Positions 1-64,000 of a DNA stretch of 64,000 nt are shown in pieces. The position numbers and the translations under genes are program-made. The DNA is taken from NCBI GenBank assembly GCA_902386135.1, contig CABMIB010000053.1, positions 1 through 64,000 of the forward strand. The letters are read 5' to 3'. The number at the start of each line of letters is the position of its first letter. The stretch's first letter is position 1. A model generated the notes under the pieces. The model did no database searches. It was given only the letters and a program-made list of their open reading frames with translations, and was not told the DNA's origin. The DNA comes from an uncultured archaeon (GTDB lineage Archaea > Halobacteriota > Methanosarcinia > Methanosarcinales > Methanoperedenaceae).

Positions 1-129
1 AAGGGCGCAAAGAACGCAAAGCATAGCAGCAAAAATCTTTGCGAACTTTGCGTTCTTTGCGGTGAGTTCAATATATGTTGCTACTGACAATGCATACTCA
101 AGCTAAACTTTGAGGTTAATTACTATAAC
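1..129. repeat. Dispersed hairpin repeat R1, copy 1 (cut by window edge)
   Basis: Two imperfectly inverted arms built from 9-bp units containing CTTTGCG or its complement, followed by a conserved tail ending in GGTTAATTACTATAAC. The whole unit, arms and tail, recurs near 20.2 kb, and the arms alone recur near 38.6 kb. The left end lies outside the window. Confidence 0.85.
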
Positions 130-255
130 ACGGTAGTTGAAGCTGTATCTTACGCCGTGAGGGATATCAGATGATACCGGTACCTGTGTTACCGAGATGT
201 CGATAATCTCATCTTCAGCAAGTATTCGAGTTTCTCTAATGGTTCTATCGGGCAC
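103..255 (-). pseudogene. Short TumE/DUF6516-like fragment ending in repeat R1
   Basis: A 50-codon frame with a GTG start and an ATTTATAG TATA-like stretch about 25 nt upstream. Its core, ending in PHGVRYSFNYRV, resembles the N-terminal strand region I associate with DUF6516/TumE proteins. The last residues (IVINLKV) are encoded by the tail of repeat R1, which suggests the repeat replaced the rest of the gene. An apparently intact DUF6516-like toxin gene lies 0.6 kb downstream. The family match is from memory and could be chance. Confidence 0.3.
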
Positions 256-563
256 AGGATAAATAGGACTTTTAAACTATAAATAGCTATATGCCATTAC
301 CATATAAATAACTGGATATCCTATAAGTTCGTACCCTCAATGGCGGTAAAAGCCAAAACAACGAACAAACGATAGAAACCTCATGCACCTGCACCGGATG
401 CTTTGTCTTTCAAAACGAGGTCGGTAACGATAGGCGTCCCCATGCCTCCTTTAGAGCACCAAAATCCTATACGGCTGTTATAAAAACTAAACCCGGGCGC
501 GGATATGATTTGAGTTAATAAATTCACAAAAGTTTAATAATAAATACCTGCATATGATAAACC
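256..563. other. Intergenic stretch, no gene seen
   Basis: AT-rich and GC-richer patches without a supported reading frame. The last 50 bases contain TTTAATAATAAAT, a plausible TATA box for the following toxin-antitoxin pair. Confidence 0.5.
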
Positions 564-839
564 ATGGACATTGCCATTTCTGATGATGTAGCACCAGTAA
601 TAAAGGATTCGATTCACAGGGAGATAATACTCTTAGAATCAAAGATCAACCTGGTAAAAAATGAAATAAAACAGTTCGAGGAGAAATATCACATATCATC
701 TTCCGAATTCCTGAAAAAGTTCGAGAACGGAGACCTTGGGGACTCGCAGGATTATTTTGAGTGGTGGGGACTGATAAAAGGTCTTAAAACGCTTGAAGAA
801 AGACTGAAAAAGGCAAAAGCGGTGAATACTTATTGGTAG
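564..839 (+). CDS. Small coiled-coil protein, putative antitoxin partner of a TumE-like toxin
   Basis: A 91-residue charged protein. Residues 15-45 and 70-88 are strongly helical with heptad-like spacing, and a DYFEWWG patch sits in between. It has no signal peptide or membrane segment. Its stop codon lies inside the start region of the next gene (7-nt overlap), so the two are probably translationally coupled. Small helical proteins of this kind are often encoded directly upstream of DUF6516 proteins, so an antitoxin role is inferred from position, not from a recognised antitoxin fold. Confidence 0.6.
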   Translation: MDIAISDDVAPVIKDSIHREIILLESKINLVKNEIKQFEEKYHISSSEFLKKFENGDLGDSQDYFEWWGLIKGLKTLEERLKKAKAVNTYW

Positions 840-1207
840 TCGCTGATTATTTTAAAACAATTGAGCAATTATTGAGCGACTCCAAACTCATTGTGGATAA
901 AACTGTTGATTTCAAAGAATTCAGCAGCGATGAGGGAATGGTAAGAGGGCGGCTATTATTTTTAGGAGGGTATGTACTTACTTTTATGGAGTATATCCAG
1001 ACTGGAAAGGAGCGGCTGAAATATAGATTCAATCTCTCAGATGGTAAAGGCAATATGATTTTTAGATATGATAATGCCGCCCACTATAAAGAAATATCCA
1101 CTTTCCCGTATCATAAACATGTAAGTACTGAAATCAAACCTTCTAAAGAGACAGGTCTTGCTGAAGTATTGTCTGAGATTGAAAATACGATATTAACTAA
1201 AATTTGA
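833..1207 (+). CDS. TumE/DUF6516-family putative toxin
   Basis: A 124-residue protein with the pattern I associate with DUF6516 (toxin-antitoxin system TumE family): an N-terminal helix, a strand-rich centre with GRLLF and YVLTFMEYI, then YRFNLSD and FRYDNAAHYKEIS, and a PYHKH histidine motif. The start is TTG and overlaps the stop of the preceding small gene, the usual layout for a coupled toxin-antitoxin operon. The biochemical target of this family is not evident from the sequence. The family name is recalled, not searched. Confidence 0.65.
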   Translation: MVVADYFKTIEQLLSDSKLIVDKTVDFKEFSSDEGMVRGRLLFLGGYVLTFMEYIQTGKERLKYRFNLSDGKGNMIFRYDNAAHYKEISTFPYHKHVSTEIKPSKETGLAEVLSEIENTILTKI

Positions 1208-1256
1208 GAGTTAACATCTGCTCTTTCGAGATTCTCACTATTAAAATGCCTGGCGC

Positions 1257-1311
1257 TGCCCCGCGAGAACAGCTTTTCGGGAGGGGTTAAGCGCATGTAC
1301 GGGGTTTGTGA
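1257..1311. repeat. Dispersed repeat R2, partial copy A
   Basis: Matches the right half of repeat R2: a CCCCGCGAGAA / TTTTCGGGAGGGG stem-loop followed by TTAAGCGCATGTA and TTTGTGA. Fuller copies lie near 2.9, 10.4 and 14.0 kb. Confidence 0.8.
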
Positions 1312-1380
1312 CAGTGGGAGGACCTGAACAAAGCCTATATTAAGCTTTAAATAGATTACAATCCTATAAAGATTGATCAA

Positions 1381-1572
1381 ATGACTAATGTTGCAATAAC
1401 TGGAAAACACCAAGCTGGCTGGATTACAATATCAACAGATGAATATGAATCGATGAAAGAAACTATAGAAGTTCTATCTGATGCTGATATTATGAAACAG
1501 CTTGAAGAAGGCAAGAAAAAAGGTACTAAAGTTAGAGACTTTGAAGATTTAGCTAAAGAACTCGGTATTTAG
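1381..1572 (+). CDS. RelB/Phd-like antitoxin
   Basis: A 63-residue acidic protein: a short N-terminal strand region, the ITISTDEYESMKETIEVLSD helix typical of small Phd/RelB antitoxins, and a charged C-terminal tail that would wrap the toxin. A promoter-like TTAAGCTTTAAATAG lies about 35 nt upstream. The gene is tail-to-tail with the RelE-like gene on the other strand, and their stop codons overlap by 4 nt; in most such modules both genes lie on one strand with the antitoxin first. A 5'-truncated second copy lies near 2.6 kb. Confidence 0.75.
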   Translation: MTNVAITGKHQAGWITISTDEYESMKETIEVLSDADIMKQLEEGKKKGTKVRDFEDLAKELGI

Positions 1573-1823
1573 AACTCATCTTTGTGTTTTATAGCTTGTA
1601 TGGTGACAGTTTGTTCTTCATAATCAATTGTATATAATATCCTGAATTTATTCTCAAAATATAATTCCCAGTACCCGTGAAGAGATCCCCTTAAAGGTTT
1701 GCCATGCAGGTTTGGATTTTCTTTCAATTTTCTAATTTTAGTAGCAAATCGTTTTTGAATCTCCCTGTTGTATTTTCGGAGCCATTTTTCCGCAGGTTCA
1801 TTGATTTTAATTGTGAATGTCAC
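1569..1823 (-). CDS. RelE/ParE-family toxin
   Basis: An 84-residue protein with the RelE fold signature: INEPAEKWLRKYNREIQKRF (paired helices), the KLKENPNLHGKPLRGSLHGY strand-loop, WELYFENKFRILYTID and a C-terminal AIKHKDEF. Members of this family cleave mRNA on the ribosome or bind gyrase, and which applies here cannot be told. It is convergent with the RelB-like antitoxin and shares its terminal 4 nt with it. The upstream region is short: a MITE begins about 45 nt beyond the start codon, so the element may supply or disrupt its promoter. Confidence 0.85.
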   Translation of the reverse strand: MTFTIKINEPAEKWLRKYNREIQKRFATKIRKLKENPNLHGKPLRGSLHGYWELYFENKFRILYTIDYEEQTVTIQAIKHKDEF

Positions 1824-1868
1824 TTTAAAGAGATCCTTTTGGAGTTGTATAAATTTTTTATTTCTGTA

Positions 1869-1977
1869 GGTTCTGTCAAGTTGTCGTTTGCTGATATTAT
1901 AATGTTAAATAAATCGTATGCAGTTACCTTCTTGATTGAAGAGCTACTTTTTTAGCAAACGCAGACTTGACAGAACC
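1869..1977. mobile_element. MITE, 109 bp, copy 1
   Basis: The ends are inverted repeats of 24 bp: GGTTCTGTCAAGT, three variable bases, then CGTTTGCT on both strands. The interior is AT-rich and non-coding. A second copy of the same length with only a few changes starts 554 bp away. No clear target-site duplication flanks either copy. The GGTTCTGTCAAGT ends suggest mobilisation by an IS element with similar termini, which is not in this window. Confidence 0.85.
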
Positions 1978-2130
1978 CGATTGTGGAGCAGGCTGCGGTT
2001 GAGGTTTATCCGATTGAGTTCTATATGTCGGTGGGACATATTTTTGAGCTTGAGGTACGTATGGAGGTGGTGTAGGACGAATACCAAACATACCAATAAC
2101 GGTTTTTCCAATACTGTCTATAAGATTCAC
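1924..2130 (-). pseudogene. Proline-rich small frame whose end lies in the MITE
   Basis: A 68-codon frame with a GTG start. The first 50 residues (NLIDSIGKTVIGMFG, then PTPPPYVPQAQKYVPPTY) look like a short helix followed by a Pro/Gln-rich tail. The last 18 residues come from the MITE. It may be the remains of a longer gene cut by the element, or a chance frame. No function is suggested. Confidence 0.3.
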
Positions 2131-2358
2131 GTGAGTTCACAAGAGGAGAGATGTATTTTCGATTATATATACTTTTAATAAAAATAAGAAATGTCTGCTA
2201 ATATCACAGAGCATAAACATATGTATCTAACATCTATTTGACAATCATAAGTTTTTAAATATAACAAAATTGTTGAGGAATGTTTGTGGGCAGGAAAATT
2301 TTTTTGAGAAGACTCCACCTTCCCCCCCCAACCTGCCCATTAGAGAGTGGGATTATCG

Positions 2359-2387
2359 GGGGAGAAATAAATTGTTCTCCCCCCTTC
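2359..2387. terminator. GC-rich hairpin
   Basis: GGGGGAGAA, a short AT loop, then TTCTCCCCCC forms a strong stem, and flanking AGTGGGA / TTCCACT can extend it. It sits in a gene-free stretch between the MITE copies. It could be a terminator or another mobile-repeat end. Confidence 0.45.
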
Positions 2388-2422
2388 CACTGAAAACAGC
2401 GACTGAAAACATATGAGTTTAA

Positions 2423-2531
2423 GGTTCTGTCAAGTTGTCGTTTGCTGATATTATAATGTTAAATAAATTGTATGCAGTTACCTTCTTGATTGAAGAGCTA
2501 CTTTTTTAGCAAACGCAGACTTGACAGTACC
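2423..2531. mobile_element. MITE, 109 bp, copy 2
   Basis: Nearly identical to the copy at 1869, with the same 24-bp inverted ends except for one changed base in the right terminus (CAGTACC instead of CAGAACC). Its right end abuts the truncated antitoxin copy exactly, so insertion or recombination at this element probably removed the 5' part of that gene. Confidence 0.85.
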
Positions 2532-2657
2532 GAATCGATGAAAGAAACTATAGAAGTTCTATCTGATGTTGATATTATGAAACAGCTTGATGAAGGCAAG
2601 AAAAAAGGTACTAAAGTTAGAAACTTTGAAGAATTAGCAAAGGAACTCGGTATTTAG
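2532..2657 (+). pseudogene. 5'-truncated copy of the RelB/Phd-like antitoxin
   Basis: About 125 bp nearly identical to the 3' two thirds of the antitoxin gene at 1381-1572, keeping the same frame and stop codon, with a few substitutions (for example D to V and E to D changes). It begins exactly at the MITE border and lacks the N-terminal strand. An in-frame ATG exists at the ESMKET position, so a short peptide could still be made. No toxin copy follows. Confidence 0.8.
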
Positions 2658-2717
2658 TATCCAGTATTTTTAGTTTACTATTTAATCAAATCCGTCACGG
2701 TATTATGAAATGAAGAG

Positions 2718-2834
2718 TCACTGCTTTTCGTTCATCCAAGGTTTGAAGTTGCTCACGTAGAGCGGTTGCCCGGCTCCTGTTGCGATAACACATATTAAAG
2801 CAAGCTCCTCAAGGGCAATGTATCGCCATTGCAT
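2718..2834 (-). other. Possible gene remnant between repeats
   Basis: A 38-codon frame starting MQWRYIALEELALICVIATG and ending KPWMNEKQ. The composition is protein-like, but it is too short to assign and there is no ribosome-binding site. It is listed because this 0.2-kb stretch holds nothing else. Confidence 0.2.
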
Positions 2835-2845
2835 CACTCACGAAG

Positions 2846-2942
2846 TCATGAGAACTGCCCCCTTACCCTAAAAGGAGCACGCAAAAGCGAATGTGCGCCT
2901 GCCCCCGCGAGAGCAGCTTTTGGGACGTTTTTAGCGCATATA
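2846..2942. repeat. Dispersed repeat R2, copy B
   Basis: Shares TCATGAGRACTGCC, then GAGCACGCAAAAGCGAATG, then TGCGCCTGCCCCCGCGAGA and a TTAGCGCAT end with copies C and D. It contains two potential stem-loops. Confidence 0.8.
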
Positions 2943-3184
2943 GGAGTTGTAGCTTCATTAGTGCCGAGTATGCAACTTCGTAATATTTTAATTTTGGCTG
3001 TACCTAAGCAACTTGTTTTTTAGTTGTGTTCATTTGAGTCATAAATCCAGAGAGTGATTATGTTCTTGGATAGGAAAGGTTTGAAAGTCTTGAAAGTTTT
3101 TCAGAGATACGTCTCCGCGCGCCAGTAATGAAAGTTAGTAATTTGTAAAGTTGCATACGTGGCACCAATGAAGGTACAACTCCC
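2942..3184. repeat. Inverted repeat, ~48-bp arms
   Basis: The arm at 2942-2990 and the complement of 3137-3184 share GGAGTTGTA, CTTCATT, GTGCC and GTATGCAACTT in the same order at matching spacing. About 145 bp separates the arms. The left arm directly adjoins repeat R2 copy B. Confidence 0.7.
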
Positions 3185-3322
3185 ACGAGAGCGCATGGTT
3201 CGGGCGGAAATAGATGGGAGGGTATTGGAAAGCGTGACGGAATCCATGAGATGGAGCATTGTGCAAAAAACGGTAGTATAGGCTTTGTCATTAAGTATGG
3301 GTTTGTGACACTTTATTTTATA

Positions 3323-3523
3323 TCATGAACCGTTTGGTGGGAAAAGCTTCGCCAAAATAAATAGGATTATAGGTACAATCAATCCAATGGTCTGAATAAT
3401 TGAATCTTTGTTCTTAAGCATCCATTCCGATTGCCTCGATGATTTTTGATATGTTAAATTAAAATCACTCCCTTTTAAGTAAGTCGCCAAAAATTCGAAT
3501 TTGAAGGGAAAAAAGTATATCAA
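3323..3523 (-). CDS. Possible small single-span membrane protein
   Basis: The frame encodes 66 residues. The final 32, from an internal ATG, read as a hydrophilic stub followed by a clear membrane segment (IIQTIGLIVPIILFILAKLF). The upstream half is less convincing, so the true start may be the internal ATG. There is no recognisable family, no clear operon and no strong ribosome-binding site. Confidence 0.35.
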   Translation of the reverse strand: MIYFFPFKFEFLATYLKGSDFNLTYQKSSRQSEWMLKNKDSIIQTIGLIVPIILFILAKLFPPNGS

Positions 3524-3951
3524 GAAGACATATCTATGATCGCTGTTGAGCTTGCTACAAAAATGACATACAGGGATACAGTAAAAGAAGGCAAGTTCAT
3601 AACAGAAGAGATTTTTTTATTTAAAAATAGTTGGTTGCAACAAAAAATCGAGGTAAAAGGCGGACAAAATCAATGGCAATAGAAGTACCAAAAAAAATTA
3701 GCTGATTAAAATATAAAACCATCTTTCAAACTCAGGTTAAAGGGAAAAACGTCAGCAAAAGAGGCATGTATAGAACTCAATCTGGAGAGGAACAAGCTGA
3801 TGAGTCTTATAAAACTTTTTCATAATTGCGATTTCGAATATTTATGGTTGAAAAATATCGAGAATTTTATTTTATATCCCTGTAATTAGACAATATCAAG
3901 GTGTGGAAAGGTATATATAATAATCATAATAATCATATGTAGAGGTATTTC
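3524..3951 (+). other. Gene-poor stretch with decayed coding traces and promoter
   Basis: Contains a 48-codon frame from 3537 (MIAVELATKMTYRDTVKEGK) and further in-frame fragments without starts, typical of gene decay. The last 50 bases (GTATATATAATAATCATAAT) look like the promoter of the next gene. Confidence 0.4.
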
Positions 3952-4659
3952 ATGAAAACTTTAAAACTTTTATTTGTAAATTTGTTACTTTTTGTGATCT
4001 TGGCAAGTCCTGCGCTATCACAAAATGAAACAACACCTGCTCAAACGACAACAGCGCCTACGGTAGTAGCTACAACCGCTGTACCCACAGTTGTAGTCAC
4101 TACTGCTGCGCCCACAGCCTCAGCAACGCCGGCAAAATTCCGCGTAGGTCCATCTGTTACACTGAGGCCCGTAACAGATGTGATAGAAACAGACCAGGAT
4201 GGAATTGTGGAATTGTTTATGAATAATCCATCTTTAAACGATGTGACGCTGAATGTAGACGCGCGTGTCAGCGTACCCAGCGGCATACATGTTTACGGTG
4301 AAAGTTTCGGACAGGCAGCAGGCGCAGGTGTGGTATACGGTACATTCAGTGTTCCACCGGGCACCGCAAGAACTATAGCAGTAGTTATAAAAGCAGATAA
4401 ATCGGCAAGAATCGGTTCACATACTATTCAGTTCACAGGAATGTATTATCCTGGCGACGATAAAGACAATTATCAGCCTTTAAGTCTTACATACTCTATA
4501 AACGTCAAGGCAGCGTCGAAGAATCCAGAAAGTTCTGAACCTTCAAATCCTGAAAATGTCCCAAAAGCTGCAGAGACGCCCAAAGTACCGGGATTTGGTG
4601 CGGTACTGGGTCTCGTTGGCATATTAGCAATTGCACGTCTGCTTTCAAGGAAACCATAG
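3952..4659 (+). CDS. Secreted PGF-CTERM surface protein
   Basis: A 235-residue protein in four parts. An N-terminal signal peptide (residues 1-23, ending ALS) is followed by a Thr/Ala/Val-rich linker (28-62) likely to be glycosylated. A beta-sandwich-like domain (64-180) resembles NEW1/CARDB-type extracellular folds. At the C-terminus a spacer precedes PGFGAVLGLVGILAIARLLSRKP. The last part has the PGF motif, one membrane span and basic end of archaeosortase A (PGF-CTERM) substrates, so the protein should be processed and lipid-anchored to the cell surface. It appears to be transcribed alone, with an AT-rich promoter and the ribosome-binding site AGAGG. The binding partner is unknown. Confidence 0.8.
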   Translation: MKTLKLLFVNLLLFVILASPALSQNETTPAQTTTAPTVVATTAVPTVVVTTAAPTASATPAKFRVGPSVTLRPVTDVIETDQDGIVELFMNNPSLNDVTLNVDARVSVPSGIHVYGESFGQAAGAGVVYGTFSVPPGTARTIAVVIKADKSARIGSHTIQFTGMYYPGDDKDNYQPLSLTYSINVKAASKNPESSEPSNPENVPKAAETPKVPGFGAVLGLVGILAIARLLSRKP

Positions 4660-4757
4660 TCAGCTTGAAAACGAACTCAAGTTAGGAGACTGAGCAAATT
4701 ATCTGCCTTGCTCAATTTGTGCAAAAAGGGAACATATTCGTAGCTGACAGGGATCAA

Positions 4758-6287
4758 ATGAAAAAAACAATTTTATTTTTTTTAATTTCCATACTTCTAA
4801 TTAATAGTGCTTCAGCCTTTACGTTTACCAATATCGGAAAAGATTTTAAGATAGAATACCCAACAGGCTGGAGTTATATAGAAGAACCTGACGGTACTGA
4901 CCAGACTTTCAGCAGCCAAACAGGGCGCGCATGGGTAAAAGTTGTTGTTGAGCCTTCTGAGGGAATGAGTCTTGATGAAATTGTAGGTGACAGAATAAGG
5001 TATCTCAACAGTTTGGGTATTTACCCCTTTAATGAAAAATATGTAACAATCGGCGGTGTGACTGGCAAAGAATTGATGTTTTATGAAGATTATCAGCAGA
5101 AAGAATATAAGGAAAGGCAGATACTTATTTTATCCGGTGATAATTATTTTATAATAACAGATGGTTCGCTAACAAGTGATTATCCGTTTTTTTCAGATGA
5201 CATGGACAAGATTATAAATTCGTTTACACTCATAAAACCCACTATAACTCCTAAAGGTACAGCTCTTACTCCAACACCCGTAGAAACTGTCAAAGAACTA
5301 TCCGCAAGCGTCTCACTTCATAGAGAGAAAACAAATGTGGTAGTCGGAGAGGATGTTTTGTTAAGATTGTCTGTGGTCAATCTTATTACAAAACCTGTTA
5401 TGAGTGTTCAGGTAATTATAAAACCCCCTTCTGGCATGTCTGTTTCTTCAACAGAATTCACTCAGGGCGCAGCCGGGCAATATACTTCGACATACAAGCT
5501 TGAACCCGGTGCAACCAGAGATATTGAAGTGAGATTAAAGCCTAACGAAATAGGCGATTTTACTGTGGAAGGATGGGTAGTATATTATTTTGGGGACGAT
5601 ATAACGTCAAAAAAAGAAGAAATTTTGAAGGAGCCCATAACAGTAAGGTCTGCTGGGGAAATCACATCAACAATTACACCACAAGACGGAGGAACATCCG
5701 ATGGTTCATCTATAATTTTGGGGCTTATAGCCATAATTGCGATGATTTTTATGGCATATGTAATTTTCAATAAGATATATAAAACATTTAAAAATGTATC
5801 AGGGAAAGCTAAAACCCCAACAGCAGCAGAGGTTTATGTGTCAGAGGTTGATGATTCGCTGCCACCACATATTGAGGAAGACCCGGTAAAAATTGAGCCA
5901 AGGATAGAAAAAGAATCAGCATTCGAAGCTGAAAAAAGAAAACAGCATAGCCTTTTGCCGCCTGAGAATCTCGATATCGATACCAGGAACTATCTGAGTT
6001 TTGGGCTGAACACAGCAATTTCAATGCTGGATGCTGAAATCGCAAAGGCTGAAAACGATGCATTGCAGATGCAGGGAGTGATAAAGAAAGATGAAGATGT
6101 CCTTGGCAATCTCGGAAGCAGGCTTGTAAATAAAGAGATTTCAGACCAGACTTATAATGATTTGAAAAATAAGTATATGGGAAAGATTTCCGAATTGAAA
6201 AGCAAAGTCATGAATCTTGAAAGCGGTTCAGCAAAACTGAAAAAGATCCGTTCATTTATCCATGAAAAAGGAAAATATTATGAGTAG
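4758..6287 (+). CDS. Membrane protein with PsbP-like and CARDB-like outer domains and a cytoplasmic coiled coil
   Basis: The ATG at 4758 is preferred because it directly precedes a signal peptide (KKTILFFLISILLINSASAF); the longer reading adds 13 non-signal residues. Domains: a PsbP/DUF1795-like domain (about residues 20-170; IEYPTGWSYIEEP, IINSFTLIK), a CARDB-like beta-sandwich (about 190-310), one membrane helix (about 325-350) and a charged cytoplasmic part ending in a helical module (KEISDQTYNDLKNKYMGK). That module resembles the C-terminal modules of the next two genes, so the three probably form one functional set. The reading frame overlaps the start of the next gene. Function unknown. 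Confidence 0.75.
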   Translation: MKKTILFFLISILLINSASAFTFTNIGKDFKIEYPTGWSYIEEPDGTDQTFSSQTGRAWVKVVVEPSEGMSLDEIVGDRIRYLNSLGIYPFNEKYVTIGGVTGKELMFYEDYQQKEYKERQILILSGDNYFIITDGSLTSDYPFFSDDMDKIINSFTLIKPTITPKGTALTPTPVETVKELSASVSLHREKTNVVVGEDVLLRLSVVNLITKPVMSVQVIIKPPSGMSVSSTEFTQGAAGQYTSTYKLEPGATRDIEVRLKPNEIGDFTVEGWVVYYFGDDITSKKEEILKEPITVRSAGEITSTITPQDGGTSDGSSIILGLIAIIAMIFMAYVIFNKIYKTFKNVSGKAKTPTAAEVYVSEVDDSLPPHIEEDPVKIEPRIEKESAFEAEKRKQHSLLPPENLDIDTRNYLSFGLNTAISMLDAEIAKAENDALQMQGVIKKDEDVLGNLGSRLVNKEISDQTYNDLKNKYMGKISELKSKVMNLESGSAKLKKIRSFIHEKGKYYE

Positions 6288-7593
6288 AATACAATATGTT
6301 ATTCTAGTCATTTTTTTTATTTTCCTAACTAATACAGCTTCAGCTATTGAGCATAATTACGTATCTCTTATTTTAACACCAGGAGAAGAAATAACCCAAA
6401 ATACGAGTTTTACGGGGGCATATAAACGCTTATTTGCCACGGCTGACGCTTCAGGAAGTGCTGTATCATGGGTCACACCAAGACGCATAGATTTCGGTCC
6501 AATCGATCCTGGAGAAAGAATTGAACAGGAGTATACGATAAGTGTTCCCAGGAGTCAAAAACCCGGCTATTACGAGTTGATCTGGAAATATAGTTGCCAA
6601 TATACTGATGGAACGACATGCACGTCCATAAGTGATACGGTACTTCAAATCACTGTCAAAGTGGAGTCCGCACCAGCAACTTCCGGGAGTGATCATAAAC
6701 CTCTTACAGTAGCGCAGGGGGATGAATTAAATGATTATTTATCTTTTTCAGCCAGGAGTGATGAACATGGCTTGTATGCCTGGGCTGATGCATCGGGTAA
6801 TGCGGCATCATGGGTCACACCAAGACGCATAGATTTCGGTGAAATTGGCCCGGGAGAGAATCGTCAAGAATACTATACAATAAGGGCTCCAAGAGATCAA
6901 GAACCTGGTTATTATGAACTTATCTGGACATGGGGATGCAGATACCAAACCGGAGAAACCTGTAAACCTGCTACAGGCGTCACGGTGCTTAAGATTATCA
7001 TAGATGCAAACGGCAAACTAGCCTTAACAAGACCAGCCTTAACACCGGTACAAGAAAGTTCAACTGATCCACTCATTATAGCGTCTAGTTTCACTTTAAT
7101 ATTATTTATTGTCTGGATATATGTTATCATCTGGATCGTCAGAGATGCCAATAAGCGGGGAAAAAGCGGAACCCTGTGGGGAATTGCAGCGTTCTTCTTA
7201 TTTTTAATTGTTGTGTTAATATATCTTATAGTAAGACCAAAAGGAAATCTTGAATTGTGTAAATATTGTGGAAAGGAAAAATTAGAAACATTAACCCAAT
7301 GTCCACACTGCAAGAAATCCATAACATCTGCCTTCATATCAACTCCGATACCCATGCCAGTCCCGCATCATGCTATTCCCCAAAAACCCGAAAGGACAAT
7401 TGACGAATTAAAAAAGCAAAAGGAAAAGCTCAATAAAATCAATGCATTTCTCGAAAAACTGGATGAAAAGCTTGCTCAAGGTGAAATAACAGAAGCCAGG
7501 TATACGGAATTATCTGAGCAATACAGAAACGATGCTGAGATACTGAAGAATATGATAACAGAAAAAGAGCTTATGAAAGAGGTTGGGCTTTAA
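6280..7593 (+). CDS. Membrane protein with two tandem outer domains, zinc ribbon and SHOCT-like tail
   Basis: The ATG at 6280 starts the signal peptide (SRIQYVILVIFFIFLTNTASA) and overlaps the previous stop by 8 nt; an alternative ATG lies 18 nt upstream. Two homologous domains of ~110 residues follow. Both contain SWVTPRRIDFG and GYYELIW, and the DNA for the first motif is almost identical in the two copies, so the duplication is recent or under gene conversion. Next come two membrane helices, a zinc ribbon (CKYCG ... CPHCKK) and a helical tail with LAQGEITEARYTEL. The outer domains look like adhesion or ligand-binding beta folds, and the inner part may sense or recruit. Function unknown. 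Confidence 0.75.
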   Translation: MSRIQYVILVIFFIFLTNTASAIEHNYVSLILTPGEEITQNTSFTGAYKRLFATADASGSAVSWVTPRRIDFGPIDPGERIEQEYTISVPRSQKPGYYELIWKYSCQYTDGTTCTSISDTVLQITVKVESAPATSGSDHKPLTVAQGDELNDYLSFSARSDEHGLYAWADASGNAASWVTPRRIDFGEIGPGENRQEYYTIRAPRDQEPGYYELIWTWGCRYQTGETCKPATGVTVLKIIIDANGKLALTRPALTPVQESSTDPLIIASSFTLILFIVWIYVIIWIVRDANKRGKSGTLWGIAAFFLFLIVVLIYLIVRPKGNLELCKYCGKEKLETLTQCPHCKKSITSAFISTPIPMPVPHHAIPQKPERTIDELKKQKEKLNKINAFLEKLDEKLAQGEITEARYTELSEQYRNDAEILKNMITEKELMKEVGL

Positions 7594-7637
7594 ATCGATG
7601 GTAAGAGAGAATTATCGGGAAGATATCAAGATAAAAA

Positions 7638-8375
7638 ATGCCAAAAGTTGAAAAAAGAATAGGAATGCATACACTTGAAGTCGATTATTCTCAATTGACA
7701 GGTATTGCAAAAATAAAATTGGACGGTGAAGAGCTACTATCCAAGTTTTTATTACGACCATTCGGAAGGGATCATATAGAAACGTTTTCCGTGGGCAAGA
7801 AAAAGTATTATGTAAAATTTGGTGGGATAATGAAATATAATATAATGATTCAGGAGGCGAATAGCAATTCTGAAGAATTGGAAAACTCAGATGATATTAA
7901 ATTGCATAAAGATAGGCTCGGTAAAATCAATGCTCTTCTTGATAAGTTGGATGAAAGGCTTGCGCAGGGCGAAATAACTGAAGCTCGATACAAGGAGTTA
8001 TGTGAACAATATAGAACTGAAGCTGAGAGTCTTAAGAATCATGTAACAGAGCAGGAGCTTTTGCAGCAGGTTGGACTCAAAGCCGAGGAGGATGAAGAGG
8101 TCAAGTATCAAGAGGAAGAGAAGAAAAAAAGTGGCGCTCTTGCCGCTTTTCTAAGCTTCTTGATTCCGGGTATTGGTCAAATATATTGCGGCAGAGGGGG
8201 AAGAGGGATAGGGATTCTTGTATTAAATATTTTTTTGTTTTCCATGTTCGCATTTGCAGCTTCGGTAGCCCCGAATTCTAATGGGCCAGCGATTCTATTT
8301 TTATTATTGATCTTATTTTGGATATGGAATATTTATGATGCCTACAAACTTACTAAGGAATTACCGCAAAAGTAA
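7638..8375 (+). CDS. TM2-domain membrane protein with SHOCT-like module
   Basis: A 245-residue protein. An N-terminal cytosolic beta-rich region (1-75) is followed by a helical module (about 90-145) nearly identical to the tail of the preceding protein (LAQGEITEARYKELCEQYR). The C-terminus is a TM2-type membrane domain: AAFLSFLIPGIGQIYCGRGGRGIGI, a second helix and WNIYDAYKL. It lies 44 bp downstream on the same strand, so it is probably in one operon with the two preceding genes. The shared module suggests direct interaction among the three. No enzymatic motif is visible. Confidence 0.75.
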   Translation: MPKVEKRIGMHTLEVDYSQLTGIAKIKLDGEELLSKFLLRPFGRDHIETFSVGKKKYYVKFGGIMKYNIMIQEANSNSEELENSDDIKLHKDRLGKINALLDKLDERLAQGEITEARYKELCEQYRTEAESLKNHVTEQELLQQVGLKAEEDEEVKYQEEEKKKSGALAAFLSFLIPGIGQIYCGRGGRGIGILVLNIFLFSMFAFAASVAPNSNGPAILFLLLILFWIWNIYDAYKLTKELPQK

Positions 8376-8454
8376 CATATCTGAGCCTCAGGCAAACCTG
8401 ATATTACGGCTTGAAATCCTGAAATAAAATTCCGCAAAACCTCATTGTCCCAGA

Positions 8455-8506
8455 TATGTCAATTTAAAGGGATATATTTAAAATATATCTTTACCGCCGT
8501 ATAATG
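8455..8506 (+). promoter_or_regulatory. Promoter-like segment, copy 1, antisense to the DUF4349 gene
   Basis: Contains AAAGGGATATATTTAAAATA (BRE-like purines plus TATA box) and CCGCCGTATA. A near copy lies at 9415-9471. Here it points into the 3' end of the lipoprotein gene on the opposite strand, where it could drive an antisense RNA. Confidence 0.5.
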
Positions 8507-8520
8507 ATGACTTCATTTCT

Positions 8521-9366
8521 CTATTGTTTCAGCCACGGCAGGACTTTCCGTTTAACCCACCTTGCCAGCAATACTATCAATGCAATAAATACAACTATCG
8601 GTAGAATGTACCCGATGAAAACGATTAAACCGTTTACACTCCCGATAAATCCAATTGCAGCCTCCCTTAGCGCTTCAGTTATCCCCCATCCTTCGCCTGC
8701 TATTGGCGCCGGCTCCATAAAATTTACTGTAATAGTGGACATTTCAACGCTCTGGTTTAGATAGTTCATCTTCCCGGTAAGGCTTTCTATTTCCCCGCGC
8801 ACCCGTTCAAGCTCACGCTCGACTTCAAGAACATCCTTAACTGTGGATGCATTTTTCAATATTTCGTGGAACCTTGATTCCTGTTTTTTCAGGTTATCAA
8901 GGCGGGCTCCCACGTCTATCCACTCTTCTGTTACATCCTGGCCTGAAATCTGCCTGGATTTTTCGGTTCCCAATGCTTCTATTTGTTCGACGGTTGAGTA
9001 AAAATTCTTCTGGGGAACCCTTATAGTCATCTGGGCGTTTTTGCTCCCCCCTGAATCGTCGGTTGATGAACCTGATATAAAACCCTGGCCTGCCTCTGCT
9101 ATTTTCGTTATTTCATTAGAAGCCTTTTCTACGCTTTTTACCTCCAGTGTAAGGCTTGCGGTTGAGATAATCTTCCTGTCGATGATATTAACGGCATTTC
9201 CTGTGTCGCCTGTTACCTTTCCCTGTAATGGCGATTCGAATGATTTTGAAGGCACACCTAAGTTATTCGGTCCTGGGGTTTCTTTAGGCTCCACACATCC
9301 CGCTGTTATTACAAGAAGTAAAACCACAAATAATAGTAAGGTTTTATTTTTCATCATTCTCATCAT
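8521..9366 (-). CDS. DUF4349 lipoprotein
   Basis: A 281-residue protein. A signal peptide with a lipobox (LLLVITAGC, lipidated Cys near residue 24) is followed by the DUF4349 domain: DRKIISTASLTLEVKSVEKA, GGFISG-like GQGFISGSS, IRVPQKNFYSTVEQIEALG, GQDVTEEWIDVGARLDNLKKQE, then a coiled coil (VLEVERELERVRGEIESLTG). Near the C-terminus is one membrane span (LIVFIGYILPIVVFIALIVLLARW) with a basic end. In this family the protein is anchored with most of its mass outside the cell. The molecular role is not established. It is convergent with the TM2 gene and divergent from the transposase remnant. Confidence 0.85.
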   Translation of the reverse strand: MMRMMKNKTLLLFVVLLLVITAGCVEPKETPGPNNLGVPSKSFESPLQGKVTGDTGNAVNIIDRKIISTASLTLEVKSVEKASNEITKIAEAGQGFISGSSTDDSGGSKNAQMTIRVPQKNFYSTVEQIEALGTEKSRQISGQDVTEEWIDVGARLDNLKKQESRFHEILKNASTVKDVLEVERELERVRGEIESLTGKMNYLNQSVEMSTITVNFMEPAPIAGEGWGITEALREAAIGFIGSVNGLIVFIGYILPIVVFIALIVLLARWVKRKVLPWLKQ

Positions 9367-9414
9367 TATAATCTAATATAACTGTGATAATATATAATGC
9401 TTACTCATCTCGAT

Positions 9415-9471
9415 ATTGTCTATTTAAAGGGATATATTTAAATATCTTCTCCGCCGTATATTAATATTGAG
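9415..9471 (+). promoter_or_regulatory. Promoter-like segment, copy 2, for the transposase gene
   Basis: Contains AAAGGGATATATTTAAATA followed by CCGCCGTATA. The TATA box sits about 40 nt before the ATG of the next gene. It is nearly the same sequence as at 8455-8506, so the two copies flank the DUF4349 gene. Confidence 0.6.
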
Positions 9472-9477
9472 GCTATT

Positions 9478-9891
9478 ATGGGCGAAGAGACGTATAAATG
9501 TCCGAAATGTGGAAGTAACGATAGTGTTTGGCGTGGTTACAGATACAATAAATCTGGAAAGAAAAGATTAAGAAAATGTAAAAACTGTGGATCAAAATTT
9601 TCTCCAGATGATGGATTTCTAAGAAGACGTTTTCAGAAAAAACACATTGTAGAGGCAATTTCTCTTTATCAAAGCGGTCTATCATTAAGTAAAGTAAAAG
9701 ATCACATGTGGCAGCAACATGGAGTAAAAGTTTCTCGATGGATGATCCTTCTGTGGTGCCGAGATTATTCCATGAAGATAAATAATTTTACGAAGACACT
9801 TACGCTTGAGATTAAGGGGGGAATGTACATGCTGATGGCAAGAGCACTTCCTATGGATGATGCAAATGGCTCATGCACAGCGAATACGTAG
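9478..9891 (+). pseudogene. Transposase N-terminus (zinc ribbon plus HTH), truncated
   Basis: The intact part reads CPKCGSNDSVWRGYRYN, then CKNCGSKF (a four-cysteine zinc ribbon), followed by a helix-turn-helix (ISLYQSGLSLSKVKDHM) and a short tail. This is the DNA-binding N-terminus of an IS1/IS6-like DDE transposase. The catalytic core is missing. In a shifted frame after 9820, GNVHAD (the start of a VHADE-type DDE motif) is visible, then stops. The gene therefore appears frameshifted and decayed, and could at most make a DNA-binding fragment. Assignment to a specific IS family is uncertain. Confidence 0.7.
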
Positions 9892-10974
9892 ATTTCTATC
9901 CAATAAAGGTATATCACCAGCCAAAACAGTCCTTCCGCTGATTCGCTTTCTACGTCCAATCCTATCAAATGTATGTGCTTTAGGCTTTAAGAAGAAAAAA
10001 ATTAAAATAATCAAATGTAAAGACTGCAATGCTTATAATTTAAAAGGAAGTGAAAAAAATGGTTGGACTAGAAAGCTCAATGGAACGCTGAGAAATCGCT
10101 CAGCAGAGCAACCGAAAGGCGCACAATATGAGTGAAAGAGGTTAAATCAACAAACACAAGTGTGGAGTTCTATAGACATAAAGGAGAGAAATACAGAGTA
10201 GGGTCGTAAGTTCCTATTATTAGTTTACTAACCCCGAGAGGACATCTTGTATATCTTTCCTATTGTCTATTGGTTATTTTTTAATTCATGGGATTTCGAA
10301 AAATACATCTCCCAATACTGCCGGTTAATCATTCTATATGAGCAAAGACAGAGCCATCAAAGCAGAATCATGAGGACTGCCTCCCTCCGCCCTACAGTGA
10401 GCACGCAAAAGCGAATGTGCGCCTACACGCAGGAATAGCCCTTCGGAGAGGTTAGCGCATGCGCCAGTGTTTTTAGCGATACCTCGGACTTCGTCCGAGC
10501 GTAGTTCACGCGTGCCTCGAAGCACAAGAAAGAAAGCCAAAATAACAGGATACCTGAAGAAAACGCTGGAAAAACGCAAACAAGCAGCGTATATCTACAG
10601 GGTTAGAGTCCTACTGCACAGATCTGCTCCTGCGGAGCCGCCTGGTAATCAAAACCCTCCATGGACGAGTAAATTAGAGACTTTACAGGGATATAGCGTA
10701 AATCCTGGAATTTACAGTAGTAGGTGTAAATTTCGGGGTTTACAGTAAAAGATATAAAAATTTAGTTTAAGACGATCCCAGCCTTTCAGGCATAATTCCT
10801 ATCCTTCACCAGAGAACTTCGCCCCATGAAGCTTCATGAAGCCCGGATGTGCCCACAAACAATCGTCCCAACTGGTGCAGATCTGGAACAACCAGACACT
10901 ACAGGAACACCAATATGGACGCCCTGGAAGAATTGTATGGTATCACTGCACCTTCACAATGCTATTATTTCAAT
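9892..10974 (+). other. Decayed mobile-element region
   Basis: No credible complete gene. It holds the out-of-frame tail of the transposase (to about 10.2 kb), repeat R2 copy C, a small hairpin (GGACTTCGTCC), and a close direct repeat of the TTTACAGT type around 10.68-10.75 kb. Long frames over R2 are artefacts of the repeat. Confidence 0.5.
10368..10462. repeat. Dispersed repeat R2, copy C
   Basis: Shares GCCCTACAGTGAGCACGCAA, AAGCGAATGTGCGCCT and the TTAGCGCATG end with copies B and D. The central stem-loop is more diverged. Confidence 0.8.
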
Positions 10975-11376
10975 TCAGCTGCTCGTTACATCAACTTTAG
11001 TCTTAACGTTCTTTGTAGAGGCTATACTAAACGTATTAGAGTAAACAAGATAATAACTGCCTTTTGGCACGCTTGCAGTAATGCTGCCTGTAGTTATTTG
11101 TCCTGAGTCATAATATGTTGATACATTATGACCATTAATCCAATTGATATATGAAGTTTCATCGAGAATAAGAACTCTTATATCATTTCCACTACCACCG
11201 GAAGCTGTAAAATTTCCAGAGATACTTGCCTGCGATGGAACTGAAAATTTATAATCAACATATTTTCCCGCTTCTACTGTGACAACGCCATCTACAATAG
11301 TTTCAGTTTTATTACTGACACAACCTGATATTGCAATTCCGAGTATTATAGCAATAAACAATAATTCGTTTTTCAT
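10975..11376 (-). CDS. Lipoprotein with GOLD/emp24-like beta domain
   Basis: A 133-residue protein. A signal peptide with lipobox (AIISGC-like GIAISGC, Cys near residue 19) is followed by one beta-sandwich domain. The pattern VEAGKYVDYKFSVPSQASISGNF, GGSGNDIRVLILDETSYINW, STYYDSGQ and GSYYLVYSNTFSIASTKNVK matches the prokaryotic GOLD-like domain I recall from secreted archaeal and bacterial proteins. It is probably an anchored extracellular binding protein. It stands alone among repeats, and its 3' end reaches into the decayed region. Confidence 0.7.
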   Translation of the reverse strand: MKNELLFIAIILGIAISGCVSNKTETIVDGVVTVEAGKYVDYKFSVPSQASISGNFTASGGSGNDIRVLILDETSYINWINGHNVSTYYDSGQITTGSITASVPKGSYYLVYSNTFSIASTKNVKTKVDVTSS

Positions 11377-11542
11377 AGCATCCTCCGAATTGTTACGTTA
11401 ATTATGATACTATTTACATATTTCGGTGAAAGAGTTCTGCCAAATCCGTGGCTGATTAACTGACCTGTAAAAATTCGGCTGATAAATCGATAAAAAAATA
11501 AACACCTCTTTTTGGTATTATCGTGGATTTGAGATAACTAAC

Positions 11543-11707
11543 TCATTCAGGTACTTCAGGAGCATTAATTACATTAATTACAACAGGCTCTGGATTCCCT
11601 GATGGGTGTTTTGCTCTTAATTCTTTAGGCAGATGGTCTTTACACAGGCTTGTTCCTTCAAACATATACCTGGCTTCCTTTCCACAATAAACACATTTTA
11701 AGTCCAT
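11543..11707 (-). CDS. 54-residue zinc-finger protein
   Basis: A short gene with a strong ribosome-binding site (GGAGGT, 4 nt before the ATG). The protein begins MDLKCVYCGKEARYMFEGTS and continues LCKDHL. The CxxC and CxxH pairs form a treble-clef-like zinc site, followed by an acidic, proline-containing tail. It is similar in kind to archaeal small zinc-binding proteins that act as nucleic-acid or protein adaptors. The clear start signal and conserved-looking metal site make it a real gene, although no function can be given. Confidence 0.7.
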   Translation of the reverse strand: MDLKCVYCGKEARYMFEGTSLCKDHLPKELRAKHPSGNPEPVVINVINAPEVPE

Positions 11708-11765
11708 GCAGTACCTCCATTATTGGTACTTTTAATACCTTAATGTGTTTATAATTTCCCAGGTA

Positions 11766-12011
11766 TCATTTTGTTCTCTTCGCCTTTCCTCTCTTTGCCT
11801 TTGTCGCTTTTTTCATCTTCATCACCTTTTTAGCTTTAACTACCTTTTTTGTCTGGACTCTCTTTGGTTTTGCTTTCGCCTTGGCTTTCTTTATTTTTGG
11901 TCTCGCTCTGACTGGTTTAGGTTTTGTTATGCTTGCCAGAATTTTGCTTCTCTCAGACCACCAGGAAGATGCTGTTGATGCAGTAGATTTGGATTTAGGT
12001 TTCTTTGCCAT
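11766..12011 (-). CDS. Lys/Ala-rich basic protein, histone H1-like tail
   Basis: An 81-residue protein. A short Ser/Thr/Trp N-terminus is followed by about 50 residues dominated by Lys, Ala, Pro and Arg (KPKPVRARPKIKKAKAKAKP, KKVVKAKKV). The net charge is very high and no folded core is evident. A ribosome-binding site (AAAGGTGA) precedes the ATG. The composition resembles H1 C-terminal tails and bacterial Hc1-like proteins, so DNA or RNA compaction is the likely role. The 54-residue zinc-finger gene follows on the same strand about 60 bp away. Confidence 0.65.
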   Translation of the reverse strand: MAKKPKSKSTASTASSWWSERSKILASITKPKPVRARPKIKKAKAKAKPKRVQTKKVVKAKKVMKMKKATKAKRGKAKRTK

Positions 12012-12213
12012 TGGTCACCTTTATTACAAATGCATTATTAAAATTCACATAGCAATAAACAAGAGTCACACACAGTTCACACATTCTTATCTGCAAGACT
12101 GTGTTGTAAGCATCGGATCTGGATTGGAGAGAAACATTTGCTCTTATCTTGGGACGAGCTTTGGAGAGATACGAATATGACAGGAAATAATCCTGTATGC
12201 TCTTGAAAAACAC

Positions 12214-12255
12214 TATGTACAGACCTCGTACGTCGTACGGGGTATACCGTGCTGC
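12214..12255. repeat. 42-bp palindrome-containing repeat, copy 1
   Basis: The core CCTCGTACGTCGTACGGGG is an imperfect palindrome. The whole 42 bp, including the flanking TATGTACAG and GGTATA, recurs inverted at 32902-32944. It lies immediately before the group II intron segment and may mark its insertion site. Confidence 0.8.
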
Positions 12256-12581
12256 GACAAGAAGCTGCATCATGAATTGCTATGTGCTGCCCTTTCCGTT
12301 TGGGGTAATCCTACTGAGATATGCGTCAGTGGTAACGCTGGGGTGTAAAGCTCTCAGGACAATATGGAGAAATTTGAAAGACTCATTCAAACAATCTGTT
12401 AGGATAAGAATGCGATGAAGAAAACGAAAGTTGAACCATTGTAAGAGTCGTGAACCCCAATAAGCGAAAATAGTCTGAAACGTTTAACCAAAAGGTATGG
12501 AATCTGACCATATGAAGCGAAAGTTTCACGTACGGTTCTCAGAAGAGGGGGAGCAAGTAATTGTTCCTTCTTATTCGGCAC
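12249..12581 (+). mobile_element. Group II intron remnant with domains V and VI, no maturase
   Basis: Domain V is visible at 12505-12538: CCATATGAAGCGAAAGTTTC then ACGTACGGTTC, with the GAAA tetraloop, the AC bulge and the closing GGTTC as in classical group II domain V. The usual AGC triad is changed to GAC. Domain VI follows as a GAAGAGGGGGAGCA / TTGTTCCTTCTT stem with an unpaired A eight bases before a terminal ...GGCAC, the expected 3' splice form (AY). The 5' part (from about GTGCTGCGACAAGAAG) is only 0.25 kb, too short for a full domain I-IV set, so the intron is deleted internally. No reverse transcriptase is present. Confidence 0.7.
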
Positions 12582-12670
12582 TTTGTTGGAGTAAATTCTA
12601 GTTTCGTTAATACCAGTTCATCTGTAATTTTATTCACCAACATAGAAAAAGGTCACACAAAAAAAACAAG

Positions 12671-12726
12671 GTTTTAAATATTATGATACAATTGTACGCG
12701 CCATTCGAATAGATATTCGAATAGAT
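12671..12726 (+). promoter_or_regulatory. TATA box plus tandem operator-like repeat
   Basis: TTTTAAATATT lies about 25 nt before two perfect tandem copies of ATTCGAATAGAT (12703-12714 and 12715-12726), each holding the palindrome ATTCGAAT. The repeats would cover the transcription start of the next gene, a typical repressor position. Confidence 0.65.
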
Positions 12727-12744
12727 AGTAGGAGGATAAAAACG

Positions 12745-12774
12745 ATGAGTTCAAAAGGAGATTTTTATGCCTAA
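12745..12774 (+). CDS. 9-codon leader peptide overlapping the next start
   Basis: ATG with ribosome-binding site GGAGG 9 nt upstream, encoding MSSKGDFYA then TAA. The stop lies inside the first codons of the following gene, and the leader itself contains that gene's ribosome-binding site (AAAAGGAG). This is the layout of a translationally coupled or attenuating leader. Expression is not proven. Confidence 0.4.
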   Translation: MSSKGDFYA

Positions 12775-13654
12775 TGCGTACACCCATTACGTCATATGGA
12801 TTTCACGCCGGAAGCGCCACCATGGAAGCGCTTCGGTCGATATTGTTGTGCCCGCGCCACCACCTAGTGTAATGACACCTGGGGATATATTCCAAGCTCC
12901 CTGGGCACCGCCATCAATCAGTTGGACTGATGACAGCGGTTCGCACAGCGCGAATTTCGCGTTTTGGTCAATAACAGGCGGGACTAACGGTGCGCTTGCT
13001 AGCACCGCCAACACTCCGCCACCTGTGAATGTGGGGAACGCGGATATCGTAGCTAAGGCTTGGTACATTTCCGGAGGGAATGGCCCCGGCGAGGCAGGTG
13101 TTCTTATTGATGCTTTCGACGTAGGCTTGGGTGACTTCGTAGACGATGACTTTGTGACTGTTGTGCCTGATGGCTCCCTCACTGCGGAGGCAAACAACGA
13201 TGGCTTCGTGCCTACAGCATCGCTGGAGAACATTAATGCATACGCATCAATTCACACGGTCCCCTTCTCTGACTGGAAGGTCGTGGTTGGGACCGAGACC
13301 GTGAACAATGAGGATCTTCAGGCGAAAGCCCAATCCACTGCCATTGCATTTGCCTTCTATCAGGCAACTTCTGGCGTAGGGCCTGTTCTGCAGCCAGGTC
13401 GATATGCAGCTGGGACTTGGGTTTCCTGGGGCGTAATGGTCGATGGCGGCGGTCCTACCGGTGCAGGACCAGTACCGCCTTGGAACCCCTACATAAGAGA
13501 GCTGGCAGCAGGTCTGGCATTAGCTGATGCTGCCAGTAAGGTAAGTCCAAGGCTTAGGGCCAATGTACTCGATCTTGCGGCCAAGCAGGTGTCTATCGCC
13601 ACCGACGCCATCAAGAAGAAGATGCAAGCGACTAAGAACGCTGAGTCTGACTAG
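12767..13654 (+). CDS. Orphan 295-residue protein, GC-rich, function unknown
   Basis: A basic start (YVIWISRRKRHHG) is followed by a Gly/Ala/Val/Pro-rich beta-like body with repeated SxWTD, WYISGGNGPGEAG and VLIDAFDVGLGDFVDDD segments. The C-terminus is an alanine-rich helical end (RELAAGLALADAASKVSP to DAIKKKMQATKNAES). It has no signal peptide, membrane span or recognised catalytic motif. Its GC content is clearly higher than that of the surrounding repeats and most neighbours, which suggests recent acquisition. It has a well-formed promoter, operator-like repeat, leader and ribosome-binding site, and a hairpin after it, so it is a complete single-gene unit inside a decayed island. I do not recognise the family. 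Confidence 0.7.
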   Translation: MPNAYTHYVIWISRRKRHHGSASVDIVVPAPPPSVMTPGDIFQAPWAPPSISWTDDSGSHSANFAFWSITGGTNGALASTANTPPPVNVGNADIVAKAWYISGGNGPGEAGVLIDAFDVGLGDFVDDDFVTVVPDGSLTAEANNDGFVPTASLENINAYASIHTVPFSDWKVVVGTETVNNEDLQAKAQSTAIAFAFYQATSGVGPVLQPGRYAAGTWVSWGVMVDGGGPTGAGPVPPWNPYIRELAAGLALADAASKVSPRLRANVLDLAAKQVSIATDAIKKKMQATKNAESD

Positions 13655-13712
13655 AAGCCGGCGCTGATAACGTTTCTCTCACGAATACTAGTGTCACGTC
13701 AACTCTCAAGAG

Positions 13713-13739
13713 CCGGATAAAGTGATCTACTTTATCCGG
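13713..13739. terminator. Perfect 11-bp stem hairpin
   Basis: CCGGATAAAGT, loop GATCT, ACTTTATCCGG: a perfect inverted repeat about 60 bp after the stop of the orphan gene. It has no T tract, so it may be a terminator or an mRNA-stabilising hairpin. Confidence 0.6.
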
Positions 13740-13965
13740 GCATCCTCTGTTGTAAATCGCCAATTAACTTTCACATTTTTGTTGTTTTTAAAATTCTGCC
13801 ATGCCAGACCTCTTTCCTATCCACCGCGATGTCATCAATTCTTCTTTTTAAATCTGCCCTGTAAGCTGTTCAACTCAATCCCGGACATATTCAACCAGCT
13901 CCCGTGACTCGGAGTATACACAAATCGAATCTTTGCCATATTGCTTTGCTTTTTCCGGTGGAAAT

Positions 13966-14063
13966 GCGCCCCCGCCCTACAGTGAGCACGCAAAGCGAAT
14001 GTGCGCCTGCCCCCGCGAGAATGGCTTTTCGGGAGGGGTTAAGCGCATGTATGGAATTTGTGA
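13966..14063. repeat. Dispersed repeat R2, copy D
   Basis: The most complete copy: GCCCTACAGTGAGCACGCAA, AGCGAATGTGCGCCTGCCCC, CGCGAGAATGGCTTTTCGGG, AGGGGTTAAGCGCATGTATG, then TTTGTGA. Copy A matches its right half and copies B and C its left half. Confidence 0.85.
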
Positions 14064-14384
14064 CTGCAAACGATAGATATCTCATGCTCTTATAAGTGAT
14101 AGAATTTGGTAATTTTTTATCAAAATTAAATACAGGCGTGAATTCAAATTAATAGAAATGTAATATTTAGAAAACTTTATCTGTTGAAAGATAATATTGC
14201 CATGCGGTAGGTGGTATTATAAAACACGATCCCTTTAGTCCATAATGATTTATTAAAACCATACTTTAAAAAATCCGAAATGCAGGGGGATTTGCCCGCA
14301 ATGGTGGTCTGGTGAATGCATTAATAGCAGAGCTTCTTAATAAGTATGCTTTGCTGGTGGTAAATAAAAAGGAGTGAATTAAAA
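14064..14384 (+). other. AT-rich intergenic region
   Basis: No gene seen. The last 15 bases contain the ribosome-binding site AAAGGAG for the DUF1326 gene. A TATA candidate (TTAATAAGTAT) is near 14.34 kb. Confidence 0.5.
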
Positions 14385-14987
14385 ATGAGTTATCAAGTGG
14401 AAGGGAAACTGTTAGAAGTCTGTACATGCAACGTTATATGCCCTTGCTGGGTGGGAGAGAATGCAGATGGAGGCACCTGCGACGGGTCGCTGACGTGGCA
14501 CATTGAAAAAGGTAATGTTAACGGCGTAGATGTTTCGGGTCTTACCATTGCCGTTCTCGCCCATGTTCCCGGCAACATCCTGAAAGGCAACTGGCGTGCT
14601 GTTGTCTATGTGGATGAGAAGGCTACGCCCGCGCAGCAGGAAGCGCTTTTGAATGTATGGACAGGCAAACTTGGCGGTCCTATTGCGGATCTATCAAAGC
14701 TGATAGGTGAAGTGGTTGCAGTGGAGCGTGTGCCAATAACAGTAAAGGCTGAAAAAGGTAAAGGCAGTATTAAGATCGGTAAAGCCATGGAAGCTGAGAT
14801 GGCACCACTCCAGGGAGCAACAGGTCAGCCCACATCACTTCAGGACACCGTTTTCACAACTATCCCCGGCTCTCCTGCCTATGTGGCCAAAGCATCGAAA
14901 TACAGGGCGAATGTCCCGAAATTAGGATTTAACATAAATCTCAAAGACCACAGCGCTGTACAGGGAAGCTTCCGTTTCACAGGCTGA
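14385..14987 (+). CDS. DUF1326 family protein
   Basis: A 200-residue soluble protein with the diagnostic N-terminal motif EVCTCNVICPCWVG, here LLEVCTCNVICPCW, which has clustered cysteines that could bind metal or be redox active. It continues with DGSLTWHIEKGNVNGVDVSG, VYVDEKATPAQQEALLNVWTG and DHSAVQGSFRF. Members of this family are nearly always encoded beside a DUF2182 membrane protein, as here (67 bp to the next gene). The biochemical role of the pair is not established, and metal handling is the usual guess. The start is supported by AAAGGAG. Confidence 0.9.
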   Translation: MSYQVEGKLLEVCTCNVICPCWVGENADGGTCDGSLTWHIEKGNVNGVDVSGLTIAVLAHVPGNILKGNWRAVVYVDEKATPAQQEALLNVWTGKLGGPIADLSKLIGEVVAVERVPITVKAEKGKGSIKIGKAMEAEMAPLQGATGQPTSLQDTVFTTIPGSPAYVAKASKYRANVPKLGFNINLKDHSAVQGSFRFTG

Positions 14988-15054
14988 TACACCCAATAAA
15001 TAATAGCCGGCAGCAGGTAGAAATTAGTTAACATAACGGAGAGTCTCATAAACC

Positions 15055-15855
15055 ATGTGGGCTGTACGCGACCGGAAACACGACCAGAAACTTTTCATTA
15101 CCCTGGCAGTTGCTCTTTTTGCGCTGGCATGGCTGGCACTCTGGTTCTGGGGGCAATCCCCCTACGGGCGGTTCATCATGCACGATGATGAAATCAGCCA
15201 TGGAATGGCGCATGGAGGCGGGTACTCCATACCTATCATCGTCTTCGTTGTAAGCTGGACATTGATGATTGTGGCTATGATGCTGCCGACCAGCCTGCCG
15301 CTCATTACGTTATTTCGAGCCCTCGTCCGCGACCGGAAAAATCACATGCATCTGGTCTTCCTGCTTATCGCAGGTTATCTTAGTATGTGGATTTTGTTTG
15401 GCATAGCAGCTCATATCGGTGATTGGGGCGTTCATCAAATAGCCGGGGAAAGTGCATGGCTCCATTCAGATTCCTGGATGATCGGGGTAGCTATCCTGGT
15501 AACGGCGGGGCTCTATCAGTTCACTTCGCTCAAGTATCACTGTCTTGATAAGTGCCGTTCGCCCCTGAGTTTCATTATGGAACGCTGGCAGGGTGGCAAT
15601 GAACAAAAGCAGGCTTTCCGGCTCGGGGTGGACCACGGGATTTTTTGCATCGGCTGCTGCTGGTCACTGATGCTATTGATGTTCGTTGTCAGTGCCGGAA
15701 ATATTGGATGGATGCTGGCGCTGGGGACAGTTATGGCTGTCGAAAAAAATATGCCCTGGGGCAGGCGGCTTAGTGCTCCGCTTGGCGTGATTCTGCTGGG
15801 ATGGGGACTGATAATGGTCGTTCAAGGCATACCACTATTGCACTGGCATACCTGA
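15055..15855 (+). CDS. DUF2182 integral membrane protein
   Basis: A 266-residue protein with about six membrane helices. Family marks are VSWTLMIVAMMLPTSLPLI, YLSMWILFG, the YHCLDKCRSPLSF loop with two cysteines, GVDHGIFCIGCCWSLMLLMF with a His and three Cys, and AVEKNMPWGRRL. The conserved His/Cys set inside or near the membrane suggests metal binding. It follows the DUF1326 gene on the same strand, the conserved partner arrangement. It is likely to act with that protein at the cytoplasmic membrane. Confidence 0.9.
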   Translation: MWAVRDRKHDQKLFITLAVALFALAWLALWFWGQSPYGRFIMHDDEISHGMAHGGGYSIPIIVFVVSWTLMIVAMMLPTSLPLITLFRALVRDRKNHMHLVFLLIAGYLSMWILFGIAAHIGDWGVHQIAGESAWLHSDSWMIGVAILVTAGLYQFTSLKYHCLDKCRSPLSFIMERWQGGNEQKQAFRLGVDHGIFCIGCCWSLMLLMFVVSAGNIGWMLALGTVMAVEKNMPWGRRLSAPLGVILLGWGLIMVVQGIPLLHWHT

Positions 15856-15939
15856 CAAGAAGCCTGAACCAGTATTTGAAAAGGTGATCTAAGTAAGATA
15901 GTAACAGATTATATGGGATTGCACGGCTTTTATAGAGCT

Positions 15940-16458
15940 ATGGATCTTTATGAATTAATCAGGAACAGGGAAAGTATAAGGGACTATGACCCGGCAAAGC
16001 CTGTAGATGAAGCGACCCTTAACAGGATCCTTGAGGCGGGGCGTCTGGCGCCCTCTGCAGCGAACCGCCAGCCGTGGCATTTTCTAGTCATTTCTTCACG
16101 GGAGATGTTGAAAAAGGTGCGCCAGTGTTATTCACGTTCGTGGTTCCAGGATGCGCCGCATATTTTAGTTGTTGTCGGGGACATGAATGAATCATGGGTG
16201 AGGGAAAGTGACGGCTATAACTCAATAGAAACAGACCTGACAATAGCCATTGACCATATGATCCTTGCTGCCGAATCTGAAGGGGTCGCGACCTGCTGGA
16301 TCGCAGCCTACGACCCTGTGATCTTAAGAAAAGCCCTTTCACTTAAGGATAATGAGCGCATTTTTTCTATCACGCCGCTCGGGTATCCGAAGAAAGGTTT
16401 TGTCAAAAAGCATAGTAAGCAGAGGAAATCTTTAAATGAAATAGTTCGTATATTATAA
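15940..16458 (+). CDS. Nitroreductase family protein (FMN)
   Basis: About 172 residues from the ATG at 15940; a longer reading adds nine residues and is less likely. N-terminal LIRNRESIRDYDPAKPVDEA and GRLAPSAANRQPWHFLVIS are the FMN-binding start of the nitroreductase fold. AIDHMILAAESEGVATCWIAA and ITPLGYP are the second part. This is the short form, like NAD(P)H-dependent flavin or nitro reductases of methanogens. The substrate is not predictable. A VOC-family gene follows 19 bp later, probably in the same transcript. Confidence 0.85.
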   Translation: MDLYELIRNRESIRDYDPAKPVDEATLNRILEAGRLAPSAANRQPWHFLVISSREMLKKVRQCYSRSWFQDAPHILVVVGDMNESWVRESDGYNSIETDLTIAIDHMILAAESEGVATCWIAAYDPVILRKALSLKDNERIFSITPLGYPKKGFVKKHSKQRKSLNEIVRIL

Positions 16459-16477
16459 AAACAAAGGAGGAGAGTGG

Positions 16478-16888
16478 ATGATTAAGACGATAGAACATAT
16501 CGGGATTCTGACAAATGATCTGCAGCGGTCTGTAAAATTCTATACTGATGTGCTTGGGTTTTCGATTTCCATGAAAATAGAGATGGATGAGGCGGGTCTC
16601 TCAGCGGTCTTTGTAGAAAAAGACGGTTGTAGAATTGAACTTATGGGTCACAGGGATATTCCGGAGCGCTCAGAAGGTATTGAGATCAAAATAGGAGAGA
16701 ACACACTTCGTTTAAATGACCATATCGCTTTCTCTGTGGACGATATCGAAGCTACAGCAGCCGGGCTTAAGAAGAAAGGAGTAGTATTTGAATTAGAGCC
16801 GGTACAATTGGAAGATAGCATGAAGCTCGCTTCCTTTAAAGATCCTGACGGGCTGCTAATCGAGCTGGTAGAGAATCTCAGGCAGTGA
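16478..16888 (+). CDS. Glyoxalase/VOC superfamily protein
   Basis: A 136-residue protein with two beta-alpha-beta-beta-beta units. Metal ligands are visible at the expected places: His in IEHIGILTNDL, Glu in RIELMGHRD, His in NDHIAFSVDDIE and Glu in LLIELVENL. PDG before the last strand is typical. It could be a lactoylglutathione-lyase-like or methylmalonyl-CoA-epimerase-like enzyme; the size fits both, and no substrate determinant is clear. The ribosome-binding site is AAAGGAGG. Confidence 0.85.
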   Translation: MIKTIEHIGILTNDLQRSVKFYTDVLGFSISMKIEMDEAGLSAVFVEKDGCRIELMGHRDIPERSEGIEIKIGENTLRLNDHIAFSVDDIEATAAGLKKKGVVFELEPVQLEDSMKLASFKDPDGLLIELVENLRQ

Positions 16889-16914
16889 AACAACAGGATT
16901 TCTAACCTTGATTG

Positions 16915-17157
16915 TTATTCTAACAGGCGGCTGAAATCAAAAGGTTCGATTGTTTCTTTGAGTTGGGCCTTACGTTTGGGTTTATATTTAGGGTCCCTGC
17001 CTCTGCCTAACGTTTTAAAGATATGGTCTTCTGTAACATCTAGAATATCCACAATTACACCATATGTTCCTATAACCTTCGGGTTAATAAGATTATTGGT
17101 AGTTAATTTTAAAATAAGTATAAATTTTAACTGATAGAATATGCTATAGATGGGTGT
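16915..17157 (-). pseudogene. Startless reading frame, probable gene remnant
   Basis: About 80 open codons with protein-like content ending VIGTYGVIVDILDVTEDHIF, KTLGRGRDPKYKP, KRKAQLKETIEPFDFSRLLE. It lacks an ATG; the only usable start is an internal GTG that would leave about 45 residues. The basic RGRDPKYKPKRK stretch would bind nucleic acid. It is convergent with the VOC gene. The family is not recognised. Confidence 0.35.
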
Positions 17158-17437
17158 TACAGCGTGAATTTATAATATATTCACGTTTAGAGAAATACAG
17201 AAAAAGTTTTACGACAAAAAAATTAACAGACCCGGTATTCTTTCAGTATGGGATTTGTGACTGGTGACATCAGCAGGAGAATAATACTGCTGGAAAAAGT
17301 GATGGTATCCCAATGGAACTTTTTTAAATCCGGAGAATAAGCACATGCTATAGATTCAGATTGTCCCTCATCATAATAATAGTTACAATTATTTATATGG
17401 ATAAATATATAAATGATTGGGTATAAGTACATTATGC

Positions 17438-17914
17438 ATGGACTCGCTCATACAGAAAGAAAATGCAATTTCGCCGGTCTTAGGCGTGCTTTTACTGCTC
17501 GGTATCGTATTGATACTTTCGATAATAGTATTTACTATATCATTAGCACTTGCTTCCACGGATGAAAGACCGCCGCAAAGCTCGATTTCGGTTCAATCTT
17601 ATGCAGAAACTTCGTCCGCTGATATTAAGATTCAGCACAAAGGGGGAGACAGGCTTGTAGCTGGCGACTGGTGGATTTCAATCGTTCCCGTCGGAGAATC
17701 ACCGGATTACAGGAGTTCAGGCACCGAATTTGCAGTTGGCGACCAGATAATTACTGCAACTTTGACCAATGGAAGGGGGAATTACATCGTAACTAATAAT
17801 ACCATATCTACCGACGGTCCTGTTGGTGCAATGAAGCCGGGAGTGTACGATGTAAAAATCATCGTATACCCGTTTAAAAGTATGGTGCTTGATAAGGTGA
17901 TTGAAGTAAGGTAA
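17438..17914 (+). CDS. Archaeal type IV pilin
   Basis: About 158 residues from the ATG at 17438. The N-terminus MDSLIQKENAISPVLGVLLLLGIVLILSIIVF is a class III signal: a short charged leader, then AISPVLGVLLLLG, the standard archaeal pilin-N (DUF1628) hydrophobic helix cut by PibD/EppA. The rest is a beta-rich head (KIQHKGGDRLVAGDWWISI, GDQIITATLT) with the IKHxGGD feature of this family. The gene appears monocistronic, with TATA candidates (AAATATATAAATG) just upstream. It is separate from the large pilin-like clusters at 45-58 kb. Confidence 0.85.
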   Translation: MDSLIQKENAISPVLGVLLLLGIVLILSIIVFTISLALASTDERPPQSSISVQSYAETSSADIKIQHKGGDRLVAGDWWISIVPVGESPDYRSSGTEFAVGDQIITATLTNGRGNYIVTNNTISTDGPVGAMKPGVYDVKIIVYPFKSMVLDKVIEVR

Positions 17915-18056
17915 TATTCGTCCCGATAAAACACGGGAACCGGATGAACCGATAGAATCGCAAAGCTGTACGCATTGACCTGATGCCTGCGAATCCAATT
18001 GGAGCACCATAAACTATATTTCTTTCAGATACAATCAAATTACAGGAGATGGTCAG

Positions 18057-18527
18057 ATGGCTAATGATAAAAAAATCCTGATAGCCTATGCGTCCAGGAC
18101 AGGAAGTACCGAAAAGCTCGCACAGGCGATCGCGGATGGGATTAGAAAAGTGGAGGGTGTATCGGTTGACTTGAAAAGGGCAAAGGACGTCAAACCCGAA
18201 GATGCAATTTCAGCCGATGGGTACGCTTTTGGTTCGCATTCTGCTTTTGAGTACATGGGAGGAGAACTTAAGTTCCTCTTTGAGGAACTCTACAATGTAA
18301 GGAACAAGGTAAGCGGTAAACCTGTATTGCTTTTTACCAGTGGTCACGGCGGTCAGGTCGCAGCTCTTGAATCAATGGATAAGGTAGTTGGCGTGTTCAA
18401 TCCCCACTGGGTCAAACCGGGCGTGGCTGTAGAGGGTATGCCGGGAGAAGCGGATAAAGCAAAGGCAATGGAGATGGGGGCAAAACTCGCAGACGCGGTA
18501 AAGAAATACAAATATATTGTTGCGTAA
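18057..18527 (+). CDS. Flavodoxin family protein
   Basis: A 156-residue flavodoxin fold. The phosphate-binding loop is ASRTGSTEKLAQAIADGI (T/S-x-T-G-x-T type), then GYAFGSHSAFEYMGGELKF and VLLFTSGHGG for the isoalloxazine loops, and KPGVAVEGMPGEADKAKAME. Ribosome-binding site GGAGATGG precedes the ATG. It is likely a soluble one- or two-electron carrier or quinone-reductase-like protein. It is convergent with citrate synthase, 56 bp apart. Confidence 0.85.
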   Translation: MANDKKILIAYASRTGSTEKLAQAIADGIRKVEGVSVDLKRAKDVKPEDAISADGYAFGSHSAFEYMGGELKFLFEELYNVRNKVSGKPVLLFTSGHGGQVAALESMDKVVGVFNPHWVKPGVAVEGMPGEADKAKAMEMGAKLADAVKKYKYIVA

Positions 18528-18583
18528 CAAAATAATTTTTGCTTGATACAGCAATAGCGAATCTTTCCGGCAGCAGGTAAGTG

Positions 18584-19756
18584 CTATCCCCGCTCTTCGA
18601 CGGGCACATATTTACACCCTTCCGGGCCGCAGTACCTGCCGATATACTGGGCACTGGGTCTGTAGAGGGCTGGCTTTGGCTGTGCCTCGGCGAATTTCTC
18701 CTCTATGATGTGCGCACACCAGCCCGGGGTTCTTGAAACAGCGAATATCGGGGTGAACAGGTCAGGTTCGATTCCCATCATACAATAGACCGATGCGCTG
18801 AAAAAATCCACATTGGGGTAGATATCCTTTCCTTTGCGTTTCTTGAACTCGCTCCGGGTAATGCTCTCAACCTTCCTGGATATCTCGTACCACTTTGCAT
18901 TCCCTGCCCTTTGTGCAAGTTTTTCAGAAATGCCGGCAAGTATCCTAGCGCGTGGGTCCCTTGTTTTATAGACCGCATGACCCATGCCCATTATCCTTTC
19001 CCCTGCATCCAGTTTTGCTTTTACCCAACCCTCTACCCTGCCGGCATCGCCTATCTCAATAAGGTTCTTCATAACCTCGGTGTTGGCTCCGCCGTGCAGT
19101 TCTCCTGAAAGTGCGCCCACCGCGGCTCCGATGCATGCATACATACTGGCGCGTGTCGAGGCGACAACCCTCGCAGTAAAAGTAGAGGCATTAAATGAAT
19201 GCTCCGCATGGAGGACAAGGCACGTATCAAAATCTTTGGCTATCTCTTCATCTGGAACTTTCCCGTGCAGCATATACAGGAAATTCGCCGCATGCCCGAG
19301 TCCCTCATCAGGCTTTTTTACATCAAGGTTCTTTCTAACCCTGTCCCATGCAGCCACGAGCGTGGGTATTTTGGAGATAAGCCTTATGGATCTCTCCATA
19401 TTCGCTGATTTTGTCTCAACCCGCGCATCCTTATCAAAATCCACAAGCATAAGTATCACCGACTGCAGCACGTCCATGGGGTGGGCTGTCTTTTTCCTTT
19501 TTTCCAGGTGCCTGATTATCCCTCTCGGAAGCTGTCTCTGCGAAGCCAGCGTCTCTTTAAATATCTCCAATTCCTTCCCGGTTGGAAGTGTTTCATAGAG
19601 CAGCAAATAAACTGTTTCTTCGAAAGTTGAATTTTTGGCAAGCTCTTCGATATCGTATCCCCTGTAGAGCAGTTTGCCCTTCTCCCCGTCTACGGCGCTT
19701 ATTTTTGTACCTGCTACCACAACCCCTCTTAATCCTGTATCTTCGATTTCTCGCAT
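18584..19756 (-). CDS. gltA: Citrate synthase
   Basis: About 390 residues from the ATG at 19756; upstream GTG and TTG codons would add five residues but lie on the ribosome-binding site. It condenses acetyl-CoA and oxaloacetate. Catalytic His lies in HAEHSFNASTFTARV and in GMGHAVYKTRDPRARIL, and catalytic Asp in YPNVDFFSASVY. RGYDIEELA, GELHGGAN and SRTPGWCAHIIE are further family marks. The length is that of Si-type archaeal and Gram-positive enzymes. A 2-methylcitrate synthase cannot be excluded from sequence alone. Confidence 0.93.
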   Translation of the reverse strand: MREIEDTGLRGVVVAGTKISAVDGEKGKLLYRGYDIEELAKNSTFEETVYLLLYETLPTGKELEIFKETLASQRQLPRGIIRHLEKRKKTAHPMDVLQSVILMLVDFDKDARVETKSANMERSIRLISKIPTLVAAWDRVRKNLDVKKPDEGLGHAANFLYMLHGKVPDEEIAKDFDTCLVLHAEHSFNASTFTARVVASTRASMYACIGAAVGALSGELHGGANTEVMKNLIEIGDAGRVEGWVKAKLDAGERIMGMGHAVYKTRDPRARILAGISEKLAQRAGNAKWYEISRKVESITRSEFKKRKGKDIYPNVDFFSASVYCMMGIEPDLFTPIFAVSRTPGWCAHIIEEKFAEAQPKPALYRPSAQYIGRYCGPEGCKYVPVEERG

Positions 19757-19919
19757 GATTTTGCCCACCAACCCTCACTTTTTAGTTGGATTCGTTAGCT
19801 ATTAAACTTTTTGTAGAAACGGAATTATTCTGGAATTGTGTCATACTCAAACCAACTATCAGAGGAAAAGTATAAATATAATTATATGTATCATAATTCT
19901 AACCCGAAAAGGTGGTACT

Positions 19920-20090
19920 ATGGAATTCACTCAAAGAATGTTGGGCTATGTGCTGTATGCAATAGGAATAATCGGAGGCGTCGAAGGAGCTACGATGAGA
20001 GCTGAGTTAGGCATGAACATGGCGATCATTACAAGTGTTGTTGCTCTGATTGTGATAATAATCGGCGCCTATTTGATCGAGAAGAAATAA
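19920..20090 (+). CDS. 56-residue two-span membrane protein
   Basis: The start at 19920 has a clear ribosome-binding site (AAAGGTGG). The protein is MEFTQRMLGYVLYAIGIIGG then a short EGATMRAELG loop and a second helix (AIITSVVALIVIIIGAYLIE) ending EKK. It has TATA-rich DNA upstream (ATAATTATATGTAT). It is a hairpin membrane protein of a small conserved kind, with no function recognised. Confidence 0.7.
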   Translation: MEFTQRMLGYVLYAIGIIGGVEGATMRAELGMNMAIITSVVALIVIIIGAYLIEKK

Positions 20091-20216
20091 AATTTCATTA
20101 TATATTTTTTCGATATCGGACAAAGTAATCTTATAGTAGCTAATTGTAAATTATAGTCATTACGGTAAGTTCAAATATCCGGTAAATTTTTAAAGCATTT
20201 CATGGATTATCAGGCT

Positions 20217-20355
20217 GGACACCACAAAGAGTGCAAAGAACGCAAAGCGTAGCAATAAAACTCTTTGCGAACTTTGTGTCCTTTGCGGTGAGTTCACTAT
20301 ACGTTGCAACCTGTCATGCATACTAAAGCTAAACTTCGGGGTTAATTACTATAAC
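20217..20355. repeat. Dispersed hairpin repeat R1, copy 2
   Basis: ACCACAAAGAGTGCAAAGAA and CTCTTTGCGAACTTTGTG arms plus the tail through GTTAATTACTATAAC. It matches copy 1 over its whole length, including the non-hairpin tail. Confidence 0.85.
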
Positions 20356-20483
20356 TCAATTAGGGATTAAATAAAAAAGCGTATTGCAGCTTAATCTCTC
20401 CTGAAGTTCCAAAAGCTTATGAAACATGAAAGTCAAAATAATCGTTAAATTTGAAATGTAAATCGAATTAAGAGTGATCTAAA

Positions 20484-21056
20484 ATGAACTTTAAAGGAAG
20501 CCGGACCGAAAAGAACCTTCTTGCAGCTTTTGCCGGTGAATCACAGGCAAGGAACCGCTATACCTACTTCGCAAGTGCAGCAAAGAACGAGGGATTCGAG
20601 CAGATATCCGCGATTTTCCTTGAGACTGCAGACAACGAGAAAGAGCATGCCAAGGTATTTTTCAAGCATCTCCAGGGAGGCAGTGTCGAGATAACAGCGA
20701 TGTACCCTTCAGGGGTCATCGGGAAGACCGCAGATAACCTTCTTGCTGCGGCTGATGGTGAAAAGCTTGAATGGGGTACCTTATATCCCGGATTCGCAAA
20801 GGTCGCGCAGGAAGAAGGGTTTCCAAAAGTCGCAGAATCATTTACCGAGATCGCGGAAGTGGAACAGTTCCATGACAGGCGTTACAGGGCTTTACTGAAG
20901 AACGTCAGGGAAGGTTCTGTATTTAAGAAAAGCGGCACCGTAAAGTGGCACTGCCGGAACTGCGGTTATATCCATGAGGGGACAGAACCGCCGGAGGTAT
21001 GCCCCGCATGCAGCCACGCCCGGTCATATTATGAGGTCCTTGCTGAGAACTGGTAA
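20484..21056 (+). CDS. rbr: Rubrerythrin
   Basis: A 190-residue protein. Residues 1-140 form the four-helix diiron domain with Glu/His ligands in [29 protein letters not shown] and [18 protein letters not shown]. Residues 150-190 form the rubredoxin-like site [10 protein letters not shown] ... [13 protein letters not shown]. In anaerobes it reduces hydrogen peroxide to water. A YkgJ-type gene follows after 4 bp and is probably co-transcribed. Confidence 0.95.
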
Positions 21057-21060
21057 TACG

Positions 21061-21489
21061 ATGCGAGCGCAGGGAAGCATGGATTGCGACATCAGGCTCT
21101 GCGAATCCCTTTGCTGCCGTAACTGTGCCGTCCTGACAGGGGAGGAGGTCGCGGAGCTTATATCAAAGGTTAAAAAAGAATATGCCCTGGAACTTGACCC
21201 GAAAAAGTATTTCAGGAGAGCGGAAGGGGAGCAGGGAATCTATTTTGCGGCCAGGATGATAAAAGGGCAGTGTATCTTTTTAAATAAAGAAAAGCGCTGC
21301 CGCATATACAGATGCCGTCCGGCTTTATGCGAACTATACCCGGTCATCGACGTGGATGCGGTGGATGAGCGCTGCCCTGCCATCAGGAAAAATAAACTGC
21401 CTGCGGACGTGCTTGTAGCCCTGAAGAAGCGCTATGCTGAGGAGATAGATGACAGGATAAAACTTGAACAGGTATTCAGGTTTATTTAA
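21061..21489 (+). CDS. YkgJ-family cysteine-cluster protein
   Basis: About 142 residues from the ATG 4 bp after the rubrerythrin stop. The cysteine pattern CDIRLCESLCCRNC, then GQCIFLNKEKRCRIYRCRP and CELYP is that of the YkgJ/CxxCxxCC family (putative Fe-S or zinc cluster, UPF0153). The tight spacing links it to peroxide defence or to maintenance of the rubrerythrin metal centre, which is inference from context. The frame extends upstream within rubrerythrin, but the ATG at 21061 is the sensible start. Confidence 0.8.
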   Translation: MRAQGSMDCDIRLCESLCCRNCAVLTGEEVAELISKVKKEYALELDPKKYFRRAEGEQGIYFAARMIKGQCIFLNKEKRCRIYRCRPALCELYPVIDVDAVDERCPAIRKNKLPADVLVALKKRYAEEIDDRIKLEQVFRFI

Positions 21490-21619
21490 ATATATTTATC
21501 TTAAACATGGAAAATAAATAACTTTAATAAGTAAGAACACATGTCAGGAGCACACAGCAGGTACATATAGCCCAGAAACGAAGGGTTATAAATGAAATGC
21601 CAATTAAATAAATATCAAT

Positions 21620-21823
21620 ATGGAAGAACTTGATACAATACTAGAGTTAATTAAAGATTCTCAATGGCACAACATTGAAGAGATACAAAAGGAGGTTAAC
21701 CTGTCGTCAGATAAGTTAAATGAAGTTATTCGCTTCCTTAAAGAGCAGGCGTTCGTAGACAAACAAAACGGGAGCTTAAGAATAACACCGGCGGGATTGA
21801 GATTGCTGGAACTTCCGGTTTAA
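21620..21823 (+). CDS. Small winged-helix DNA-binding protein
   Basis: A 67-residue protein with one winged helix-turn-helix: ILELIKDSQWHNIEEIQKEV, LSSDKLNEVIRFLKEQAFV and a wing (NGSLRITPAGLRLLEL). Such archaeal mini-regulators bind DNA as dimers. Its stop codon overlaps that of another wHTH gene on the opposite strand by 4 nt, so the two transcripts are antisense at their 3' ends. The target is unknown. Confidence 0.75.
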   Translation: MEELDTILELIKDSQWHNIEEIQKEVNLSSDKLNEVIRFLKEQAFVDKQNGSLRITPAGLRLLELPV

Positions 21824-22071
21824 CCGAGCATCTCGTCCACTTCCTTTAATCTTCGTAACATCTCCTTTCCCTTAACTGTGAGTTCATAACATGTGTCCGT
21901 TTCACACCTGGTTATGAAACCCTCGGCTAACAGGAAGTCAAGATATCTTTCAAAGTTCCTCCAGTCAAGATACGCTCTCTGCATTATCCGGGTCTTTCTT
22001 GCTTTGTTCTCTTCATGTATTGCTTTGAGCATATCCATGATAATTTCCCATCTGCTTCTCCCTTTTTTCAT
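21820..22071 (-). CDS. HTH_45-type winged-helix regulator
   Basis: An 83-residue protein with SRWEIIMDMLKAIHEENKA, KTRIMQRAYLDWRNFERYLD, FLLAEGFITR and YELTVKGKEMLRRL. This is the archaeal HTH_45 domain (Sso10a-like winged helix) seen in many small regulators. It is convergent with the wHTH gene above. A 23-codon frame with a strong ribosome-binding site lies just upstream on the same strand and may be its leader. Confidence 0.8.
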   Translation of the reverse strand: MKKGRSRWEIIMDMLKAIHEENKARKTRIMQRAYLDWRNFERYLDFLLAEGFITRCETDTCYELTVKGKEMLRRLKEVDEMLG

Positions 22072-22074
22072 CCT

Positions 22075-22146
22075 TTAAACACCTATCTCCCCGTTTTTGG
22101 CGATGCCTGCGCGGCTGCAATAGTCCTGAATCAAGTAGAATACCAT
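22075..22146 (-). CDS. Possible 23-residue peptide upstream of the HTH_45 gene
   Basis: ATG with AGGAGAT 5 nt upstream, encoding MVFYLIQDYCSRAGIAKNGE then IGV and TAA, ending 3 nt before the regulator's ATG. The same frame stays open upstream beyond one in-frame TGA. The ribosome-binding site is the only good evidence. Confidence 0.25.
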   Translation of the reverse strand: MVFYLIQDYCSRAGIAKNGEIGV

Positions 22147-22306
22147 GCTACATCTCCTATCTCATACCGTATCTTCCACTCCTTTTTCAAAGCATGCTAC
22201 CAGCAATTTTATTGATGGCTTCGCTTGGCCTACAATACTACTTCGCAACATATGAAGTTTTCTATACTCAAAACCTTTTTTAACTCCATTAACTAACGTG
22301 TATCCT

Positions 22307-23257
22307 ATGATTTTAGGCATCGATATAGGCGGCGCGAACACCAAGGCAGCATCCAGCGATGGCAAGACCGTAGAACTGCATTATGTCCCTCTCTGGAAAA
22401 ATACAAGTCTCCCGGAGGTGCTTCTTGATATCGGGCGGCGCTTAAAACCGGAAAAAACTGGAGTGGTAGTGACCGGCGAGCTTGCAGATTGTTTCCCTGA
22501 TAAGGATGCGGGTCTCTCATACATTATTGATGCTGTTAACAACGCCTTCAAAGATGCGTGGTTCCTTGACAGCAGCGGTGAGTTCACAAAAGAAAAAAAG
22601 CGCAGCATTGCGGCAGCCAACTGGACAGCCTCAGCGCTTGTTGCAGGCAGGGATTTTGAGGATTGCGTCTTCGTGGATACCGGCTCGACCACAACTGATA
22701 TAATCCCGATCAGGAACGGTAATCCTCTTGCAGCCGGAACAGACTTTGAGCGCTTAAAACGCGGAGAGCTTGTATACACCGGCGCACTGCGCACGAACCT
22801 CGCAGCTATCCTTGATACTGTAAATATCAGCGGTGCAGCATCACGTATCTCGTCTGAGCTTTTTGCAATTTCGGCAGATGCCTATCTTGTGCTGGAAATG
22901 ATCTCCGGGCTGGATTACACATGCGACACGCCGGACGGCGCGGGAAAAACTATGACCGATGCCCAAAGGAGGATCGCCCGTGTAGTGTGCGCCGACCTCA
23001 CGGAGATGGGGACGAAGGAGATTTTTTCTATCGCAGAGCAGGCGATGGAAAAGCAGGTCAGCGATATCGAATCTGCTATAAGCGATGTGGCGAAGCGGCA
23101 TGAACTGGACCAGGTAGTTGCATGCGGTCTCGGTGAGTTCCTTGTTAAAAAAGCCGCTGATAGGACCGGACTTGATGTTGTTCTGATGTCCGAACGGTAT
23201 GGAAAAGATATTTCAAAAGTATTTCCTGCATATGCCGTTGCGCGGCTGATGGAATAA
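22307..23257 (+). CDS. mfnF: MfnF-like methanofuran biosynthesis protein (hydantoinase/oxoprolinase-like)
   Basis: About 316 residues from ATG 22307; a GTG nine bases upstream is possible. N-terminal ILGIDIGGANTKAASSDG is the ASKHA-type phosphate loop, followed by VVVTGELADCFPDK, FVDTGSTTTDIIPI and GELVYTGALRTNLAAI. These match the H4MPT-linked C1-transfer family whose characterised member (MJ0815, MfnF) joins the furan methanamine phosphate to gamma-glutamyltyramine. That reaction is known from methanogens, and its presence fits a C1-metabolising archaeon. The other mfn genes are not in the window. Confidence 0.85.
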   Translation: MILGIDIGGANTKAASSDGKTVELHYVPLWKNTSLPEVLLDIGRRLKPEKTGVVVTGELADCFPDKDAGLSYIIDAVNNAFKDAWFLDSSGEFTKEKKRSIAAANWTASALVAGRDFEDCVFVDTGSTTTDIIPIRNGNPLAAGTDFERLKRGELVYTGALRTNLAAILDTVNISGAASRISSELFAISADAYLVLEMISGLDYTCDTPDGAGKTMTDAQRRIARVVCADLTEMGTKEIFSIAEQAMEKQVSDIESAISDVAKRHELDQVVACGLGEFLVKKAADRTGLDVVLMSERYGKDISKVFPAYAVARLME

Positions 23258-23308
23258 GATAAATTTAAGTAAAATGTCGTTTCTAAGCCTACCAAAGGGT
23301 AAGTGCCT

Positions 23309-23497
23309 ATGAACAAAAATCATTTGATTGTTTTAATAGCTATGCTATTGCTGTCAGCAATTGCTATGACAACAGTTTCTGCAAAAGATAGTGGGAAAGA
23401 AGAAAAAGTCAGGGTAATAACCCACTCAGATAAAGAAGTATCGGACGCTTTGGCTGTGGGACAAAATAGAACGAGCTTCACTCAACTAAGCTCTTAG
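23309..23497 (+). CDS. Short secreted protein or detached protease N-terminus
   Basis: About 62 residues: a signal peptide (LIVLIAMLLLSAIAMTTVSA) followed by KDSGKEEKVRVITHSDKEVS and a short tail. The region after the signal looks like the beginning of a subtilase propeptide (KVRVI...). The subtilase gene 2.5 kb downstream lacks exactly such a start. It may be the separated 5' end of that or a related gene, or an independent small secreted protein. The sequence between them does not continue the frame. Confidence 0.45.
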   Translation: MNKNHLIVLIAMLLLSAIAMTTVSAKDSGKEEKVRVITHSDKEVSDALAVGQNRTSFTQLSS

Positions 23498-23642
23498 TAA
23501 TTATCACGTAAACCCTTCCTCCAATGTATTTTCTAGGAACATCAGCTTGGCTGAAGTGCCAAACGGAGTAAACCAATGTGATTCCTCACTCCTAAGACTT
23601 GGGTTTGATGATAATACTTTCTAAAAGTACCATAAAAAGAAA

Positions 23643-23666
23643 GGAAAGAAGGATTGACCTTCTTTC
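23643..23666 (-). terminator. Hairpin after the S1-type protease gene
   Basis: GGAAAGAAGG, loop ATTGA, CCTTCTTTC, directly after the stop codon read on the minus strand. It is very similar to the hairpin after the subtilase gene at 27355. Confidence 0.65.
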
Positions 23667-25525
23667 TAAATAGTTATGCTCTTTGACGTGATGACATTAG
23701 CGACTGGATCGTATGTCCATCCAACCTTTGTTATGCCATTGACTGTAAAGGTAAATGTACCGGCTGCATTCTTTACAGAACTTGATCTGATCCTTGCCCG
23801 ACCATAGGTATCGGTTGTTCCACTTTTTGCTTCGTTTGTCAATCCGCTCCACTGGCCTGATACTACGGCACCTGAAATGGGTTTGTTCGAAGCATCAACC
23901 ACTGTCACGGTCGCTGTGGCATAAGTGACTCTAACGCCATTTGTCCTGGAAGTGGTCTTTGACATGGAAATTGACGAAACATGCATCGTTTTCAGTGGTG
24001 CAGTTGTTGTCGTTCCTGTTACTTCACTCGATGGAATACCTTCGTTCCCAGAAGTATCGACTGCCGATACTACATAATAGTATGTCGTTGAAGGTGCAAC
24101 TCCATTATCGTTGAAAGAGTTCACTGTCGAAGTTGCAATCCTGTTTGCCGATGCTGGTACAAAACCTGATGATGTGCTCCTGTAGATATTGTAGTATGAA
24201 ATGTCAGGTTCAGTATTTGCTGTCCATGATAGACCAAGCATATTGTAACTGACCGATGAAACAGTAACACCTGATACTTGACCTGGTGGAGTCGTGTCCG
24301 TTATCGTGGTATTGATTGATCCTAGCTCATACTCGATATTAGCTATGGGACTGTAGACGAACGATGTTCCTCCACTACTACCCCACAGTATTCCTTGCAA
24401 TTCGACATCGTTTCCATTTATTATGTTGAAAACAGGTGACCCGCTATCCCCGGCACCCACACTTGCGCTCACGAAGTTCTGACAGAGTTGTACGATATTT
24501 GTACCAGATACACCTGTATCTACGCATGTATTTGTGACCTGCCCTTGCGTCCATCCTGTAGTCCTGCCGACTTTATTGAGCGTTTCTCCTGCGAAGGACG
24601 AATTCTCTTTCACGATTCTGAAGCTACCTGCGATAGTGAGGGAGCCTGTGTTCACGCTGTCCGGTTTCTTGATGAAACCCAAGTCGGCTGTGACTCCTGG
24701 GTCGCGTGCTGCAAAAGCACTGTCACTATAGCGGCAGACATATCCTGTATAACATCCCACGCCACTGAAGTACAGCGGGTCTGCTATCTCGGTCCCGATA
24801 AAGTAAGAGTTCGTAGCATCCAATGGTTGATAATATTTGGTGCTCTCGACTCCTCCTTGGATATCTGTGCAGTGAGAAGGGATCACAAAACCATTTATTC
24901 CTGAACGGACGCCATTAAAGCCCAATGTACATAGATAATTTGAGAAACGTATTTGAATCCCTCCTTGAAGAGGCCTTATCATATCCTGCAATGTGGAAGC
25001 AAACACGATAGGTTCGGTTTGCTCGATAATATATGCGCCGCTCGGGATGCCCTGCTTTTTCAGTTCTGTTTCAACAACCCCGGCTAGATTTGAACTCTCA
25101 ACACCGATCTTCAGACGGTTTGATCTTTCGTCGACATCAGTGAAAACAACTCCATGGATTTTAAATAATCCTCCCATTTGCTTCTGCCACTCTTTGAGCT
25201 TTGTGAAGGTATATTGCCCTTGTAGAACTTTGATACCACCACGAGGAACGCGCTCGCGTCCAAAGACTGAGATTACCCCTTCCTCTGCAGCCGATTTCTT
25301 CTCCGGATTTACTAAATAAACATTCAACTCATCCCCTTCAAGGAACATTCCTCCGAATTCCGGAACTTTTCCTGCCACTTCCTCGAACTTGTCGTCCAAT
25401 GTTCGAGATGCTTTAGCAGTGGAATCCTTTCCCACACCAGTTGTAGCTACTACTGGAAAACTCAAACTGATAAACAATACGAAAACAGTTAATGCTGACA
25501 TTATCCACATCGAATCTTTTTTCAT
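23666..25525 (-). CDS. Secreted trypsin-like (S1 fold) protease with FnIII and Ig-like domains
   Basis: A 619-residue protein. A signal peptide (about 1-27) is followed by a pro-region (30-185) and a chymotrypsin-fold domain (about 190-405). The likely triad is His218 in IPSHCTD, Asp268 in SDSAFA and Ser361 in GAGDSGSPVF, and paired cysteines suit an exported enzyme. A fibronectin type III domain (about 413-505) precedes an Ig-like domain (about 512-619). That last domain is closely similar to the end of the subtilase encoded divergently (TYATATVT, SGxWSGLT, GTFTFTV). The ribosome-binding site is GGGAGG. It is probably cell-surface or extracellular, and its substrate is unknown. Confidence 0.85.
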   Translation of the reverse strand: MKKDSMWIMSALTVFVLFISLSFPVVATTGVGKDSTAKASRTLDDKFEEVAGKVPEFGGMFLEGDELNVYLVNPEKKSAAEEGVISVFGRERVPRGGIKVLQGQYTFTKLKEWQKQMGGLFKIHGVVFTDVDERSNRLKIGVESSNLAGVVETELKKQGIPSGAYIIEQTEPIVFASTLQDMIRPLQGGIQIRFSNYLCTLGFNGVRSGINGFVIPSHCTDIQGGVESTKYYQPLDATNSYFIGTEIADPLYFSGVGCYTGYVCRYSDSAFAARDPGVTADLGFIKKPDSVNTGSLTIAGSFRIVKENSSFAGETLNKVGRTTGWTQGQVTNTCVDTGVSGTNIVQLCQNFVSASVGAGDSGSPVFNIINGNDVELQGILWGSSGGTSFVYSPIANIEYELGSINTTITDTTPPGQVSGVTVSSVSYNMLGLSWTANTEPDISYYNIYRSTSSGFVPASANRIATSTVNSFNDNGVAPSTTYYYVVSAVDTSGNEGIPSSEVTGTTTTAPLKTMHVSSISMSKTTSRTNGVRVTYATATVTVVDASNKPISGAVVSGQWSGLTNEAKSGTTDTYGRARIRSSSVKNAAGTFTFTVNGITKVGWTYDPVANVITSKSITI

Positions 25526-25986
25526 TAAATGACCTCCCTTCCAGGCTTGTTTTTATAATCCTTTTAATAGATAAATCTTTCGATATGAAGCGAAATAATA
25601 ATCGTACTCAACACACAATCAGAAGTGACCTTTCTATAGCAACAATAAACCGTTTGATCCCACATTCAAGTGGTTCCAAATTGTCAATCCAATTTTTTTA
25701 GCAGTACTAAAAAAATATATTTGATATCACCAATTTATTTTATCAATTAGAATAATTATTTAAATTAGTAATTATATTTAGGCATAGTGTCAGAATTGAA
25801 ATGTTTAGAACGTAAATTGTAAACGATTAGACCATCTCCCGTTAGTCGCAGCATGTATGCGATACTTGGAGATCGCGAAAACCATAGACAAAATATAACC
25901 TTAGTATTGGAATAGAATTGAGGAACGAACCAAAAGGAAGGCGGGTTTATGTGATAATTACTAGGGTGTTGTAGAATGAACTATAA
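25526..25986. other. Intergenic region between divergent protease genes
   Basis: AT-rich, with promoter-like sequence for the leftward gene (GGATTATAAAAAC read on the minus strand). No ribosome-binding site or signal-peptide-coding frame is seen for the rightward subtilase. Confidence 0.5.
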
Positions 25987-26091
25987 CCTATTTTTGTCCC
26001 ACAGCCGGACGCTTTATCACAGGGCTGCAGGGTAGTCAGGGAGGCTAAAACCTTAAAAGCCCTGGAATGCTCCAGGGGCGCAGCGTCCACA

Positions 26092-27354
26092 TTGGGACTT
26101 CAAGAGGACCTCAAAGTGACGGCAATGGACACAGGCGTCAACAGGCAGATAAGGGCTGATCTCGTGCAGGCATCCGGGAATAACGGCACAGGTAGAAAGG
26201 TTGTTATCCTGGATACAGGTTACAATTATAACCATCCTGAGTTAAGCTCAAGCTATCTTGGCGGTAAGGATTTCGTAAACAGTGATAACGACCCGATGGA
26301 CGACAACGGACATGGAAGCCATGTAGCAGGAATAATAACCGCAGACGGCGTGTATCCTCCTGCAAAGGGAGTAGCTCCGGGAACAGGAATAATAGCAGGA
26401 AAGGTTCTTGATGCCTCCGGTTCAGGATACTTCAGTGATATTGTTGCGGCTATCTACTGGGCAGTTGACGGACCTGATGGTATTCCAAATACGGCTGATG
26501 ATTTCAATGCAGATGCGATAAGCCTGAGCTTGGGGTCTTCTCCGCCTTACACATACAAAGGTTTCTGCGATAGCGCCACGAAAGAGACGTCGGATATGAC
26601 AACTGCAATCAAATATGCGGTAAATAGAGGAGTTGTCGTTGTTGTGGCGGCTGGAAACAGCGGAAGTTCAGGGGTCTCAATACCGGGATGTATAAGCTAT
26701 TCGACAACTGTAGGTGCAGTGGACAGCAGTGACAAGATCGCAAGCTTTTCCGGTATCGGGAATGCTGTGGACATAACTGCGCCCGGCGTGAATATACTGT
26801 CTGCATGGCTTGGAAGTGATTATGCCTATGCAAGCGGGACCAGTATGGCAACCCCTGTTGTGAGCGGAACAGTGGCTTTAATCAAATTTGCCCATCCCGA
26901 TTATACGGTAGCCCAGACGCAGGATGCTCTCTTCAAGAGTGCCAAGGACCTCGGAATTTCTGGCAAGGATTCTACCTACGGCTGGGGCAGGGTAGATGCT
27001 TATGGAGCGGCAGCAATAACCCCGTCATCTCCTGCCAGTACCATGCATGTGGCAGGTATCGTTATGTCAAAAGTTAAAGGCACAAGATATACTTATGCTA
27101 CAGCCACAGTGACTATTGTTGATTCCACCGGTTCTCCGGTCAGCAGTGCAACAGTTTCAGGTCACTGGAGCGGCCTGACCTCGGATAAAGACACCGGGAC
27201 AACCGATGCCAGCGGAAAGTTAACGGTGAAATCAAACCAGGTGAGGAACAGCGCAACCGGGACATTCACTTTCACTGTAGATAAAGTGACATACGGCGCA
27301 CTTGTGTATAATCCGGCAGACAACGTCCGGACAAGTAACAGTATATCAATTTAA
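26092..27354 (+). CDS. Subtilase (S8) with C-terminal Ig-like domain, apparently 5'-truncated
   Basis: From the TTG at 26092 the protein has 420 residues. The triad is present: Asp41 in VVILDTGYNYNHPEL, His74 in NGHGSHVAG and Ser251 in GTSMATPVVSG; the oxyanion Asn is in VVAAGNSGS. An Ig-like domain (about 315-420) is shared with the neighbouring S1-type protease. The frame stays open upstream to 25987 without an ATG, signal peptide or ribosome-binding site, and the upstream residues look random. The secretion signal and propeptide are missing, so this is either a pseudogene made by rearrangement or a gene whose 5' end moved. Confidence 0.8.
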   Translation: MGLQEDLKVTAMDTGVNRQIRADLVQASGNNGTGRKVVILDTGYNYNHPELSSSYLGGKDFVNSDNDPMDDNGHGSHVAGIITADGVYPPAKGVAPGTGIIAGKVLDASGSGYFSDIVAAIYWAVDGPDGIPNTADDFNADAISLSLGSSPPYTYKGFCDSATKETSDMTTAIKYAVNRGVVVVVAAGNSGSSGVSIPGCISYSTTVGAVDSSDKIASFSGIGNAVDITAPGVNILSAWLGSDYAYASGTSMATPVVSGTVALIKFAHPDYTVAQTQDALFKSAKDLGISGKDSTYGWGRVDAYGAAAITPSSPASTMHVAGIVMSKVKGTRYTYATATVTIVDSTGSPVSSATVSGHWSGLTSDKDTGTTDASGKLTVKSNQVRNSATGTFTFTVDKVTYGALVYNPADNVRTSNSISI

Positions 27355-27376
27355 GGAAGAAGGTTTTCCTTCTTTC
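27355..27376 (+). terminator. Hairpin after the subtilase gene
   Basis: GGAAGAAGG, TTTT, CCTTCTTTC, starting immediately after the stop codon. The same stem sequence follows the S1-type protease gene. Confidence 0.65.
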
Positions 27377-27446
27377 ATCTCTATTTTTCAAGGACGAATA
27401 TTTTATATAAATGCCAGTTAATGATAGTAAAAAAAAGGGTGATATT

Positions 27447-27932
27447 ATGGGTACTAAAAACAATTTTGAAAAAAGTCAGATTCTAACTATGGTTGGCGGT
27501 ATGATATCAGTTATCAGCGTCTTCCTCCCATGGTATTCTGCAAGTGCAAGCGCAGGTGCTTTAGGTTTAGCTTCCAGCATGTCAGTGAATGGCCTGGGAT
27601 GGGTAAATGGGAGTGGTATGCTGCTCGGGCTTGTGAGCGGAAAAGTTGACTGGAATTTCCAGGGTGTCGGTGTTCTTGCTCTCGGTATCGCCTGCTTCGC
27701 TGTTGCTGTGTTCCTTCGCGAGAAGCTGCAGAGCCTGGCAATGTTCGCATGCGGATTCCTGATAATCGGAGGCGGGGTTGTTAACCTGCAAAGCATAGGC
27801 CAGTTCTCAGGAGAATTCCTCGGAGCTACCTTACAGTCGGGAGTCGGATACGGGCTCTACATCGTGCTACTCGGCGGTGCGATTGCTGCAGCAGGCGGAC
27901 TACTTGCATGGAGGGACATTACCACCAAATAA
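27447..27932 (+). CDS. Four-span membrane protein, unknown function
   Basis: The ATG at 27447 has the ribosome-binding site GGGTGAT; an ATG 36 nt upstream lacks one. The protein has about 161 residues and four hydrophobic helices: ILTMVGGMISVISVFLPWYS, GVGVLALGIACFAVAVFL, LAMFACGFLIIGGGVVNL and YGLYIVLLGGAIAAAGGLLA. A short Ser/Ala/Gly loop follows helix 1. Proteins with the FLPWY pattern after helix 1 are common small membrane proteins of unknown role. It is transcribed away from the protease pair. Confidence 0.7.
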   Translation: MGTKNNFEKSQILTMVGGMISVISVFLPWYSASASAGALGLASSMSVNGLGWVNGSGMLLGLVSGKVDWNFQGVGVLALGIACFAVAVFLREKLQSLAMFACGFLIIGGGVVNLQSIGQFSGEFLGATLQSGVGYGLYIVLLGGAIAAAGGLLAWRDITTK

Positions 27933-27958
27933 ACTTATTACTCACCTGTGCATAGTGG

Positions 27959-28477
27959 ATGGCTATGATTGTTTCGATGACACTTGAACTCAAGGATATT
28001 CCGGGGCAACTGGTTCTGGCGCTTTCGCCCATATCAGAGCTTCACGGGAATATTATGAGCGTTGTTCACCAGCACGAAGAGAAAACCCCACGAGGAACAA
28101 TCCCTGTACAGGTAACTTTTGAAATAGACCAGGGCGTTCTCAATGAACTTACCGAACGGCTTGAGAACAGCGGGGTCAGAGTTGCAAGAGTCGGGGAAGA
28201 GCGGCTGCGGTCTTCTGTGTCTGTTGTTCTCATAGGGCATATTATCCATTCGGATATCGGGGATACCATCGAAAGGATAGATTCAACAGGTTTTGCAGAA
28301 GTGGTTGACCTTTCGATCTCCATGCCTGCAATAGATAAGACCTCGTCGGCATATCTTGTGATCAATGCGGTCGGTGAGTATGAATTGAAAAAGGCGGTTG
28401 AGATCCTGAGGGACGTGGCAGATATAAAGGATTTGCTTATGATAGAGCCTATCAAGCTTAACTCGGGGGCGGCATGA
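27959..28477 (+). CDS. ACT-domain regulatory protein paired with homoserine dehydrogenase
   Basis: A 172-residue protein. N-terminal SMTLELKDIPGQLVLALSPI and HGNIMSVVHQHEEKTPRGTI match an ACT domain, a ligand-binding regulatory fold for amino acids; a second ACT-like half follows (VSVVLIGHIIHSDIGDTIER). Its last 4 nt overlap the start of homoserine dehydrogenase, which lacks its own C-terminal ACT domain. It probably supplies allosteric control, for example by threonine, in trans. The ligand is inferred from context. Confidence 0.85.
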   Translation: MAMIVSMTLELKDIPGQLVLALSPISELHGNIMSVVHQHEEKTPRGTIPVQVTFEIDQGVLNELTERLENSGVRVARVGEERLRSSVSVVLIGHIIHSDIGDTIERIDSTGFAEVVDLSISMPAIDKTSSAYLVINAVGEYELKKAVEILRDVADIKDLLMIEPIKLNSGAA

Positions 28478-29472
28478 AGACTGTTAGATTATCCATCATC
28501 GGTTTCGGTGCTGTCGGCCAGGGAGTTGCGCGTTCCATCCTGTCAAAGCAGGAGTACCTAAATAAACAGGGCATCAACCTGTGTGTCGTAGGGATCGCGG
28601 ATTCGGGCGGGTGCGAGGTCAACACGCAGGGGATAGACCTGAAAAATGCGATCGCAAGGAAAAAACAGACCGGCACTGTTGCAGCAGGCAGTGAAGGCGT
28701 ACTTGACCTGATCAATGGTACCGACCATGATATTGTCGTTGAAGCGACACCTACGAGTATAAAGGACGGTGAGCCGGGACTTGGTAATATGCTTGCAGCC
28801 TTTGAATCCGGGAAGCATGTGGTCACTTCCAATAAAGGCCCTCTTGCGCTGCGGTTCTCGGATTTAAAGGAAGCTGCCGAGGATAACGGCGTTCTGTTCA
28901 GGTACGAAGCAACCGTGGGCGGGGCTGTTCCGATATTCAACCTTATTCATGAGGCTCTGGCCGGAAATACCGTCATCGGGATCGAAGGCATACTGAACGG
29001 GACCTGCAATTACATCCTTACTCGGATGGCAGAAGAAAGGATGCCGTACGAGCTTGTGCTCAAGGAGGCACAGGAGCTTGGTATAGCTGAGGCCGACCCC
29101 ACATACGATGTGGAAGGCATTGATTCGGCATGCAAACTTGTCATTATCGCAAACTCGGTCTTCGGAGATAACGCTACATATCACGATGTTGATGTAACAG
29201 GCATCACTAAAATAACACCTGAGGCACTGGAGCTTGCAAATGAGAACAACTATTTGATAAAACTAATCTGCGAAGCGACGGACGGCAAGCTTACCGTTGC
29301 GCCGCGCCTTGTTCCGAAGAGGCACCCGCTTGCTGTAGGCGGCACATTGAACGTGGCATCCATACAGACAGACCTTGCAGGAAGGATAACGATCAGCGGG
29401 AAGGGTGCAGGTTCTGTTGAGACCGCAAGTTCCATCCTGAGCGATATAGTTTTCATTGCAAGAAATTCATGA
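28474..29472 (+). CDS. hom: Homoserine dehydrogenase
   Basis: A 332-residue enzyme that reduces aspartate semialdehyde to homoserine for threonine and methionine synthesis. The NAD(P) loop is IIGFGAVGQGVARSI. Other marks are VVEATPTSIKDGEPG, HVVTSNKGPLAL, GGAVPIFNLI, GIEGILNGTCNYILTRM and the catalytic region EADPTYDVEGIDSACKLVII. It ends without an ACT domain. It is translationally coupled (4-nt overlap) to the ACT protein before it and, by another 4 nt, to the Taw2 gene after it. Confidence 0.95.
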   Translation: MKTVRLSIIGFGAVGQGVARSILSKQEYLNKQGINLCVVGIADSGGCEVNTQGIDLKNAIARKKQTGTVAAGSEGVLDLINGTDHDIVVEATPTSIKDGEPGLGNMLAAFESGKHVVTSNKGPLALRFSDLKEAAEDNGVLFRYEATVGGAVPIFNLIHEALAGNTVIGIEGILNGTCNYILTRMAEERMPYELVLKEAQELGIAEADPTYDVEGIDSACKLVIIANSVFGDNATYHDVDVTGITKITPEALELANENNYLIKLICEATDGKLTVAPRLVPKRHPLAVGGTLNVASIQTDLAGRITISGKGAGSVETASSILSDIVFIARNS

Positions 29473-30461
29473 AGGCTGTTCGTGCCGGCGCGGCTGAGGC
29501 TGAACCGGTAAGGCAAAAACTGCTTCTTGAAGGCGCTCTTGATAAATCAAGAAAACTTGTGAAAAAGAACGGTTTTGTGGAGATCCCGGTTACGGAATCG
29601 TTTGAAACCGGTGGACTTACCATTGTCGAGCAGGCTCATCCTGAATTTTATATTTCTGGAAAAACACTCAGTGAAATCCTTGATATACCGGACAGCGAGA
29701 AACAATTTTTACCTTCAGGATGGCAGATCCTCGGGGATATCATCATCGTATCGCTGCGCAGGGAACTTGAAGCACATAAAAAAGAGATAGGGAATGCTTT
29801 ACTGTCCCTTTATCCGGGATGTAAAACCGTGCTTCTTGACAGGGGGATAAGCGGCAAAATGAGGCAGCCTGACCGTGAAATAATCGCAGGCAGCGAGACT
29901 GAAACGATACATAAGGAAAACGGCTGCCTTTTTAAAATAGATGCCATGCGCCTCATGTTCTCCCGGGGAAACCTTGCTGAAAAAAAGCGGATGAGCAAAC
30001 TGGGAAAGGGTGAAACTATCGTGGATATGTTCGCTGGCATCGGGTATTTTTCGATCCCCATGGCAGTGCATTCAGAGCCCAGGAAGATAATTGCCATTGA
30101 GCTCAACCCTGTAGCGTTCGGTTATTTGAAAGAAAACATCAGGCTCAATAAAGTCAGGGGGCTCATCGAACCCGTACCCGGGGACTGCGCGCTCGTTACC
30201 CCGCGCGGGGTCGCAGACAGGGTGCTCATGGGATATCTGGACGCGCATGAATACCTTGAGTGCGGCATCCGTGCGCTTTTACCTGGCGGGATCCTTCATT
30301 ACCATGAAGCTGTGCCTGAGGCGGTAGAGTGCCGCCCTGTAAAGAGGGTTATTGAGGCTGCGGGGAGGCTTGAGAAAAGAGCGGAGATAATTGAGGTGCG
30401 GAGGATTAAGAAATACTCGCCGGGCGTGTGGCATGTGGTAGTGGACGCGAGGGTGGGTTAG
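29469..30461 (+). CDS. taw2: Taw2/TYW2-like tRNA wybutosine methyltransferase family
   Basis: A 330-residue class I SAM-dependent enzyme of the Trm5/TYW2 family. Motif I is IVDMFAGIGYFSIPMAV, followed by IAIELNPVAFGYLKENIRLN. The motif IV region is ADRVLMGYLDAHEYL. Trm5 tRNA(m1G37) methyltransferases usually have an N-L/P-P type motif at that point, whereas the MGY form fits Taw2, which transfers the aminocarboxypropyl group of SAM to form wyosine derivatives at position 37 of tRNA-Phe. The assignment rests on this motif from memory, and Trm5 is the alternative. It overlaps hom by 4 nt. Confidence 0.8.
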   Translation: MKAVRAGAAEAEPVRQKLLLEGALDKSRKLVKKNGFVEIPVTESFETGGLTIVEQAHPEFYISGKTLSEILDIPDSEKQFLPSGWQILGDIIIVSLRRELEAHKKEIGNALLSLYPGCKTVLLDRGISGKMRQPDREIIAGSETETIHKENGCLFKIDAMRLMFSRGNLAEKKRMSKLGKGETIVDMFAGIGYFSIPMAVHSEPRKIIAIELNPVAFGYLKENIRLNKVRGLIEPVPGDCALVTPRGVADRVLMGYLDAHEYLECGIRALLPGGILHYHEAVPEAVECRPVKRVIEAAGRLEKRAEIIEVRRIKKYSPGVWHVVVDARVG

Positions 30462-30626
30462 TAACGGACTCAGCACTGGAAAGTGCAGAGCATCTCGACA
30501 TGGATGCTCATGTGCTTTATTGGTTTTACTTGCATTGTTTTCATCTTTCAAATGAGGCGCATGTTTATGATTCAATTCAGCGAAACCTATAATATACTGA
30601 ACAATCATGTACATTTATATTTAAAA

Positions 30627-30971
30627 ATGGGAAGAAAAATGAAAACGGTGTGGCTTATCGGATTAATTGTAACAATTGTGATAATAAGTGGATGTGGAAC
30701 AAAAATAACAAATGATTATCTTATTGGTGAGTGGGATAGTCAATCTGGAAATTTTGCCTTAACATATAACTTCTTTCCAAATGGCTCTTACAAATTATCC
30801 GCGCTTCCACCTAGTTTGCCAACAGAGTATGGTAAATATACACTTACTGATTCAACACTCGTTCTCATAGATGATACGGGAAAGACTACAACTCAACCCT
30901 TAACATATATAGATGAAAACACTATCAAAATAAATCAAAGAGAATATCGTCGAAGCTCTCACGGAGATTGA
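30627..30971 (+). CDS. Small lipoprotein
   Basis: About 114 residues from ATG 30627; the next ATG (30639) also fits. The signal peptide VWLIGLIVTIVIISGC has a lipobox, with Cys as the first mature residue. The mature part reads LIGEWDSQSGNFALTYNFFP, NGSYKLS, YGKYTLTDSTLVL and NTIKINQREYRR, a small calycin/lipocalin-like beta domain of the kind found in many extracellular lipoproteins. TATAATATA lies about 33 nt upstream, so the mRNA has a very short leader. Partner unknown. Confidence 0.7.
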   Translation: MGRKMKTVWLIGLIVTIVIISGCGTKITNDYLIGEWDSQSGNFALTYNFFPNGSYKLSALPPSLPTEYGKYTLTDSTLVLIDDTGKTTTQPLTYIDENTIKINQREYRRSSHGD

Positions 30972-31332
30972 GTAATATGTTTGGGTGATAAAAAAATTGT
31001 GAGCATAGGCGTCTAATTTTCAAATTTGAAGAGGTTGTTTAGATTCCTATCGTCTATACGAGCATGGGAACGAGCGTGGATGCAGTCACCGACCCCCGAA
31101 TAGAATTAGGGGGCATCTGAAGGGTGCATGAGGATTTTTAACCTATCTAGTTATTCTGGGATGTATAGGCAAGACGTGGGCACGGAACTGGTATGATGGA
31201 AGTCCCTATTTAGTGCTCTGAGCTATAATATGTCGTAGAGTCAGCATTGTATGAAAACTGAGGAGTTTAACTTCAGAGAGCATACTTTAGCATAGTTTGA
31301 AGATTTTTCAATTCAAATAATTACTGTTTACT
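30972..31332. other. Gene-free, structured-looking region
   Basis: No open frame of interest. Several short complementary segments suggest RNA structure: CCCCCGAAT / ATTAGGGGG (31095-31113), CTGAGGAGTTTAACTTCAG near 31.27 kb, and GGGAACG-type loops. The style (purine-rich linkers, GAAAAC and GGAAC loops) resembles group II intron domain I, but no domain V was found here. Confidence 0.4.
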
Positions 31333-31953
31333 CTACGCAACTGCATTTCGGTCAGAATGATCTATATCGCGTGCAAATCCAGAAAAAACAGCCATCAAGA
31401 GCGTCCCAAAAGCAAATGAAGAAACCCCGAGAATAATATTTGGGTTGTATACACCGAAAAAATGCCAGAGAATTATTGAAACTGGAAACAGATAAAAGTA
31501 GCTGAGTAAGCTGGCGATTAAGAACCAAACCCATAATTTGGAAAGTAAGCGCCGTGTATTAATTGAGAGACGTTTACGCCACCACGGTAGCGGTGCATTT
31601 ATTCTTGTCCCGGCCGCACCAACTATAATTTCAATCAATGGTGGCCCAAAGCCTCCTCCAACCAGTAATAGTAGAATTGAGAGAAGAATCAAAACTAGCC
31701 CGCCGTTCTTCCTCTGAACAAACGCAACTGCCCATACCATAATCGATAGAGAAACGATGATGGCAAGTACTCCAGTTATTAGAAGGTTAGGGATAATGGT
31801 CATAGCAGGTTCTCCCGCCAAGATACTAAATAGTTTTGATTCCCCCCAGGACTTTATTACAATTCCGCTTGGAGCGATGTTGCCCTGAAGTATTTCTCCA
31901 ATACCATGTTCGATACCGCCTAGTCCTAAAAAAATGCCGAATGCTGAGACCAC
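31333..31953 (-). CDS. Multi-span membrane protein, unknown function
   Basis: A 206-residue protein with about five hydrophobic helices (IIPNLLITGVLAIIVSLSIM, GGLVLILLSILLLLVGGGF, LWVWFLIASLLSYFYLFPVS, IILGVSSFAFGTLLMAVFSG and a weaker N-terminal one). GLGGIEHGIGEILQG near the start is a distinctive loop; I recall similar IEHGIGE motifs in uncharacterised archaeal and bacterial membrane proteins. It lies 50 bp after the flavodoxin-like gene on the same strand and is probably co-transcribed. No transport family is clear. Confidence 0.65.
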   Translation of the reverse strand: MVSAFGIFLGLGGIEHGIGEILQGNIAPSGIVIKSWGESKLFSILAGEPAMTIIPNLLITGVLAIIVSLSIMVWAVAFVQRKNGGLVLILLSILLLLVGGGFGPPLIEIIVGAAGTRINAPLPWWRKRLSINTRRLLSKLWVWFLIASLLSYFYLFPVSIILWHFFGVYNPNIILGVSSFAFGTLLMAVFSGFARDIDHSDRNAVA

Positions 31954-32003
31954 TACTTTTGTCGCGCTTTTAATTATCAGTTTTTATCTCCTTTGAGCCG
32001 CTA

Positions 32004-32543
32004 TTATTCTGATTGTGTTCCTGACGCCAAGACCTCTTCCTTTAGCACATCGGCGATAGCCGTGGCCCAGGAAGTGATGGCATCCCAATCACGAAAGTCA
32101 CCGAGAGGTGCTTTGACTTTGTTAATCATCCATTTCTCGATTAAGTTCAGCTTCTTCATATTTATCGCTCCATGAAAGACAGTGATGTCTCTGGGTTGGA
32201 TGCGGTCAGCGATAGGTTGCAGCGCTTTAGGGAAGTGCCAGCCTTCCGTCAATTCTACCGGATTTCCCCCTCCCGTGGGTCCACTTGAAAACAGCCACAC
32301 CAACTGCTCTACCAGCACCTTCTCGTTGGCCTTCAAGAACTTCGCTGCCTCTTTGCGCCATCGTCCGATGTAAACAGCGCTACCTAATACAACTGCCTTA
32401 TAGGAAGACAGTTCTCTGACACGATCCGTAGGTAGCACGTCGGTACTTAGACCTGCTTGACGAAGTACTTGGCCAATTTTCTCGGCAATCTCTGCCGTTG
32501 CACCGTACTTGGTGGCATAGGTCACAAGAATTTGATTGTCCAT
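32004..32543 (-). CDS. Flavodoxin-like protein of the HemG/protoporphyrinogen oxidase type
   Basis: About 179 residues from the ATG at 32543, which has the ribosome-binding site GGAGG; a four-codon longer start is on that site. TYATKYGATAEIAEKIGQVL is the FMN phosphate loop, followed by VVLGSAVYIGRWRKEAAKFL and WLFSSGPTGGG. The flavodoxin_5/HemG subfamily shares these motifs. HemG oxidises protoporphyrinogen with menaquinone, but many archaeal members only share the fold, so the substrate is open. Confidence 0.8.
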   Translation of the reverse strand: MDNQILVTYATKYGATAEIAEKIGQVLRQAGLSTDVLPTDRVRELSSYKAVVLGSAVYIGRWRKEAAKFLKANEKVLVEQLVWLFSSGPTGGGNPVELTEGWHFPKALQPIADRIQPRDITVFHGAINMKKLNLIEKWMINKVKAPLGDFRDWDAITSWATAIADVLKEEVLASGTQSE

Positions 32544-32954
32544 TTTATCCTCCATTTAGAACGAGTAGCGACTGTTGTCGTCACCTCTGATTTTAATTAA
32601 TTATTCTTGCTCCAACAATTGTAGATAACGGAAATTCACGTTTATTCATTTTGCAGCGCTCCTCCCAATCTTAATCCCTGTCATCTACCCCTATTACTAA
32701 AGTAATATTGTACCAAGTCTTATATTAATCTGATGCCTGCATGCTGATGTAGAAACTCATATTTTAAACTCGGGAGATTTTTCGAATGAAAAAAAAATCA
32801 TATGAACTTGAAAAGTATGAGCTTATCCGTGCCCCAATTTTAGCACCACGACAGTTATTCTGATTCAAGCTATTCAAAGGATGCACCCAACGCCTACCAT
32901 TGCAGTCACGTTATACCCCGTACGACGTACGAGGCCTGTACATACTGTTTCCAG
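32544..32954. other. Intergenic region with repeat copy
   Basis: AT-rich, no gene seen. It contains the inverted copy of the 42-bp palindromic repeat (32902-32944). Confidence 0.5.
32902..32944. repeat. 42-bp palindrome-containing repeat, copy 2 (inverted)
   Basis: Its reverse complement carries TATGTACAGGCCTCGTACG and TCGTACGGGGTATAACGTG, differing from copy 1 at 12214 by only a few bases. It lies 20.7 kb from copy 1, in the opposite orientation. Confidence 0.8.
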
Positions 32955-33194
32955 CTACTTCCTTTTCTTCCCCTCGTGCATCTTTTTGATCTCTTCCTCA
33001 GCCGCCGTCATTTTCGCCTTATTCTCCTCGTATATCTTGGAGATGTTCTCCATAGCCCTCTCAAGTCTCTTCTTAAGAACGACAAGTTCCTGGGTAGAAA
33101 GATTATAATCGGGAGTGTTCTCAATCCACAACTGCTCTACATCAATCAGGGCGTTTATGGCAGCTTTCGTCCTGTTTACAGTGTTCTCATCCAT
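32955..33194 (-). CDS. Small coiled-coil protein
   Basis: A 79-residue, highly charged helical protein: RTKAAINALIDVEQLWIENT, a short break (PDYNLSTQE), then a long coiled coil (LVVLKKRLERAMENISKIYE to EEEIKKMHEGKKRK). It has no signal or membrane segment. It is divergent from the MazG-like gene. The lysine-rich end could bind nucleic acid. The family is not recognised. Confidence 0.6.
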   Translation of the reverse strand: MDENTVNRTKAAINALIDVEQLWIENTPDYNLSTQELVVLKKRLERAMENISKIYEENKAKMTAAEEEIKKMHEGKKRK

Positions 33195-33274
33195 GCTGTG
33201 GCTATAGTACTTTTTATTAAATTAAACTTTTCACAGAGGTTTTATGTGCCTGTATAAATAACGAGAGAACAGAG

Positions 33275-33592
33275 GTGATGGCGCAGGACACGCTGCGCTG
33301 TTTTATGGAAATAAAAGAATTCCAGAATATCATGAGAGAGTTGTACGCGCATAACGACAGGCGCAGGGGCAAAGATAAAACGATGCTATGGCTCGTCGAG
33401 GAAGTCGGGGAGCTTGCGGAAGCTGTAAGAAGGGAAGATGAGGCAGGAATAAGAGAAGAGATCGCGGATACGCTGGCGTGGGTGGGCTCGCTGGCAAACC
33501 TTTACGGGATTGACCTGGAAGAGGCTTTCCTTGAAAAGTATCCTTACAGGTGTCCCACATGCGGGCAGAAGCCGTGCATATGTACGGATTAG
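33275..33592 (+). CDS. MazG-like nucleotide pyrophosphohydrolase
   Basis: About 105 residues. The single MazG domain carries the acidic metal-binding pattern WLVEEVGELAEAVRR and REEIADTLAWVGSLANLYG. It is followed by an unusual C-terminal zinc-binding tail (CPTCGQKPCIC). It hydrolyses non-canonical NTPs to NMP and PPi in house-cleaning. The start is uncertain among GTG 33275, ATG 33278 and ATG 33305; the first two have the ribosome-binding site AGAGG. Confidence 0.85.
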   Translation: MMAQDTLRCFMEIKEFQNIMRELYAHNDRRRGKDKTMLWLVEEVGELAEAVRREDEAGIREEIADTLAWVGSLANLYGIDLEEAFLEKYPYRCPTCGQKPCICTD

Positions 33593-33628
33593 TCATCCCT
33601 GTTTCCGGGGAATTCCTGCACGGATATG

Positions 33629-34129
33629 TTATATCAAATGCTCGGCAATCCCCTCTGAGATCACATGGTCGCAGTAAATGCACCGAAGCTCGACGGGCTT
33701 CTTGTTTACCAGGAATTTTGAAATAACAGGCTCACTCGTATTTGAAATACAGTTGGGATTTCCGCACTTCACCACACCTTCAAGGCGCTCCGGCAGGTCA
33801 ACGCGGAATTTCTCGATCACTCCGAAGTCGCGGATGATGTTGATTGTGGCATTTGGCGCTATCAATGAAATCCTGTCCACCTCTTCCTCTTCAAGTTCCC
33901 TGTCTTCTACCTTGACTATATCCTTCATTCCGATAACGCCGCTTGGCACGTTCATGGCCACGGTCACCACTGCCCTTGTAGTGCCTGATATCCCCAATAT
34001 GCGTAACACGTTGAGAGCCTGGCCTGCGGTAATATGATCGATCACTGTCCCGTGCTTTATCCGGCGCACACGCATTTCTCTCTTTATAGAAGAATTATCG
34101 GGATTATCGGTTTCATTAATTTCCGTCAT
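33629..34129 (-). CDS. pyrI: Aspartate carbamoyltransferase regulatory subunit
   Basis: A 166-residue protein with an N-terminal allosteric domain (RRIKHGTVIDHITAGQALNV, nucleotide-binding) and a C-terminal zinc domain. The zinc ligands are CGNPNCISN and CIYCDHVI. It binds the catalytic subunit PyrB and gives feedback control of pyrimidine synthesis by nucleotides. The gene start overlaps the pyrB stop by 4 nt. Confidence 0.95.
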   Translation of the reverse strand: MTEINETDNPDNSSIKREMRVRRIKHGTVIDHITAGQALNVLRILGISGTTRAVVTVAMNVPSGVIGMKDIVKVEDRELEEEEVDRISLIAPNATINIIRDFGVIEKFRVDLPERLEGVVKCGNPNCISNTSEPVISKFLVNKKPVELRCIYCDHVISEGIAEHLI

Positions 34130-35037
34130 ACCGCCTCCATTGCCATAGCCAGGAGCGCCATCCTGACAGGAACGCCGTAGAAGGACTGCTCGAAATACCG
34201 TGCGTACCTTGTCCTGTCAACAGCAGGGTCGATCTCATCCACGCGCGGCAGCGGATGCATTATTATCAGGTTTTCGCGTGCAAATTTCAGGAGCTCTTCG
34301 GTAATCCTGTAGCTTCCTGCTACTTTCTGGTACTCTGCCGGGTCTGGGAAGCGCTCTTTCTGTATCCGCGTAACATACAGCACATCAACATCCCCGATAA
34401 CGTCCTCGATATTCGAAGTCTCGCTGATGATCGCACCCTGTTTTTTCAGGTCTTTTTTTATCGTATCGGGCATCGCCAGTTGCTTTGGCGAGATTAAGGT
34501 CATATCGGCATGATACAGGGACAACGCATAGGCAAGCGAGTGAACGGTCCTGCCATACTTGAGGTCTCCCACTATCGCTATTTTCAGCCCTGAAAGGTTG
34601 CTCTCCCGCATGATGGTATAAAGGTCAAGCAGAGTCTGCGTTGGGTGGTGTCCCGCCCCGTCCCCTGCATTGATTATCGGGATTTTTGAATACTCAGCCG
34701 CCATCCTTGCTGCGCCTTCGCGCGGATGCCGGAGAACAATGGCATCGGCATAATTCCCGATAACCCGTATGGTATCCGCAAGCGTTTCTCCTTTAGCCAC
34801 TGAACTGGCTTCAAGCGCTCCGAGGTTGATCACTTCCCCGCCCAGCCGCTTCATGGCAGTCTCAAAAGACAACCTGGTGCGGGTGCTCGGTTCGTAGAAA
34901 AGCGTCGCCAGGAGCTTTCCTGAAAGGAGGTCTGAACGTTTACCCCTTGCTATCGGTTCGAATTGCTTTACCCTGTTCAGGATAGCATCAATCTCATCCC
35001 TTGAAAAATCCCTCATTGAGATGATGTGATTCGGCAT
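34126..35037 (-). CDS. pyrB: Aspartate carbamoyltransferase catalytic subunit
   Basis: About 303 residues. Carbamoyl-phosphate-binding motif FYEPSTRTRLSFETAMKRLG, DGAGHHPTQTLLDLYTI, VGDLKYGRTVHSLAYALS and the aspartate-binding HPLPRVDEI are all present. It catalyses the committed step of pyrimidine synthesis. It lies upstream of pyrI in one operon with a 4-nt overlap, as in enteric bacteria and most archaea. Confidence 0.97.
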   Translation of the reverse strand: MPNHIISMRDFSRDEIDAILNRVKQFEPIARGKRSDLLSGKLLATLFYEPSTRTRLSFETAMKRLGGEVINLGALEASSVAKGETLADTIRVIGNYADAIVLRHPREGAARMAAEYSKIPIINAGDGAGHHPTQTLLDLYTIMRESNLSGLKIAIVGDLKYGRTVHSLAYALSLYHADMTLISPKQLAMPDTIKKDLKKQGAIISETSNIEDVIGDVDVLYVTRIQKERFPDPAEYQKVAGSYRITEELLKFARENLIIMHPLPRVDEIDPAVDRTRYARYFEQSFYGVPVRMALLAMAMEAV

Positions 35038-35083
35038 CATACCTAATAGGCAACATTCCGATTTAAATTTATTGATGGCACAC

Positions 35084-35704
35084 CTAACCTTGCATCAGTT
35101 TCAGATATTGTGGCGATATCTCTTCAGAAAGAACTATGTTATCCGTAGCAGATATCATTCTGATGCCGTTTTTCTGGGCTTCCGCAGCATCCACGAGAAT
35201 CAAAATAGGATCGTCGGTATGGATCTTTGCTACCTCAAGTGCTTTCTCCACGGACGTGCTCAGGTGGACATACCGCTGTTTTATAGGCTTTAGACCTTTC
35301 TCAAGCAGGATGTCCACCTCTTCCCTGCTTGCCCCGTAGTAGAGTTCGGGAAGCGTGTTGTCCGGATAATCAAGGTCTACATCCACAGAATGACCGTACC
35401 TTGCCCTGATTTTCCTGCCCTGGATCTCGTATCTCTTTTTCTCATCCGACTCGATTATCGAGATAAGTTTTTCTTTGTTAGCCCATTTGTAGCGTGTCCT
35501 CATGGCGTCGCATAGCACATCCAGGTCAACCCATCCGTGCTGGTTCATAGCCAGCCCGAGGTCGTCCGGGAAATGCCGGAGTGCTCCAGAGATGAAGCGT
35601 CCGAGCCGTTCTGTCTGTTCATCATCCAGGATAAGGCTTCCAGCCTCGCCGCATGTACACGCAGTTCCACGGAATACTCCATGAATCGGGCATTTTTTAA
35701 TCAT
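35084..35704 (-). CDS. kptA: RNA 2'-phosphotransferase KptA/Tpt1
   Basis: A 206-residue protein. An N-terminal zinc-ribbon-like segment (CPIHGVFRGTACTCGEAG) of archaeal KptA precedes SGALRHFPDDLGLAMNQHGW, RARYGHSVDVDLDYPDNTLP, LYYGASREEVDILLEKGLKP, RYVHLSTSVEKALEVA and a C-terminal ADP-ribosyltransferase-like core. The Arg-His-Arg-Arg type active site appears conserved in RxRYGHS and KQRYVHLS. It removes 2'-phosphates from RNA using NAD+. In archaea its physiological RNA target is not certain. Confidence 0.92.
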   Translation of the reverse strand: MIKKCPIHGVFRGTACTCGEAGSLILDDEQTERLGRFISGALRHFPDDLGLAMNQHGWVDLDVLCDAMRTRYKWANKEKLISIIESDEKKRYEIQGRKIRARYGHSVDVDLDYPDNTLPELYYGASREEVDILLEKGLKPIKQRYVHLSTSVEKALEVAKIHTDDPILILVDAAEAQKNGIRMISATDNIVLSEEISPQYLKLMQG

Positions 35705-35833
35705 TTCTGGTGCTTATACGAATAAGCAAGTTATATAATTTACCAAAAGCGCAGTACTTCCGGGAAGTAGATGCGAATGTTGGAAAGTACGCAGTTAAAA
35801 AACAGTTATTTACATGGGGGACTTTGAAAAATT

Positions 35834-35909
35834 TGGGGCCCGGGTCGGGATTCGAACCCGAGTCGTAGGATCCACAGTCCCATAGGATAACCAGCTACCC
35901 CACCCAGGC
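35834..35909 (-). tRNA. tRNA-His (GTG anticodon), CCA encoded
   Basis: Read on the minus strand: the acceptor GCCTGGG pairs with CCCGGGC, the D arm is GGGTAGCTGGTTATCC, the anticodon loop is CTGTGGA with GTG, and the T arm is TCGGGTTCGAATCCCGA. The discriminator is C73, the tRNA-His hallmark, followed by an encoded CCA. Base -1 in the gene is T, not G, so the identity G-1 would have to be added after transcription by a Thg1-type enzyme. Confidence 0.95.
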
Positions 35910-36029
35910 ACCTCGGTTAATGATGGGGTATCCCCCGTAAATGCATCTCGTAAGGATAAAGGTTTTGTTTGGGAAGTGCCCTTTTCAAATAAATGTTCTT
36001 GTATTACAAAGGAAAATTTGCCTGCATAT

Positions 36030-36278
36030 TTATTGTTTTCCTCCCCATCTTCCCAGCAACACGATCGCAACCACGCATATTACTGTTACAACGACAGCCG
36101 TGACCATGAAAATGCTCCATTGACCCCATGTTCCACCTGTAGATGTTAGCGGTATTCCACCTGTGACGAAAGCTGAAAGTATAACCTGGGTCCAGACCAT
36201 ACCTATAACTATCCCAAAGGCGGTGCCTAAAGATGTTGCTATAGTCTTTCTAAATTCCATCAAACTTGCTTGAGCCAT
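36030..36278 (-). CDS. DUF5654-like small membrane protein
   Basis: About 82 residues from the ATG at 36278, which has the ribosome-binding site AGGTGGG; a longer reading is less likely. A short cytosolic start (MAQASLMEFRKTIATSLGTA) is followed by two membrane helices (AFGIVIGMVWTQVILSAFV and WSIFMVTAVVVTVICVVAIV) and a basic end. This pattern fits the DUF5654 family common in Methanosarcinales. Function unknown. Confidence 0.7.
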   Translation of the reverse strand: MAQASLMEFRKTIATSLGTAFGIVIGMVWTQVILSAFVTGGIPLTSTGGTWGQWSIFMVTAVVVTVICVVAIVLLGRWGGKQ

Positions 36279-36376
36279 ATTCCCACCTAAGTAGTAATAA
36301 CTATCCAACCGTATTAAGTTTTTCGGTTTATTTATTCCCGTGTGTAGTCCCTAACCGGGACAAACTTTCAGGTATT

Positions 36377-36799
36377 TTAAAAAATCTCTTCAGCAGTTTG
36401 TATCGCCTTCTCGCGCCTGGCAGGGTACACCTTGAGCTTTATCCCGGCTGCTATCGTATCTGTTGTCGCAGCCAGTTGCACTACACCTTTATAAGCTGCC
36501 TGCTTATCGAACCTGATATGGAGATAACACTCATCATCAATCCTTTCACCAAGCTCGCTCTTCAACCTCTCAAGCTCAGGCTCCGAAAGCCTGGATTTTA
36601 ACAACTCTCGAAATCGGTCGCAATCCTTCCCTTTAATTTGCGCCTGAAAGAGTGTAATAGGATTCCCATAATGCCCTTCTGTAGTTACAGCCTCTATCTC
36701 CCCGTCAAAAAGAAAAAGCGACAGGGCAGCTTTTACCCTGTCTATATCTTCTGTCGCCTGTGCAATCGTCCTGAGCGTGATATGGTGTATATTACCCAT
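36377..36799 (-). CDS. RNA-binding protein, DUF54/COG1325 family
   Basis: About 140 residues: IHHITLRTIAQATEDIDRVK, EAVTTEGHYGNPITLFQAQI, LGERIDDECYLHIRFDKQAA and VVQLAATTDTIAAGIKLKVY. This matches the archaeal RNA_binding (PF01877) family, often encoded with exosome or ribosomal genes. It starts inside the L15e stop codon (TGATG), so it is translationally coupled to rpl15e. A role in RNA processing or ribosome assembly is inferred. Confidence 0.85.
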   Translation of the reverse strand: MGNIHHITLRTIAQATEDIDRVKAALSLFLFDGEIEAVTTEGHYGNPITLFQAQIKGKDCDRFRELLKSRLSEPELERLKSELGERIDDECYLHIRFDKQAAYKGVVQLAATTDTIAAGIKLKVYPARREKAIQTAEEIF

Positions 36800-37386
36800 C
36801 ACTTGCCGGTGTTATTATGCGCACGCAGGCTCGGTCTTGTCTTTTCTGTTCCAATGCCTTTATGCCTCTGACCTCTGCCTTTCCTGCCAGCGCTTGTCTT
36901 GCCCCTGAACACACGCCCTTTCTGGGTATTATTAGTGATCCATTTGAGGTTCTTATCGGCCTTAATCACAGGGTGGCTTGTGTCCACGAGTATGGTCTCG
37001 TACCACTTCTGTTTGCCATCCTCGCCGACCCAGTAGCTGTTCAGCACCTGCATATTCGGGTATCTGCGTGCCGCCCGCTCTTCTGCAATGCTCTGGATGC
37101 TCTTGCCGGCAGTTATCTTGTTGACTCCCATATGTTTTGTCCGTCTTCCGCGCTGCCATCTTGATTTGCGCCTTGCGCCGCGCCTTACTTTGACGCGCGC
37201 TACAATAATTCCCTGCTTGGCTTTATAGCCCATCGCCCTTGCGCGGTCAAGCCTTGTCGGGTGTTCCACTCTTACTACTGAAGGCTCGCGCCTCCACTCC
37301 TGTCTTCTGCTCCACATGAGCTCGTCCACATAGGACTCATCCGGTTTTTTCCATGCATCTCTTATGTATGCGTACATTGATTTCAT
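36799..37386 (-). CDS. rpl15e: 50S ribosomal protein L15e
   Basis: 195 residues from the ATG at 37386, the normal length. The protein starts [20 protein letters not shown] and includes [41 protein letters not shown] and the basic end [21 protein letters not shown]15e is present in archaea and eukaryotes and absent from bacteria. The frame is open for 30 more codons upstream, but that segment contains hairpins and looks like a leader. It is in an operon with the DUF54 RNA-binding protein. Confidence 0.96.
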
Positions 37387-37480
37387 CGTATTCACCTGCG
37401 TTTTACGGTTCAGCCCTGCCGGGCCACATCCCTGCGGGATATTCTCCCGCCGCTTAAGAGGCTTAAACAATTTCAATGTA
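37387..37480 (-). promoter_or_regulatory. Structured leader of rpl15e
   Basis: Between a plausible transcription start and the L15e ATG lie the hairpins GCGGGA/TCCCGC and GCCCGGCAGGGC. GC-rich stems in an archaeal ribosomal-protein leader may be an autoregulatory or attenuating site. Alternatively this is a 30-residue N-terminal extension, because the frame is open. Confidence 0.4.
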
Positions 37481-37523
37481 ATTAAAGATATCCCAGCTTA
37501 CAATCAGAATTTTTTACCCCAAC

Positions 37524-37543
37524 GTATTTAAAGCTTTAAATAC
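37524..37543. promoter_or_regulatory. Perfect palindromic TATA element between rpl15e and tbp
   Basis: GTATTTAAAG followed by its exact reverse complement CTTTAAATAC. It holds a TATA-like TTTAAATA on each strand, so it can serve both divergent transcription units. The right-hand box lies about 26 nt before the tbp start. Confidence 0.65.
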
Positions 37544-37564
37544 CCTATATAAAAGGTGATGACT

Positions 37565-38131
37565 ATGTCAAAGTCTGAAGAAGCAAAAAAATCCATAAAA
37601 ATTGAAAACGTGGTTGCATCCACAGGGATAGGAACCAAGCTTGATCTTAACGAGGTTATCAGTATTCTTGAAGGAGCGGATTATAATAAAGAGAGGTTCC
37701 CGGGCGTGGTGTACAGAACTACGTCGCCAAAGACCGCGGCGCTTATTTTCGGGAGCGGTAAAATCGTTTGCACCGGGGCAAAAAGCATAGAGGACGTGAG
37801 CAGCGGTCTTACCAAGGTTTTTGAGAAATTAAAAGCCACAGGTATCAAGATACCAAGCAAGCCTGAAATAACGATACAGAACATCGTGGCGTCTGCCGAT
37901 CTCGGGACTGTGCTGAACCTGAATGCTATCGCAATTGGTCTCGGGCTTGAGAATATCGAGTATGAGCCAGAGCAGTTCCCCGGATTAGTGTACCGGTTAT
38001 CCAATCCGAAGGTCGTTATGCTACTGTTCGGCTCAGGGAAGCTTGTTGTTACAGGCGGCAAGAAGCCTGAAGATGCCGAAGCTGCGGTTGAGAAGATCGT
38101 TGAAGAGCTTGACGGATTAGGGCTGCTGTAG
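37565..38131 (+). CDS. tbp: TATA-binding protein
   Basis: About 188 residues in two direct repeats of the TBP saddle: [50 protein letters not shown] and then [50 protein letters not shown]. It recognises TATA boxes and recruits TFB and RNA polymerase. Start ATG 37565 has the ribosome-binding site GGTGAT; ATG 37559 overlaps that site. It is divergent from rpl15e with a palindromic TATA element in between, so TBP may bind its own promoter in either orientation. Confidence 0.97.
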
Positions 38132-38190
38132 CCCTGTATTTTTCTTCTTAGAAAGACAAATTAAGGTAAAAAAATAAAAAATTTTTGAGG

Positions 38191-38457
38191 CTATGCTTCT
38201 TCGTGTGCCGCTCTTATTTCTTCTGAAGTAAACATACTAACTTCATGGGCACGTGCTTTATTTTTTACAAATTCCGGCACTATTTCCAATGCTTCCTTTT
38301 TACTGTCCGCATCCACATATGCCCAGCCTGTATGTTCACCTGATTTACAGCCGAATGCGAATTGTTTAAGTGCGTCTTCCCCTTTCTCAGCCAGTTCATC
38401 AAGTGCCTTCATACACTCTTCGGGAGAGTGTGATGATTCTACTACGTACTTTGACAT
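38191..38457 (-). CDS. Conserved small soluble protein, unknown
   Basis: About 88 residues from the ATG at 38457: KYVVESSHSPEECMKALDEL, ALKQFAFGCKSGEHTGWAYV, ALEIVPEFVKNKARAHEVSM and an acidic end. The alternation of strands and helices suggests a ferredoxin-like (alpha-beta) fold of the type seen in DUF3303-like proteins. Two cysteines are conserved-looking but not in a metal motif. Ribosome-binding site GGAGG. Function not recognised. Confidence 0.7.
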   Translation of the reverse strand: MSKYVVESSHSPEECMKALDELAEKGEDALKQFAFGCKSGEHTGWAYVDADSKKEALEIVPEFVKNKARAHEVSMFTSEEIRAAHEEA

Positions 38458-38596
38458 ATTTTGTTCCTCCACTCTATTTATTTTGTATACACTGATTTGT
38501 GCCTACACTGATACTTACTACTTCTTAGCTGATATACTTTATTTGACCAAAACCGTACTGCATTTGATGGTAATTTCGTGAGATTTTAAGATATAC

Positions 38597-38672
38597 ACCA
38601 CAAAGGGCGCAAAGAACGCAAAGCAGAGCCTTAACAAATCTTTGCGCCCTTTGCGTTCTTAGCGGTGGGTTC
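38597..38672. repeat. Dispersed hairpin repeat R1, copy 3
   Basis: ACCACAAAGGGCGCAAAGAA and CTTTGCGCCCTTTGCGTTCT arms without the ATTACTATAAC tail of copies 1 and 2. It has the best pairing of the three. Confidence 0.85.
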
Positions 38673-38744
38673 GACTGAGCCCCAAGCATAAATATTATAA
38701 CGATAAATATAAGAAAAATCAATGTAATAAAATCTCAGATAATA

Positions 38745-39008
38745 ATGCAGGATTTGAAAGAAATAGATATTTTGGAAGAGGTGGAAAATTTGCAGATAAA
38801 ATACTCCCCTGATGCGGATGTTTTGATAATACGTCTCAGAGAAGGCAAGCCAGCGGATTCTGTCGATATTGCTGAAGGGATTATTGCCCACTATTCGAAG
38901 GATAAAAAGATACTTGAGATCGAGATACTGGATGCTTCAAAGGTTGTTCAGATGAGCGAGTTGAACGTTTCGCTTAAAGGTGCAAAGGCTGAAGCAGCCG
39001 TACAATAA
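38745..39008 (+). CDS. DUF2283 family protein
   Basis: An 87-residue protein. IKYSPDADVLIIRLREGKPA, DIAEGIIAHYSKDKKILEIE and ILDASKVV are the short beta-rich DUF2283 signature, with an N-terminal extension of about 18 residues. These small proteins are widespread in archaea and bacteria and sometimes adjoin toxin-antitoxin loci. Their function is not known. The next small gene starts 5 bp downstream. Confidence 0.85.
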   Translation: MQDLKEIDILEEVENLQIKYSPDADVLIIRLREGKPADSVDIAEGIIAHYSKDKKILEIEILDASKVVQMSELNVSLKGAKAEAAVQ

Positions 39009-39013
39009 ACCCC

Positions 39014-39142
39014 ATGAGGAAAATGCCAGATACTAACAAAACTGAGGAGTTCCTTCAAAAACTCGCGCCCTGCATCGAGCGCGGAGAGCTTGAGAAGTGC
39101 GTGGAGGAGGCGGTGCGGCTGGCGAGGAGATTTACTTTATGA
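39014..39142 (+). CDS. 42-residue helical protein coupled to TatD-like gene
   Basis: MRKMPDTNKTEEFLQKLAPC, IERGELEKCVEEAVRLARRF, TL. It forms two amphipathic helices resembling the start of the cap domain of corrinoid (B12-binding) proteins, where IxxGDxEKxxELxxEAL patterns occur. Its stop overlaps the next start (ATGA), which supports real translation. It may be a truncated corrinoid protein or a small partner of the hydrolase. Confidence 0.5.
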   Translation: MRKMPDTNKTEEFLQKLAPCIERGELEKCVEEAVRLARRFTL

Positions 39143-39978
39143 CCATCCCCATCCTCGATGACCACATGCACTTGAACCCCGCAGGAAGATGCCTCGACGC
39201 AGTCCGCGAATTCGCGCGCGCCGGGGGGACGCATATCGTACTCGTCTCACTGCCGCCCTGGTCTCTTGGCATTGAGATAAACGCGCCCGATGATTACAGA
39301 AATGTGTTCGACAAAGTCCTGAAAATAGCGCGGCGCGCTGAGGAAGCGGAGAAAGTAAAGGTGTTCGTTGTGCTGGGCGTGCACCCCGCCGAGCTGACCA
39401 AATACTACGGGAGAGTCGGACTTGCGCGCGCCGTGGAGATAATGAAAGGCGGGCTTGAGGTGGCGCGCGAATATGTGGATAAAGGTCTTGCGATCGGGCT
39501 AAAGTCCGGACGGCCGCACTATGAGGTTGAGCAAAAACTGTGGGATGCTTCCAATGATATAATGCGCCTCAGCTTTACGCTTGCTAAGGAAGCAGGCTGC
39601 GCCGTGCAACTGCATACTGAAAGTGCCACGGAGGAGGGGCTGGCGGAGATAGCAGGGATCGCCAGGGATGCGGGACTGGCGCCCGAAAAGGTCGTTAAGC
39701 ATTTTTCGCCGCCGATGGTCAAAGTATGCGAGAGAACCGGGATTTTCCCGAGCGTACTGGCAGGGGAAGACGCGATACAGAAAGCCCTTGGCGAAGGGAC
39801 ACGCTTTATGATGGAAACGGATTACATCGATGATTTGAAAAGACCGGGCTCGGTTCTTGGACCAAAGACAGTCCCGAAAAGGACAAAGCAACTGATACCG
39901 GAGTGGGGCGAGGATGTTTTCTGGAAAATACACAAAGAGAACCCGGAACGGGTTTATCGTATAGAAATTGATGTTTAG
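39139..39978 (+). CDS. TatD-related metal-dependent hydrolase (COG1831 type)
   Basis: About 279 residues from the ATG that overlaps the preceding stop. Metal ligands of the TIM-barrel amidohydrolase fold are visible: DDHMHLNPAGRC, VLGVHPAELTKYYGR, VQLHTESATEEGL, VVKHFSPPMVKV and METDYIDDLKRPG. The archaeal COG1831 branch of TatD-like proteins shares these. Possible nuclease or hydrolase activity; the substrate is unknown. In methylotrophic archaea this family is found beside C1 genes, which would fit the corrinoid-like mini-gene before it (inference). Confidence 0.85.
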   Translation: MTIPILDDHMHLNPAGRCLDAVREFARAGGTHIVLVSLPPWSLGIEINAPDDYRNVFDKVLKIARRAEEAEKVKVFVVLGVHPAELTKYYGRVGLARAVEIMKGGLEVAREYVDKGLAIGLKSGRPHYEVEQKLWDASNDIMRLSFTLAKEAGCAVQLHTESATEEGLAEIAGIARDAGLAPEKVVKHFSPPMVKVCERTGIFPSVLAGEDAIQKALGEGTRFMMETDYIDDLKRPGSVLGPKTVPKRTKQLIPEWGEDVFWKIHKENPERVYRIEIDV

Positions 39979-40118
39979 ACTTATAACGCTAATTTCAGCA
40001 GGCACCGGAGGACAGCAATTTCTGAGAACGATACCGCAATATTTATAAACCTACTTGTCTATTTATAGACCACTGGGAAAAACAAGTGGAATCGAGGTCT
40101 GTGCACTGGAGTTGATTT

Positions 40119-40313
40119 ATGTTAGAAACATCTCAAGAGAGGGTGGAATTACTAAAAGCAGGTTTCAAGGGCAAAGAAATAGAAACGCTTTATCTGTTAT
40201 ATAATGGTTTTACGATAGTCCATAGTACACCGTTTTTTAAACCTGCTGATATTAATAAGGAAAATAAAAATACCACCATAAATCAGGAAGCTGCGCCTGA
40301 ATTGAGCTTGTAG
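40119..40313 (+). CDS. Small soluble protein, unknown
   Basis: A 64-residue protein: MLETSQERVELLKAGFKGKE, IETLYLLYNGFTIVHSTPFF and a low-complexity Asn/Lys tail. The first half looks like a helix-turn-helix-sized helical unit. AATATTTATAAAC about 80 nt upstream is a good TATA box and the gene stands alone. I believe similar proteins are repeated in methanotrophic archaeal genomes, but I cannot check that here. Confidence 0.55.
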   Translation: MLETSQERVELLKAGFKGKEIETLYLLYNGFTIVHSTPFFKPADINKENKNTTINQEAAPELSL

Positions 40314-40449
40314 GATAGAATAGGAGTGGGTTTATAGTGCCTGACTCTTGCGGCAGTAAAGTTTTAAAAAAAGTGCAGGAAACGGGCACGATTCCCATTT
40401 ATTAATCGCTATGTTTATAGCTATCTTCTTAGAATTAAACCCACATTAT

Positions 40450-41673
40450 ATGAAGCGGGACTACTTAACGGTTGATGATATAAACCTTCGAGGCAAGACG
40501 GTTTTATGCAGGCTTGATTTAAATTCGCCAATGGACCCTAACGGGACCATCCTCGATGATTCGCGTTTCAAGAGCCACCTCATGACCCTGAAAGAACTTG
40601 ACGAGGCGAAGGTAGTTATTTTGTCCCACCAGAGCCGCCCCGGAAAAAGCGACTTTACCACGATGGAACCGCACTCGAAACTATTATCAAAATTAGTGCG
40701 CAAGGATATAGATTATATCGATGACATATTCGGCTCACATGCCATCGAATCCATCAAGAAAATGCAGCAGGGCGAGATCATACTGCTTGAGAATTCCCGC
40801 TTTTATTCGGAAGAATCGCTTGAGCGCGCACCAAAAGAACATGCCAGAACCCACATGGTAAAGCGCCTTGCACCTCTTTGCGATGTTTTTATGAACGATG
40901 CCTTCTCCGTTTCCCACAGGTCACATCTTTCAGTGACAGGCTTCACAGAGGTATTGCCAAGCATCGCGGGAAGGGTAATGGAAAAAGAAATAGACTCACT
41001 CTCAAGGGGATTATCCTGCAATGAGCGCCCGTGCGTATACGTGCTCGGGGGCACAAAAGTCGATGATTCGATAAAAGTCACGAAGAACGTGCTTGAACGG
41101 GAGTGTGCGGACAGGGTGCTGGTCACAGGCGTTGTCGCTAATGTATTTCTTGCAGCCGCAGGCGTGAATATAGGAAATGCAAATATGGGCTTTATTGAAA
41201 AACAGGGTTATCTTGACCAGATAGATATCGCCCGCGAGCTACTTGCGCGCTTTAAGAAGAATATAGGGCTGCCTGTGGATGTGGCATTGAATAAAAATGA
41301 TGAGCGCATGGAAGAAAAAGTCCCAAGGCTGAATACGGAACTGCCTATCCACGATATCGGGATAGAGACTATGGTCAAATTCTCCCAGGAAATAAGCAAT
41401 GCGAAGACAGTCGTAATGAACGGTCCGGCCGGTGTATTTGAAAAAGACGCTTTTGCGCTTGGGACGTATGAGCTCATAAAAGCAGGAACCATGTCAGGAT
41501 TCTCGGTCGTCGGGGGAGGGCATATTGCTGCTGCGGCTGAGCAGCTTGGGGTTTCCGGTAAATTTTCTCATGTAAGTACAGGGGGCGGTGCATGTATTGA
41601 TTTCCTGGCAGGGGAAAAGCTGCCGGGAATTGAGGCTTTAAAAGATGCTGCCAGGAGATTCAGACAAAAATAG
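40450..41673 (+). CDS. pgk: Phosphoglycerate kinase
   Basis: About 407 residues from the ATG at 40450 (MKRDYLTVDDINLRGKTVLC). Substrate-binding CRLDLNSPMDPNG, LSHQSRPGKSDFTTM, MNDAFSVSHRSHLSVTGF, nucleotide-binding VLGGTKVDDSIKV, NGPAGVFEKDAFALGT and the Gly-rich VVGGGHIAAAAEQLG and STGGGACIDFLAG are present. It interconverts 3-phosphoglycerate and 1,3-bisphosphoglycerate, mainly for gluconeogenesis in such archaea. The metallopeptidase gene overlaps its 3' end by 29 nt. Confidence 0.96.
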   Translation: MKRDYLTVDDINLRGKTVLCRLDLNSPMDPNGTILDDSRFKSHLMTLKELDEAKVVILSHQSRPGKSDFTTMEPHSKLLSKLVRKDIDYIDDIFGSHAIESIKKMQQGEIILLENSRFYSEESLERAPKEHARTHMVKRLAPLCDVFMNDAFSVSHRSHLSVTGFTEVLPSIAGRVMEKEIDSLSRGLSCNERPCVYVLGGTKVDDSIKVTKNVLERECADRVLVTGVVANVFLAAAGVNIGNANMGFIEKQGYLDQIDIARELLARFKKNIGLPVDVALNKNDERMEEKVPRLNTELPIHDIGIETMVKFSQEISNAKTVVMNGPAGVFEKDAFALGTYELIKAGTMSGFSVVGGGHIAAAAEQLGVSGKFSHVSTGGGACIDFLAGEKLPGIEALKDAARRFRQK

Positions 41674-42265
41674 AACTGCCGGCTTTGATTTTACCGGCAA
41701 TATGACACTGCTTGTGGAAGATATTGTTAAGACCCATTCCTATTTCAGCCATATCAAGCCTGAGAACATACTGGTTGTTGTATCGCCTTCCAATGGCAGC
41801 AGTCATGGTGTGGTCGCAAAGCTGCGCCCCCTCAGGTTCGATGAAGGCTCAAAAACCAGGACGGTCCGGGGGAGCGAGTACGTTGCTCCTGAAATAAATA
41901 TTAACGGAAATAACATATTATATGTGCTGTATTTTCTTTTACCGCGGTACCTTAACTATGGGGGGCTTGAGAATAAAGTTGCCACAGTACTGCATGAACT
42001 GCATCACATATCACCATTATTTAACGGGGATATAAGGCGCTTTGACGGCAAGAACTACGCCCACGGGAATTCCAGGAAGAAATATGATGAACTGATTAAT
42101 ATTTACACAAGGGAATACCTGGGCTCAACTGCCAATCCTCAATTAAATATGTTTTTAAAATACAAATACTCTGAGCTCCGGCGCAGGTACGGTGCCATTT
42201 ACGGTAATATGATACGCATCCCTCGCTCGCAACCCGTAAATAGTATCAAGCGATATCTTTTGTAG
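41645..42265 (+). CDS. Putative zinc metallopeptidase (HExxH)
   Basis: Up to 206 residues; the ATG at 41645 lies inside pgk, and later ATGs such as 41702 (MTLLVEDIVK) are possible. The sequence KVATVLHELHHISPLFNGDI contains HELHH, the HExxH zinc motif of gluzincin/metzincin-like peptidases. A third ligand is not certain, but a conserved Asp/His-rich GDIRRFDGKNYAHGN follows. It has no signal peptide, so it is cytosolic. It is convergent with the KaiC-like gene with a 20-nt overlap. It belongs to a family of uncharacterised archaeal metallopeptidases. Confidence 0.7.
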   Translation: MLPGDSDKNRTAGFDFTGNMTLLVEDIVKTHSYFSHIKPENILVVVSPSNGSSHGVVAKLRPLRFDEGSKTRTVRGSEYVAPEININGNNILYVLYFLLPRYLNYGGLENKVATVLHELHHISPLFNGDIRRFDGKNYAHGNSRKKYDELINIYTREYLGSTANPQLNMFLKYKYSELRRRYGAIYGNMIRIPRSQPVNSIKRYLL

Positions 42266-43043
42266 TGTCTATCTGGATTCCGTCTCCAACCTTGAACTTT
42301 AACATTTCTGTTGACGGGACCCTGCCCCTCAACTTGGGTATTGACAGCAGGCTGGAAATCTTTTCTGAGGTCTTATCGATCTCGATCTCAAAAATCACAT
42401 CGCAGGATTTTAGGATCTCGTTTTCAAGATTCTTCTCATGGGTATCCTTCAGACCATATAAAAATGACAAACAATTCAGGTTTTTTGTGGCTTCATAGAT
42501 AACATTGATAAGCCTTTTGATTACACCCGGGTTTACGTTCAGGTTCAGGTAAAAAGAGAACGAATCGAAAATCAGGTTTACATCAGCGCCGCCTTCTATG
42601 CCTATTTTTTTTAGGTTTGATTCCGTGAATTCCACGATTTTAGCATCCACGAATTCGTTGCCTACATTATCAACCATTTCTACCTGAGGCGTTATATAAT
42701 ATGCGCTGTAGATATCCACGAACGTGATATTGTCTGCCTTAAAACCATAGTTCTTGATATCACGCACTACATATTTAGGATTCCTTTCATTCGAGAAATA
42801 ATAGGTTTTGCGGGCCTGCGTGAACTGATATAAGAATACCTCTGCCATGGATTTGGCATCGGCAAAGATATATACAACAGAGCCTGATGGCAGTCCTCCC
42901 CCCAGGGTACGGTCAAGAATGGAGATTGCAGTGCTTCTGTTCACCTGCTCCGGGGCGGCTGTTATTTCAGGAGCAGTAGCTACTTTAGTTTGTTGTGGCG
43001 CGATAGACTGCACTAAAGCAGCTTTTATTTTTTCGTCTGCCAT
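42246..43043 (-). CDS. KaiC/RAD55-like RecA-fold protein with degenerate P-loop
   Basis: A 265-residue protein. After a ~35-residue linker, STAISILDRTLGGGLPSGSV is the standard entry to KaiC/FlaH-like RecA folds, but the following P-loop reads YIFADAKSMAEVFLYQF, without GxxGxGKT. VNLIFDSFSFYLNL occupies the Walker B position and SCDVIFEIEIDKTSEKISSL the later strand. It probably does not hydrolyse ATP in the usual way and may be a structural or signalling protein. It lies between a metallopeptidase and the TPR/pilin-like region. FlaH/ArlH-like roles in surface structures are conceivable. Confidence 0.75.
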   Translation of the reverse strand: MADEKIKAALVQSIAPQQTKVATAPEITAAPEQVNRSTAISILDRTLGGGLPSGSVVYIFADAKSMAEVFLYQFTQARKTYYFSNERNPKYVVRDIKNYGFKADNITFVDIYSAYYITPQVEMVDNVGNEFVDAKIVEFTESNLKKIGIEGGADVNLIFDSFSFYLNLNVNPGVIKRLINVIYEATKNLNCLSFLYGLKDTHEKNLENEILKSCDVIFEIEIDKTSEKISSLLSIPKLRGRVPSTEMLKFKVGDGIQIDTTKDIA

Positions 43044-43152
43044 TTAGACCCTCTAAATATGATTATTTTACTCAATAATAAAGCTATTCATAATGATAAT
43101 GATGTATTTATTAAGTTAAATACTGCTGCGCGTATAGACTGAAGACCCTTTT

Positions 43153-45384
43153 CTACTGTTGCCCTTTGCCTTTTCCAGATTTAGTTACGGATTCCATACA
43201 GATTTTCACACCGCGTTTTGCAGTCTTACTGCCCGGGTTTAACTCAAGAGCATCCTTATAACACTGCATTGCTTTCTCAATCTCCCTTTTTTTATAAAGG
43301 GCACTGCCTTTATTGTTCAGCACTACGTAATCCTTCGGATTGATCACAAGTGCTTTATCATAGCACATGATGGCTTCATCGAACCTTCCTGTTTTGCTGA
43401 GTGCCAGCCCCTTATTGTTCCATGCGGTATTATTTCCAAGATGCGTTTGCAGCGATTTATTAAAGCATTCTATTGCATCCTCATATTTTCCCTGGGAATA
43501 CAGGGTATTTCCCATAACCAGGTGCTCTTCTGATTTTTTGACCTTCTCAGGTTCAAGGGCCTTCTCAGGCACAGGATTTGACCTGTGTTTACAGTCTGCC
43601 TCCACCAGCTTTAAAATATCGCTATTAAAGTCTGGAGCGGTTTTATCTTCCGGCTGTGAATTGGTACCTTCTTCATCTGCTTTAATAGTGGCCTGGTCTG
43701 AAGGAAGCTTGCTAATAAAAGGATTTACTATATATGCATCAACCGGTACCGAAACCAGGCATTTTTCAGTATTAGATGCTTTATCTGCAATAATAGACTC
43801 CTCTTTATCTGCTGTGGACCCGGGTTTTGCGCATAACGCATCTGGTTGGATGTCTACCTGCCCCGAAACAGTGTTCCCGGCAGGAGCTGTTTTAACCTCA
43901 TTAACCGGTTGATCCACGCCTGCTATCCCGGAGTCTCCAGGTTTTTCATTTATATCCGGACTTTCCGGCGGCTTTTGTTCAATTTCTCCCTTAGCCGGGG
44001 TGATTTCCACCTGTCCAGAGACCGTATTTTCGGCAACCGGAGCTGTTTTAACATCATCTGGCATATTCGGGGCGCTTAAAGCCGGTGCTTCAACGGCAGC
44101 TACTTTTTCGATATTAGTTGCTTCTGCCTGGCTGACAGGCGATTCAGACACCTGGTTAGAAGTCTCCTGAATTTGATCCTTTGGGGGCGTTCCGGCTGCT
44201 GAAGCTGCGTTGTCAACCGGGAGCGAAAGGAGGTATTTTTCTATGTCTGCAATCTTTTCATTGGCTATTGATTCCGCCTTTTCGATGGATAGCTCGGGTA
44301 TAGATCTTCGTTCGTCGGGTTTAATGTCTGCCTGCCCTGAAGGAGAGGCTCCGACTGCTGAAGCCGACGCATCAACCGGCTGCATGGATGTATCTATCTG
44401 GATATCGGTTGCTTTATAAATAGCATCTGAACCGATTTCTTCAACAGGCATCTCAGGTATGGAACCATGCATACCGGGGTTGCTTTGCATACCGGGATTA
44501 CTCTGCATATCAGGTATGATGCCTACCTGTCCCGAAAGAGGCGCTTCGACAACAGGAACCGTATTAACCATCTCTGCTGACAACTGGTTATTTAAAGGAG
44601 CATTTTCCTGTTTGGCAGGCTCGGCATCTGGCTGTCCGGCTGGCTGCATATTAACCGGGGGTATTTTATCTTCCCGCGGCAGGGCGGCTGCAAGCTTCTG
44701 CAGATCGACTTTATCCTTGCTCTCCTCCATTTTTGCGATAGCCAGCCCTTTGTTGCTCCAGATCTTCTCAACTTTGGGGTTTATTTCAAGCGCCTTATCG
44801 TAAGATTCTATTGCCTCGGCAAAACGATTGAGCTTTACGAGTGTCATTCCCCTGTTATTCCAGGTTACCTCATCCTTCGGATCTATCTCGATTGATTTAT
44901 TATATGCTGCAAGAGCTTCTTCATGCCTGCCGCTCTCAAAGAGCACATCGCCTTTGCTGCACCAGGCATCGGCATCCTGGGGATTTACCGCCAGCAGCTT
45001 ATCATAGCACTCGATTGCCTCTTTCGACTTCCCGAGCAGGGCCAGTGAAATGCCTTTGTTGTACATGACCTCGCTATCGCCGGGGTCGATCTCAAGAGCC
45101 CTTTCATAGCACTGTACAGCCTCTGCCAGCCTTCCTGTTCTGGCCAGCGCAAGACCCTTATTGTTCCAGGCCTCCATTGACCCCGGGTTTATCTCAAGGG
45201 CTTTATCGTAGCACTTGATAGCATCATCATACATACTGCTCTCGACCATGGCGTTGCCTTTATTGCCCCACATTGTAGCATCTTCCTGCTTATTATCGCG
45301 GATGTCTCCGGACCCGTTGCCCTTTGATAACTCCGCTTCTTTCGGTGCAATATCGGGCACGGTTTTCTTTTTACCGAATATCAT
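43153..45384 (-). CDS. Large TPR protein with repetitive linker
   Basis: A 743-residue cytosolic protein. Residues about 35-210 hold five TPR units (pattern AWNNKGLALARTGRLAEAVQ, CYERALEIDPG). Residues about 215-600 form an acidic, Pro/Ala-rich linker with repeated SGQVxIxPD motifs (NTVSGQVEITPA, NTVSGQVDIQPD, SPSGQADIKPD). Residues about 620-730 are three more TPR units. There is no signal peptide or membrane span. TPR ends on a flexible tether suggest a scaffold that brings partners together. It is next to the pilin-like cluster on the same strand, 134 bp after the last gene of the leftward set, so a shared role is possible. Confidence 0.8.
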   Translation of the reverse strand: MIFGKKKTVPDIAPKEAELSKGNGSGDIRDNKQEDATMWGNKGNAMVESSMYDDAIKCYDKALEINPGSMEAWNNKGLALARTGRLAEAVQCYERALEIDPGDSEVMYNKGISLALLGKSKEAIECYDKLLAVNPQDADAWCSKGDVLFESGRHEEALAAYNKSIEIDPKDEVTWNNRGMTLVKLNRFAEAIESYDKALEINPKVEKIWSNKGLAIAKMEESKDKVDLQKLAAALPREDKIPPVNMQPAGQPDAEPAKQENAPLNNQLSAEMVNTVPVVEAPLSGQVGIIPDMQSNPGMQSNPGMHGSIPEMPVEEIGSDAIYKATDIQIDTSMQPVDASASAVGASPSGQADIKPDERRSIPELSIEKAESIANEKIADIEKYLLSLPVDNAASAAGTPPKDQIQETSNQVSESPVSQAEATNIEKVAAVEAPALSAPNMPDDVKTAPVAENTVSGQVEITPAKGEIEQKPPESPDINEKPGDSGIAGVDQPVNEVKTAPAGNTVSGQVDIQPDALCAKPGSTADKEESIIADKASNTEKCLVSVPVDAYIVNPFISKLPSDQATIKADEEGTNSQPEDKTAPDFNSDILKLVEADCKHRSNPVPEKALEPEKVKKSEEHLVMGNTLYSQGKYEDAIECFNKSLQTHLGNNTAWNNKGLALSKTGRFDEAIMCYDKALVINPKDYVVLNNKGSALYKKREIEKAMQCYKDALELNPGSKTAKRGVKICMESVTKSGKGKGQQ

Positions 45385-45517
45385 ATGATAACGTACCTTA
45401 TCTCAGTCTCTTATGATTATAATGATGTTCTGGTATTTAATACTTATTTTAGATTATTATCATGGAATTAATAACATAATAATAGCATTCATACTTTTTA
45501 GCATAAAATATGCAGGT

Positions 45518-46948
45518 TCACCTTATATCCACACTAACATTGTATTCTGAGATTTGAAGGAATCTGAGGGTGCCTGTGGCGTTATAGCCAAGAACCATAG
45601 TGGAGTTGGGCTCCGGCCCGTTTTCACCATTCTGGCATTTATTAAAGAAGAAATCCCCGGATTGCGCCATTATCCATAAGTAATGCTGGGTCACATTGTA
45701 GAGTGACTGTGTCTTATTTGCATTAAATTTGGTTATATAAGGGCTGCTCCATGAGAAAGCAGTATCGTTAAACTCCTGCGACCCGCTGATTTTATCGATA
45801 TATTGGCAACCTGCTCCATTATTACTGCCTCCATTATTATTACCGACCTGAGATACGGAGGTATATGTTAAATTAATACTTTTGTTCAGCAAATCTATAT
45901 CAACATATTGATTCGGCGCCGTTCCTTGAATAGGAAATGAGGCGCCAGACGACCATGTCTCAGCACTATCATCATATCCCTGACCGTCATCCTCATAACC
46001 GGCTTTAACCGTTGCATATGTATTAGTTGCTGTTAGCTGGTATATTAATCGCTTATTTCCAGGAGAACTTGCACGGATGTCCCAGTTAAGACTGTTAAAA
46101 TGATTGCTATATATCCTGAAGCTCCACTTATCCAGTGGCGTATTATCACCTGGAAGTCCCCACATATTAATAGGATAGGATATTGGGTTACTTCCTCCTA
46201 AAGAGGAAGGAACAACCTTGAGCTCCACACTTGTCTTACGGTTTGCCGGGTCTGTGCTTACACCCGTGTATAATAGGTCTCTTGCATAATCAGCCCATGC
46301 ATCATAGAAGTCGCTTGTAATGTTCACATAAACCTTTCCGCTGAGGTTATAGCTCAGCGGATTTGTCCTGTTTATGTCAATAGTAGTATTCGGGAACAAT
46401 ACAATAGTCGAGTTTTTCTCAAAGATGATTACTGCTGTTCCTTTTCCTGCGATGTCGGCATTTCCGTTTATGGTTGATACCGGCAGCGTCAGCGTCTTAC
46501 CATCATAATGGAATTCCGGTGGAGAGATCATGACAGAACCTGCAGGATATTTTGACCAGACACCTCCCCCTTCGTAAGCCACGATCCTGTCCCCGAGGCT
46601 GTATTTTACCTTCCCCATGGGGATCGTAATATTAAAGGTATTATTTACGCTCTTTATTACCATATAACTCTCCCTGCCCGTACCATTGGGTTCAACAACA
46701 AGACTCCCACCTCCCAGATTTATATTAACTGTCTTCATCGGGGAGTCACCAATTATCGCACTGCTTACGCGGGAATCTAATGTTGCGAAGGTCTGCTCTG
46801 TGTTCCTAACATCCGCCATGTCTTCAAGTCTTTGAATTGATGGTACGCCGAGTAGCGTTATCGAGGCTACTCCAACGATGGTCAAGGCTAATATGAAAAC
46901 ATTGCCTACAACCTCAGAGACCGCTTCGTCGGAGTTAAAGAACTCCAT
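45518..46948 (-). CDS. Pilin-like protein F (leftward cluster)
   Basis: A 476-residue protein. The N-terminus MEFFNSDEAVSEVVGNVFIL is a pilin-like class III segment: a charged leader, then AVSEVVGNVFILALTIVGVASITLLGV as a single membrane helix. A long beta-rich outer region follows (KTVNINLGGGSLVVEPNG, GDRIVAYEGGGVWSKYPAGS, SPPEFHYDGKTLTLPVS, DFYDAWADYARDLL). It is homologous to protein E and to E'/F' of the rightward set (shared EGGGVW..PxG and YYxxWAxY motifs; DUF7289-like as I recall). Ribosome-binding site GGTGAT and its own promoter block precede it. Confidence 0.8.
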   Translation of the reverse strand: MEFFNSDEAVSEVVGNVFILALTIVGVASITLLGVPSIQRLEDMADVRNTEQTFATLDSRVSSAIIGDSPMKTVNINLGGGSLVVEPNGTGRESYMVIKSVNNTFNITIPMGKVKYSLGDRIVAYEGGGVWSKYPAGSVMISPPEFHYDGKTLTLPVSTINGNADIAGKGTAVIIFEKNSTIVLFPNTTIDINRTNPLSYNLSGKVYVNITSDFYDAWADYARDLLYTGVSTDPANRKTSVELKVVPSSLGGSNPISYPINMWGLPGDNTPLDKWSFRIYSNHFNSLNWDIRASSPGNKRLIYQLTATNTYATVKAGYEDDGQGYDDSAETWSSGASFPIQGTAPNQYVDIDLLNKSINLTYTSVSQVGNNNGGSNNGAGCQYIDKISGSQEFNDTAFSWSSPYITKFNANKTQSLYNVTQHYLWIMAQSGDFFFNKCQNGENGPEPNSTMVLGYNATGTLRFLQISEYNVSVDIR

Positions 46949-46980
46949 ATTATCACCAGTAAATTAGGATGTTAAAACAG

Positions 46981-47003
46981 CATAGTATTTAAATTCTGTC
47001 ATG
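46981..47003 (-). promoter_or_regulatory. Promoter block before gene F
   Basis: A 23-bp sequence identical to the one before gene E at 48021-48043. On the minus strand it contains TTTAAATA, placed about 26 nt before a start that leaves a 16-nt leader. Confidence 0.65.
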
Positions 47004-47187
47004 CGTATTATTATGTCGATAATAATGGTATGTTCCACAATGTAGTTATTTTCCAAACCCAGCACTAGCGAAACAATCTTTATATATTTTCAGTTTATTC
47101 TCATTTCTGCTTTATTATTCGGGATTTGAAAGAAAATGAGAGCGCCAGTAGCGATAAGTTAAACGTCTTTTTCTGATAACAGGAATT

Positions 47188-47997
47188 TTATGTTATAACA
47201 GTATAAATATTCGACTTCAGTATATAAACATCCAGATTCGTAGTGTTCAATCTGGCAGTATAACTTCCGTCCGTACTCTTGCTCCACTTCATAGTGTTAT
47301 TGAAATAATCCTGCCATCCGGAAGTGTAATCCCCCGTGATTATTACAGTAACATTACTCACATTGCTCCAGTGAATAATCCTCGGTGTCCCGCAACCCCC
47401 TTCTTCCGAAGTGATCTCCTGCTGGCAAAATGTTATTTTGCTCATACCTGTGCCGGCTGTAGACGAATTGCCGTTGAGGGTTATAAAGGGTATGATGAGC
47501 ATATCACTCCGGTTAGTAATAAGCGGCCTGTAAACATTCAATACGTAACCTGTCGGATTTTTTACCCATACCCCGGTTCCTTCATAAGCAACCACCGTAT
47601 CACCGATGGAACTTTCAATTCTCCCCATATCTGTTTCTATTGATACTTCCTCTGAGCTATGAGTGGTCGAATTGTAGCCGGTCGCATTGACCTGAATGAT
47701 GCTGCCTCCGGTAACACTCAGACTCCCGCCGTATATTTTGAGAACTCCCTCATGAGAAGGCGACTGCCCAACCGCTACTTTATTGATATTATCTGCCAGA
47801 ACAATAAAGCTCTGTTGGGTATTTTCTATATATCTTGCCTGCTGGGCATTCTTTAATGCCGGGTAGCCTACAAGCCCTATAAGGCTGAAGGAAAGCATAA
47901 GAATTCCAAGTATCGTGACAAAGTCCAGAACTTCAGACACTGCATCCTGAGATTTCAGGAAATATCGTATTTTTAAGAAATACTTTATTGGAACCAT
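47188..47997 (-). CDS. Pilin-like protein E (leftward cluster)
   Basis: About 269 residues from the ATG at 47997; the longer frame begins inside the promoter block. The N-terminus FLKSQDAVSEVLDFVTILGI then LMLSFSLIGLVGYPAL is a pilin-like helix. The outer part reads VLKIYGGSLSVTGGS, GDTVVAYEGTGVWVKNPTGY and GDYTSGWQDYFNNTMKWS, the same core as F but shorter at the C-terminus. It is probably leaderless or has a very short leader. Together with F it gives two copies of this family in each cluster. Confidence 0.8.
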   Translation of the reverse strand: MVPIKYFLKIRYFLKSQDAVSEVLDFVTILGILMLSFSLIGLVGYPALKNAQQARYIENTQQSFIVLADNINKVAVGQSPSHEGVLKIYGGSLSVTGGSIIQVNATGYNSTTHSSEEVSIETDMGRIESSIGDTVVAYEGTGVWVKNPTGYVLNVYRPLITNRSDMLIIPFITLNGNSSTAGTGMSKITFCQQEITSEEGGCGTPRIIHWSNVSNVTVIITGDYTSGWQDYFNNTMKWSKSTDGSYTARLNTTNLDVYILKSNIYTVIT

Positions 47998-48020
47998 CTT
48001 TCTAAAAATACACTGTGTTA

Positions 48021-48043
48021 CATAGTATTTAAATTCTGTCATG
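48021..48043 (-). promoter_or_regulatory. Promoter block before gene E
   Basis: Identical over 23 bp to the block before gene F. TTTAAATA lies about 30 nt before the chosen ATG, predicting a start within a few bases of the codon. Confidence 0.65.
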
Positions 48044-48056
48044 ATTATGCTGAGGT

Positions 48057-48533
48057 TTATTCTTCTACTATATTGAGACTGTTGCTGGGTTTATCGTATG
48101 TGAGTTTGTAGTTTTCTGCCCCGCTGTATATGTGTACCGCATTAAAATTAGCGGAAATATTTAAAGGAGTATAAGTTATTGCACCATTATCCGATTGTAT
48201 GATTATCTGATAAGTGGAATTGGTTAAATTTACCGAGTAACTTTTATCTGCTACAGACGCAGGCATGGAGAACTCATATTCAAGAGAGTTCACTGTTCCT
48301 CCATATGAATTGGTTATATTGACCAGGGTATCAACAGTTGTTATCTTGGTGGCAAGTCCTGCCCCGATGATTTTAAAGGTCGCACCCATAGTGGTTTTTT
48401 CGTTGGACTGGGAGAGGCTGTAAAAGGATATGATAGTTGCTGTAAATATTATTACTGTGACGGAAAACATAAGTATGAATCCAATTGAAATGGAAACAGC
48501 GTCTTCGTTTTTTAACAGTTTTCTAAAGCCCAT
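48057..48533 (-). CDS. Pilin-like protein D (leftward cluster)
   Basis: A 158-residue protein: MGFRKLLKNEDAVSISIGFI with LMFSVTVIIFTATIISFYSL as pilin-like leader and helix, and a compact outer domain (GAGLATKITTVDTLVNITNS, YEFSMPASVADKSYSVNLTN). EFSMPxxxADxxYxVxL is shared with the N-terminal part of D' (KSEFSMPTKIADNTYTVKLL). It starts 4 nt after gene C. It is likely one subunit of a membrane-anchored pseudopilus-like complex. Confidence 0.8.
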   Translation of the reverse strand: MGFRKLLKNEDAVSISIGFILMFSVTVIIFTATIISFYSLSQSNEKTTMGATFKIIGAGLATKITTVDTLVNITNSYGGTVNSLEYEFSMPASVADKSYSVNLTNSTYQIIIQSDNGAITYTPLNISANFNAVHIYSGAENYKLTYDKPSNSLNIVEE

Positions 48534-48537
48534 AGCA

Positions 48538-49290
48538 TCACCACGGTACGGAAATGGGTATCGTAATATCGGCTTTTACTCTGCCGGTTGAAAATGTTAC
48601 ATTGGCGTACAGGATATAATCACGGGCGCGGGTGAATGCTTTGCCGGAAGCAGTGCCGTTAATACTATAGTTGCCGGTTGCACCGGCAGCGTTGAAAAAT
48701 GTAATCGAATAGGGAGGTGGTACGTTAGATGAGATATTTGTGCTATTAAATGATTGATATCCGCCTGATAGGGTAATTGTCCAATACTTGCTGCTATTTG
48801 TTGTATTTGTTACATTTATAATGAACGAACCTGTCGAGACGTTCACCGTAATATTGCTGCTGCTTACATTCTGGATTACAATCCATTTCGCTGCGCCGTT
48901 TGCCATCCCGTTATCTGTGAAATAAGCATAGTTACTATTGTTCCAGTTGCTAACATTCCAGCTCAGGTTCACACCATCTCCGTTCAGTGCATAAATCGTT
49001 GACAGATTATCCCTGAAATTTTGTGTCTGATAGATGAAATCGGCAATCGTTTTATTCCTGAGCATGCTGGTGTTCGATGTATTTCTATATGCTGCTCCGG
49101 TCTCATCCTTTGTAATCTGCATCAGGTTGACCATCTCGTTTTTTGAAGGATCGTTCCCTGCTCCAATTGCCATGTTGCCCTCGAATATAACGCTGTTAAG
49201 CATAACTGTGGTTATTACAAGCCCGATAGCAATGATAAAGCCTGCAAGAAGCATGAACTGGGCATCATGGTTTTCAATTAGTTCCATCAT
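48538..49290 (-). CDS. Pilin-like protein C (leftward cluster)
   Basis: About 250 residues from the ATG overlapping the B stop (ATGA). The N-terminus LIENHDAQFMLLAGFIIAIG with LVITTVMLNSVIF is the C-type leader and helix, also seen in C' (DGQLMLLTVFLIAVGVVSFT). The outer part is Asn/Ser/Thr-rich with many N-glycosylation-type sequons (NTSNTS, NVSNWN, NVSSSN). It ends in a short beta region (KADITIPISVPW). It lacks the large extra domain of C'. Confidence 0.8.
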   Translation of the reverse strand: MMELIENHDAQFMLLAGFIIAIGLVITTVMLNSVIFEGNMAIGAGNDPSKNEMVNLMQITKDETGAAYRNTSNTSMLRNKTIADFIYQTQNFRDNLSTIYALNGDGVNLSWNVSNWNNSNYAYFTDNGMANGAAKWIVIQNVSSSNITVNVSTGSFIINVTNTTNSSKYWTITLSGGYQSFNSTNISSNVPPPYSITFFNAAGATGNYSINGTASGKAFTRARDYILYANVTFSTGRVKADITIPISVPW

Positions 49291-49856
49291 GTTCTCCATA
49301 AGATAAGTTTGACATCGACAACGTTGTAAAGGTTGGTTGAAGGATCAATATCCTTTATTGGATTACCGGGATTATTTGAGTCAGTGTTTTGCAGCACGAT
49401 TTTCCTTGAGACCACCACTGCGCTGAATGAAGGATCGCCATTGTATATCATATTCCGGCTGACTGGCGTGCCATTATCAAGAAAAGTAATCGCTACATTA
49501 TGGGCAATGCCCTGCCTGGCCAAGGTTGTAACCAGGATCGCAGCCAGACTGCTGTTGGTGAGAGGACTTGTACCGCCTTTTATTATGTAAGCAGAGCCGT
49601 TCCAGATATATTCATTGCCATCCCACTGCAATATGCTATTTTTAAGCGCGGAGTTGTATCCGGGTTCTGCATAATCCATCATATTCAGGACATCCTGTCC
49701 TAATGTACGAAGCTCGTATTCCACATGCAAACTTGAAGTTGATGAGGTCAGGGGCGTCATGGATGTTGCATCTATTGCATAAACTATGACCAGAAGCAAG
49801 ATAGTTGCTGCCGCCACGCCCTCAAGGGTATGCAGCTGTCCTTTTTCGTCGAACAT
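49287..49856 (-). CDS. Pilin-like protein B (leftward cluster)
   Basis: About 189 residues from the ATG that overlaps the A stop (TAATG). MFDEKGQLHTLEGVAAATIL LLVIVYAIDATSMTPLTSST is leader, helix and the conserved MTPLTSS segment, which B' has as APMTPNTSS. Further shared features are ELRTLGQDVLNMMDY, FSAVVVSRKIVLQN and LYNVVDVKLILWR (B': FYNIVDVRLTLWR). The C-terminal VxLxLWR is a strong family mark. It is coupled to genes A and C. Confidence 0.8.
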   Translation of the reverse strand: MFDEKGQLHTLEGVAAATILLLVIVYAIDATSMTPLTSSTSSLHVEYELRTLGQDVLNMMDYAEPGYNSALKNSILQWDGNEYIWNGSAYIIKGGTSPLTNSSLAAILVTTLARQGIAHNVAITFLDNGTPVSRNMIYNGDPSFSAVVVSRKIVLQNTDSNNPGNPIKDIDPSTNLYNVVDVKLILWRT

Positions 49857-50335
49857 TACCACACCCTCACTGAAAGGATAGCATAGGTCTGGTTGCCGTT
49901 AGTAGAATTTACAATCAGCACTGCGCGTCTGGTTTGGCCTATATCTGTATTTTCAGGAAGTGAACGGCCCCCCTGAATTATGAGCTTGTTGGATGTGAGA
50001 TTTACAACAGATACGTTTAAGTCAAATGCTGCTGTTTTTGTGGCAAAAAGACCGGTATCGTTAAGTGCATCAGTCTCATTATTTTTTAGTTCACTGAAAA
50101 AATCAGATAATTTTCTTTCATCAATAACATTCGCCGCTCTTATATTATCGGCAACGAGCAGGCGTTCTACAAGTATTGTACTTGCCCTGTCGGCAGCCAG
50201 TGTAACATCATCAGAGCCTGACTGGAAAGGTGCGAATAGCCCGTACATGAACTGGAATACAAAAGCAACCGCCAGTAGAAAGATGCTCATACCGGCAACA
50301 TAGTCTATGGTCATCTGTGCTCCTTCGCCTTTCAC
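49856..50335 (-). CDS. Pilin-like protein A (leftward cluster, first gene)
   Basis: 159 residues from a GTG start: MKGEGAQMTIDYVAGMSIFL LAVAFVFQFMYGLFAPFQSG is leader, helix and the conserved PFQ-S-D segment (A': LLLPFQFNSDEV). Shared features with A' are LAADRASTILVERL, SVVNLTSNKLIIQG, the DIGQTRRAVLIVNS strand and a terminal LxVRVW / LQVKVW. It is the first gene of a coupled A-B-C-D series. Confidence 0.8.
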   Translation of the reverse strand: MKGEGAQMTIDYVAGMSIFLLAVAFVFQFMYGLFAPFQSGSDDVTLAADRASTILVERLLVADNIRAANVIDERKLSDFFSELKNNETDALNDTGLFATKTAAFDLNVSVVNLTSNKLIIQGGRSLPENTDIGQTRRAVLIVNSTNGNQTYAILSVRVW

Positions 50336-50501
50336 ACGTTTAATTTAGTTCTTAAACATATTAAGACTTACTAATAAACGGTTTCCATATAGATGATAAT
50401 TGAGTTGTAATCCTCTTAAACTCGTTTATTGCTCCTGTTTGCCTTTTTTTCAAAAAACCCCCGCAAATAGCTTGGGCTGCGGTCGCTCAATGGAAAGTAT
50501 A

Positions 50502-51065
50502 TTAAATCTTCCACGTACCGTCAGCTTGCTGAGTAAGCACCAACTCCTCTTCACCCGACACTCTTTTTATCAGGATAGACAGAATACCTTTAGACGGGTC
50601 GCTTTCTGCAGGTTCAAGCGCGAATACATACGGTTTATCACTATCTCTATAATTTAATAGAAGCTTTTCAATTATCTGCGCTTTGCTGTAGCCTTTTGTT
50701 GCCCAGTAGTCTTTATTTCCCTGCGACATTAGAATATCGAGCGCTTGCTCATCTCTGTTCGCGAGCGTCTCGATAACTGCCAGTGTCACCTCTTTTGGGT
50801 CAGAAAGGTTATAGAACAGGTTTTTATGCTCCGAATCCCACTTTACTTTACCGGGAACTACATAAGGCACGTTCCCTTCGGACGTATTGATGATTATCAC
50901 TTCAACAGGGACCGAGTACTCACTTTGTACGCTTTGTACAAGTCGCGGATATGAAGACCTGTCACCAAAATAGTACAGCGCTGCCGTCCCCGCGGCAACC
51001 AATGCAACCAGAACTCCGATGATGAGCATCACAGTAAAGATTATCTTGCTGGCCGGTTTACTCAT
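50502..51065 (-). CDS. Membrane-anchored protein between the two clusters
   Basis: A 187-residue protein with a single N-terminal membrane helix (IIFTVMLIIGVLVALVAAGTAALYYF) and an outer domain containing VPVEVIIINTSEGNVPYVVP, AVIETLANRDEQALDILMSQ, KGYSKAQIIEKLLLNYRD and a strand-rich end (EEELVLTQQADGTWKI). The helical middle and WKI-type end resemble DUF4878-like small exported domains. It occurs once, at the symmetry centre of the duplicated clusters, and shares a 103-bp divergent promoter region with A'. It could serve both sets. Confidence 0.65.
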   Translation of the reverse strand: MSKPASKIIFTVMLIIGVLVALVAAGTAALYYFGDRSSYPRLVQSVQSEYSVPVEVIIINTSEGNVPYVVPGKVKWDSEHKNLFYNLSDPKEVTLAVIETLANRDEQALDILMSQGNKDYWATKGYSKAQIIEKLLLNYRDSDKPYVFALEPAESDPSKGILSILIKRVSGEEELVLTQQADGTWKI

Positions 51066-51168
51066 GATTATTTATAACATGTATTATATTAGACTGTTAT
51101 ATATTTTATGGTGAAACATAGGATATCTGCGTAATCTTTAATACTTCATAGAGTTAACTATCATCACT

Positions 51169-51681
51169 ATGAGTATCATAAAAAAAATGCAGGAAGATGC
51201 AGGGCAGGTGAGTCTGGACTACATAGTCGGAATTACGACATTCATACTTGCATTTGTTTTTCTTTATAATATTCTAAGCAGTCTGCTTCTCCCGTTCCAG
51301 TTTAATTCTGATGAGGTCAAACCACTGGCAGATAGAGCAGCTGCGATACTCGTAGAGAGCACCGATGGGCTTGCAGCCAGTGCAACAAGTCCGAACATCA
51401 TCGACAAAACAAAGATAGTACAACTCAATACGGATCTGAACAGCCCTTCAACATACGACGATAAACGGGCTGAACTGGGTCTTGTGAATGGCAACTTAAA
51501 ATACAATTTGAATGTTTCTTTACGCTATTTTAATAACAGTCTATACCCTAATTCATCAAACCCGCTTATGTTAGGCGGGTCAATACCCGATGAAAAGACC
51601 AATGTGGGGCAAACAATACGCATGGTGTATCTTTCGCAGGATTCTAAACAGTTGATGCTTCAGGTAAAGGTGTGGATATGA
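51169..51681 (+). CDS. Pilin-like protein A' (rightward cluster, first gene)
   Basis: A 170-residue protein: MSIIKKMQEDAGQVSLDYIV, GITTFILAFVFLYNILSSLL as leader and helix, then PFQFNSDEVKPLADRAAAIL and TNVGQTIRMVYLSQDSKQLM with terminal KVWI. It is the paralogue of protein A with the same length and motif order. It overlaps B' by ATGA. TTTAATACTTC upstream is the nearest TATA candidate. Confidence 0.8.
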   Translation: MSIIKKMQEDAGQVSLDYIVGITTFILAFVFLYNILSSLLLPFQFNSDEVKPLADRAAAILVESTDGLAASATSPNIIDKTKIVQLNTDLNSPSTYDDKRAELGLVNGNLKYNLNVSLRYFNNSLYPNSSNPLMLGGSIPDEKTNVGQTIRMVYLSQDSKQLMLQVKVWI

Positions 51682-52232
51682 TGCGGAATGAGAACGCCCA
51701 ACTGTACACGATCGAAGGAATCGCCTCTGCCATGTTGTTAATAGTGGTTGTCATTTTCGTGGTAAGGGCTGCACCGATGACGCCCAACACATCCTCTTCC
51801 GCACACCAGTATCTGGAGGCGCAACTTGAGACGCAGGGACAGGACCTGCTTACGATTCTTGATTACGTACCTGATGGCAGCCTTAATTCTCCGCTCAAGC
51901 AGGCTATAATAGACTGGACCGGTGTGCAGTTCGAGGGACAATCCCCGGTGCGTCCGCAATCTGTAAACTATACAGCTAATGTATTGAATGAGGCACTGGC
52001 TGATGCCGGGATTGTTTATAATCTTGAGCTTTCTGTTGATACGCCTTCAGGCATTGCTACATATGGGGTTCTCTGGAACGGAAAACCTTCAGACAATGCA
52101 GTCACAGTTTCCAGAAAAGTTGTTCTTCACGATGATGATGCTGTTGTGGCAACCGACAAGATCCAGGATATGGACCCCACAACTGAATTTTACAACATTG
52201 TAGATGTGAGGCTGACATTATGGCGGATGTAA
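51678..52232 (+). CDS. Pilin-like protein B' (rightward cluster)
   Basis: About 184 residues: MMRNENAQLYTIEGIASAML, LIVVVIFVVRAAPMTPNTSS is leader, helix and the MTPxTSS mark. LETQGQDLLTILDYVPDGSL, NAVTVSRKVVLHD and the terminal NIVDVRLTLWRM match protein B closely. It is coupled to A' (ATGA) and overlaps the start of C' by 13 nt. Confidence 0.8.
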   Translation: MMRNENAQLYTIEGIASAMLLIVVVIFVVRAAPMTPNTSSSAHQYLEAQLETQGQDLLTILDYVPDGSLNSPLKQAIIDWTGVQFEGQSPVRPQSVNYTANVLNEALADAGIVYNLELSVDTPSGIATYGVLWNGKPSDNAVTVSRKVVLHDDDAVVATDKIQDMDPTTEFYNIVDVRLTLWRM

Positions 52233-53902
52233 TATCCAACGATGACGGACAACTCATGCTGCTGACCGTGTTTTTAATAGCTGTCGGAGTTGTAAGCTTC
52301 ACAACGCTTCTTAACAATATGGTTTTCTCGGCCAATATGCCGTCAACGGGGCTTGATGCATCAAAGCCGGATATCAGGGATTTAAGATCGCTCACAGAAT
52401 CCGAGATACAAAAAGCTGTATATTACTCCAACACCACCGTGGAAGATCCTACGAACGAGACGCAGGTGAAAAATTATTTTTTCAATTATACGAAAGCTTT
52501 TAATGATACGATCAAAAAGGCATACTCGGTACGCGGCGCATCTGTGGAGGTCATTCTGAACAATGTAACATTCAATAAAACATCAAACAATCTCAGTGTA
52601 CTGGGATATTTTGTTGACCGAAGAAACCATACCTTCCCCGTCGGCTCTCTGGTAATACCCATGGATGGCAACCAGACGAATATTATGAAGGTGTACGGGC
52701 TCATATACAAGACCGTAGATGGCTCAGGCACTTCCGGGCTGAACAGTACATCTATTCCGGTCTGGAACATCCTGCAGAATCCTGTTAACAGTTCCGTACC
52801 CGACTTTTACAGTATAATGTACACTAATAGTACCACAGGCGATGGAACCGTGCAGAACAGAAGATACTCAGGCGGTCCTTTCATAATTGACGCAAGTGAT
52901 CTCAATGATACGAAAAGGCAGATGATACTGGCGGAGGCTGCAAACAAGAGCATCACAGTTCATGAGCTTAAAAGCGAATTCTATTACACCCAGTGCGTGA
53001 AGATGGTTGCTCCACCAAGGGTTGCGGTTTACCCGGAAGGTGATTCTAATACGCGGAACGTAATGGAGCCTTATTATAGAGATAGTGAAGTACCCTATAC
53101 TGAACTTGATCAAAATGATATATTGAACGGGAATCTTACAAAATATGATATACTTACAATCCCCCATCATGATATGACCTCCGAAGATCCCAGCGTAATA
53201 GTTGATATCGTTGGCTGGGTAGCTAATGGCGGTATTTTACATGCAGAGTGTATGGCTATCGATACAATGGACGAAGCTGTAGAGACCAATGCCGGGGCGG
53301 CTAAGCCGTGGTACGGGTTCATAGGGATAAATGGTACCGGTAACGATTTACCACTCAGCGCTACGTATCTCAAGCTTTTAGATAATGCCACCAACGGCTC
53401 ATTCTTTAACAATTCGCCACCAATGCCGCTTCCCGGGCTTGCAAACCCGGGAGCGCCTTACAGCCCGCTCACTCAGTCAAGTAATACGAGCGGGATTTTC
53501 GGACCCGAAAATGGAGCAACAGAATCTTTTTCCCTGCGCCGTAATCCAAGCGACGTAAATCCTGCTACCAACATACTCGGATACGCTTCCTGGGGAAACG
53601 GGACATTAGCCTATAGCGATTATTATGTAGATAGTCATGGTCATGGAGGACATGACCATATCTATAAGCCGCAATTGATATACGTGGAAGCACCTTATGA
53701 TAACGGGCTTGTGGTGTATATTGGGGGGCATAACCTGACCGAGCGTACGGGTAATGCAGAGAGGCTTATATTTGAATCGTTCTTCGCAGCTTCCATGAAG
53801 CAGGAGGCTGTTACCGTTGTTTCGGCTGAGAACTTAAATGTTACAATAAAATACGACAATGGTAAAGTTAAATACCAGGATACTTTTCTAATAAATATAT
53901 GA
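52220..53902 (+). CDS. Pilin-like protein C' fused to a ThuA/glutamine-amidotransferase-like domain
   Basis: A 560-residue protein. Residues 1-40 are the C-type leader and helix (DDGQLMLLTVFLIAVGVVSFTTLLNNMVFS), and 45-250 are outer domain and linker. Residues about 264-528 form a Rossmann-like domain with PPRVAVYPEGDSNTRNVMEP, LTKYDILTIPHHDMT, IVGWVANGGILHAECMAID and LIYVEAPYDNGLVVYIGGHN. This order fits the ThuA/class I amidotransferase-like fold, with His341-Ala-Glu-Cys344 at the elbow position. A histidine-rich loop (SHGHGGHDH, 472-480) could bind metal. Protein C of the other cluster has no such domain. Confidence 0.75.
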   Translation: MADVISNDDGQLMLLTVFLIAVGVVSFTTLLNNMVFSANMPSTGLDASKPDIRDLRSLTESEIQKAVYYSNTTVEDPTNETQVKNYFFNYTKAFNDTIKKAYSVRGASVEVILNNVTFNKTSNNLSVLGYFVDRRNHTFPVGSLVIPMDGNQTNIMKVYGLIYKTVDGSGTSGLNSTSIPVWNILQNPVNSSVPDFYSIMYTNSTTGDGTVQNRRYSGGPFIIDASDLNDTKRQMILAEAANKSITVHELKSEFYYTQCVKMVAPPRVAVYPEGDSNTRNVMEPYYRDSEVPYTELDQNDILNGNLTKYDILTIPHHDMTSEDPSVIVDIVGWVANGGILHAECMAIDTMDEAVETNAGAAKPWYGFIGINGTGNDLPLSATYLKLLDNATNGSFFNNSPPMPLPGLANPGAPYSPLTQSSNTSGIFGPENGATESFSLRRNPSDVNPATNILGYASWGNGTLAYSDYYVDSHGHGGHDHIYKPQLIYVEAPYDNGLVVYIGGHNLTERTGNAERLIFESFFAASMKQEAVTVVSAENLNVTIKYDNGKVKYQDTFLINI

Positions 53903-53912
53903 GGTGTTAATC

Positions 53913-55721
53913 TTGATAACAAAAAGGATAGTTTCGGATGAGTCAGGTCTTACCGTGGCAATCGAGACGATCCTGCTGTTCAGTATTTCTGTTATTTTTC
54001 TGGGAATGATATTCCTGTCGTTCCAGGGTTTGACCAAGAGTCAGGGTATGGTCTTGATGCAGGAAGAATTCCTGTCGATCGGTCAAAATATCGCTAAAAG
54101 GATGTCTGATATGACCATGGAAGCCAAGGCAAGTTTTGCAACAGGATCAAACATTACAATCAAATCTGAATTCTCGATGCCTACAAAAATAGCTGATAAC
54201 ACATACACGGTTAAGCTATTGAAAGGTAATATCCTGGTTGAATCAACGAGCGGTCCGTACGTGAGCGTCGAGGTACCCCTGAGTACGGGCATAATTGTGG
54301 CAGAAAACAGTACTATTTACAGTTTTGATGAAACGCACAGCCTGGAATATGATTCTAAGAGCGGTGCAATGTTTTTCACAAACGGAGGCGTGACGCCCCC
54401 GCCAGACTACATCAGCCCGACCATCGATATTATTTCCCCGCCTGAAGGCACCAATCTCAGCGGTAACGCGCTGATAAATGTCAGTGTGTGGGACAATGTT
54501 TTCGTGACTCGTGTGGATTATTATGTAGATGGAACTTACACATATACTGCAGGTTCTGACTACAACTGGTCGTGGAATACAAAAACAATGCTTGACGGCA
54601 ACTATACAGTGACAGCAGTTGCATATGATGCTGCAGGGAATTCAAAACCCGCCTCACGCTATTACAATATATCCAACACAGAGACAGACCCCCCAGTAAT
54701 TACCGTGATCTCCCCGCTGGATCTTTCAACCACCGATTTTCGTAAACCCACGATAGCAGCGCAGATTAGTGATGATATAGGGATAAATTTTTCCTCAATT
54801 ATATTATTAGTCGATGGCGTAAATAAGATTGCTAATGCCACATTTTACAACGTCAGTTCCAAGCTCACCACAATTAAGTATACCCCCACAGCAGATATGG
54901 CTGTAACAAACCATTTCGTGAATGTCACTGCAGGTGACATAGATACCCAAAAACACCAGACCCCGGAAAACTGGTCATTCAATATAATCCCGATAACAGA
55001 TACAGATAATCCTTCAACAACCATTCTATATCCGGTTTTAACTACATCACTCTCACCGGGTTCTCCCATACAGGTAACGTACACCGCATCGGACGGCACT
55101 TCGGGTCTGGATAACCTAACCGTCAACGTTACGTGCGGTGATGGGAATAAATCCCTACACACCGAGACTATTTCTATATACCCCACTGTGGTATACAGCT
55201 TAACTCCCGCAGAGACGTATTCTTTCAGCGACTTATACGTGGGTGGCAAGAACTACACATATAAGATTACCGCGTATGATAGGAAAGGAAACTCTGCATT
55301 TGCCATCTTGGGACCGCTAAATGTAACGCTTCCAGGCCAGGCGAGTGAACTTGAGGTTAATACAAGCGGAAAAACACTGTCTGGCAATACAGACCTGAAT
55401 AATATCATGCTCAGGGATAACATTTCTGACAGCGTTTATCCCACCATAACCAAAATAACTGTCTCATGGACTCCCAACTCAAGTGAAAAGATTCAGAGGG
55501 TGTGGTTTAACGGAAACACCAAATGGAAAAGCACCGGTGGCTACGTTCCAAGCGGTGCACAGCTTTCCGGAACACAATTAACGTTAGGCTCCCAATACAT
55601 AGTCCCTGGCTCATCTATTCCTTTGGAGTTATCTTTCACTAGCAGTGTATTAGGCAAGGCTTTCACTATTGTGTTCCTGATGAGCGACAGCACTACGAGG
55701 ACTGTTACATTTAGCACATAA
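53913..55721 (+). CDS. Pilin-like protein D' with Ig-like domains
   Basis: About 602 residues; TTG 53913 is chosen because GAGGTG lies 6 nt upstream (GTG 53904 is the alternative). The N-terminus TKRIVSDESGLTVAIETILL with FSISVIFLGMIFLSF is the D-type leader and helix, followed by the D-like domain (KSEFSMPTKIADNTYTVKLL). The remaining ~440 residues contain at least three Ig-like units (PTIDIISPPEGTNLSGNALI, PPVITVISPLDLSTTDFRKP, PSTTILYPVLTTSLSPGSPI) and a final beta domain. It is a long stalk-like version of the 158-residue protein D, suited to reaching away from the membrane. Confidence 0.8.
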   Translation: MITKRIVSDESGLTVAIETILLFSISVIFLGMIFLSFQGLTKSQGMVLMQEEFLSIGQNIAKRMSDMTMEAKASFATGSNITIKSEFSMPTKIADNTYTVKLLKGNILVESTSGPYVSVEVPLSTGIIVAENSTIYSFDETHSLEYDSKSGAMFFTNGGVTPPPDYISPTIDIISPPEGTNLSGNALINVSVWDNVFVTRVDYYVDGTYTYTAGSDYNWSWNTKTMLDGNYTVTAVAYDAAGNSKPASRYYNISNTETDPPVITVISPLDLSTTDFRKPTIAAQISDDIGINFSSIILLVDGVNKIANATFYNVSSKLTTIKYTPTADMAVTNHFVNVTAGDIDTQKHQTPENWSFNIIPITDTDNPSTTILYPVLTTSLSPGSPIQVTYTASDGTSGLDNLTVNVTCGDGNKSLHTETISIYPTVVYSLTPAETYSFSDLYVGGKNYTYKITAYDRKGNSAFAILGPLNVTLPGQASELEVNTSGKTLSGNTDLNNIMLRDNISDSVYPTITKITVSWTPNSSEKIQRVWFNGNTKWKSTGGYVPSGAQLSGTQLTLGSQYIVPGSSIPLELSFTSSVLGKAFTIVFLMSDSTTRTVTFST

Positions 55722-55729
55722 GAGGATTC

Positions 55730-56449
55730 ATGAAAAATTTTATAAATTCAGATAGTGCAGTTTCCGAGTCGATAAGCTTCGTATTGACTCTTGGGATTGT
55801 GATCATTTCAAGCGCCCTGGTTTATTTTGCAGGTGCGCCAATGCTTGATAAATCTGAAAAAAACACACATTTTCAGGAGATGGAGAACAGTTTTTCCTTT
55901 TTAGCTGAAAACATTGATAAAGTGGGCTCCGACAGGGCGCCTATCAGGACAACAGAACTGAAAATAAAGGGAGGTTCCATGACCATAGCCCATGATAGCA
56001 CAATCACTGTAGGCGACTTTACGTACGAGCTCGGCTCCGTAGAATATATATACGAAGGTAAAACGATTGCATACGAGGACGGGGGCATATGGACAAAATA
56101 CCCGGATGGAGCCGTTGTAATGGTATCAAGACCTTCTTTTTCTACCGGGAACGTTACCACTATACCTGCTCTGGAATTAGTAGGTGATTACTGGGTAAGC
56201 GGGGAAGGGATTGTGAGAATCAATGCAAAGACCCTTTCGTCTTCATTGTATTCTATCGATGCTGATAATGGCAGTGTATCTGTGGTGATAAACAGCAGTT
56301 ACTACAAAGGATGGGCTGAATACCTGAATGATATCGGCGCAAAAAACGTAACGACCGATGATGCGAGCACCACTGTATCATCGAACTTTACCACAGATGT
56401 AGTGAACGTAGACAATAACCAGATAATAACCCAAATACTGGAAGGCTAA
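55730..56449 (+). CDS. Pilin-like protein E' (rightward cluster)
   Basis: 239 residues: MKNFINSDSAVSESISFVLT, LGIVIISSALVYFAGAP is leader and helix; TELKIKGGSMTIAHDSTITV, YEGKTIAYEDGGIWTKYPDG and SSYYKGWAEYLNDIGA are the same core motifs as in E and F. Ribosome-binding site GAGGA, 8 bp after D'. It is followed by F' with a 1-nt gap. Confidence 0.8.
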   Translation: MKNFINSDSAVSESISFVLTLGIVIISSALVYFAGAPMLDKSEKNTHFQEMENSFSFLAENIDKVGSDRAPIRTTELKIKGGSMTIAHDSTITVGDFTYELGSVEYIYEGKTIAYEDGGIWTKYPDGAVVMVSRPSFSTGNVTTIPALELVGDYWVSGEGIVRINAKTLSSSLYSIDADNGSVSVVINSSYYKGWAEYLNDIGAKNVTTDDASTTVSSNFTTDVVNVDNNQIITQILEG

Positions 56450-56450
56450 A

Positions 56451-57821
56451 ATGAGCTCTCAGGAAATCAAATTCATAAAATCCGAAGATGCAGTCTCAGA
56501 GACTGTGGGCTATTCATTCATTCTCGGTATCGTGATAATTGCGATCGGTGTCATGACAGTCGTTGCATACCCCATCCTGTTGAACATACAGGATACTGCT
56601 TTCATGGAGGCCGAGTCCGAAGCGCTCACTATGTTGAATGGAAGGATCAACATGGTGGCCCTTGGAGCAACACCCTCCCAGGTCACACGCATGGACCTTA
56701 ATGGCGGGATTATGAACGTTAGTACTACCGGCAACCGGCTGAGTATAATCGTGGCTAATGAGACCGGTTATCAGGTTGAAATATTCAATAAATCACTTGG
56801 CAAGGTTGAGTATGCCGTGAACGATAACATAATTGCATTTGAGAACGGCGGAATGTTCAGGAAGTATCCGGACGGGGATCCGGTGATGATAGCGCCTCCC
56901 GAGTTCCATTACAATGGTGAAACGCTGACATTTCCGATTCTAAGAATCGACAATGCAGCCTCTGCGGGAGGTAAAGGAGTTATTAACATCTATTCAACAT
57001 CAGCAGATCCGCCCAGCAGGGTCTACCCGAATGTGACATCAAACTTTTTTATAAACCCTCTTGTAGGTAAGCAGATAAAAATCAGGTTAAAGAGTGATTA
57101 CTATAAGGCATGGGCGAAGTACATAGAGGAGAGGACCGAAGTTGTCCCGCTTGCTGACGATATAAACCATGAGGTTCTGATAGCATTTAACTCAAAGCCG
57201 TCTAGTGAGCCCGCAAATCTTACGGTACCAATAGAGATAATCGGGATAGATACAACGAATAGCACACCGCTTAACCAATTTATGTTTAATCTCTCGGTTG
57301 TGGATAGCAGTTTTCATATGGTTCTGCGTGCTCCTACACAGACTTCAAATGACCTCGTGATAGAAATGCAAAAAAGTGGAGGTATGGGATCTGCAGGCGT
57401 GACTATCTGGGTAACGTATAATAAAGGAGGCTATAATGAGAGCTGGAAGACAGATACATTAGCATTAATTAATGGAAGTATTACATCAATAGACCTACTC
57501 AATTCAAGCGCATTATCGTCTTATGATTCAAATAGTGCTTCCGGTACGTGGATTAACGAGAGCTATCCATACAATAATACATATATAAAATCAGGACTCA
57601 ATGGTCCCGTACCTCTTGACGTGATAATGCAGCACTATATAAAACTGGTAAGCACCTCAGGTACCTTTTCCCTGTATCCCGGAACGAAATCCGGGGATCC
57701 GGCATGGCCAAAGGGCTTTGATGCTAATGGTTCAGAGCTAACACTTGACTATGATATCATCCCTCCGACCATCAGCTACATGCAAATCGTGGATCATAGT
57801 GTAAATGTTAGCATTTATTAA
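56451..57821 (+). CDS. Pilin-like protein F' (rightward cluster, last gene)
   Basis: 456 residues: FIKSEDAVSETVGYSFILGI, VIIAIGVMTVVAYPIL is leader and helix. MDLNGGIMNVSTTGNRL, NDNIIAFENGGMFRKYPDGD, APPEFHYNGETLTFPILRID and KSDYYKAWAKYIEERTEVVP parallel protein F over its full length, including the C-terminal region with HYIKLVSTSGTFSLYPG against F's HYLWIMAQSGDFFFNKC. The F/F' pairing is therefore clear. No further gene of the cluster follows. Confidence 0.8.
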   Translation: MSSQEIKFIKSEDAVSETVGYSFILGIVIIAIGVMTVVAYPILLNIQDTAFMEAESEALTMLNGRINMVALGATPSQVTRMDLNGGIMNVSTTGNRLSIIVANETGYQVEIFNKSLGKVEYAVNDNIIAFENGGMFRKYPDGDPVMIAPPEFHYNGETLTFPILRIDNAASAGGKGVINIYSTSADPPSRVYPNVTSNFFINPLVGKQIKIRLKSDYYKAWAKYIEERTEVVPLADDINHEVLIAFNSKPSSEPANLTVPIEIIGIDTTNSTPLNQFMFNLSVVDSSFHMVLRAPTQTSNDLVIEMQKSGGMGSAGVTIWVTYNKGGYNESWKTDTLALINGSITSIDLLNSSALSSYDSNSASGTWINESYPYNNTYIKSGLNGPVPLDVIMQHYIKLVSTSGTFSLYPGTKSGDPAWPKGFDANGSELTLDYDIIPPTISYMQIVDHSVNVSIY

Positions 57822-57894
57822 CGGGCCGTGGGACTGAATTAGGTGGGGGGGTACAAGTTTAACAAATCATTCTCTGGCAGAGCAGGAACTTTTG

Positions 57895-58944
57895 CTATTG
57901 CTTCTGTACTCTCTTCGCGTAGATATAGATAGGAACAGCCAGAGCAGCATACAGTCCAAGAAAAATAAGCTCTTCAGTGCCGGCAGCATCTGCCGAAAGC
58001 CTTGCCACCAAGTTAAAAGGCGAGTTCGCATAAAGATACACTGAAAGGAACAGCGGTATGAGGATAAGTGAATAAAGGTACTGTGATATCGCCCTGTCTT
58101 TGTATTTAACCGCAATAATGGCCCCGAGAAGGACGATAATGACTGCGGTGACGCTTACCAGTAGCAGTATGCTCCCTATATTATGCACCGCGATGCTGTT
58201 CAGGCTGACAAGCGCGATCCACAGGAAAGCCTGCATGGGGACGATGACCACTGCTGTGAGCATCTTGCCGTTTAGAATCTCAGAAAAAGAGACCGGTGAA
58301 ACGAGCAACAAGTCCATCGTTTTGCGCTCATATTCTTCCGTGAGCATATCTATTACCAGACCGCCGGAAATAAAGGCCGGAGTAAAGACAAGAAGAGGAA
58401 TGAGAACCCCGTATATGAACTCGAAGTACGTTGATGTTTTCTTAGGAGTTCCGTCAACGTACAGTCTTACAGGTTCAAACCTTATCCTGGGAGCTCTCAA
58501 GCTCCTGACAAAATCCTCGTACTCTTCAAGAGGCTTTTTCAGTTGCAGGGTAACGAGGGTGCCTTTTATATCCGATTTTGGCAGGTAAAGCGTAAGCTCG
58601 ATTATCTCATTGCCGCCCGCATCTGCAGGCGGGGCAACAAGAACAGCGTCTATCCTGTTATTGTTAAAATCATCAAGCGCGTGTTTAAGTTCGCTGTAAT
58701 AAACCGGTTTTACATTGCTTTTTTCAATGAACTGTATCAGCTCCCCGCCTCCTACGATCCCGACATTTGCTTTTTCCATGTCGTATCTGCTGAGAGCCCC
58801 CGGGTCAAAGAACGATGCAAGACCTATTACAAGCAGGGATGAAAAAGATGCTATCAACAACTGGATAATGATCGCAAGTACCAGTGTTTTCTCATGGAGA
58901 AGGGACCCCATCTCCTTTTTAGCTATGAGCAGGGTGTTACCCAA
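57895..58944 (-). CDS. ABC-2 type transporter permease
   Basis: A 349-residue protein. N-terminal LLIAKKEMGSLLHEKTLVLA leads into the first membrane helix, then an outer domain (MEKANVGIVGGGELIQFIEK and following), and five C-terminal helices including FIYGVLIPLLVFTPAFISGG, LLLVSPVSFSEILNGKMLTA and SVTAVIIVLLGAIIAVKYKD. LLLVSPVSxxEIxxGKxLxA is the usual ABC-2 coupling region. It probably forms the export channel with the next-described permease and the divergent ATPase. It overlaps the neighbouring permease gene by 8 nt. Confidence 0.85.
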   Translation of the reverse strand: MGNTLLIAKKEMGSLLHEKTLVLAIIIQLLIASFSSLLVIGLASFFDPGALSRYDMEKANVGIVGGGELIQFIEKSNVKPVYYSELKHALDDFNNNRIDAVLVAPPADAGGNEIIELTLYLPKSDIKGTLVTLQLKKPLEEYEDFVRSLRAPRIRFEPVRLYVDGTPKKTSTYFEFIYGVLIPLLVFTPAFISGGLVIDMLTEEYERKTMDLLLVSPVSFSEILNGKMLTAVVIVPMQAFLWIALVSLNSIAVHNIGSILLLVSVTAVIIVLLGAIIAVKYKDRAISQYLYSLILIPLFLSVYLYANSPFNLVARLSADAAGTEELIFLGLYAALAVPIYIYAKRVQKQ

Positions 58945-60691
58945 ACAGCACCCCCCTTATAAGATACAGGTTGTAAGCCGAATGGACTGCAGTAGCAAGC
59001 ATCAATGATGCCAGATATTTTCCTGTCCCCAGATACCTCATACCCAGCGAAGCAACGGTCGTACCTGTGACATGCAGGATGAACGGGAAGATAAGAAGAC
59101 CTATGCCCATTACGGAACCGAAAACCGAATTCGCAATGCCCGCTATAACTGCCATTAATATAAGTTTCTCACCTATAAAAAATCCCGTACCAGCGTAGAT
59201 CCCTGCTTTTAAAGCGTTGCGTGTGGTAATGCCGGTCATCCTCCTTGAAAAAACGGTATAAATCCCGACAGACTTGACAAGCTCTTCCATGAACGCTGCC
59301 AGTAGAATGAAGATCACTACCCCGTAGCGTATAGGAAGGTTGAACATCAGCACGATGAAGATCAACTGGGCTGAATATACGAGCGGGATAAGGGCCATGC
59401 CCAGGAAGAAAAGCGGGGCGGGGATGCGCTCGATGAATACCTGGAGCGAGTCCAGCAGCTTGCTTTTAATCGTCTTCTGCGTAAAAAGGTCCTCTTCCCG
59501 GTAAATGAAAATACCGAACATCAAAACGAGAAGAGATACCAGGTAGAAGGGCAGGGTCGAGAAGATATATTCGCCAATGGATACAGGCTCATTTTCAAGC
59601 AGCCTTACAACAAGGGTCATCGGGGAAATTATACTGATGACATGGATATTTGTGAACATGGCGGGCAGGAAAATATAACCTGACAGGGTGACGGACAGGA
59701 AAACGAGGATAAAAGTGAGTTCTTTGAAGCTGCGTGAGATTATAGCCCCGAGGAAAGCGGTTGAAAGGAACATAAGTGCTACAGGCAGCAAAATTACCAG
59801 CATCCATGGGTTGCCGCCGATATAGATGGTTATCCCCCCCATCAGCACCAGCATGAGCAGCAGGTATGGCAATAGTTTCCCGAACACTATCTGCCAGGGA
59901 CTTACAGGCGAGGCAAGCAAAAGCTCTCCTCTGCGCCTTACCCTTTCCTGAGTAATGCTTGCAGAGAAGAACTGCGCTATAAAAAATACGGGAAAGATGA
60001 AGATGAAACTTAATACCACGGATTTGAAAGGGACAGGGGGATTAAAATGGGAGGGGGTTGCAAGAGTTTTCTCTTTTCCCGGCAAAACACCTTTTGCTTC
60101 GGTAACTTCACGGGCAGACGGCGCCGGGGATTTATCGTTAACCGATACTTCTATGGGGGTTTCTGTGGGTACTGCAGTTTCGGTTGCCCGGGATGCCTGC
60201 TCGATCTCAGGCAGCTTCTGGATGGACAAAGGCCCGAATGCCTGCTCCCTTTCGATGTTCTTCACTGTTATCCATACAGGAAAGGTATTGTTCAGGTCGT
60301 TATAGGATAAAAGCCTGGCTTCGTCGTACTTTTGAACTGCCTTATCCAGCGCATCAAGGGCCGAGCTTGATTTTTCGGAGCGATGGTAGCGGATCTTATC
60401 TCCTATTACCACGATATCAAAATCGCCGCGCTCATACAGTTCATTTGCCTGCTCCTCTTGCGCAATATATACCTTGAACTTGTAATCGGTCTTAAGAACC
60501 GCTGCCAGTGCGGGGTCTGTGACAACTACCCTGTACATACCATCGTTTATATGAAAACCGTTCTGTGAGACATATAAAGAGACAAATCCTGTTAAAATGA
60601 TGAGCAAAAGCGAAAAAGCAATGGTTTTCCGGCTAAAACTCAGGCTGGTCCGTCTCAGTTCCCATCTTGAGATCGTTAGTATACCCATCAC
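58937..60691 (-). CDS. ABC-2 permease fused to a PrsW-like intramembrane protease
   Basis: A 584-residue protein. Residues 1-420 are an ABC-2 permease: helix near 25-42, outer domain with a Pro/Thr-rich stretch (about 165-215), then helices with ERVRRRGELLLASPVSPWQI and GKLLPYLLLMLVLMGG. Residues about 430-584 form a multi-helix domain with MEELVKSVGIYTV (Glu469-Glu470), FFIGEKLIL (Glu508), LHVTGTTVASLG (His540) and TAVHSAYNLY (His570). This is the Glu/His pattern of PrsW/CPBP-type membrane proteases. The fusion puts a putative protease in the same polypeptide as the exporter channel. Confidence 0.8.
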   Translation of the reverse strand: MMGILTISRWELRRTSLSFSRKTIAFSLLLIILTGFVSLYVSQNGFHINDGMYRVVVTDPALAAVLKTDYKFKVYIAQEEQANELYERGDFDIVVIGDKIRYHRSEKSSSALDALDKAVQKYDEARLLSYNDLNNTFPVWITVKNIEREQAFGPLSIQKLPEIEQASRATETAVPTETPIEVSVNDKSPAPSAREVTEAKGVLPGKEKTLATPSHFNPPVPFKSVVLSFIFIFPVFFIAQFFSASITQERVRRRGELLLASPVSPWQIVFGKLLPYLLLMLVLMGGITIYIGGNPWMLVILLPVALMFLSTAFLGAIISRSFKELTFILVFLSVTLSGYIFLPAMFTNIHVISIISPMTLVVRLLENEPVSIGEYIFSTLPFYLVSLLVLMFGIFIYREEDLFTQKTIKSKLLDSLQVFIERIPAPLFFLGMALIPLVYSAQLIFIVLMFNLPIRYGVVIFILLAAFMEELVKSVGIYTVFSRRMTGITTRNALKAGIYAGTGFFIGEKLILMAVIAGIANSVFGSVMGIGLLIFPFILHVTGTTVASLGMRYLGTGKYLASLMLATAVHSAYNLYLIRGVLFG

Positions 60692-60725
60692 ATTTATATT
60701 ACTTTATGATTAAATAATAGTTTCT

Positions 60726-61613
60726 ATGATTGAAATAACGGTCAAGGAATTGAGGAAAGAGTATGATAGTTCTACAGCTGTTGATTCCCTCAACTTTGAG
60801 ATTGAAAAAGGCGAGATTTTCGGTATCGTAGGACCCAACGGCGCGGGCAAGACCACAACCCTGAAAATGCTGAGCGGGCTTATAACCCCTACGCGCGGAA
60901 GTATTACGGTACAGGGAATGGACATCCGGAAAGATGTGAAAAAGATAAAACAGAAACTTGGTTTTTTGCCTGAGGACAGCCCGTTATATGAAGGGATGCT
61001 TGCCTGGGATTACCTCATGTTTTTCGCGCAGATATACGGGGTTGATAAAACAGTTGCCGCAGGCAGGATAAAAGAGCTTCTTCTGGCGCTGCGTCTTGAT
61101 GCACCGGATAAGAAGATAGGAGAGATGTCCAAGGGGATGCAGCGCAAAGTAGCCATTGCAAGGGCGCTGATAAACGACCCTGAGTACCTCGTCATGGACG
61201 AAATGACATCAGGTCTTGACCCGACGACCTCAAAATACCTTGCGGATTTTGTGGCGTCACTTAAAGTTCATGGGAAAACCATAGTGTTCAGCGCACATAA
61301 CCTCTACCAGGTCGAAAGCCTGTGCGACCATGTGCTGATAATGAACCGGGGAAAAAAAGTTGCATGCGGCACCATGGCACAGATAAAGAAAGCGTGCGGC
61401 GCCATCGAATATAATATCGAGTTCAGCGCTGACGGGCCTTTTGATTTTGAGGCTGTTAAAAACAACGGGCATTTCAAAGCGCACACAGATAATATGGAAG
61501 AGTTTAACAGGATCACAGGCTGGGTGGCGAAGCATAACGGAAAGATAATTGATATAAAAACAGCAGAGACTTCCCTTGAAGAGATATTCCTTAAATTGAT
61601 GAGCCAGGCGTAG
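60726..61613 (+). CDS. ABC transporter ATP-binding protein
   Basis: A 295-residue protein with Walker A IVGPNGAGKTTTLKMLSGL, Q-loop LGFLPEDSPLYEGM, signature EMSKGMQRKVAIARALINDP and Walker B YLVMDEMTSGLDPTT, then VFSAHNLYQVESLCDHVLIM with the switch His. The C-terminal 70 residues form the short regulatory tail common in ABC-2 exporters (FDFEAVKNNG...). The gene is divergent from the two permease genes with only 34 bp in between, instead of the usual same-strand order. Confidence 0.93.
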   Translation: MIEITVKELRKEYDSSTAVDSLNFEIEKGEIFGIVGPNGAGKTTTLKMLSGLITPTRGSITVQGMDIRKDVKKIKQKLGFLPEDSPLYEGMLAWDYLMFFAQIYGVDKTVAAGRIKELLLALRLDAPDKKIGEMSKGMQRKVAIARALINDPEYLVMDEMTSGLDPTTSKYLADFVASLKVHGKTIVFSAHNLYQVESLCDHVLIMNRGKKVACGTMAQIKKACGAIEYNIEFSADGPFDFEAVKNNGHFKAHTDNMEEFNRITGWVAKHNGKIIDIKTAETSLEEIFLKLMSQA

Positions 61614-61726
61614 TGTATAGATATGTTCAGTGATTAGAAGACTGGTAACATGATAAGATATTTATACGAGCGCATCTAACAATTATATACGGGAATGCAG
61701 GTTTAACCGAATGGGAGTGATCACGT

Positions 61727-61906
61727 ATGAGTTCTCTGGCTCAGGCTAAGACTTTAGGGGAAATAGGCTCTATACTTGTGTTGTTGGCTATAATTCCTTT
61801 CGCAGGCAGGGCGATAGGACTGGTGGGGTTAGTTCTTATACTTGTGTCTGTTAAATACATTTCTGACGCTCTTGCAGATAGATCTATATTCAACAACATG
61901 CTTTGA
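61727..61906 (+). CDS. DUF996 protein, N-terminal part (split gene)
   Basis: 59 residues: MSSLAQAKTLGEIGSILVLL, AIIPFAGRAIGLVGLVLILV, SVKYISDALADRSIFNNML then TGA. This is the beginning of the DUF996 membrane family (SLxxAKxLGGIGxIL, VGxILxLIAVKxISD, IFxNxL). The rest of the family continues in the -1 frame in the next entry. Ribosome-binding site GGGAGTGA precedes the ATG. Confidence 0.75.
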   Translation: MSSLAQAKTLGEIGSILVLLAIIPFAGRAIGLVGLVLILVSVKYISDALADRSIFNNML

Positions 61907-62322
61907 TCTCTGTTATTCTGGCTATAGTCGGGCTGGTCATCGGGATCGTGTTGGCAGCAGCGGTCTTTTTCTCATTCTACAGAGGTTTTATGATGCCTTT
62001 TGAACCTTCTGCTTTTATGCGCCCCCGCTTTTTCACTTTTCTCACTGCATTTATTCTTGCCCTCGTCCCCATCTGGATATTCTATATAGCTTCAGCCATA
62101 TTCCTGAAAAAAAGTTACGACACCATTGCATCTAAACTGAATATCAGTATGTTCAGGACAGCAGCCTTATTATATCTAATCGGGGCGGTTTTAGTTATAG
62201 TGTTTATAGGATTCATCATAATCTTTATCGCTGAGGTACTGCAGGCGGTAGCTTTCTTCTCGATACCAGAGCAGGCACCGCTGCCTCCGCAGCCTGCACA
62301 GCCTGCAGTACAGCCCATGTGA
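61903..62322 (+). CDS. DUF996 protein, C-terminal part (split gene)
   Basis: About 139 residues in the -1 frame relative to the previous entry, overlapping it as TTGA. It reads ISVILAIVGLVIGIVLAAAV, then three further membrane helices (FFTFLTAFILALVPIWIFYI, FRTAALLYLIGAVLVIVFIG, FIIIFIAEVLQAVAFFSIP) and a Pro/Gln/Ala tail. It joins without gap to IFNNML of the first part. It is a frameshifted gene, a programmed -1 shift at CTTTGA, or two re-initiating subunits. Confidence 0.75.
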   Translation: MISVILAIVGLVIGIVLAAAVFFSFYRGFMMPFEPSAFMRPRFFTFLTAFILALVPIWIFYIASAIFLKKSYDTIASKLNISMFRTAALLYLIGAVLVIVFIGFIIIFIAEVLQAVAFFSIPEQAPLPPQPAQPAVQPM

Positions 62323-62371
62323 TGATAAAATAAGTTGGCCTTGCTATCATTTGATTTGGAGTTAGTTTGAT

Positions 62372-64000
62372 ATGTATCGAAACCGAATTTTGACTTTCTT
62401 AACTGCAGCTATCGCAGTAGTCGGTACCATAATCACAAAACCCGGAGTTATCCCGTCACATAAAAAGCCGGTTGACTCTAAAGCAAATGAGACGCTGATC
62501 CCGCGAAAGGTGCTTTTCGATAACCCGGATAAGGCAGCACCACAGATAAGTCCTGATGGGAGGAGATTCAGCTACCTCGCCCCTGTCAGCGGGGTGCTCA
62601 ACGTATGGGTCGCAAGTGCAGATAATCCTGCATCGGCAAAACCAGTAACCAATGATACCGGCCGCGGAATACGTATTTATTTCTGGGCATATACAGGCAG
62701 GCACATCCTCTACCTTCAGGACAGGAACGGCGATGAGAACTGGCGTGTATACAGCGTTGACCTGGACACAGGTCTGAACAGAGATCTTACCCCGCTTGAG
62801 GGTGTGAATGCGCAAATCCAGGAAGTCAGTTTCAAGTTCCCGGGCGAGATCCTTGTCGGGCTAAATGATCGAAACCCGCAGTTCCATGACATCTACAGGA
62901 TAAATATCGGCACCGGAGAGAAAGAGCTCTTACAGGGGAACGACGGCTTCATGGAGTTCGTCACGGACGATAATTACAGTATCCGCTTTGCCATGCGTTT
63001 TACCTCCAAGGGAGAAAACGAGATACTTAAGCCGGCCGGTAATGGCAGCTGGGAACCTTTTGCGAAAATCGCGATGGAGGACACGCTAACCACATTTCCC
63101 ACAGGATTTGATAAGACCGGCAGGATCCTATACATGGTGGACAGCCGCAGCCGCGACACAGCAGCATTAACTGCGATCAACCTTGAAACCGGCAATCAGA
63201 CTATGATCGCACAGGATACGCAGGCAGATTTTAGCGATGCACTGATTCATCCCACGGAGAAGAATATCCAGGCAGCAGCCTTCACTTACGAGCGTAAACA
63301 GTGGAAGGTTCTGGATCAATCTATTGATAAAGATCTGGCGTACCTTCGAAATATTTCTGAAGGTGACATGGAAGTGGTCAGCCGCACGCTGGATGATAAA
63401 TATTGGATCATTGCATATGAAATAGACAACGGCCCTGTGCGTTTCTATCGTTATGACCGCGAAAAAAATGAAGCCAGTTTCCTGTTCACGAACCGCAAAA
63501 GCCTGGAAGGCCTTCCTCTTGCAAGGATGCATCCTGTCATTATCAAAGCACGCGATGGACTTGATCTTGTAAGCTATCTGACGCTACCTCCGGGTACAGA
63601 ATTTAATGTAAAAGCTCTCCCGGGAAAACCCCTGCCAATTGTGCTGTATGTTCACGGCGGACCATGGGCAAGGGACGAGTGGGGTTATGACCCTTATCAT
63701 CAATGGCTGGCTAACCGCGGATACGCAGTCCTGTCTGTCAACTTCCGCGGGTCAACAGGGTTCGGCAAGAAGTTCTTAAATGCAGGCAATATGGAGTGGG
63801 CAGGGAAAATGCATAATGATATCATTGATGCTGCACAGTGGGCCGTAAATGAAGGTATTGCTGATCAAAAACGCATTGCCATCATGGGCGGAAGCTATGG
63901 CGGCTATGCTACGCTTGTGGGTATGACATTCACGCCTGACCAATTTGCCTGTGGCGTGGACATCGTGGGCCCGTCTAACCTTATAACCCTGCTGAATACG
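62372..64000 (+). CDS. S9-family (prolyl oligopeptidase-type) peptidase, truncated by window edge
   Basis: 543 codons are visible. A short N-terminal hydrophobic segment (ILTFLTAAIAVVGTIITKPG) may anchor or export it. Next is a beta-propeller-like region (PQISPDGRRFSYLAPVSGVL, NVWVASADN, ILYLQDRNGDENW) and then the alpha/beta-hydrolase domain (PIVLYVHGGPWARDEWGYDP, VLSVNFRGSTGFGKKFL). The nucleophile elbow IMGGSYGGYATLVG carries the catalytic Ser. The catalytic Asp and His lie beyond the edge. It resembles acylaminoacyl-peptidase-like S9 enzymes. Confidence 0.93.
   Translation, partial: MYRNRILTFLTAAIAVVGTIITKPGVIPSHKKPVDSKANETLIPRKVLFDNPDKAAPQISPDGRRFSYLAPVSGVLNVWVASADNPASAKPVTNDTGRGIRIYFWAYTGRHILYLQDRNGDENWRVYSVDLDTGLNRDLTPLEGVNAQIQEVSFKFPGEILVGLNDRNPQFHDIYRINIGTGEKELLQGNDGFMEFVTDDNYSIRFAMRFTSKGENEILKPAGNGSWEPFAKIAMEDTLTTFPTGFDKTGRILYMVDSRSRDTAALTAINLETGNQTMIAQDTQADFSDALIHPTEKNIQAAAFTYERKQWKVLDQSIDKDLAYLRNISEGDMEVVSRTLDDKYWIIAYEIDNGPVRFYRYDREKNEASFLFTNRKSLEGLPLARMHPVIIKARDGLDLVSYLTLPPGTEFNVKALPGKPLPIVLYVHGGPWARDEWGYDPYHQWLANRGYAVLSVNFRGSTGFGKKFLNAGNMEWAGKMHNDIIDAAQWAVNEGIADQKRIAIMGGSYGGYATLVGMTFTPDQFACGVDIVGPSNLITLLNT

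Follow-up and report, generated by a model that had tools for sequence, protein, structure and literature searches.

Two operons of six genes each lie back to back in the genome of an uncultured, methane-consuming archaeon of the Methanoperedenaceae, which raises the question of what the two sets encode and how they came to stand side by side. The window, i.e., the whole stretch of 64,000 nucleotides analyzed here, is contig C53 of a metagenome-assembled genome of 3.2 Mb that is 99% complete. A sequence-only reading had described two six-gene operons facing apart, and twelve open reading frames indeed run leftward from 50335 to 45518 (A to F, set I) and rightward from 51169 to 57821 (A′ to F′, set II). 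We conclude that the two sets probably serve one archaeal type IV pilus system of the PilB4 type as alternative pilin cassettes that have been exchanged horizontally.

Set I, on the reverse strand, begins with A (49856–50335), a pilin-like protein of family DUF7287 (Pfam, 1.8e-34), followed by B (49287–49862; DUF7288, 3.8e-44), C (48538–49299; a weak DUF7261 match at 3e-5, below the curated cut-off), D (48057–48533; DUF7266 at 2e-6, with weak similarity to Pilin_N), E (47188–48042; DUF7289), and F (45518–46948; DUF7289 and DUF7308). On the forward strand, set II comprises A′ (51169–51681; DUF7287, 1.1e-22), B′ (51672–52232; DUF7288, 4.1e-39), C′ (52220–53902; a DUF7261-like N-terminus at 0.0025, below the curated cut-off), D′ (53904–55721; a DUF7266-like N-terminus at 1.8e-5, just below the cut-off, and bacterial Ig-like domains), E′ (55730–56449; DUF7289), and F′ (56451–57821; DUF7289). 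The DUF7289 matches of E, E′, F, and F′ range from 3e-22 to 7e-26; DUF7308 is above its cut-off at the end of F and only weak in F′. All five families named from the letters alone (DUF7261, DUF7266, DUF7287, DUF7288, and DUF7289) were thus the right ones. NCBIfam gave no match above cut-off for A to E of set I, C′, or the two neighboring proteins K and X described below. Additional extracellular domains, missing from C and D, are present in C′ (560 aa) and D′ (605 aa).

The one-to-one pairing proposed from sequence marks also held, as the best pairs in an all-against-all BLASTP among the twelve proteins were A-A′ (34% identity, 2e-21), B-B′ (38%, 7e-38), C-C′ (32% over the N-terminal 130 aa, 1e-14), D-D′ (26%, 4e-14), E-E′ (28%, 1e-27), and F-F′ (28% over the full length, 3e-43), i.e., 26–38% identity. 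E matches F nearly as well as E′ because E and F both belong to DUF7289. The listed marks were found in the proteins, some of them loosely in E, E′, and F′, and the suggested coupling of genes is seen in most neighbors, which overlap or lie at most 14 nt apart, with the exception of a 239-nt gap between E and F.

All twelve sequences start with charged residues and continue into a single long hydrophobic helix, as noted earlier, which gives them a pilin-like character. In Pfam, D and F show weak Pilin_N similarity, and the profile matches to solved proteins were all type IV pilins, at E values of 0.15–0.99 that are not significant. The model of F′ (mean pLDDT 84.6) shows a 56-residue N-terminal helix (residues 15–70) and beta domains, and had no meaningful fold match in the PDB. 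D has 158 aa, and since it is small and nearest to Pilin_N, this DUF7266 protein is the likeliest candidate for the main filament subunit. In C′, a pilin-like start is followed by an inserted alpha/beta domain and C-terminal strands; the insert had no Pfam match. The C′ model, built from seven sequences with a mean pLDDT of 55, matched GH42 enzymes and the N-terminal domain of IFT52 at E values above 0.001. These proteins contain or resemble amidotransferase-like domains, a hint that the insert may possibly be of this kind.

That the locus builds a short pseudopilus, serving as a secretion or uptake device, rather than an extended adhesive pilus appears unlikely to us in view of the small D of set I and its weak Pilin_N similarity, although not all machines of the type IV filament kind are pili, several of the pilin-like proteins here are large and multidomain, and set II is without an obvious abundant small pilin. 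The dedicated major pilin that Makarova et al. predicted for the PilB4 type (PMC4858521) likewise argues for a pilus.

The gene order is kept well beyond the window, as had been suggested as a check. The series A-B-C-D-E-F recurs in dozens of other genomes, far beyond chance, being found in most Methanosarcinales genomes with DUF7288, and related forms occur across the phylum. Haloarchaea carry one gene run consisting of an enlarged PilB-like ATPase (830–1065 aa in most), a TadC of ~680 aa, and then the families (loci L099–L103, L106, and others), and four members of the genus or family (G003, G011, G014, and G031) possess a separate full operon of the order ATPase-TadC-E-D-A-C-B. Through these shared operons, the five DUF families are linked to type IV pilus machinery. 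The enlarged haloarchaeal ATPases beside these pilins fit the description of HVO_1160 of H. volcanii, and DUF7288 is present in the H. volcanii control genome.

Neither set has an ATPase or TadC gene beside it, in agreement with the earlier observation that none lies in the block; such genes are found on other contigs. Secretion ATPase loci are clearly recognizable at three places in the genome: that on C55 is the archaellum, that on C95 has a PilB3-like ATPase, two TadC genes, and PilA-like pilins in the vicinity, and that on C44 consists of MinD, an ATPase of 1089 aa, and a TadC of 657 aa with no adjoining pilins. In an ATPase tree, in which the extreme branch of one haloarchaeal row (G133) is to be ignored, the C44 ATPase falls in a clade (support 99) together with those haloarchaeal ATPases whose operons include the A to E families, and the C95 ATPase falls outside it. 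The pilin-adjacent ATPases of G166 and G162 also lie outside, so that the link between the C44 clade and these pilins is strong but not exclusive. Co-occurrence points the same way: among 63 relatives at least 90% complete, DUF7288 and a C44-type ATPase were both present in 49 and both absent in 10, six of the latter being members of the genera g19 and g20. This concordance in 59 of 63 genomes corresponds to p = 3e-8 in a test that ignores shared ancestry. The four discordant genomes are G033 and G076, with the ATPase and without DUF7288, and G054 and G097, with the reverse; G054 has an ATPase-TadC-pilin operon of its own. In G034, a C44-type run of MinD, ATPase, TadC, and KaiC abuts the end of a set II-like operon at its DUF7289 pair, and the gene following TadC there is a homolog of K, the KaiC/FlaH-like ATPase (DUF7125) encoded in the window at 42246–43043 on the reverse strand. 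KaiC/FlaH-like ATPases are a class linked to pilus regulation (PMC4858521). The MinD, PilB-like ATPase, and TadC of C44 are therefore the likely motor for these pilins, in keeping with the expectation that the machinery is encoded elsewhere in the genome, apart from the pilin sets.

We see little chance that the PilB3-like machine of C95 assembles these pilins in place of C44. Besides C44, it is the genome's one pair not belonging to the archaellum, and a pilin set can be used in common by different archaeal PilB/PilC pairs (PMC6491452, PMC4858521); however, it has its own PilA-like pilins nearby, its ATPase is outside the clade of most pilin-linked ATPases, and the co-occurrence pattern favors C44.

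Within the genus, Ca. Methanoperedens, set I and the combination of X with set II are alternative cassettes. Set I alone is present in 24 of the 31 genomes, set II alone in five, and neither in one that is 77% complete; the genome of the window is the only one with both. X (50502–51065, reverse strand) encodes a protein with a single membrane helix at its N-terminus and an outer domain that had no match in Pfam. It had been described as a single-copy gene around which the block was inverted, but its occurrence in six of the 31 genomes, exactly the six with set II, shows X to be no neutral center: it belongs to set II and travels with it. The X of G006 (contig C69, locus L074) is 80% identical to that of the window.

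Replacement is seen at two chromosomal sites. Site 1 lies between the genes for proteins of 729 and 422 aa and a conserved right flank, and holds set I in G021 and G017 and X with set II in G004 and G019. The flanks are 87–89% identical overall; between G004 and G021, the left-flank alignment (88% identity) ends 19 bases short of X, the right-flank alignment (89%) resumes 55 bases past F′, and no DNA alignment was obtained in between. Site 2 is the interval from T and K to an ABC transporter. T (43153–45384, reverse strand), a TPR protein, forms the left border, and the transporter genes (57895–61613; two permease genes on the reverse strand and an ATPase gene at 60726–61613 on the forward strand) form the right border. 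This site is occupied by set I in G012 and G008, split in G008 over two contigs with the break inside F, and by set I beside T and K in G016, where the ABC region persists as remnants. G006 has X and set II there without set I. T accordingly adjoins set I in G012 and G016 and X in G006, and the order in the window is T, set I, X, set II, ABC transporter. Within the window's own genome, no mobile-element or repeat footprint was found at the cassette junctions. The spacer between F′ and the ABC genes has two short weak matches in G008.

Synonymous divergence separates the cassettes from their surroundings. By our own Nei-Gojobori script, whose high values are near saturation and approximate only, dS between the window and G006 is 0.41–0.65 for X and A′ to F′ vs. 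1.12–2.36 for the ATPase, TadC, MinD, K, T, the ABC permease, and two further neighbors; X and set II were therefore shared between the two lineages after their split. With G008, the same approximate measure gives 0.87–1.47 for A to F vs. 0.32–0.39 for the ABC genes, the ATPase, TadC, and MinD, and set I was therefore replaced by a more distant version, in either the window or G008. In two control pairs (G004-G019 and G021-G017), the dS ranges of cassette and flank overlap or nearly so. The contrasts with G006 and G008 show horizontal exchange of both cassettes. Contamination of G008 as the source of the dS jump was considered and rejected, as the jump occurs inside contigs with flank genes at background level, on both sides.

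The presence of both cassettes in one genome could also have arisen in assembly or binning, if two strains had been joined, one with set I and the other with X and set II. We consider such an artifact improbable, even though the genome is metagenome-assembled, all other set-bearing genomes of the genus have set I or set II alone, and the dual state depends on a single assembly junction, that between A and X, which occurs in no relative. The spacer at this junction (50336–50501, 166 bases), the sole one without a counterpart in relatives, is single copy in its own genome, and there is therefore no repeat to misguide the assembler. Furthermore, the left flank (88–89%) and the right flank (91%) match G008 at the background identity of that pair, and the T-F and F′-ABC junctions are both present in relatives. 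Exchange between genomes is in any case independent of the A-X junction.

The two sets are of different, order-level-old lineages. In a tree of the six concatenated proteins (SH-aLRT support values from a quick search), set I of the window groups with those of G008, G018, and G014, and the Methanoperedens set I clade is sister to Methanosarcinaceae-like (f5) operons with a support of 99. Set II of the window groups with G006, G002, G004, and G019 (support 100) and then with G042 of another family (99). A tree constrained to unite the two sets of the window is worse by 1215 log-likelihood units (AU p = 9e-50). A local inverted duplication of one operon around X with subsequent divergence, as the sequence-only reading had proposed and as the mirror-image layout and the one-to-one pairing would suggest, is consequently rejected on the tree, the AU test, and the comparison of loci and retains almost no probability, since the sets have separate order-level relatives instead of each other as closest kin and relatives hold either set alone at the same site.

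If the sets are alternative pilin cassettes, each would supply six prepilin-like proteins, D as the main subunit and the rest as minor or tip pilins. The prepilins would be inserted in the membrane and then cleaved by an A24 prepilin peptidase, of which the genome has two genes (Peptidase_A24), and the C44 PilB would polymerize the cleaved pilins on the TadC platform. Set I would be the plain form, and set II, with X, would display larger domains on C′ and D′. A cassette swap would then change the adhesive pilus surface and its exposed domains and keep the motor. The window's genome would have gained X and set II on the ABC-transporter side of set I, and so have come to carry both.

The sequence-only reading knew of no assigned function for these families. 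A literature search by DUF name found no paper. The statement can nonetheless be sharpened, as the ATPase type and the pilin set resemble the PilB4-type euryarchaeal pilus of Makarova et al. 2016 (PMC4858521). Shared with that type are a Clade 2-like PilB ATPase with TadC, a FleN/MinD-like ATPase, KaiC-like proteins, and several dedicated pilins, including the duplication-prone minor pilin arCOG02911 of 250–550 aa, to which E and F may correspond by description. In contrast to it, motor and pilins are unlinked here, there are two exchangeable versions of the pilin set, and C′ and D′ of set II are enlarged, with X in addition. The H. volcanii PilB3 system with PilA1-6 (PMC4858521, PMC6491452) similarly has no pilins beside the motor and draws them from elsewhere, but its PilA genes are scattered and single, whereas a fixed six-gene pilin operon is found here. 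Displacement of the archaellum by horizontal transfer in Archaeoglobales (PMC4858521) is comparable in that the locus of a surface filament was replaced by a foreign version; however, there the archaellum locus itself was displaced, and here only the pilin cassette changes, repeatedly and within one genus. Neither the pilus type nor the concept of modular evolution is new (PMC4858521, PMC6491452). Our search of open papers turned up no account of an archaeal genus in which entire pilin operons are exchanged as alternative cassettes.

Five families known only by DUF numbers thereby obtain a likely function and a link to a specific pilus motor. Pilin sets that can be swapped between species as entire operons, with the motor conserved, make the 'modular evolution' of archaeal pili concrete. 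More tentatively, and with some doubt, Methanoperedens might practice a serotype-like pilus switch, exchanging whole pilus-subunit operons at fixed sites and keeping one motor, perhaps driven by viruses or by the choice among mineral or partner surfaces. If so, a genome caught with both types might allow a single cell lineage to make two different pili. According to reports, Methanoperedens uses extracellular electron acceptors and interacts with partner bacteria, and the pilus set that it carries may shape what it attaches to.

Gene X (window 50502-51065), which accompanies the second pilin-like set in the genus, encodes a protein with a single membrane helix at its N-terminus, followed by an outer domain for which no family match was found in Pfam or NCBIfam. 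X and A' are divergently oriented, and the 103-nt spacer between them is conserved in the genus-mate G006. In a second genus-mate, G008 (L066 6778-8854), F is followed by another, partial F gene. As the region upstream of this second copy matches the 239-nt gap between E and F in the window, a former duplicate F may have been lost in the window lineage.

The ATPase on contig C44 of the window's own genome, G000 (locus L041, 8579-11848), carries a low-complexity, charged N-terminal extension of ~500 residues, and the length of this extension differs among close relatives. Some Methanoperedens, as well as family f2, have a distinct operon with the order ATPase-TadC-E-D-A-C-B (L158, L159, L161, L162 and L164), which, judged from the number of ATPases, is absent from the window's genome. 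Its B protein is enlarged to 475-640 aa (L161 breaks off ahead of B).

In family f3, an insertion of >1,200 residues splits gene B (DUF7288), so that its product reaches 1,511 aa in L134 (G039) and 1,681 aa in L135 (G047); the remainder of both loci is an A-B-C-D-E run of the usual form. A third variant of the pilin set has five genes (L050, L055, L056, L079, L153-L155 and L157), with an A of ~320 aa, a C of ~150 aa and a single DUF7289 gene. It is often adjoined by a divergent or convergent gene whose product, at 1,500-2,200 aa, is possibly a giant adhesin.
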